Virus record (IMG/VR): IMGVR_UViG_3300017958_000051
Span: 1 to 26,717 of that record
Direction: 5' to 3' (one strand)
From: a virus
Length of the DNA stretch: 26,717 bases
The notes beneath the pieces were generated by a model. That model was not told the origin of the DNA, ran no database searches, and was given only the letters and a program-made list of their open reading frames with translations. Below are positions 1 through 26,717 of the stretch, in pieces (position 1 is the first letter of the stretch; each line of letters begins with the position of its first letter). The position numbers and the translations under genes were made by a program.

Positions 1-887
1 GGACCATTATGTGTTCCTGTACTATTACCATTTAAATCTGCTGTAACTGTATTGGCTCTAAAATTCCCTGCGCTATCTCTAGCAACAACAGTATCGCTTA
101 CATCATTTGACGTAGCATTTACTTGCCAAGTAGTTTGATTAGATCCATCAAAACTATTTCCTGTTAAGAAATTTCCAGCAATTATTTGATTTGTTGTGTT
201 TGCTGTTACAGTAATATTAGCGGAACCGTCAAATGCCACGCCGTTAATATTTCTTGGTGTTGCTAATACATCGGCACTATCTGCGTTACCATGTAAAACA
301 CCATTAATATATGTTGCTGAATTTAAATTAATACCGGCATCTAAAGTTGTAAATCCTGGAATGTTGTTAACTGTAAACGGACTATCTGCTATAATAGCAA
401 CAGTAGCACCATTAACAGTTACTCTAATCACAGGATGATCAGTTCCTTGATCGTCAGTTATAGAACGGCTTAAATTTCTTGTTACTCCAGCAAACCCTTG
501 TACATCTTCTGGACCAACAAATGAGAACTGATTACCATCATATACATGAAAGTTTTTGTTAGTATCATCAAACCATGTATCTCCTTTTGATGGACTTGTT
601 GGAACCGTTGACGAAACTTCTGTTCCACCAACCAACAACCAATTAGTACCGCTGTATACTTTAATTCTATCAACATTAGCATCATACCAAAGTTGTCCTT
701 TTATTGACTTCGGCGGTGCGCCAACGCCAGCAAAATTTTCAAGCATCCAAAGGAAATTTTCGTTTTGAATTTCACCATATCCAGCAAAATTTTTACCAAC
801 AAGACCTATACTTGTTGTTGAGTCTAAAGTACCATCTTGTAGTACTACTAATTGATCTCCGTTAAATTTGTTTATCTGGTATGGCAT
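1..887 (-). CDS. Tail fibre protein, N-terminal 295 residues (cut by window edge)
   Basis: The reading frame opens with ATG at 887-885 and stays open to the left edge, so the C-terminus is missing. The start is supported by GGAAG seven bases upstream. Residues about 28-86 (GKNFAGYGE, NENFLWMLENFAG, GQLWYD, RIKVYSG, W83) form the same module that opens the next two genes upstream, so this is the third tandem paralogue. A second W/Y/DG segment follows (GDTWFDD, FHVYDG). Residues about 220-250 carry the tail-fibre pattern of an INGV-FDGSANIT repeat, seen in shafts of phage fibres, and the visible end (ADLNGNSTGTHNG) resembles shaft repeats too. It is probably a virion fibre or adhesin attached to the baseplate or to its neighbours. 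Family role is clear; exact location in the virion is inferred. Confidence 0.8.
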   Translation of the reverse strand, partial: MPYQINKFNGDQLVVLQDGTLDSTTSIGLVGKNFAGYGEIQNENFLWMLENFAGVGAPPKSIKGQLWYDANVDRIKVYSGTNWLLVGGTEVSSTVPTSPSKGDTWFDDTNKNFHVYDGNQFSFVGPEDVQGFAGVTRNLSRSITDDQGTDHPVIRVTVNGATVAIIADSPFTVNNIPGFTTLDAGINLNSATYINGVLHGNADSADVLATPRNINGVAFDGSANITVTANTTNQIIAGNFLTGNSFDGSNQTTWQVNATSNDVSDTVVARDSAGNFRANTVTADLNGNSTGTHNG

Positions 888-908
888 GTTTTTTCTTCCA
901 TTATATCA

Positions 909-919
909 TATTTACCGTA
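909..919 (-). promoter_or_regulatory. Candidate late-promoter box TACGGTAAATA
   Basis: The 32-base gap before the last fibre gene reads TACGGTAAATA on the minus strand directly after the stop codon of the preceding gene, 21 bases before the ATG at 887. An identical 11-mer sits 22 bases before the gp6-like start. The TAAATA end resembles the T4 late-promoter box TATAAATA, which T4 sigma factor gp55 recognises without a -35 element. Two copies at equal spacing in the only two real gaps favour function; promoter activity is inferred. Confidence 0.4.
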
Positions 920-2923
920 TTATGGCCTTATAAAGTTTACTAGTCCTGTTAAAGGATCAGTTGGATTAGTTTGATCTTCAACTAATCCACCACTAGGAGC
1001 AACTACCCAAGCAGTTTTTCCTGTGTTTAATTCATATGTTGTTATACCTCTAATAGGATACAATCTTGGAGGTCTTTTAGCACCGATTGTATCAGCATCT
1101 ACTTCTCTAATAACACCAAAAGTTCCAGTAGGTCCGCTTGGTGTTTCGCTACCTTCAACGTCATAAAGTGCAGTAGTTGTTAGTGTAGGTGTTACTGAAT
1201 CGATATTACTTAACACATATCTAATAGTGCTAATCCTAATTGTAGTGCCAGCTTCGTATTCTGCTGGAGGACAAATTCTTAAAAGTTCAGTAGCAATTTC
1301 ATTTGCTGTCATTGGGTTTTCTTCGTTTGGATAATAACCTGTAATATCCATTGTTAACGGAATAGATCTTTTTCTTACATAATTTGTTACATAGGCTTTG
1401 TTTGTTACTTCTGATCTTTCAGTTGAACTTAAATTATCATATGCTTCTGCTGTTTGATTAATATTAGTTTGATTAGTTGTTGTTACACCTGTAATTTTAG
1501 GTGAAGTTCCTACCAATACTAAATTTCCTCTAGGTTCAATTTTTATATCTGTTGGATTAGCAGGATCTCCGTCGGAGTAAGGCACAGTAACACCGTTGTT
1601 TGATATAACATTATCATTAATAGTAATGTTATCAGCATTAAGATTAATTTGCGGTCCAAAAGATGTTAGTCCCGGAGCACTAGTTACTGCCGCGGCTAAT
1701 TCAACTCCAGCACCTGTATCATATAAAACATTAGAGCCATTAATTTGGTAACCTTTTGTAGATGGAACATTGATATTTTCTGAGAAGTTCCAAGTGTCAG
1801 TGGCATTGTTCCATATAATAGTATGGTCTGTATTTCCCTTTAGTGATATGCCGCCGCCGTCTGCTAGTAAATCAGTTGGTGATCCGCTACTTGGTACTGC
1901 TAGTTCAATAAGTTTGTCTTCAACTTGTACATTCTGTGATTGAATTTCTAACACACTACCTGCTACAGTAAAGTCTCCTTGTACAACTAAATCGCCGCCA
2001 ATTTCAACTAAACTGTTTGGTACTCCATCATTAATTTTAACTGTGTTCTTTCCAGCTTCTGTTTGATCATTAGGAGTAAGACTAATAAATTCTACGTTTC
2101 CTCCGTTCTTTCTTCCTCGGAATGTAATTTTTTGATTGTTGGTTGTGTTTAATAAAAATAAGTCGCCAGCGCCTTCTGAACCTAGTTGTCCATTAGTTGC
2201 TTCTCCAAATCTTAAACCACCAGCAGTTTGTATTGTAACTGTTTCAGTAAATACATTTGCCTGATTTTTCTTAGCAAAAATATCAGCACTTAAACCACCT
2301 AGTGCTTCTGCGTTAGAAGCAATTCCTAAAAATTTATGTGTTTGTTTAATTGGATTATAACCAATTCTAACTGTACTTTGATCAAAGTTTGGAATAGCAA
2401 TACGTGGTGAAAATTCTTGTTTACTGTAAAATCCAACTCTATCTCCGCCAACATAAACTGTAGAGATAGTTCTTGTATTTCCGTTTGAATCTTCAATGTC
2501 TTCTACTACAACACCGCTTACACCTTGTGAAATTTTATAATCAGGTCCAATTAGATAATCTGCTGTTCCATCAAAAAAGTATAATTGTCTATTTACAATA
2601 TTAAACCAAAAATCACCTGAACTAATATCTAAAGGTCTTTCAGATGCTAGTGCTGATGTTCCAACTGCTTTCCATTCAGTTCCTGAATAAACTTTAATTC
2701 TATTTTCTGTTACGTCAAACCAAAGTTGACCTGTTAGTGGAGCATTTGGCTGAGAATCACCGGCAAAATTCTCAAGCATTTTAACAAGGTTTTCGTTGAT
2801 ATATTCACCATATCCACTAAAGTTTTTTCCAACCAGTGTAATATCAGTTGATGCTTGATCTATTTGTCCGTCGGATACTGTTGCTATTGCTGTTCCGTCT
2901 GTTCTGTTAATTGTATATGCCAT
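920..2923 (-). CDS. Tail fibre protein with GQLW and DGGGISLKG modules
   Basis: This 667-residue protein starts at ATG 2923 with GGAG ten bases upstream, 15 bases after the preceding stop. Residues about 28-88 (GKNFSGYGE, NENLVKMLENFAG, GQLWFD, RIKVYSG, W84) are paralogous to the N-terminal modules of both neighbouring fibre genes, with a second W/Y segment to about residue 125. Residues about 308-330 read like a DLVVQGDFTV shaft repeat. Residues about 354-405 carry DGGGISLKGNTDHTIIW, TWNFSENIN and YQINGSNVL, a module frequent in fibres of marine T4-like phages. EVTNKAYVTNYV follows near residue 500. The last 165 residues form a domain I do not recognise and may be the receptor-facing tip. 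Fibre identity is well supported; receptor and attachment point are unknown. Confidence 0.85.
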   Translation of the reverse strand: MAYTINRTDGTAIATVSDGQIDQASTDITLVGKNFSGYGEYINENLVKMLENFAGDSQPNAPLTGQLWFDVTENRIKVYSGTEWKAVGTSALASERPLDISSGDFWFNIVNRQLYFFDGTADYLIGPDYKISQGVSGVVVEDIEDSNGNTRTISTVYVGGDRVGFYSKQEFSPRIAIPNFDQSTVRIGYNPIKQTHKFLGIASNAEALGGLSADIFAKKNQANVFTETVTIQTAGGLRFGEATNGQLGSEGAGDLFLLNTTNNQKITFRGRKNGGNVEFISLTPNDQTEAGKNTVKINDGVPNSLVEIGGDLVVQGDFTVAGSVLEIQSQNVQVEDKLIELAVPSSGSPTDLLADGGGISLKGNTDHTIIWNNATDTWNFSENINVPSTKGYQINGSNVLYDTGAGVELAAAVTSAPGLTSFGPQINLNADNITINDNVISNNGVTVPYSDGDPANPTDIKIEPRGNLVLVGTSPKITGVTTTNQTNINQTAEAYDNLSSTERSEVTNKAYVTNYVRKRSIPLTMDITGYYPNEENPMTANEIATELLRICPPAEYEAGTTIRISTIRYVLSNIDSVTPTLTTTALYDVEGSETPSGPTGTFGVIREVDADTIGAKRPPRLYPIRGITTYELNTGKTAWVVAPSGGLVEDQTNPTDPLTGLVNFIRP

Positions 2924-2938
2924 TTATACTTTGCTCCG

Positions 2939-5134
2939 TTATACTAGTGGAAGTCCACTTCTAATAATATAGTTCAATGTAATATAAGGGTTCATTACAC
3001 CAAATGGTCTTCCTACTAATGAATCTGCCTGTCCAGGTGTTCGTTTATTTTCGTTAGCAATTCTAACTAAACCACTAGACGCCATTTTTTGGCCTCCGTT
3101 AGTAACTGTTCCTGATTTAATTCTTGTATTTGATACGCCAGTACCACCAATTTGTGTTGTTGGGGCAAAATCATTTGGTGCTGTTGAAACTTCGTTTATA
3201 GCATAGAATTGAGATCCACTAACTGTATTAGTACCAGTGCGACCTTTCATATCGTGATCGTGATCTGGAATATTAAACTGTTCAATTACATAAGCATCAT
3301 CGCCGCTATAAGCACCTAATAAACTTGCTTCAGCTTGATCAACTCTTGCTGTTGTTAAATCTTGAATAGCATCGTACTGTCCAGTTGGATGAGGAATTTT
3401 TGCTCCGCTATTCATATTTTGTTTACCTAGTGGAAAACGTCCTCTTAAATCTGGAACTCTAAAGGATGGTTGAATTGTACTATCAATAGTTGACTGTAAA
3501 CTTCCTTTACTAGCAACATCATTATAAGTGTCACCAATTACACTGTATAAATCTCTAAATCTATACTGTTCGTATTCTGTTCCATCACAAAGTAGATATC
3601 CCTCTGGAACATCTGTTTCTGCTCCAGCATAAGGAAATATTGATCCAATTGGAACACTAGCATCACCTAAAAATACTTCACGTGTTGCTTTTCTTAATCC
3701 CGCTGTTCTGCTGTAAAATAAAATCTCATCATTTAAACTAACACTACCTGAACTTGGTTTAGTTGAAATAATGTCCGATGTAAGTTCTGTTTGAAATGTT
3801 TTGTTTAGGTTTCCTGTACCATTGAATGATACAACGTTTGATGATACATCACCTTCTAGTTTAAAATTTGTTGCGGATTTTAATGAAGTTGCTGAGTTAG
3901 AGTTACCATCAATGTCACCGCTTAGTGTTCCTTCAACTGTGTTAGCAATAACTTTGTTAGCATAAATTGTACTGTACTTGTTATTTGCTTCGCCGATTGT
4001 TTCTGAACTTGTTAATGGTCTAATAGATTTAGTAACAAGTGCTCCAGAATTCATTGTTAGATCGCCACCTACATTGATGTCCTTTCCAACACTAAGACCA
4101 CCTTCTGTTCTAATACTACCGTTTTGTAAATTTGTACTTTGTGTTTCTGAAGTTACAATAAGATCGCCTGTAGATTTAACAGTACCTACTATGTCTAAAG
4201 TTTCACTTGGATTAAGATTATTAATACCTATTTTAGTTTCAATAACTCTTAGTACTGTAGACGGAACACCAAAAGATCCTGTTCTACTTGATTGTAAATC
4301 AATACTTGCTCCAGGTGTACTATTATAAACAACAGCGTTTGCGTTTTGTACACGCAAGTTCATATTACCGTTAGTACCTACAAATAATCCAGCATCGTCT
4401 CTAACATTAAGTTGTTTTTGAATTGTACCAATAACATCTGTTCTAATAAAACTTGTCGACGGAATAACATCTGTTCCTACAACTAATCCATCTGCGGCTG
4501 AAGCCGTTCCAATTAATTTTGGTGTTACTGCTTCCTCAGAAATATCAGTTCTTGTTGTAATATTAATACCTGCTTCAATACTATTGAAACCTTGAATAAC
4601 AACTTTAGGTGTAAAACTGTCTTTTGAAATAATAGTAACTGGAATATCTTGAGAGTAAAATATAATAACTGTTCTTGAAACGTTATCAATATCAAATAAG
4701 TTTTCTACTAACGGTCCAGACTTGGTACCTTCACTAAACTGTGGACCGACAAGTACCCATGTTACACCAGACCATAGATATAATTGCTGTGTTGATGTGT
4801 TGACCCATAAGTCACCAATTGCCGCGCCTTGCGGCTCATCAACGCCTGTTCTAATATTAGAAGTAGTTTTCCAACTAATTCCATCAAATACAAAAAGTTT
4901 ATTTTCTAGGCTATTAAACCATAACTGACCAATTACTGCTTGAGAATCACTAGGTGCTACATCACTAGCAAAATTTTCTAGTAGATGTAAAAAGTTTTCA
5001 GCAATAATCTTACCATAACCTGTTTGATTTCTACCAGGTATAGTTACACTTGTATCGACATTTGATGTATTATCAAATACTTCTAAAGGTTCTGGATGGA
5101 GTGTATCATCTGTAAAAAAAACTTTATACGACAT
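2939..5134 (-). CDS. Tail fibre with phage tail-collar domain (short-tail-fibre-like)
   Basis: This 731-residue protein begins at ATG 5134, two bases after the preceding stop, with GAGG seven bases upstream. The N-terminal module (GYGK, AENFLHLLENFAS, GQLWFN, LFVFDG, W88) is a diverged paralogue of those in the next two genes. The middle (about 300-450) has fibre-shaft repeats, including GGLSVGKDINVGGDLT and IDGNSNSATSLKSATNFKLEG. A phage tail-collar domain follows at about 497-575 (GSIFPYAG, PEGYLLCDG, VPDLRGRFPLGK). H625-D-H627 forms an HxH motif in the knob region; in T4 gp12 and gp37 such histidines bind metal ions. The end, FGVMNPYITLNYIIRSG, is typical of collar-type fibres. By family it should act in host-surface binding like T4 gp12; the receptor is unknown. 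Confidence 0.88.
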   Translation of the reverse strand: MSYKVFFTDDTLHPEPLEVFDNTSNVDTSVTIPGRNQTGYGKIIAENFLHLLENFASDVAPSDSQAVIGQLWFNSLENKLFVFDGISWKTTSNIRTGVDEPQGAAIGDLWVNTSTQQLYLWSGVTWVLVGPQFSEGTKSGPLVENLFDIDNVSRTVIIFYSQDIPVTIISKDSFTPKVVIQGFNSIEAGINITTRTDISEEAVTPKLIGTASAADGLVVGTDVIPSTSFIRTDVIGTIQKQLNVRDDAGLFVGTNGNMNLRVQNANAVVYNSTPGASIDLQSSRTGSFGVPSTVLRVIETKIGINNLNPSETLDIVGTVKSTGDLIVTSETQSTNLQNGSIRTEGGLSVGKDINVGGDLTMNSGALVTKSIRPLTSSETIGEANNKYSTIYANKVIANTVEGTLSGDIDGNSNSATSLKSATNFKLEGDVSSNVVSFNGTGNLNKTFQTELTSDIISTKPSSGSVSLNDEILFYSRTAGLRKATREVFLGDASVPIGSIFPYAGAETDVPEGYLLCDGTEYEQYRFRDLYSVIGDTYNDVASKGSLQSTIDSTIQPSFRVPDLRGRFPLGKQNMNSGAKIPHPTGQYDAIQDLTTARVDQAEASLLGAYSGDDAYVIEQFNIPDHDHDMKGRTGTNTVSGSQFYAINEVSTAPNDFAPTTQIGGTGVSNTRIKSGTVTNGGQKMASSGLVRIANENKRTPGQADSLVGRPFGVMNPYITLNYIIRSGLPLV

Positions 5135-5136
5135 TA

Positions 5137-5766
5137 TTATACCTCAGTAAATCCAGTTAGACTCTGTATTCTAACTGTGTAATCAATTTGTATCAATCTG
5201 TTCAATGATTTTTGAACAGGGTGAAATACAACATGTGTTAACAACTTTCCTGTTGATGCTTTTAAACCAAGTTCATCGAATACATATTCACCATCCATAT
5301 CTACTGAATTATCAAATGCTTCTTGGCCTTCTGGCTCACCATAATCTAACAAACAACTAACAACAACATCACTATATGTTGCTCCAGTTACATGACGGAC
5401 TTCCATTTTATTTCTAGTGTTGTCTGTATTAGTGGCAGAATTTTGATCGACAACCTTAGTATATGTTTGATTGTACAAACTACTGTCTGTACCGTTTGTA
5501 TTTGGTGTGAGATATGTAATAAGCCCTGTTGGATCAACAACCGTTCCTCCATTACCAAAGCTCATTTCTGATATCCAACCAACTCCTTGGTTTGATAAAC
5601 TTTGTGCCATTGCTACACTGATGTTTTCATAGTGAATAGCATTACGTTTATCAACGTAAACTTCTTTAGTTTCAGGGTCAAAAATCTTAATATGCCCTTC
5701 AATATGAAACCCACTTTGTTCGTCAGGTTTCTTATTATCTGTTTGATTTTGTGTTTTTTCTGCCAT
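5137..5766 (-). CDS. Small conserved phage structural protein (209 residues)
   Basis: I chose ATG 5766 (MAEKTQ...) because GAAGAG lies six bases upstream of it. An ATG ten codons earlier at 5796 has no ribosome-binding site. The first 25 residues are charged and Q/N-rich, probably disordered. The body holds GHIKIFDPETKEV, DKRNAIHYENIS and EMSFGNGGT, a pattern I associate with structural proteins between the baseplate and fibre genes of marine T4-like phages. No membrane segment or catalytic motif is visible. It lies between the giant gene and the collar fibre, ending two bases before the latter starts, so it may be a connector or wedge component in the position of T4 gp8-gp11. That role is inferred; I see no alignment to a specific T4 protein. 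Confidence 0.7.
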   Translation of the reverse strand: MAEKTQNQTDNKKPDEQSGFHIEGHIKIFDPETKEVYVDKRNAIHYENISVAMAQSLSNQGVGWISEMSFGNGGTVVDPTGLITYLTPNTNGTDSSLYNQTYTKVVDQNSATNTDNTRNKMEVRHVTGATYSDVVVSCLLDYGEPEGQEAFDNSVDMDGEYVFDELGLKASTGKLLTHVVFHPVQKSLNRLIQIDYTVRIQSLTGFTEV

Positions 5767-5772
5767 ATCCGT

Positions 5773-5778
5773 CTCTTC
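5773..5778 (-). promoter_or_regulatory. Ribosome-binding site deciding the start at 5766
   Basis: GAAGAG on the minus strand stands six bases before the ATG at 5766. The alternative ATG at 5796 is preceded only by AATAAATACA, with no purine-rich site. This favours the shorter, 209-residue product. Confidence 0.55.
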
Positions 5779-5798
5779 GAGTTTGTTATCTCTCATTG

Positions 5799-5806
5799 TA
5801 TTTATT
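5799..5806 (-). promoter_or_regulatory. Candidate late-promoter box AATAAATA
   Basis: The minus strand reads AATAAATA across the stop codon of the giant gene, matching seven of eight positions of the T4 late box TATAAATA. A transcript starting about ten bases downstream would begin past the ATG at 5796 and use the one at 5766, which agrees with the ribosome-binding site. AT-rich DNA gives such matches by chance, so this is weak. Confidence 0.3.
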
Positions 5807-8800
5807 CAGGTAATTCTGTGCTACTATTTTGTAAGAATCTAGCTACTGCTGATGTTGCTTCACTTAATGAAACTCCATTAGATACAGTAGTATCTCCTCT
5901 ATCGTGCCAAGTTCTACCTGTTCTCCTAATTATTGTAATGCGTGTTCCTGGATCTACAGGATCAGTAAGCCTTACATATTCATTTATGCCATCTACGCTA
6001 AATTCAGCATCGTACTGAACATCGCCGTCTGGACTATATGCCGCTTTTGTAGCATCATATAATTTAAATGCGTCTTTCCTTAATCTACGTCCGCCAACAA
6101 ACACTTCAATATTATCACAACGTCCGTACCCATCTGGGATACTTGTATTAGTAACATCAAAATCAGCACCTTTAACTGGAACATAGTCTAAAGGTCCAAC
6201 TAGTAAACTTGAACCATCCGATACAAAATCAACCTTATCCTGTTCATCATTATACGGAATTTGTTCAGTATAACTTGTATCAATAACTACTGTGCCTTTT
6301 TCGTGTACTGTTCTAATACTTGTACCATATACACCTCGTCTAATATTCTGTAATTCATTTCCTGACTTAGTTAGATACTGTATTTTTTCGCCATTTATTG
6401 TTACAATTCCAGGTTGACCTGTTGCCGGAACTGGTAACTTAGAAGCATCTGTTAACTTGACAACAGTATCATAATAGTTTAAATTTTCAGCAAGTTCAAC
6501 ATTTATCAATTGATATCTATGATAACTGTTTCTGTTTAATACATCTCTAGAAATTTCATAACTAATAGGATTATTGTAAATTTTATTACTATATGTTAAC
6601 GTTTCAATAATATCAGTTTCTAAAGTGCTATTTTTTAGATAAACTGCGTTATTTGCGCCGCCTACATAAAAATCAATATTTGGTGTTAGTCTAACACCGT
6701 TTTTATAAACCCAAACATTAGAAATATTATTAATACTTCTTTGTAATTTATAACTGTTTTGATTTCCAGTATAAACATCTCTTACAATATCAACTTCAGT
6801 GTATCTAGTAAACCATGTTACATCAATATAGTCGCCTGCTTGAATTACATAAAGTGGCGAAAATACAATATTTCCATTTACTATTTCATAGTTGGAATCT
6901 TTTAAGTTTTCAACTTGTACAATATCACCTTTGTTAGCATCAACAATTAATGTTATAGAATTATTAGCACCATCAAAATTATAATCTAATGCGTCACGTA
7001 GAGGTTCACCATTTAAGAAAACCTTTATCTGTGTTGGAACTATTGTACCCGATCCAATTACAGGATCATCGTTGAGATTAATAGTATCATTATCCTGATA
7101 TACATAATAAGTGCTATCAACCGATCTTAGTAGAGAGCCGTTATATTCTACAATAATATTTGAATCATCTCTAGAACCTAAAGTTTCAAAGAATTGGATT
7201 GGATATGTTTTAGTACCCGGTGTTAAAGTAATTCTTTCTTCGTTTATTCTTACAATACTTTCTGCTTGGCCGCTTTCTTCCGAAAGTACAACAATTTGAA
7301 TTAATGAATTTGTCTTAGGTGGTTTACCAAATTCTACAAGAGTATTGTCTGTTTGGTTAACTACACCATTACTATTAACAAATCCAACATTAGTTGCTAC
7401 ACCATCAATGGTAGCAAACACTTTTCCTGTAGATTCAAACGGAGCACCTGTTAAGAAGTAACGTGTTTGTCCATCTCCGTTATATTCTCTAACATCAAGC
7501 AACTCAACGCCACCTACTCCTAGTGAAAATACTTCAATTATATCTGTATTGTTTGGAGCAGTAATAAATCTAATTTGATTATTATTATAATCAATAGTGT
7601 AATCTACATCAATTTCTTGTTTTGTTTTATTAACAAAAACTAGCAAGTTAGAATTTTCAAGGATATGTTGATCAATCTTATAAACAGTTTCTGTACCGTC
7701 AGCAGTATAAATTCTAGAAAGTACAGACGGTGCTCCAAATCTATCTGTATGGAATACTCTAATGCTTAAACTTTCTAGTACCTGTCCTGGAACATTTTCT
7801 TCTGGTGCTGGAACTTGCTCCGGACTAATAAACTTCTCACCGTCAATAACAATTTCTTCAGGCAAAATACCTGTTGCTGTTGAATAAGGAGTAGCACCTA
7901 AAAGTGTTCCACCGCTTACTTCGGCATCTAGATAGTTTGCTGATTGTATATCAAGAGATCCGTCACTTTCAACAGGACGGAAAATTAAAACGTCTCCGTC
8001 GTTGACATAAATTCCTTCATCCGGAATAGGAATTGTAATTACGTTTGTGCTTCCATCACCAACAAACGATGTCATAATAGCATCATCGTTGGTTTGGTTT
8101 GACGTACCGTAATTTGGATCGTCTAATCTTGTTGTTTTTGTTTCACCTTTACGTCTAATATAGATATTGTAAATTTTTCCTGACTCAGGAACTTCAGGTA
8201 ATACAAATTCATGGGTACTATCATCTGCGGCAATGTAAAAATCTTTACTGTTGCTTTCAGCAGTATCCCAACCTTCTGTAAACCACGGTAAAGCGTCCCA
8301 TCCTGCGCCAACATCAAATGTAGCACCTTGAACAATTACACCGCCATAATCCATACCAGTAACTAACTGTGAATAATCTGTAGTAATTTCACTGCCATCA
8401 TCTGGAATAGTTTTATCAATACCAAGCATTCCGTCAGTTGGTTTATAGTATTTGTCAATTCTGTTTAAACTATCTAGTATTTCATCATTCTTTTCATACT
8501 TAATAGTAATGACTGAACCGTCTGGTGCGGCTGTTAACAGTGTTAATCTTCCTTTTAATACTGTTATGTCATTAATAACTTTAGTATAAAGTGTAATATT
8601 GTAATCACTAACAAACTGTTGTTGTGAATCAACAAAAACTGTGATAGCACTCTTGTCAAGTGTGCTAGGATATTTAAGATCAAACGTTGTTAGTCTACCA
8701 GTTCCTGTAAATGTTTCAGTTTCAATAAACTTTTCGTTAGAACTATATGATTTAAATGTTGGTGTTTTACTATATCTATCAAATTTAATTGTATTATGGA

Positions 8801-11800
8801 ACAATCTTGCCTTGCTGTTTCCTATTCTAGCAACAGCTTTAGCACTAAACTGTGTTTGCGTTCCAACACCGCCAACAATTTCAACAGTAGGAACACTAGT
8901 ATAGCCACTTCCAAAGTCTGTTAAAACAATTTTAGTAACTTTTCTATTAGAAATATATGCTTTTGCTTTTGCGCCTGTTCCGCCGCCGCCTGAAATAATA
9001 ACTTGAGGGACACTTGAATATGTGCTACCTTGATCTGTAAGTATAATATCTGTTACTTCAAATTTGTAATTGTTAAACCATTCGTTCCATGGTTTCAAAT
9101 CAATTTGAGTATCACCAAGTTTTACAGGGTTAATAGTATTAGTATCAATATTGTAATATGGAGGTAGATCAAAATCTGATACATTTGAATTTGTATCTTC
9201 TATATTTTGATATCTACTTGTAAAGTTTCTAATTTTAGTTCTGTACGGTTTTACTTCTTCAATATATGCTTGATATGCCGCTAGATTATCGCTACGGAAG
9301 TTAAGTTTTTGTTTTAAGTAACCAACATTATGAATAGCGTTCAAGAAACTTGTCTTAAATGCCCAGTCAACATATAATTGTTCACTGAATACATAATGTA
9401 TATTAACAAAAAACAATTTATTCCAATAACCGTCTAACTCATCAATAAACACATTATACTTCATAGCGTTTAGAATGTTTCTAAACTCTTTAGCCGCACT
9501 AGTATCATATCTATTGCTGTCATATGTTTGTGTTTTGTCATAACCAACAGATTCAGTTTCGGTATTGTAAAACTTATTAATAATTCTAAGGGTTCCGTTT
9601 TCTCTACCAACAAGATTAAATTTTCCTTTAATCTTTGGATCTTTATCAGTACGTTGAAGTACTGCCCAACCACCTGAACCAAAATCATCAAGTCTTAATA
9701 ATTCGCCTTCATCTAGTGTTACTTCATTTTCTGCGTATAAACCAGGCAATGTTTCTTTGATTCTACTATCTTCCGAAAAGCCTTCTGACCACCAATCAAT
9801 AGTTTCCCAATATTTTGTAGTATCAAATTCTTGTGTAGCCACTCTTGAGAATTGTTGCTCTCTAACACTCCAAGCATAGATGCTCCAAAAGCCGTCTACA
9901 GTACTATCAGATTGTACTAGCACACTATAAGGTCTAACAATAGCATTCGCTGTTAAATATTTCTTACCGTTATTAGTAACTGTTACACTTGTAATTCTAC
10001 CAAAACTATCAATTGTTGCTTCAGCTGTGGCTCCTTCACCTGTACCTGTAATGGTAATTAATGGAGCTCTTCTATATCCGAAGCCTGGATCATCAATTTC
10101 AATGGTATTAACATGACCGTTGATAACATTTACTGAAAGTTTAGCATCTTTAATAGTTGATGTTGTTTGGAATCTTAATTCAGCTTCTGTATTAATTTTT
10201 ACATCGTAAAGATTTTTAACTTCACTAGGTTCTTTATCAATCATGTTTAAGAATTCATAATCGATTTCATCTGCTAGTGGTAATGTATATAATGCTTCGT
10301 TAATAAAATCTATTGTTTGTTCAACTGCTTTATTTCTATTAACAAATATGGTTTGTCTCGGACGACTTGCTGTACCATATTTGTTTTTGTCTGATAAATT
10401 AGGATCAGGAATTTGATTTCCAAGAATATCACTTCCTACAAGACTGTCAATCCACTTTCTTTCAAGATCATTATTTGGATCTTGTTTACTTTCTTCTGTA
10501 GCAAGAACATATTCGTTATGAATTAGATTAACGTCTTGACTATTTTTATAGAACTGTATGTTAACACTAAATTCATCGTAATCTAATAAGCTCTTGAGGT
10601 TGCTTATTGTAAGTTTGTCGTTGTCTACAATGTAAGCAAAAGGAACACCAGCATTTTCTGGATTCGAAATATAATCAGAAACTTGACTTGCGGCTAGTGT
10701 TTTAGGACTATTAATTTCAATATCTTGTTTATCCTTAACCCAGAAATAAAAACGTGTCTCTGAAATATTTCCGCTAATTGGATCAACCTTTTCTTTTATA
10801 CTAAAAACACTATCGTCTGGATGTAACGGAGTTCCTGTAATTGTTGGATCATCTGAATTTGTTAAACTAGCATATTGACTTGGTCTTAGTGTTGATTCGA
10901 CCCATTGATAAACATCAATTGAACTACCTTGTGCTGTACTATTCCAATTTCCGTTCCTAAATACTACATCAGATTGTTCATAAACAAGATATTTTACTTT
11001 TGATGTATCCCACCAAATTTTTCCGACCTGCTTATCTGTCCAATGTTGTGATTCATCTTTAGTTGTTAATTCTTCATTATTAGATTCTGTATAAACAGCA
11101 GGATCAAATGGTGTTTTAAAATCAATATTTTGTTCTACAATACCAAGTATCTTTCCTTTATAAGAATCAACAACATCTATGTCAGCAATTTTTGTATAAG
11201 TTTCTTTTTCATATGCCGCAAGATTTCTAATTTTAGAAACATCAACTTGATTAGTTTGATTTCTAATAACAGTCCATGGTTGAATACCTTCTTGTTTTTC
11301 GTACTTTTGTATTCTACCAATAACTACTTCGCTGAATGCTGGATCTTCTGATAGATATTTTGGAGAACCTACGATAATAGTATTGTTACTTGTAGCAATT
11401 GAACGGCCAAAATCTTCATTAAAACTTAAATCATCTTCAAAAATTTCACCGAGAACCCACTTGCCACCGTATTCGTTAAACACAAATACCTTACCTGTTG
11501 TTCCTAATGGATCAGCAAAGCCGGTTATTTCTCTATCAAACTTAGTTTGATCAGTATCAAATGTAGTTGTTTCAAATGTTTGAGCACCTTCTGCTGAAAC
11601 TGCTAAAGTTTTGCCATCAGGAGAAACACTTATATTCGATCCAAATCTTTCATCAAAGTCATTTGTGTTTGATTGAATTTTTTGATTTAGTACAAATTTA
11701 TTCTGACTCCAGTTGAATACAAAAACCGATCCTTGATCTCTTTCATTTTTGTCTTCGTTTGGAGCACCAACAAATAATGTATTTCCGTCCGCTGATAATG

Positions 11801-14800
11801 TTACTTTGTATCCAAACACATCACCAGGATTTAAACTTGAAACGTCATTCTTGTTAATTTGTTGAACAAATTCATAAACTTTGTTAGCATTTTTCTTGTA
11901 TACAAATACTACGCCTGTTCTTGGCATTCCTGTATTTTGTACAACAACCCATTTATTATCTACTTCAGGAGCATCATCAATGCTTGTTAAACTCGAATCA
12001 CTATCAAGTTCATAGTATTTGTTATTTCTTCTTACAACATCGCCCTGGACATAGGTTTCAGTTGCTCTCCATACACCTCTATAACTTTCAAAATTAGATG
12101 TATCAGCATACGGAGCACTAGATACTAATACGTTTCCGTCATCTGTCATTGATATACTGGATCCGAACTTATCTCCAATATCAATATTTTCAACTTGCTC
12201 GTCAGCTGTTCCTTGTTCAAATGACGATCCGTCATCAACATAAGCATAAACATTAGGAACAATATCTCTGTTAACAGTATTTGTTTCGTCCCAGGAATCA
12301 CTAATATCTGGAGTTGTTACTCCATCAGCTGTAAAGAATTCATTTGCTTTATAATAACCGCTACCATACCAAACAATGCTTCCGCTAACATAACTTCTAT
12401 TGATATCAAATAATCCTACAAAAGAAGTATCTTGTAGCAATGTCCATTTATATCCGTTGTATGTGTAAAGATAAACTTTACCTCTGTCATCGCGGCTACC
12501 TGGAGCAGAAACTGCCATGTAGTAACTTTCGTCAACAGCACCAATACTAGTTCCAAGTATTTTAATTTGGTCTCCGATAACGTATCCAGAGCCTGCTACA
12601 CTAATTGTAGTGTTATATGCTCCATCTTTTCTTTCAACGTTAAAGATTGCGCCGGTTCCTGGATTTGATACATCTTCCGGACTAACGTCTAAGAATGTTC
12701 CTGATCCACTAGCAGGAGTTCCTGTAAATTCAATACCTATTGCCGCTGTTCCTGTATAAGAGAAGAATTGAATTTCACCTTCTCTTTTAGTTGGGAAAGG
12801 TCCTACTTGTCCGTCGTCAGTAACTTGATTTACTCTAATTGTAATATCATTTTCAGGTGATAAACCGCCTACTGTATTTCCAGGGATTACTATAACAGTT
12901 CCTGTAGTATACGTAATTAAATTTCCGCTGTTGTCTTTTTCGTCCCAATCGACCCAGTTACCTGTTCCAAAATTAGGATCGTTAGTATCATCTATATATT
13001 TTACATTAAATGGGAATCCAGAAACTCTTTCCCAAAACTCAGGTGATCTATCAGGAAATATAGTTTCGTAAGAACTATAAGCAGTTGCATCTGTGCCAGG
13101 TGTGACATTTGTTACTGTTTTTAATACATTCCAATATTGAGAACTATTAGCAGGAAACTTAACTACATCACCTTCATAATATGTTGATGTACTATTCCAT
13201 ACACCTTTATCAATATTTGTATCTTTGATACAAGCATAGAAGAAATTATTGAATCTTACAATACTTCTTTGCTTATATCCATTACCTGGTTGTACTTTTA
13301 CTGCTCCGTCCTGTCTAAGTCTTACATTATAAACATCTTTGTTTTTAGTAACAGTAAACAATGCTGTTTCAGATACTGGAGTACTAACAATTCCTGTAAT
13401 ATTATTAAATGTATCAGCACCTAAAATTGAACCATTTTCGTCAACGGCTTTAACAACAATTACAATATCGTTATTAGATGTACCTGATGCTGGTTGCCCG
13501 CCTACTCTAGTTCCTTGAATGTATAATCTATCTCCAACAGTGTATCCTGATCCTCCAGTTCTTACACTAACATCATATGTTGGTATACCTGTTGATCTTG
13601 TAATATCAAATGTAGCATTAATACCAGAACTACTAACATCAATGCCGCTAACATTTTCAAATAGAGCATCATTTAAACCACTTGTTCCGTCTGACTTAAC
13701 AGAAATAATTCCACCAACAGCATCAATTTCATTTACAGTTAGTGTTACATCGCCGCTGGTTCCTTCAATACCTTCTAGTTTTCCTATTGAAACAGAAGCG
13801 CCAAAATTTTCACCATGTGCTTGTCTTGGACTTACTAAACTATTTCGTAATATCCATTGGCCGTTTGAATACTCATAAATGTCAACACCACCTTGTCTAG
13901 AATATCCTTTATTTGCTAAAAATAATTCTCCTCCAAGTGGGTTTGCTTGTGGTAATTCAACTGGTTTCCAATCTTCGCTTGAAAGATCAATACTACTTCC
14001 ATCACCAAATACTCTTACTTTTGCTTCATATAATTTTCCAGCATACAATACAGTATCACCTGGTTCGTAGTTAGCATCTGGATCAAATTTTTCTTGATAG
14101 TTGCTTGGAATATAACTTGCTTTTGGTGATCCAACAACTAACCAACGCCCATCTTTACTTGCTGTAAGTACTTCAGCATACGCACCTAAGTAAGCAGATT
14201 GTAATCCGCTTTTTGGCGTAAGAATTTGTAAAGGTATTAAACCTGATTCTCCGTCTGAATAAACAACTACAGCTGAGTCTCTAATGACGTCGCCAGTGGT
14301 GACCGGCGCACCGGGGTTACCTACAATAGTTTGATTTAATTCAGGAACAAACGACACAGCACTACCAGTTCCGGTTGGAAAAGCAATACCGTATTCTGAA
14401 ATTTGTGTTACTTTATATTGTTTGTTTCTTTCTACTACTTCCCAATTTCCGTTATCTTCATTTTTATCAATAAAAACTTTAGAACCGACTGGTAGTTTAG
14501 CAAAACCTTTGTTTACTAGTTCTTCGTAAGATGCTACTCGTACACTTTCAAAATAACTTATAAAAGAAAATGAGCTTTCGTCAACTTCTGGTTCTTCTCT
14601 AAATCCTGTAATAGCAATTATAATATCTGTAAGTGTTACGCCAGCAATTTGGAAAAATCCGTTTAGTCCCTGGACCCCAGTTATTCCAACAATTTGTCCT
14701 ACTTTAAAGTCATGTACTCTATTACATTTTAAAACCAATCTATCAACATCTGGTGCTTCAACATCATATATTGAAACGTTACTAATAACATATCTATAAA

Positions 14801-17800
14801 CATTCCACGATCCTGGCTCAAATGTTGTCCAGACGTTGTCACCATGTTTAAAATTATCAAACGGAACAGTATTATCTAAAAGTTCGGTTAATTCATTTCT
14901 TATAAACTGTACATCACTTGAAAATATGTAACCTGCTGAATTAACAGGAACCTCAAACCTTTTGGTAGGGAATTTAAAACTTGTATTTGCTAATTGATAA
15001 TCATTATCATTTAATAAAATATAGTTTTGAAAATCGACTACACTAAATTCGCTACCATTTAATAAAACTGGTTGCGGATTTAATTTAAAGTCACTTACTT
15101 TTAAATCAAACTCAACTTCGTTAATTTGATCTGTGCCGCCAATTGAACCTAATCTAAATGCCCATTCTTCGTCTAGCACTATTTTATCATCGTCAATTTC
15201 GCTGACTTTATCAAAAACTTTTTTAATTGCGTTATTGGAGCCTTTTTCTCTACTAAAGCCTTGATACAACTTAAATTGTGATACTGTATCTTCAGCAATT
15301 TCCTGTAGATATTCTCTAGGTTGAAAACCTACTGTATGTCTTGCTAGTTCTTTTTGCTTTGAATCTATTCCTTCAATGCTGGTTTCGTAATAATCTTCAA
15401 TTTGACTTATTCTATAATCAAAGTTTGGAACCAAACCTGACTCAGGAAGGTTATCTAATAGATCCCAATATGATCTATCAAATTTGTCTGTACCCTTTTG
15501 AAACTTTTTACTTACATAATAAAATTCTTTAAATTGTACAATGTCACCAATTTTGTAATCTGTAAATTTTTTCCAAGAGCTAATGTTTACTCTATCAAAT
15601 ATAAATCCTGGAGAAGTATAGTTACCATCCCAATCGACGGTTCTAAATCCTTTGCTCTTAATTCTTTCTTGTCTATAACCAGGTCCTTTATCAAAAAGAA
15701 CATCATTAAAAACAGTCTTGTCATCAAAAATAGTAACGTGTTCTTTTTGTATATAATTAATTTCAGCAAAATATATTCCTTGAGTATTATCCTGCGGAGA
15801 AATTAGTAATTCATTAATTCCTCTATATACATCAATATCAGTAGCATCTATTTTTGTGCCGTCAGCTTTTAAAATATTATAATCATAAAAACTATCAAGA
15901 ATGTTGTCTGCTACAGAACCAATATTTTGGAATCGCAATAAAGTTGCTCCAGGACTTACTGAAAGTATACTTCCTACTGCCCAGTTATGTGTAGTCCAGA
16001 AAAGAAACTCTTTGACTGATGTTTCCCAATTTTGTACAACACCAAGTTCTTCATTATATTGATCAAAAACCATCCCTTGGGAATTAAGGAAAGCTCCATA
16101 ACCTAATAAGAAATCAACAACTTCTTGTATATTTCCAAATACATGATCATAATTTAAAGTAAGAGTATCGACTTCATTGAACTTTGTTCTCTTGATTGCT
16201 CTTGCTCCGCCGGTAATTGGAACATTGTCTATTGCTGTCCAAAAATTAGCTTCAAATATTTCTCCAGACGTATGTGCTTGTATTGCTCTAAAAAATTGAT
16301 TTTGATTTCTTACTAACGTTCCTTTTGAATAAAAAGATTCAGCACTCCAATCAACAAAGCCTTCACTTACACCGCCGACATCTAATACAGGATCATTTTG
16401 CTGAGCAAAGAAACTAAAGTAATTAAAAATCGAATTTAATTGATCGTAACCGCTTACTTTATAGCCGCCAGCAACTCTTTCAATTAACACACCGCTGTAT
16501 CTTGTTGTAAACTGAGGAGAACTAGAATTAAAGAATATTTCATAGTTTTCTGTTGGAACAAAAATACCAGTTTGTGTACTTTGAGGATTTTTACTATCTA
16601 AAAGATATTGCTGTTGAGCTTTATCAACAAACCCTTTCATTCTTGTGCTTAATTGAATGTCTAAGTTTTCGTACAAATCAATTATATCTTGTTTTGTTTT
16701 AGCGTTTGATTTTAGATAGTTTACAACAAAGCAAACCAATCCATCTGATCTAGAAGTAGAATTTACAGCCCTGATAATATCATCATTTGTTAAAAAAGTA
16801 TTTGTAGTTTTACTAACAAGTTGTCCTACATTGTTTTTCTTAAAAATATTTCTATCTAGGTTTAAACTAATAGTTTCGAAAGGTCTCAACAAACATGCCG
16901 CAATTATTTGAGCATAAGGATAAACACTGCTACGTCTCCACGCATGTTCAACCGGAGATATATCTCCAAATGAAAAGTCTGCTGTATAATCAGTTGAATA
17001 ATCAATAATACTGTCTGATTCTAAAGGAGTTAATAAATTACCATCTTTATCAACAGGCAAAAATTCTAATAATCTCGGACGAATATATCTTTTATGGGTT
17101 CCTGCTCTTTCGCCATGTCTAATAATGCCGTCTCTAAGATCTTCCCACAATAATAAATTATTTGAAGTATATGGTGCTTGACCATACTCATCTTCCCACC
17201 AACTTGGTTTTTCTGTAAAACCTAACATCTCCCAAGGCGCGGTATGAGGAGTTTGGGTATCATAAAGATATTGATAAATGCCTCTCCAGTGTGCGGGCAT
17301 TTTTTGTTCTCTTAAAATATCTAAATTTTGATTATATGTCCAAGTAAATTGATTTTCAGGATCATGATAAGCATTTTCATAGATATCAATATTTTTTACT
17401 AGAGGCCATCTCAAAAACTCTAGCTCTAAGATATCATCTACTTGCTTTTTAGTAAATGTTCCTGTGTTTTCGTATCCGCCAAATAAACTGTCAATATCTA
17501 AAATTTCAGGATTATATTTTTGTTTAATATTATTATAAATTCTTTTTTCAAACTCTAGTACTAACTCATCTCTAAAATCATCATAAGCAACAGTTAAACT
17601 ACCATCGTGTCCTCTGATTAATTTTTGAGGTTTAGCAAACGTATTGTCAACAAAAATTCTTGGAACCCAAGATTTTGTTAATCCTAAACTTGTTGGTGTT
17701 TCAGGAATAAATGTAAATGACGTTGAATAAAATTCTTTAATTTCTAACAGTTCGCCTTCATTTAAATCTCTAGTAATTCTAACAAAACTAAACTCGCTGT

Positions 17801-20612
17801 CAAAAACATAATCTACACCGTGTACTAATTGTACATTATCTATATAAAGGTATACTGCTTTAGTCGACGCTGTTTCTAAATCAAACTTTTCAGTTAGAGA
17901 AAATGTTTTAATTCCAGTATCTTCGACAGTATACTTTGTCGTTTTATTTGCTCCGCTACCAATCATATCACTATTAGAATATGGATTAGTTTCAGGCTTT
18001 ACTCCGCTAATTTTAGAAATTATTGTATCTAAGAAAGAAACTACATTCTCTCCGTCAAATGGCAATGTTATTGATAATTTTAAGATATTACTTTTATAAT
18101 TTTCATATTCTCTTGCTGCATATCTTAATGACTTAACAATATTAATATTTTTATCACACAATAACGGTAACGAAGTTGCCGCAACAGAAATATATTTTAA
18201 GAATCGCTGTCCTCTATGTTGATAACCTGCTAGATCTCTAAGATTGCTTTCACCTGGAAACTTCCCTGAAAACTCATCAGTGTAATCGACCATTGATCTT
18301 AAATGATCAGTTGCTTGTCCTAGTGTAAAAGAATTAAGTTCTTGATTTAAGGGATTTCTTTCTAGATTTTTAGGAAATTCATAAAATCCTAAATTAGGTT
18401 CATCATCCGAAAATACTTTAAGAGTTACAGTATCCCCTGCTGAAAAATCTATAGTATCAAAACTAAATGTTCTCTTGCCTTCGATTGTAGAAACTACAGT
18501 AAATGTGTCTCTAATAAATTCTCCATTTTTGTAAAAATATAATTTTGGATTATTCGATTTTGACCAATCAACATTTGAGAATGTAACTTCATTCGAATCT
18601 TGTTCGAGTGTAAACGCTTGTACTATTCCTTGATCAAATACAGGATCACTAGCAATGTACAAGTTATGAAAACTAAAATTATCTAAAGTTTGTGTTGTTT
18701 TAATATATCCAGAATTAATTTTTTTCGATTTGTTTTCAGCATTAACTTGATATGTAAACGAATCGTAGTCCCAATTAGATTGAAATTCAATATCACCACT
18801 GTTGTTTAAGTTTTGATAAGATATAGAAAAACCAAGTTCACTATCAACCGGGCCTGTTCCAACTTTATATGATACTAAACTACTACCTTCAAAAGATGAA
18901 GTTTCATATTTGTCGGTGTTTGAAAAACTTACTCCGTCATCATCAAATACATCAAACTTAGGTGATTGGTTTACTGAATTTTTAGTTTGGCTTTTGATCC
19001 AATTCTCGCCATCATAGTGATACATTAATCCGGCATTATTTTTTCCAAATCTAATAATTACACCTTCGCCTGGGTTTGTTTCTGTGTCATCGGCTTCAAC
19101 TAGTGCTATTTGTGTATTATCAGCAGTATTGTTTGCTTGTATGACAATTTTTTTAACAACAAAAATTTTATTTTTTACTAGCGGATCATTATCGGCAGTA
19201 AAAATAATTCTTGCTCCGTCAAAAACATCTACGTTATCGATATTATAACCTGCTGTTCCTTCAATAGATGAAAAAACATCGGTAGTAAAATCATCAATAA
19301 AATCAACACTTTCTTTAGCTAACGCACAATGATTAATAAGTTGTATATTTGAATTAAACTCAATAATAGGTCGTTTTGCTCTATTTGTTTCTGATGTTCT
19401 TGGTGCTACTTTGTTAATTTCAGCACTGTAATTAATAACATCTTTATGGAACCATTTATTATAACGACTCCATGGATTTTTATCTTGACTTGATCTATTA
19501 ATTGTAATATAGTCTTTGTTTGAAGGGAAACTTACAGCATCATCAAAGGGTAATTCATCCCAGCCGCCATCGTCAAATAAAACATCAACATCGTCATTTT
19601 TTACAGGTGGTAGATCGAGTTCTTGAAAACTTACCAACTTAATTGATTCGCCTACGCCGTCAACTAACCAATCTCCTTCTGAATATTTTTCTGGAGTTAC
19701 CTGTCCTGTAAAATTAACCTTTAAACCATTTGTAAATTTTATACCATTAGAGCTTGTGTAATTTACTTTTCCTATTACATCTGTTTCAACATTAATTTTA
19801 GTATTTTCATCTATAGATGAAATTCTAAACATACCAACTCTATCAATATTATTTGAACTTTGATAGTATAACACATCTGGACTATTATTAGGTACAGTAA
19901 ATGTTACTGTGCCAACTTCAATACCGTTATTTGTAACGCCATCGTTATAATTTGCTATTGATCCTTGTGTTGGATTTCTTCTGATATAAAAAGGATCGCC
20001 AGGAGTATTAACATTAAAAATATATGTCTGACCTCTATATAGAGTTAGACCAGGATTAGGTGTTAGTCCGTCGGGGAAAAATATAAATTCGTTTTCGCCT
20101 TGGCTTCTAACCCTATACTCTGAAATAATATCTTGGCCTTGACCACTAACACTGACAGCATCAGGACCTTGCGGCAACCAATAGTATTCTCTATAGTTAA
20201 TAAACTTGTCCCAATTAATAGGAGGATTCCAACTATAACTTCTTAATCCTGTAGTTAGGTCGTCTCTTTCGTTATTGTTGTTAAAAAACTTTAATTGGTT
20301 TTTTACATCAATATAATCGTAGAAACTATTAACAGATAAATTTTCTTTATCTCTAATAACTACACCAGGTTCTAATTGATAAGCATGCCTTAAAGATTCT
20401 TCTTTGTCGATATAGATGTCTTTACTGTTATAGGTTCTTCCGTAATTACGACCTATATAACCTGAAATTCTATCAAGTGTGCCAGGTTGTACTAAAGGAT
20501 CTAGTGCGGCACTTAAAAACTTTCTGTTTGTTGAAGATTTAAAAATCTCTGGCAGTAAGTTATAAGTTTCTCTAACAGGTAATTCACTCTGTTTGAATAT
20601 TTTCTTATCCAT
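5802..20612 (-). CDS. Giant mosaic baseplate/fibre-associated structural protein (4936 residues)
   Basis: The frame is open without interruption for 14.8 kb. It starts at ATG 20612, sharing one base with the gp6 stop (TAATG), and ends ...STELPE. Domains by residue: 1-150 conserved N-terminus (LPEIFKSSTNRKFLSAALDP, NYREYYWLPQGP); 190-262 cupredoxin-like; 351 and 4105 paired GWD-LP motifs; 888-964 beta-sandwich; about 1104-1254 Trp-rich block (PHTAPWEMLGF, WWEDEYG); six W/Y carbohydrate-binding-like modules between 1418 and 2893; FG-GAP-like propeller 2136-3118; GSGY beta repeats near 2350, 2680, 3510 and 3880; YIEEVKPYRTKIRNF around P3789; beta-sandwich repeats 3965-4670. No signal peptide, membrane segment or protease motif was seen. 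Position after gp6 suggests a baseplate wedge or fibre replacing T4 gp7-gp11. Structural nature is well supported; precise role is inferred. Confidence 0.7.
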   Translation of the reverse strand: MDKKIFKQSELPVRETYNLLPEIFKSSTNRKFLSAALDPLVQPGTLDRISGYIGRNYGRTYNSKDIYIDKEESLRHAYQLEPGVVIRDKENLSVNSFYDYIDVKNQLKFFNNNNERDDLTTGLRSYSWNPPINWDKFINYREYYWLPQGPDAVSVSGQGQDIISEYRVRSQGENEFIFFPDGLTPNPGLTLYRGQTYIFNVNTPGDPFYIRRNPTQGSIANYNDGVTNNGIEVGTVTFTVPNNSPDVLYYQSSNNIDRVGMFRISSIDENTKINVETDVIGKVNYTSSNGIKFTNGLKVNFTGQVTPEKYSEGDWLVDGVGESIKLVSFQELDLPPVKNDDVDVLFDDGGWDELPFDDAVSFPSNKDYITINRSSQDKNPWSRYNKWFHKDVINYSAEINKVAPRTSETNRAKRPIIEFNSNIQLINHCALAKESVDFIDDFTTDVFSSIEGTAGYNIDNVDVFDGARIIFTADNDPLVKNKIFVVKKIVIQANNTADNTQIALVEADDTETNPGEGVIIRFGKNNAGLMYHYDGENWIKSQTKNSVNQSPKFDVFDDDGVSFSNTDKYETSSFEGSSLVSYKVGTGPVDSELGFSISYQNLNNSGDIEFQSNWDYDSFTYQVNAENKSKKINSGYIKTTQTLDNFSFHNLYIASDPVFDQGIVQAFTLEQDSNEVTFSNVDWSKSNNPKLYFYKNGEFIRDTFTVVSTIEGKRTFSFDTIDFSAGDTVTLKVFSDDEPNLGFYEFPKNLERNPLNQELNSFTLGQATDHLRSMVDYTDEFSGKFPGESNLRDLAGYQHRGQRFLKYISVAATSLPLLCDKNINIVKSLRYAAREYENYKSNILKLSITLPFDGENVVSFLDTIISKISGVKPETNPYSNSDMIGSGANKTTKYTVEDTGIKTFSLTEKFDLETASTKAVYLYIDNVQLVHGVDYVFDSEFSFVRITRDLNEGELLEIKEFYSTSFTFIPETPTSLGLTKSWVPRIFVDNTFAKPQKLIRGHDGSLTVAYDDFRDELVLEFEKRIYNNIKQKYNPEILDIDSLFGGYENTGTFTKKQVDDILELEFLRWPLVKNIDIYENAYHDPENQFTWTYNQNLDILREQKMPAHWRGIYQYLYDTQTPHTAPWEMLGFTEKPSWWEDEYGQAPYTSNNLLLWEDLRDGIIRHGERAGTHKRYIRPRLLEFLPVDKDGNLLTPLESDSIIDYSTDYTADFSFGDISPVEHAWRRSSVYPYAQIIAACLLRPFETISLNLDRNIFKKNNVGQLVSKTTNTFLTNDDIIRAVNSTSRSDGLVCFVVNYLKSNAKTKQDIIDLYENLDIQLSTRMKGFVDKAQQQYLLDSKNPQSTQTGIFVPTENYEIFFNSSSPQFTTRYSGVLIERVAGGYKVSGYDQLNSIFNYFSFFAQQNDPVLDVGGVSEGFVDWSAESFYSKGTLVRNQNQFFRAIQAHTSGEIFEANFWTAIDNVPITGGARAIKRTKFNEVDTLTLNYDHVFGNIQEVVDFLLGYGAFLNSQGMVFDQYNEELGVVQNWETSVKEFLFWTTHNWAVGSILSVSPGATLLRFQNIGSVADNILDSFYDYNILKADGTKIDATDIDVYRGINELLISPQDNTQGIYFAEINYIQKEHVTIFDDKTVFNDVLFDKGPGYRQERIKSKGFRTVDWDGNYTSPGFIFDRVNISSWKKFTDYKIGDIVQFKEFYYVSKKFQKGTDKFDRSYWDLLDNLPESGLVPNFDYRISQIEDYYETSIEGIDSKQKELARHTVGFQPREYLQEIAEDTVSQFKLYQGFSREKGSNNAIKKVFDKVSEIDDDKIVLDEEWAFRLGSIGGTDQINEVEFDLKVSDFKLNPQPVLLNGSEFSVVDFQNYILLNDNDYQLANTSFKFPTKRFEVPVNSAGYIFSSDVQFIRNELTELLDNTVPFDNFKHGDNVWTTFEPGSWNVYRYVISNVSIYDVEAPDVDRLVLKCNRVHDFKVGQIVGITGVQGLNGFFQIAGVTLTDIIIAITGFREEPEVDESSFSFISYFESVRVASYEELVNKGFAKLPVGSKVFIDKNEDNGNWEVVERNKQYKVTQISEYGIAFPTGTGSAVSFVPELNQTIVGNPGAPVTTGDVIRDSAVVVYSDGESGLIPLQILTPKSGLQSAYLGAYAEVLTASKDGRWLVVGSPKASYIPSNYQEKFDPDANYEPGDTVLYAGKLYEAKVRVFGDGSSIDLSSEDWKPVELPQANPLGGELFLANKGYSRQGGVDIYEYSNGQWILRNSLVSPRQAHGENFGASVSIGKLEGIEGTSGDVTLTVNEIDAVGGIISVKSDGTSGLNDALFENVSGIDVSSSGINATFDITRSTGIPTYDVSVRTGGSGYTVGDRLYIQGTRVGGQPASGTSNNDIVIVVKAVDENGSILGADTFNNITGIVSTPVSETALFTVTKNKDVYNVRLRQDGAVKVQPGNGYKQRSIVRFNNFFYACIKDTNIDKGVWNSTSTYYEGDVVKFPANSSQYWNVLKTVTNVTPGTDATAYSSYETIFPDRSPEFWERVSGFPFNVKYIDDTNDPNFGTGNWVDWDEKDNSGNLITYTTGTVIVIPGNTVGGLSPENDITIRVNQVTDDGQVGPFPTKREGEIQFFSYTGTAAIGIEFTGTPASGSGTFLDVSPEDVSNPGTGAIFNVERKDGAYNTTISVAGSGYVIGDQIKILGTSIGAVDESYYMAVSAPGSRDDRGKVYLYTYNGYKWTLLQDTSFVGLFDINRSYVSGSIVWYGSGYYKANEFFTADGVTTPDISDSWDETNTVNRDIVPNVYAYVDDGSSFEQGTADEQVENIDIGDKFGSSISMTDDGNVLVSSAPYADTSNFESYRGVWRATETYVQGDVVRRNNKYYELDSDSSLTSIDDAPEVDNKWVVVQNTGMPRTGVVFVYKKNANKVYEFVQQINKNDVSSLNPGDVFGYKVTLSADGNTLFVGAPNEDKNERDQGSVFVFNWSQNKFVLNQKIQSNTNDFDERFGSNISVSPDGKTLAVSAEGAQTFETTTFDTDQTKFDREITGFADPLGTTGKVFVFNEYGGKWVLGEIFEDDLSFNEDFGRSIATSNNTIIVGSPKYLSEDPAFSEVVIGRIQKYEKQEGIQPWTVIRNQTNQVDVSKIRNLAAYEKETYTKIADIDVVDSYKGKILGIVEQNIDFKTPFDPAVYTESNNEELTTKDESQHWTDKQVGKIWWDTSKVKYLVYEQSDVVFRNGNWNSTAQGSSIDVYQWVESTLRPSQYASLTNSDDPTITGTPLHPDDSVFSIKEKVDPISGNISETRFYFWVKDKQDIEINSPKTLAASQVSDYISNPENAGVPFAYIVDNDKLTISNLKSLLDYDEFSVNIQFYKNSQDVNLIHNEYVLATEESKQDPNNDLERKWIDSLVGSDILGNQIPDPNLSDKNKYGTASRPRQTIFVNRNKAVEQTIDFINEALYTLPLADEIDYEFLNMIDKEPSEVKNLYDVKINTEAELRFQTTSTIKDAKLSVNVINGHVNTIEIDDPGFGYRRAPLITITGTGEGATAEATIDSFGRITSVTVTNNGKKYLTANAIVRPYSVLVQSDSTVDGFWSIYAWSVREQQFSRVATQEFDTTKYWETIDWWSEGFSEDSRIKETLPGLYAENEVTLDEGELLRLDDFGSGGWAVLQRTDKDPKIKGKFNLVGRENGTLRIINKFYNTETESVGYDKTQTYDSNRYDTSAAKEFRNILNAMKYNVFIDELDGYWNKLFFVNIHYVFSEQLYVDWAFKTSFLNAIHNVGYLKQKLNFRSDNLAAYQAYIEEVKPYRTKIRNFTSRYQNIEDTNSNVSDFDLPPYYNIDTNTINPVKLGDTQIDLKPWNEWFNNYKFEVTDIILTDQGSTYSSVPQVIISGGGGTGAKAKAYISNRKVTKIVLTDFGSGYTSVPTVEIVGGVGTQTQFSAKAVARIGNSKARLFHNTIKFDRYSKTPTFKSYSSNEKFIETETFTGTGRLTTFDLKYPSTLDKSAITVFVDSQQQFVSDYNITLYTKVINDITVLKGRLTLLTAAPDGSVITIKYEKNDEILDSLNRIDKYYKPTDGMLGIDKTIPDDGSEITTDYSQLVTGMDYGGVIVQGATFDVGAGWDALPWFTEGWDTAESNSKDFYIAADDSTHEFVLPEVPESGKIYNIYIRRKGETKTTRLDDPNYGTSNQTNDDAIMTSFVGDGSTNVITIPIPDEGIYVNDGDVLIFRPVESDGSLDIQSANYLDAEVSGGTLLGATPYSTATGILPEEIVIDGEKFISPEQVPAPEENVPGQVLESLSIRVFHTDRFGAPSVLSRIYTADGTETVYKIDQHILENSNLLVFVNKTKQEIDVDYTIDYNNNQIRFITAPNNTDIIEVFSLGVGGVELLDVREYNGDGQTRYFLTGAPFESTGKVFATIDGVATNVGFVNSNGVVNQTDNTLVEFGKPPKTNSLIQIVVLSEESGQAESIVRINEERITLTPGTKTYPIQFFETLGSRDDSNIIVEYNGSLLRSVDSTYYVYQDNDTINLNDDPVIGSGTIVPTQIKVFLNGEPLRDALDYNFDGANNSITLIVDANKGDIVQVENLKDSNYEIVNGNIVFSPLYVIQAGDYIDVTWFTRYTEVDIVRDVYTGNQNSYKLQRSINNISNVWVYKNGVRLTPNIDFYVGGANNAVYLKNSTLETDIIETLTYSNKIYNNPISYEISRDVLNRNSYHRYQLINVELAENLNYYDTVVKLTDASKLPVPATGQPGIVTINGEKIQYLTKSGNELQNIRRGVYGTSIRTVHEKGTVVIDTSYTEQIPYNDEQDKVDFVSDGSSLLVGPLDYVPVKGADFDVTNTSIPDGYGRCDNIEVFVGGRRLRKDAFKLYDATKAAYSPDGDVQYDAEFSVDGINEYVRLTDPVDPGTRITIIRRTGRTWHDRGDTTVSNGVSLSEATSAVARFLQNSSTELPE
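6603..8720 (-). repeat. C-terminal short beta-sandwich repeats in the giant protein
   Basis: Residues about 3965-4670 hold roughly six diverged copies of a unit: a glycine-containing opening (TGTGRLTTFDL, VGDGSTNVITI, TADGTETVYKI, NGDGQTRYFL, TGNQNSYKLQ), then a hydrophobic strand with FV-N-K, FLNGE or VYKNGVRL, then DY/DF and a strand ending in an I-V or I-E pattern. Such repeats are common in phage fibre and baseplate proteins as spacers. An isolated related unit lies at about 888-964 (DTGIKTFSL, YIDNVQLVHGVDYVF). Confidence 0.55.
11259..14207 (-). other. FG-GAP-like beta-propeller region of the giant protein
   Basis: Residues about 2136-3118 repeat a blade pattern: FG + S + DG + L-VGAP, then G-V-Y/F followed by W and Q. 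Anchors are DGRWLVVGSPK (2154-2164), FGASVSI (F2270), MAVSAPG (from M2699) with GKVYLY, FGSSISMTDDGNVLVSSAP (F2816), FGYKVTLSADG (F2933) with VGAPNED, FGSNISVSPDGKTLAVSA (F2990), and FGRSIA with IIVGSPK (F3068). The first three blades are split by long insertions that contain W/Y and GSGY modules. FG-GAP blades occur in integrin alpha chains and adhesins. About six blades are visible; the fold is inferred from these motifs. Confidence 0.6.
11935..16360 (-). repeat. Six carbohydrate-binding-like W/Y modules in the giant protein
   Basis: Six segments follow the pattern W/F, about six residues, Y, two residues, GD, V, a YY or Y pair, and a closing W. Approximate residues: 1418-1461 (SFYSKGTLVRNQNQFF, NFW), 1677-1724 (DYKIGDIVQFKEFYY, YWDLL), 2174-2219 (NYEPGDTVLYAGKLYEA, DWKPV), 2469-2532 (TYYEGDVVKF, FWERV), 2732-2776 (SYVSGSIVWYGSGYYKA, SWDE) and 2842-2893 (TYVQGDVVRRNNKYYE, KWVVV). 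The pattern resembles chitin-binding modules of CBM families 5/12. Glycan binding is inferred. Confidence 0.5.
19827..20045 (-). other. Degenerate cupredoxin-like module in the giant protein
   Basis: Residues about 190-262 match the plastocyanin-like module often found in marine phage structural proteins: YRGQTYIFNV, then NDGVTNNGIEVGTVTFTVP, then DVLYYQSSNN and M261. In the usual version a His follows a Gly early on and the end reads YYYCSNHSGM. Here D206 stands at the first His position, S252 at the Cys and N255 at the second His, so copper binding is unlikely and the fold is probably purely structural. Confidence 0.55.
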
Positions 20613-23600
20613 TAATTTTTACTCGTCTTAGTTATAACCTGTGAGTTGAGCAAATTAAGTTCAGTTGCTGTAATTGTGTCTACAATTTGAATATCATCAA
20701 CTGTTGCTGCACTTACTAGGATTTCATCTGGTCGAGATTGTATCTCACTTAAACTTCCGTATGCTTGATCTTCTTGTTTTGGAACCATTACAATGTTACT
20801 AATTTCTGGAGAATTAGCCTGGATAATATATGCTAGTAGTTCACTTGAATAAAACTTATCACCAAAGTCCCAATTTTCAATTGAAAAATAATTTGCTATT
20901 GTTACAACAATTTTAACTTTTAAATCATTATCGTTAACTACCATATTTTTGTTCTTTACAACTTTAAATGTTGTTTGAAATTCTGTTGGCGCTTTTGTAC
21001 CAAATAATGGAAAATATGTTACAGGATGATAAACAATTTCATCACTAATAGTTTTTAAATCACTTAGTTCTGATCCAAATTGAATTCTTAAACTTTCAGG
21101 TGTAGGTTCTTCAGGAGCAGATGCTGATGCTCCTATTAGGAATTTTCTATAGTTAATATCATAGTTTCTAATCAATAGATATACATCAATTATATTACTG
21201 GAACTTGGATCAATTCTTCTGCTACTACTAGCATTATGAATATACTGGAACTTAAGACCGCTACGTCCAACATAAGCAACATAGCTAGGCTCAAGAATAA
21301 ATGTTCTGGTAATTAAATCAACTCTTTTAACAAAATTTTCTGCTTGATCATAAAAATATATTAATTGATTATGTTCATAATCATTAACACTTGTATTAAC
21401 TTCTTTGTCTTTGATTAATACAGTATTGGTATCATTATTAATAAATTCTAACTGTGTAAACCCAAAATTATCAGTTGATTTTTTAAAGAACAAATATTTG
21501 TCTGTTAGATCTGTTCCTACAATATCATCAAAACTATCAGGATTATCAATTACTCCATCATCGTCTGTGTCAAAAAATGTTATCTTAACACTTTCAGTAC
21601 TTTGATATCCATCTTCAAATCTAACACTATCAAAAATTTCAAATGAAACATCATTTTTTAGAGTTTTATCTTGATCAATAATAGCAGTAACATCGTCTGC
21701 TGTAAAATCAGGGTTTGTTGTTTTTAGTTCAACAATCTGAGTCGCTAGGTCAGCGGCCGAAATTTCTTTTCCTTCTGGAGTACTATTAATGTCTAAAACT
21801 TTAATTTGATCTTTAATTACTGTTCTTTTCTTACTGTCATAAATTTTTTCTGATCTATCAAAATAAAATCTATTTTGTTCTACACTACTAAAGATGTAAT
21901 CAGTGCCACGCACTCTTACTCTAAATTCATCACCGTCATATACAAATGCTAATAACCAACTAGCATCAGCGTTAGTATTTGTAGCATCGCCTGCTTGACC
22001 TAAACTAAAATCACTTGCTAAATCAATATTAGTACTAGAAATAACTTTCCATGATCTAGTTTCAATATCATATCTTAGACCAAATGTTTGACTCGAAAAA
22101 CTAAGATTTAGTATTTCTGTTTCTATATCTGTAGGTAAATTATTAACAAATTTAGGAACAACTTGTGATGGAATAGCCTCTGATGGAATAGGATCCGATA
22201 ATGTAATTGGTCCTGTTCCATTAGATAGGTTTCCTTTGCCTGCGTTTGTGCCATCACCTACAACCCTAACTACTTTTGACCATAGATATTTTTTATGAGT
22301 TTTATCTGTAGGATCGTATGTTACAAGTTCACCGTCTTTAAATGCTTGTGTAGTTAACGGTGGTAAAAATTTAATTAAACTGCCTGCTTCTATAAAACGC
22401 AAGTTGCTTGAAGTGTATATGCCAACCTTAATCGGAAATTCATCAAATATGTTTCCAAAGTAACCTGTAGAAGCGTTAGCATCGGTAGTTGAACGTAACC
22501 ACTTAACACTTACATCACTAGTAAAGATTTTATCAAAATTTGTAATGTAAAAATTATATGTTTGTGAATCTTCAATAGCAGGTTCGATTGTATTTCTAAT
22601 ATAATTTAATACAATATTTTTATTGGTAAATGTATAACTGAAATTTCTTTCAGTATCGGTTCTATAAATTAAACCATCATCGGCAAAAACATTAACCATG
22701 GAATATTTTCCACTAGCATCAACAATATCAAAATTTCTACTAATACCACTAGATGTTCTGTTAATTGCTTTTACTTTTAAAATTTCTTGTGAACTACTTA
22801 ACGGAGCAAGATTATAATCTTCTCCAGTAACCATTCTATTTTGTGTATAATATTGAGCCGGTGCTTTTGTTCTAATTGATTCTACGTCTTCTGACGGAGC
22901 ACTATTATCTACTGTATACTGTAGATTCATTGTAAGTGTAAGTGTATGTGTTACACCTAACGCATTTTCGTATTGAATATCAATACCGACATTTCTCATA
23001 TCTCTTGGAGATATGCTATAACTAGAACCTATAGAGGTTCTAAAATAACATCTAAATGTTCCTTGTGGAAGATTTCCAAATGTTCCGTCCGAAAATAGCA
23101 AATCAACTGTATCGTTTTCTTGTGTAATAACAGTATAGATATTTTTTTGATTTCCAGTTAGACTGTTATAAATGATATTGTTGCCTTCAACAGAATCAAC
23201 CTTTGTCCATAGTGTTTGAGGATTATCATTCGAATCTAATTGATATAACCAAACATCACTATTGTTAATGCCTGGTGTTGTAATTGACACTTGTTCATTA
23301 ACAGTTGGCTGTATTACTTGGAATTCAGCACTTTCGAGTGTTCCTTGTTTAAACATCATAAAGAAACCGGTATTAGCACTTGCGTTACCTCTGCCATCTT
23401 GTCTGTATATAAATCCTAATTTATTACCAGGTAGAGGAGTTTCTTCATATATGTAATCATAGTTTAAAATAGATGTACTTGGAATTTCATAACGCATAGA
23501 TCTTCCTGCTGTTGTTTTTGAATAATTAAACAGCGGAATAGCAGTATTTGTACTATTAAATCTATATTGATCTGTTTTTATTCCATCAATAACTTTAGAA

Positions 23601-24124
23601 CCTTGATCTTTACCAAACTCAGTATTGGTTATCATTGATGCGTTTAAAATCGCAATAAATTGTTCAAACCAATTGGGGTTTGTAGGATCATTCCATTGTA
23701 TTGTTTGTCCAGCTAAATTAAGACCATTGCTATCAGTTAACTGTTCTGTTGTAGACACAGAAGTAATTTTCAGTAAACCGTTTGCTCCAACATTACGTTT
23801 AGCATTGTAAGAAAGCATACGAGCAATACGTAATACACTTTCTTTGCGACTTGCTAGTTCAATGAAATTTTCTCTACTGTTTAGATCAAGCCTAAACGAT
23901 AAACTTTGTCCTAAGAAAGCAATTAAATCAATTAGAGCAACATACTCTGAGCTTTCTATAAAATCGTTAAAATCTTCTGGATAATTTTCACGCAGATAAT
24001 CTACCATAACACGACGTAGATTTTCAAAGTCGTAAGATTTAAAATCAGCATTACGGAACGTCTGATAGATACGTGTCCAGTCTTCCGCAAGTATTAAATT
24101 ATTTTGTCTTGTTGTAGTTGTCAT
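20612..24124 (-). CDS. 6: Baseplate wedge protein gp6 (enlarged)
   Basis: This 1170-residue protein is recognised by its N-terminal block at 20-112 (FRNADFKSYDFENLRRVM, SEYVALIDLIAFLGQ, LNSRENFIELA, LSYNAKRNVG), a hallmark of gp6 in T4-like phages. Around residues 416-480 it has AQYYTQNRMVTGEDYN, shared with the gp6/baseplate-J group. The C-terminal block at about 1078-1160 (FGDKFYSSELLAYI, DEILVSAATVDDIQIV) is also typical. T4 gp6 is 660 residues, so about 500 residues are extra. A calcium-loop motif D852-T-D854-D-D856-G-V-I-D860-N-P-D863 is visible. gp6 forms the ring of dimers that joins wedges around the hub. The start lies 56 bases after gp25 with AAGG upstream; the stop shares a base with the giant gene start. 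Confidence 0.92.
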   Translation of the reverse strand: MTTTTRQNNLILAEDWTRIYQTFRNADFKSYDFENLRRVMVDYLRENYPEDFNDFIESSEYVALIDLIAFLGQSLSFRLDLNSRENFIELASRKESVLRIARMLSYNAKRNVGANGLLKITSVSTTEQLTDSNGLNLAGQTIQWNDPTNPNWFEQFIAILNASMITNTEFGKDQGSKVIDGIKTDQYRFNSTNTAIPLFNYSKTTAGRSMRYEIPSTSILNYDYIYEETPLPGNKLGFIYRQDGRGNASANTGFFMMFKQGTLESAEFQVIQPTVNEQVSITTPGINNSDVWLYQLDSNDNPQTLWTKVDSVEGNNIIYNSLTGNQKNIYTVITQENDTVDLLFSDGTFGNLPQGTFRCYFRTSIGSSYSISPRDMRNVGIDIQYENALGVTHTLTLTMNLQYTVDNSAPSEDVESIRTKAPAQYYTQNRMVTGEDYNLAPLSSSQEILKVKAINRTSSGISRNFDIVDASGKYSMVNVFADDGLIYRTDTERNFSYTFTNKNIVLNYIRNTIEPAIEDSQTYNFYITNFDKIFTSDVSVKWLRSTTDANASTGYFGNIFDEFPIKVGIYTSSNLRFIEAGSLIKFLPPLTTQAFKDGELVTYDPTDKTHKKYLWSKVVRVVGDGTNAGKGNLSNGTGPITLSDPIPSEAIPSQVVPKFVNNLPTDIETEILNLSFSSQTFGLRYDIETRSWKVISSTNIDLASDFSLGQAGDATNTNADASWLLAFVYDGDEFRVRVRGTDYIFSSVEQNRFYFDRSEKIYDSKKRTVIKDQIKVLDINSTPEGKEISAADLATQIVELKTTNPDFTADDVTAIIDQDKTLKNDVSFEIFDSVRFEDGYQSTESVKITFFDTDDDGVIDNPDSFDDIVGTDLTDKYLFFKKSTDNFGFTQLEFINNDTNTVLIKDKEVNTSVNDYEHNQLIYFYDQAENFVKRVDLITRTFILEPSYVAYVGRSGLKFQYIHNASSSRRIDPSSSNIIDVYLLIRNYDINYRKFLIGASASAPEEPTPESLRIQFGSELSDLKTISDEIVYHPVTYFPLFGTKAPTEFQTTFKVVKNKNMVVNDNDLKVKIVVTIANYFSIENWDFGDKFYSSELLAYIIQANSPEISNIVMVPKQEDQAYGSLSEIQSRPDEILVSAATVDDIQIVDTITATELNLLNSQVITKTSKN

Positions 24125-24146
24125 CTTTGTTTGTTACCTTATACAC

Positions 24147-24157
24147 TATTTACCGTA
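24147..24157 (-). promoter_or_regulatory. Candidate late-promoter box TACGGTAAATA before gp6
   Basis: The 56-base gap between gp25 and gp6 holds TACGGTAAATA, 22 bases before the ATG at 24124. It is identical to the box before the last fibre gene. A start here would drive gp6 and the giant gene separately from the spike and gp25. Promoter function is inferred from repetition, spacing and likeness to TATAAATA. Confidence 0.4.
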
Positions 24158-24180
24158 GATAAAAAACTGCGCATTTTATT

Positions 24181-24624
24181 TTAACGTTCTTCTGTTCTCT
24201 TATCAAAACGTATTTTCAACTGCTCAGTAGCGTTAAAATGTAAGTATTCTAGATCTACTTCTAGCATAATACCTTGATCTGTTGGATCAACAGATACGTT
24301 CCTTGCCTTAACTCGAGGATCTCTGTTTATAATCTCTTCAACGTCTTTTATAATAAGATCAACATTTGTCTGGGTCATTGGTTCGAATATCATATCCCAT
24401 ATGATTGTACCAAATTCAGGAAGTTGTAGTTTTTCGCCTTTTCTAATATGAAAGTGATTTAGAATATCTTGTTTAACTAGATCTAAATCATACTGCTTAA
24501 AACTGTTTCCTTTATTTCTAGAATTAAATCCTTTATATCTAAACTGAGATCCTTCAGCTGATACAGATCCTGTACTTGCTTGTACAGTCTGTACTTTTTG
24601 TTGGTTGTATATCTTTCTAGCCAT
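24181..24624 (-). CDS. 25: Baseplate wedge protein gp25 (GPW/gp25 family)
   Basis: This 147-residue protein has an N-terminal basic, Q-rich tail of about 43 residues, then the GPW/gp25 fold at about 44-141. The family signature is FGTIIWDMIFEP at 71-82, matching the FG...FEP core of T4 gp25, followed by IIKDVEEIINRDPRVKA and the strand region VDPTDQGIMLEVDLEY. T4 gp25 is 132 residues and binds gp6 and gp53 at the inner wedge, where it helps start sheath assembly; homologues also occur in type VI secretion. The start is certain because GGAGG lies six bases upstream. It begins one base after the spike gene stop and is followed by gp6, the expected partner. Confidence 0.95.
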   Translation of the reverse strand: MARKIYNQQKVQTVQASTGSVSAEGSQFRYKGFNSRNKGNSFKQYDLDLVKQDILNHFHIRKGEKLQLPEFGTIIWDMIFEPMTQTNVDLIIKDVEEIINRDPRVKARNVSVDPTDQGIMLEVDLEYLHFNATEQLKIRFDKRTEER

Positions 24625-24625
24625 A

Positions 24626-26296
24626 TTATTCCTCCGTTATGTCCCTGTCGGTTTTTGGTGGGGCTGCCGCTAAAGGATCCATGTGTTCGTGTTTATACCA
24701 AGGCTCGTGTTGTGGTATTCTCTTCATTATACTTTCCAATGGTTCATCACTTTGGTATTCTCTTTCAACACCGCCATCTGACCAAGGTAGAGTAATATCT
24801 ACAACAGCATTTTGATGTAAACTTAATGGTTCTGCGATCGTTACACTATCGATAGAGCCTTGTTCTGCTACTTCAGCAGGATCACAATTCATCTCAATTT
24901 TATCAGCAGTTTCTCTATGGAAATTCGCACTGCTTATATTTGTACTATTGTCAGATCTAATTCTTGTATTATTCAACGAAAAGGCGTTGATATTTGTTGC
25001 TTTGAGTTTAACATCATCACCCACAGTTTCTTCTAAGTTCTTAGCAACTGTTCTTCTCTCAGCACCTTTAATCACTGTGCTAACATCTTTCTCTATATTT
25101 GTAGTTTTAAATCCGCCAACCAGCGTTGTTAAATTACCTGCGGCATCGACATGTATTCTTCCAACAGCATCAGGTGTAGCACCTGCGCCATCTGGACTTT
25201 CTGTATTACGTCCTGTTGCTTTAATATTAATATTTCTTTCAGCTTCTAGATTAATGTCTCTACCGGCATGGAAATTAAAATCTTGTTGTGTATGAATACT
25301 AATGCTGTCTTGAGCAAAAATATCTATCTTGCCATCTGATGTTAATTCTATCCAAGCAGTACCTCTACTATTACCAATATAAATCAAATCTTCTGAATTA
25401 TGTAAAAGGATTTGGTGTCCTGTTCTAGTTCTTATTCTAAAACTTTCTCCGAAAGGAATCCTAGCATCACCAGTTTCTCCTTTAGTTGTGTCGGCATATT
25501 CAGGAGGTCCTAAATCTGCTTTGGTTTTTCTTACAAATCTTTCATCGCCATCATCCATAACAAACTGATGACCGCCGACCCTGCTAACAAATACAGGATC
25601 AGAAACATTTTGATTGGTTCCTTGAGGTTTTTTAAGTGCTCCATCTCGTTTGTCTAATGGTCCAGGAGTGCTTATTCCATACACATTAGGAATAGCAGTT
25701 CTGCGCATTGTACTTCCATGGGTTCCTCTGGTAGGATCGCCAATAAGTCCGCTATCTAATAAAAATCCTGCTAAAGGATGTAGAGGTCTTTTTGCGTTTT
25801 CTAAATCTTGGGTTGATTCTTCTCTAAGCAATCTTGTATTAATTTCAGCTACAGGAAGCGATTTAGTATGCCCATACAGAGTTTGTTCTTCGGGCGATAA
25901 GTCAACATTTTCTGCGGCGGCAATACCGGGAACCATGTGATTAATTCCTGATTCAGGAATAACTCCCATCCAAAACCATTGCTGTGTGTCGTCAACTTGA
26001 ATTACTATAACTTTTGTTCCAATATCAGGAGGAACAAAACTCATACCATAAGACTTTTGTGTATCTTGGAATGCTTTGCCATTGCCGGTATTAACACCAG
26101 TGTAAGCAAAACTTGTACTACCAAAGAAAGGAGGAGCATAATAAGCAGGAAAAGTCTGTGACGCTTCTCCTCTGGTTGCTGCATTTCTTCCTTCTAGTTG
26201 TACAAAAAGTGTACCCATGCCAGTTTTAATATCATGACCCACTACCCTCGCTACGCGAGCACCTGATGATTGTATCTTTGATAGTGTTGCTGTCAT
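24626..26296 (-). CDS. 5: Baseplate central spike protein, gp5-like, without lysozyme domain
   Basis: This 556-residue protein has an N-terminal OB-fold-like region (about 15-120; RVARVVGHDIKTGMGTLFVQ, GTKVIVIQVDD, WFWMGVIP). A linker follows with PNVYGIST and GGHQFVMDDGD, then beta-helix-type repeats at about 291-363 (RTGHQILLHN, ELTSDGKIDIFAQDSISIH, GRDINLEAERNINIKA) and 389-468. This is the layout of gp5/VgrG spikes that pierce the outer membrane. T4 gp5 (575 residues) carries a lysozyme domain in the middle; here I see no lysozyme segment or catalytic E/D/T pattern. The C-terminal end has H530-E-P-W-Y-K-H536-E-H538. It overlaps the upstream gene by four bases (ATGA) and has AAGG nine bases before the start. 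Confidence 0.85.
   Translation of the reverse strand: MTATLSKIQSSGARVARVVGHDIKTGMGTLFVQLEGRNAATRGEASQTFPAYYAPPFFGSTSFAYTGVNTGNGKAFQDTQKSYGMSFVPPDIGTKVIVIQVDDTQQWFWMGVIPESGINHMVPGIAAAENVDLSPEEQTLYGHTKSLPVAEINTRLLREESTQDLENAKRPLHPLAGFLLDSGLIGDPTRGTHGSTMRRTAIPNVYGISTPGPLDKRDGALKKPQGTNQNVSDPVFVSRVGGHQFVMDDGDERFVRKTKADLGPPEYADTTKGETGDARIPFGESFRIRTRTGHQILLHNSEDLIYIGNSRGTAWIELTSDGKIDIFAQDSISIHTQQDFNFHAGRDINLEAERNINIKATGRNTESPDGAGATPDAVGRIHVDAAGNLTTLVGGFKTTNIEKDVSTVIKGAERRTVAKNLEETVGDDVKLKATNINAFSLNNTRIRSDNSTNISSANFHRETADKIEMNCDPAEVAEQGSIDSVTIAEPLSLHQNAVVDITLPWSDGGVEREYQSDEPLESIMKRIPQHEPWYKHEHMDPLAAAPPKTDRDITEE
24631..24635 (-). promoter_or_regulatory. Ribosome-binding site of gp25 inside the spike gene
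   Basis: GGAGG lies six bases before the gp25 ATG and is formed by the last codons (ACG GAG GAA TAA) of the spike gene. The two genes are separated by one base, which suggests coupled translation. Confidence 0.75.
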
Positions 26297-26717
26297 CTTA
26301 TATTACCTTGTCCCATGTTTGCGTTTGGCTTGCCTGGTGGTTCTGGAGTTTTAGGAATAATATTATCACCATTCACCCTTCCTTCTGTTATATCAGCATA
26401 AAGTATAGGATTAATATCCTGTGCTTGTGCTTGAGCTTGTTGATTTTCAACAGTTTGATCTGGATCTATAGAAAAGTCTTTTGCCATAGATAGTGTTTGC
26501 TTGAAAACACCTCCGGTAAACTCATTCTTAACAATGTAAACTCTATAGATTCCACTGTAAGGATGATCTTTAAATCCATTATCTTTTACTATAGATAAAC
26601 TTGATCCATTATAAGGATAATCTTCGATGGTTCTAAATCTTACAAAAACTCTTACATCTTCGCCTTTCCATCTCATTTCGTCAGAGCTAGGTTCAAGTTG
26701 ATTTCCTAGTCCAGCCA
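26293..26717 (-). CDS. C-terminal part of a baseplate-hub-like protein (cut by window edge)
   Basis: The frame is open from the right edge (GLGNQLEPSSDEMRWKG...) to TGA at 26295-26293. The ATG at 26676 is therefore probably internal and the true start lies outside. Visible motifs are VRVFVRFRT, then SGIYRVYIVKNEFTGGVFKQTL, the pattern seen near the C-terminus of gp27/gpD-like hub proteins, where a strand reading 'SG.Y.V..V.H.F..G.F.Q.L' closes a domain. After it comes a Q/A-rich stretch (QAQAQAQ) and a Pro/Gly/Asn-rich tail, probably disordered. Overlap by ATGA with the spike gene supports a hub role, because hub and spike form one complex in T4. The assignment rests on a short fragment. Confidence 0.5.
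   Translation of the reverse strand, partial: AGLGNQLEPSSDEMRWKGEDVRVFVRFRTIEDYPYNGSSLSIVKDNGFKDHPYSGIYRVYIVKNEFTGGVFKQTLSMAKDFSIDPDQTVENQQAQAQAQDINPILYADITEGRVNGDNIIPKTPEPPGKPNANMGQGNIR

Follow-up and report, generated by a model that had tools for sequence, protein, structure and literature searches.

How can a reading frame of 4,936 codons be accommodated among the baseplate genes of a virus, and what would its product do there? The window, which is the whole stretch of DNA analysed (G000, in itself a virus record of 26,717 bases), carries this giant gene on its minus strand at 5802..20612, as an ATG-to-TAA frame. An earlier note on the same DNA had described one uninterrupted frame of 4936 residues, and the ORF was recovered exactly so; the product, which the note had put at approximately 540 kDa, has a computed mass of 554.3 kDa instead and a pI of 4.6.

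The giant gene and its neighborhood

At the base composition of the window, the probability of encountering no stop over 4,936 codons is approximately 2e-182. Four other IMG/VR records (L006-L009), separate records whose samples may not be independent of that of the window, align to it without gaps at 99.90-99.95% identity over 12.9 to 21.1 kb; only L009 covers the entire gene, and the 4,936-aa frame is complete there. A 4,939-aa version was found in two more records (L010 and L011), and the giant of L010 is 81.5% identical to that of the window. Between these two, dN/dS stayed within 0.03-0.16 in each of the 20 bins, which hold at most 250 codons. The giant gene is real, intact and under selection along its whole length, and the earlier judgment that the frame is unlikely to be an artefact holds on the strength of the 99.9% identical contigs, one with the whole gene, and of the 81% identical relative with its low dN/dS.

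In gene order, the window begins with an unassigned 127-aa ORF. On the minus strand there follow genes resembling gp5, gp25 and gp6, then the giant, a small member of phrog_11259 and three genes of fibre-like type. The gp5-like hub/spike gene (24626..26296, 556 aa) matches phrog_13211 (4.1e-32). The next gene (24181..24624, 147 aa) matches phrog_261 (1.6e-16) and phrog_43 (1.7e-14), two families that bear the label "baseplate wedge subunit", and is read as gp25 from its position and family. The gp6-like baseplate wedge gene (20612..24124, 1,170 aa) matches phrog_10646 (1.9e-284) and phrog_219 (3.1e-16). The short, coupled junctions described earlier on both sides of the giant were also found: its ATG has one base in common with the stop codon of the gp6-like gene (20612), and its TAA ends at 5802, leaving a gap of 5 nt to the next ATG at 5796. 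This ATG opens the small downstream gene (5137..5796, 219 aa), a member of phrog_11259 (7.4e-72), a family whose function label is unknown. An in-frame ATG at 5766 may be the true start of the small gene, since homology in most of the listed relatives begins at approximately its residue 26. The three consecutive fibre-like genes follow at 3-887, 920-2923 and 2939-5134. All three have an N-terminal module of approximately 90 residues in common and each is matched by phrog_15511, which suggests three fibres mounted on one type of anchor.

The neighbors of the giant form a baseplate cluster. In T4 the order at the corresponding place is gp6, gp7, gp8, gp9, gp10, and because the giant directly follows the gp6-like gene, it sits at the gp7 locus; T4 gp7 (1,032 aa) likewise lies between gp6 and the genes of the outer baseplate.

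A family of giants in isolated jumbo phages

A profile search matched the giant to PHROG_10938 with an E value of 3.5e-288, and six separate segments of it each match this family, in order. By these profile matches the giant is a member of PHROG_10938, the giant "virion structural protein" of jumbo phages of the RaK2, 121Q, Atu_ph07 and PA5oct type. In a tblastn search of 50,697 phage records, the N-terminal piece matched 70 records, the middle piece 60 and the C-terminal piece 11. The cyanophage matches to the N-terminal piece, among the matches listed, cover approximately residues 160-295 only, a cupredoxin-like insert described below. The matches of longer coverage are to jumbo phages, among them RaK2, K64-1, 121Q, PBECO4, GAP32, CBB, Munch, Atu_ph07, Phosso, PA5oct and relatives, SCTP-2 and Vibrio phage 2.275.O. 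The homologues measure 3,313 aa in XacN1, 3,342 aa in Munch, 3,807 aa in SCTP-2 and 3,771 aa in Vibrio phage 2.275.O, the record of which is labelled a partial genome; those of RaK2, 121Q, GAP32, PA5oct, Atu_ph07 and Phosso are given below.

A gp6 homologue directly precedes the giant in nine of 10 isolate records. The exception is Salicola phage SCTP-2, which retains the giant while its gp6 homologue lies approximately 92 kb off. In the same phage (L005, 1-9229) the place of gp6, directly upstream of the giant, is taken by another giant frame, of no fewer than 3,065 aa. The small downstream gene does not adjoin the giant in RaK2 or 121Q.

The closest isolates in size and order are Atu_ph07 (gp180, 4,449 aa), Phosso (294, 4,555 aa) and, as given in a table row, AP-J-162 (gp58, 4,455 aa). 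In Atu_ph07 the final base of gp6 is also the first base of the giant, in Phosso the giant comes directly after gp6, and the small gene is near downstream, as in the window. Their giants are 23-30% identical to that of the window by segment, with one 73-residue piece at 45%, and differ from it in their inserts. PA5oct gp355 (3,857 aa) lies in the same order as in the window, with a wedge gene, gp6, the giant, the small gene (by position) and fibre-type genes; it has a C-terminal segment in common with window residues 4682-4768, and its variable belt is shorter than that of the window.

Several members of the family have been listed among virion proteins. In the sections of PMC7247149 covered, phAPEC6 gp245 (381.88 kDa) is reported from the virion proteome with 17 peptides and 7.6% coverage, following gp244, a "baseplate wedge" protein. 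We take it as a family member because of this position and because its mass is almost exactly that of the 121Q homologue, computed as 381.87 kDa. The virion list of CBB, in the portion of PMC5259590 covered, includes CBB_236 with the values 21 and 7.72, read as peptides and % coverage, and CBB_236 is placed in the family because it adjoins CBB_237, "baseplate wedge". The record of PA5oct gp355 carries the note "ESI-MS/MS", and in the part of PMC11242549 covered AP-J-162 gp58 is listed as a "structural protein", with two baseplate wedge proteins next to it. The earlier description of a structural gene in a baseplate cluster is supported by the neighbors and by the homologues listed in virion proteomes.

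The literature searched comprised parts of PMC10253068, PMC3622015, PMC6102473, PMC7247149, PMC11242549, PMC5259590, PMC7029224, PMC13282480 and PMC6892783. Within these parts we found no description of the role or structure of the giant, only the proteomics rows and an ORF list; the structural-protein section of the RaK2 paper (PMC3622015), as covered, does not mention it, and the terms looked for did not find it in the part of PMC10253068 covered. Nor did the literature and databases, to the extent searched, yield structure, interaction or copy-number data for the family. Baseplate dimensions are given in the same excerpts, 35 nm for RaK2 (PMC3622015) and, for CBB, a width of 36.4 nm and a height of 14.7 nm (PMC5259590).

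Conserved blocks and variable inserts

Occupancy in a 13-member family alignment was used to map the protein into conserved blocks with variable inserts between them (all coordinates on the minus strand). The conserved blocks are residues 1-150 (20163..20612; occupancy 0.96-0.99), 351-600 (18813..19562; 0.77-0.97), 700-900 (17913..18515; 0.76-1.0), 1001-1860 (15033..17612), which is the best conserved core, 3101-3460 (10233..11312) and 3601-3870 (9003..9812). CBM-like modules, located near 1422 and 1680, break up the core at about 1401-1500 and 1651-1750, and a helical segment of it at approximately 1731-1803 was modelled at lower confidence. All conserved blocks match by profile in RaK2 gp465/ORF070w (3,326 aa), 121Q gp582 (3,323 aa) and GAP32 gp230 (3,341 aa), PHROG_10938 members that adjoin gp6, as the window giant does, and whose close relatives carry the protein in the virion. 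The window giant is approximately 1,600 aa longer than these three, and most of the difference is due to its insert at 151-350, its belt at 1861-3100 and its C-terminal domains.

The first insert, residues 161-270 (19803..20132), has a cupredoxin fold in the AF2 model of residues 1-994 (pLDDT 84.2, pTM 0.74) and aligns with 2dv6_A at a VIA-align Z of 11.1 (rmsd 2.4, 96 aligned). Residues 160-272 contain neither Cys nor His, so copper binding of the usual kind is not expected of this domain. A beta domain at residues 894-959 (17736..17933) lies mostly in a variable stretch (occupancy 0.26 at 901-950). The variable belt, residues 1861-3100 (11313..15032), holds a small beta barrel at 1940-2023, FG-GAP repeats, CBM-like modules and GxGY-type beta domains; in Pfam, FG-GAP_2 (57.4 bits, cut-off 23) and CBM_5_12 (38.7 bits, cut-off 26.2) both score above the curated cut-off. 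The variable C-terminal part, residues 3871-4936, corresponds to 5805..9002, and a beta domain common with phrog_460 (residues 3848-3937) straddles its border. The GxGY-type domains recur at residues 2354, 2674, 3510 and 3901 of the giant. They probably explain the matches to phrog_438 (gp8-like) and phrog_460 (Hc2), and similar domains seem, from such matches, to be traded among the neck and baseplate proteins of marine phages.

Fold searches with Foldseek and VIA-align returned only small domains, among the matches listed, for the AF2 model of residues 990-2165 (pLDDT 80.1, pTM 0.51): the beta barrel at 1940-2023, the CBM-like module at 1419-1463 (against 3wx7, 1.2 A over 45 residues) and one propeller blade. 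For residues 1-994 the listed matches were taken up by the cupredoxin insert, so that the search barely probed the other parts of this model. The top entries listed from the viral structure library for this model were proteins of uncultured phages and the Atu_ph07 structural protein. When solved structures were searched by sequence, neither the alignments A1, A2 and A3 nor the whole protein produced a useful match; the best, chitinase A1 (1ed7, E 0.051), was set aside as falling on a CBM-like module. A self-BLAST of the giant printed no internal repeat, which is a weak test since a pattern search does find recurring motifs.

Environmental relatives

Relatives were collected in four scans of IMG/VR. 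The first confirmed nine of 26 matched stretches, giving eight loci; the three further scans confirmed at least 597 of 599, at least 591 of 599 and at least 585 of 600 stretches, and 80 of each were retained. The core is present at no fewer than 239 loci, in at least 183 clusters when that of the window is counted, on contigs that reach at least 516,805 bases (L239). Besides the 81% identical version, there are full-length relatives that are 30-38% identical to the window giant by segment. Among the matches listed, a gp6 homologue lies within 600 nt upstream in 163 of the 166 clusters with enough upstream sequence, and the small gene within 700 nt downstream in 69 of the 88 with enough downstream sequence. 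A scan of metagenome-bin contigs found five marine MAG contigs with a match; these are read as phage contigs in bins and not as evidence of a host. Full-length homologues, a search for which had been proposed in the earlier note, are thus present in many environmental as well as isolated phages.

Complete ORFs from 100 clusters, among the matches listed, have a median length of 4,547.5 aa and a range of 2,193-5,160, values that are biased low because they are limited by flanks of 9-10 kb. Four contigs read further gave ORFs of 6,190, 6,226, 6,307 and 5,294 aa. The relatives of 6,190-6,307 aa (L170, L160 and L186) exceed the window protein and would, to our knowledge, rank with the largest virion proteins of phages. 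From the median, the range and the longer ORFs of relatives, the window giant is rather long for its family but not exceptionally so. The earlier view of it as a single giant is correct in that it is one genuine gene; it is not unique, since giants of 3,300-6,300 aa often occur at this locus.

In some relatives the frame is broken. In L230, where the split giant extends over 5452-16751, it is encoded by two tandem ORFs of 2,241 and 1,529 aa that overlap by 16 nt, with the break within the variable belt. Other split giants break near 3480-3667 (L051), 4174-4180 (L060) and 4648-4667 (L086), and the giants of L239, L153 and L155 end shortly past residue 3404. Part of these breaks could be assembly frameshifts.

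Comparison with T4 gp7 and other wedge proteins

The position of the giant raises the question of its relation to gp7. The T4 gp7 profile matched none of 10 jumbo-phage records and none of three IMG/VR contigs (T4 itself was positive), while the T4 gp6 profile matched all 10 and two of the three. The contig missed with gp6 was G003, though its gp6 is near-identical to that of the window (hmmscan 3.1e-16); genome profile searches can therefore miss diverged genes, and the absence of gp7 is partly a matter of sensitivity. One of 14 control genomes matched the gp7 profile, which was treated as chance. Gp7_helical (PF21428) stayed below its cut-off in all 13 non-T4 records, including G003, G006 and G008, the contigs that carry the window giant or close relatives; sub-cut-off matches in six of the 14 controls and in Munch (E 0.0575, in a 25-aa frame) were likewise treated as chance. 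The gp7 family phrog_964 was not among the four families that match the giant at E values up to 1, and A1, A2 and A3 gave E values of 0.34, 0.17 and 0.64 against a 17-member gp7 alignment.

Twelve block alignments were also compared by hhalign with T4 gp6, gp7 (whole and 630-1032), gp8, gp9 and gp10, in 72 forward and 72 reversed comparisons. No block compared with gp6, gp7, gp8 or gp9 beat the best reversed control (7.7e-3). The best gp7 comparison, with block 3561-3870, reached E 0.0088, against 0.015 for the same block with reversed gp7 and 0.0077 for the best reversed control overall. The sole signal was that of window residues 894-959 with T4 gp10 168-245 (E 1.7e-4, probability 49.6), the best of the 72 forward comparisons where the best of the 72 reversed was 7.7e-3; its E value was 0.0016 with the whole N-terminal part, and correction for 72 comparisons brings it to approximately 0.01. 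A resemblance seen by eye between residues 1757-1840 and gp7 640-760 was not upheld: with whole gp7 the E value was 0.087, at another place in gp7, and with gp7 630-1032 it was 0.20, where reversed controls gave 0.14-0.22. Homology to gp8 is likewise unsupported, the phrog_438 matches inside giants being confined to profile positions 166-301, which we read as the repeated GxGY-type domain. The 50 rows listed from Foldseek and VIA-align for the AF2 models of 990-2165 and 1-994 include no T4 gp7 chain, an absence that does not amount to exclusion.

The giant and T4 gp7 thus correspond in place, whereas sequence similarity was undetected, no fold match was listed and gp7 has approximately one fifth of the length. 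The giant may replace gp7 in place and function, and we do not assign it as a gp7 homologue. The earlier suggestion of a baseplate organ not represented by T4 accordingly applies to its sequence only; the locus is that of T4 gp7, and the gp7 profile is silent in all 10 relatives. Comparable absences have been reported. Among the rows listed in the portion of PMC5259590 covered, the T4 homologues of CBB include gp6, gp25 and gp53 by name and not gp7. For pelagi- and cyanomyophages the reported absence of gp7 goes with an apparent substitute, VrlC, a protein that we liken to the giant by its description only, as given in the sections of PMC7029224 covered. T4 gp7 itself (L032, 9061-12156) weakly matches phrog_2885, a profile of 4,179 positions labelled "baseplate wedge subunit", and going by this match other giant gp7-like proteins may exist elsewhere.

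A proposed wedge scaffold

We propose, at a probability of roughly 60%, that the giant is a baseplate wedge protein of RaK2/Atu_ph07-type jumbo phages, acting as a scaffold where T4 has gp7. The conserved blocks (1-150, 351-600, 700-900, 1001-1860, 3101-3460 and 3601-3870) would form this scaffold. Each of the six wedges would contain it, assembled with gp6 and gp25, and it would fill the place of gp7, perhaps also part of the outer wedge. We infer the contact with gp6 from the proposed arrangement, and likewise that the variable inserts, among them the cupredoxin-like, CBM-like, FG-GAP and GxGY-type modules and further beta domains, would lie on the outer face and serve as spacers, as docks for fibres or in binding to surfaces. 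T4 gp7 is present in six copies per baseplate. By analogy the giant would also be present in six, amounting to approximately 3.3 MDa per virion. That blocks and inserts are separable is consistent with the giant of L230, which is split into two ORFs inside the belt. Points against a scaffold are the lack of any gp6, gp7, gp8 or gp9 profile signal better than the reversed controls, the lack of a T4 gp7 chain among the 50 rows listed in the fold searches, the limited sensitivity of the genome searches on which the absence of gp7 is based, the distance of approximately 92 kb to gp6 in SCTP-2 and the small gene that does not adjoin in RaK2 and 121Q.

The carbohydrate-binding-like modules and FG-GAP repeats, the beta domains common to cyanophage fibre-type proteins and T4 gp10, and the variable C-terminus could also belong to a peripheral adsorption protein of the tail fibre, spike or whisker type, an operon-mate of gp6 outside the wedge core. 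Such a protein is unlikely, given that conservation extends in blocks over the first 1,860 residues and 3101-3870, beyond an N-terminal anchor, that the linkage to gp6 is very strong (163 of 166 clusters, among the matches listed) and that the window has separate fibre-like genes downstream. A wedge scaffold fits better than a fibre because of this linkage, the lack of a recognisable gp7, the presence of homologues in virions and the distribution of blocks along the chain. As a sub-case of the scaffold, the giant might be a true, extremely diverged gp7 expanded by insertions. The identical locus and the failure to find gp7 otherwise would agree with this, as would the lower confidence of the core helical segment when modelled alone, which would be expected if it packs on partners; with profile signals no better than reversed controls (gp7 E 0.0088 against 0.0077) and PF21428 under its cut-off in 13 of 13 non-T4 records, we regard such an origin as possible and rather doubtful.

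Two further explanations concern the integrity of the chain rather than its role. The giant could be translated whole and then cut into several virion polypeptides, a case for which the relatives with two or more ORFs (L230, L051, L060 and L086) might speak. It is improbable in view of the low dN/dS in every bin and of frames that stay open over 4,900-6,300 codons in relatives; the published peptide coverage of 7-8% for homologues cannot decide between an intact and a cleaved giant. For an assembly chimera we found no supporting point, and with four other contigs at 99.9% identity, one across the whole gene, and full-length relatives at 81% as well as others at 30-38% by segment, its likelihood is close to nil.

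Our analyses place the window gene as a long representative of a giant family that is known and widespread yet uncharacterised. In a common group of large phages, gp6 is almost always accompanied by a member of this family, and yet in what was searched neither a solved structure nor a function was assigned to it, its labels being only of the kind "virion structural protein" or "hypothetical protein". More tentatively, and at less than even odds, a large lineage of jumbo phages may have replaced gp7, possibly with more of the outer wedge, by an unrelated single-chain scaffold of 3,300-6,300 residues and a new fold, in which one chain would span much of each wedge and carry exchangeable surface-binding domains. 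If the giant is indeed a wedge scaffold, the gp7 position of a contractile baseplate can be occupied by an unrelated giant chain, and the block boundaries given here would be usable for cloning and for reading cryo-EM maps of RaK2-type phages.
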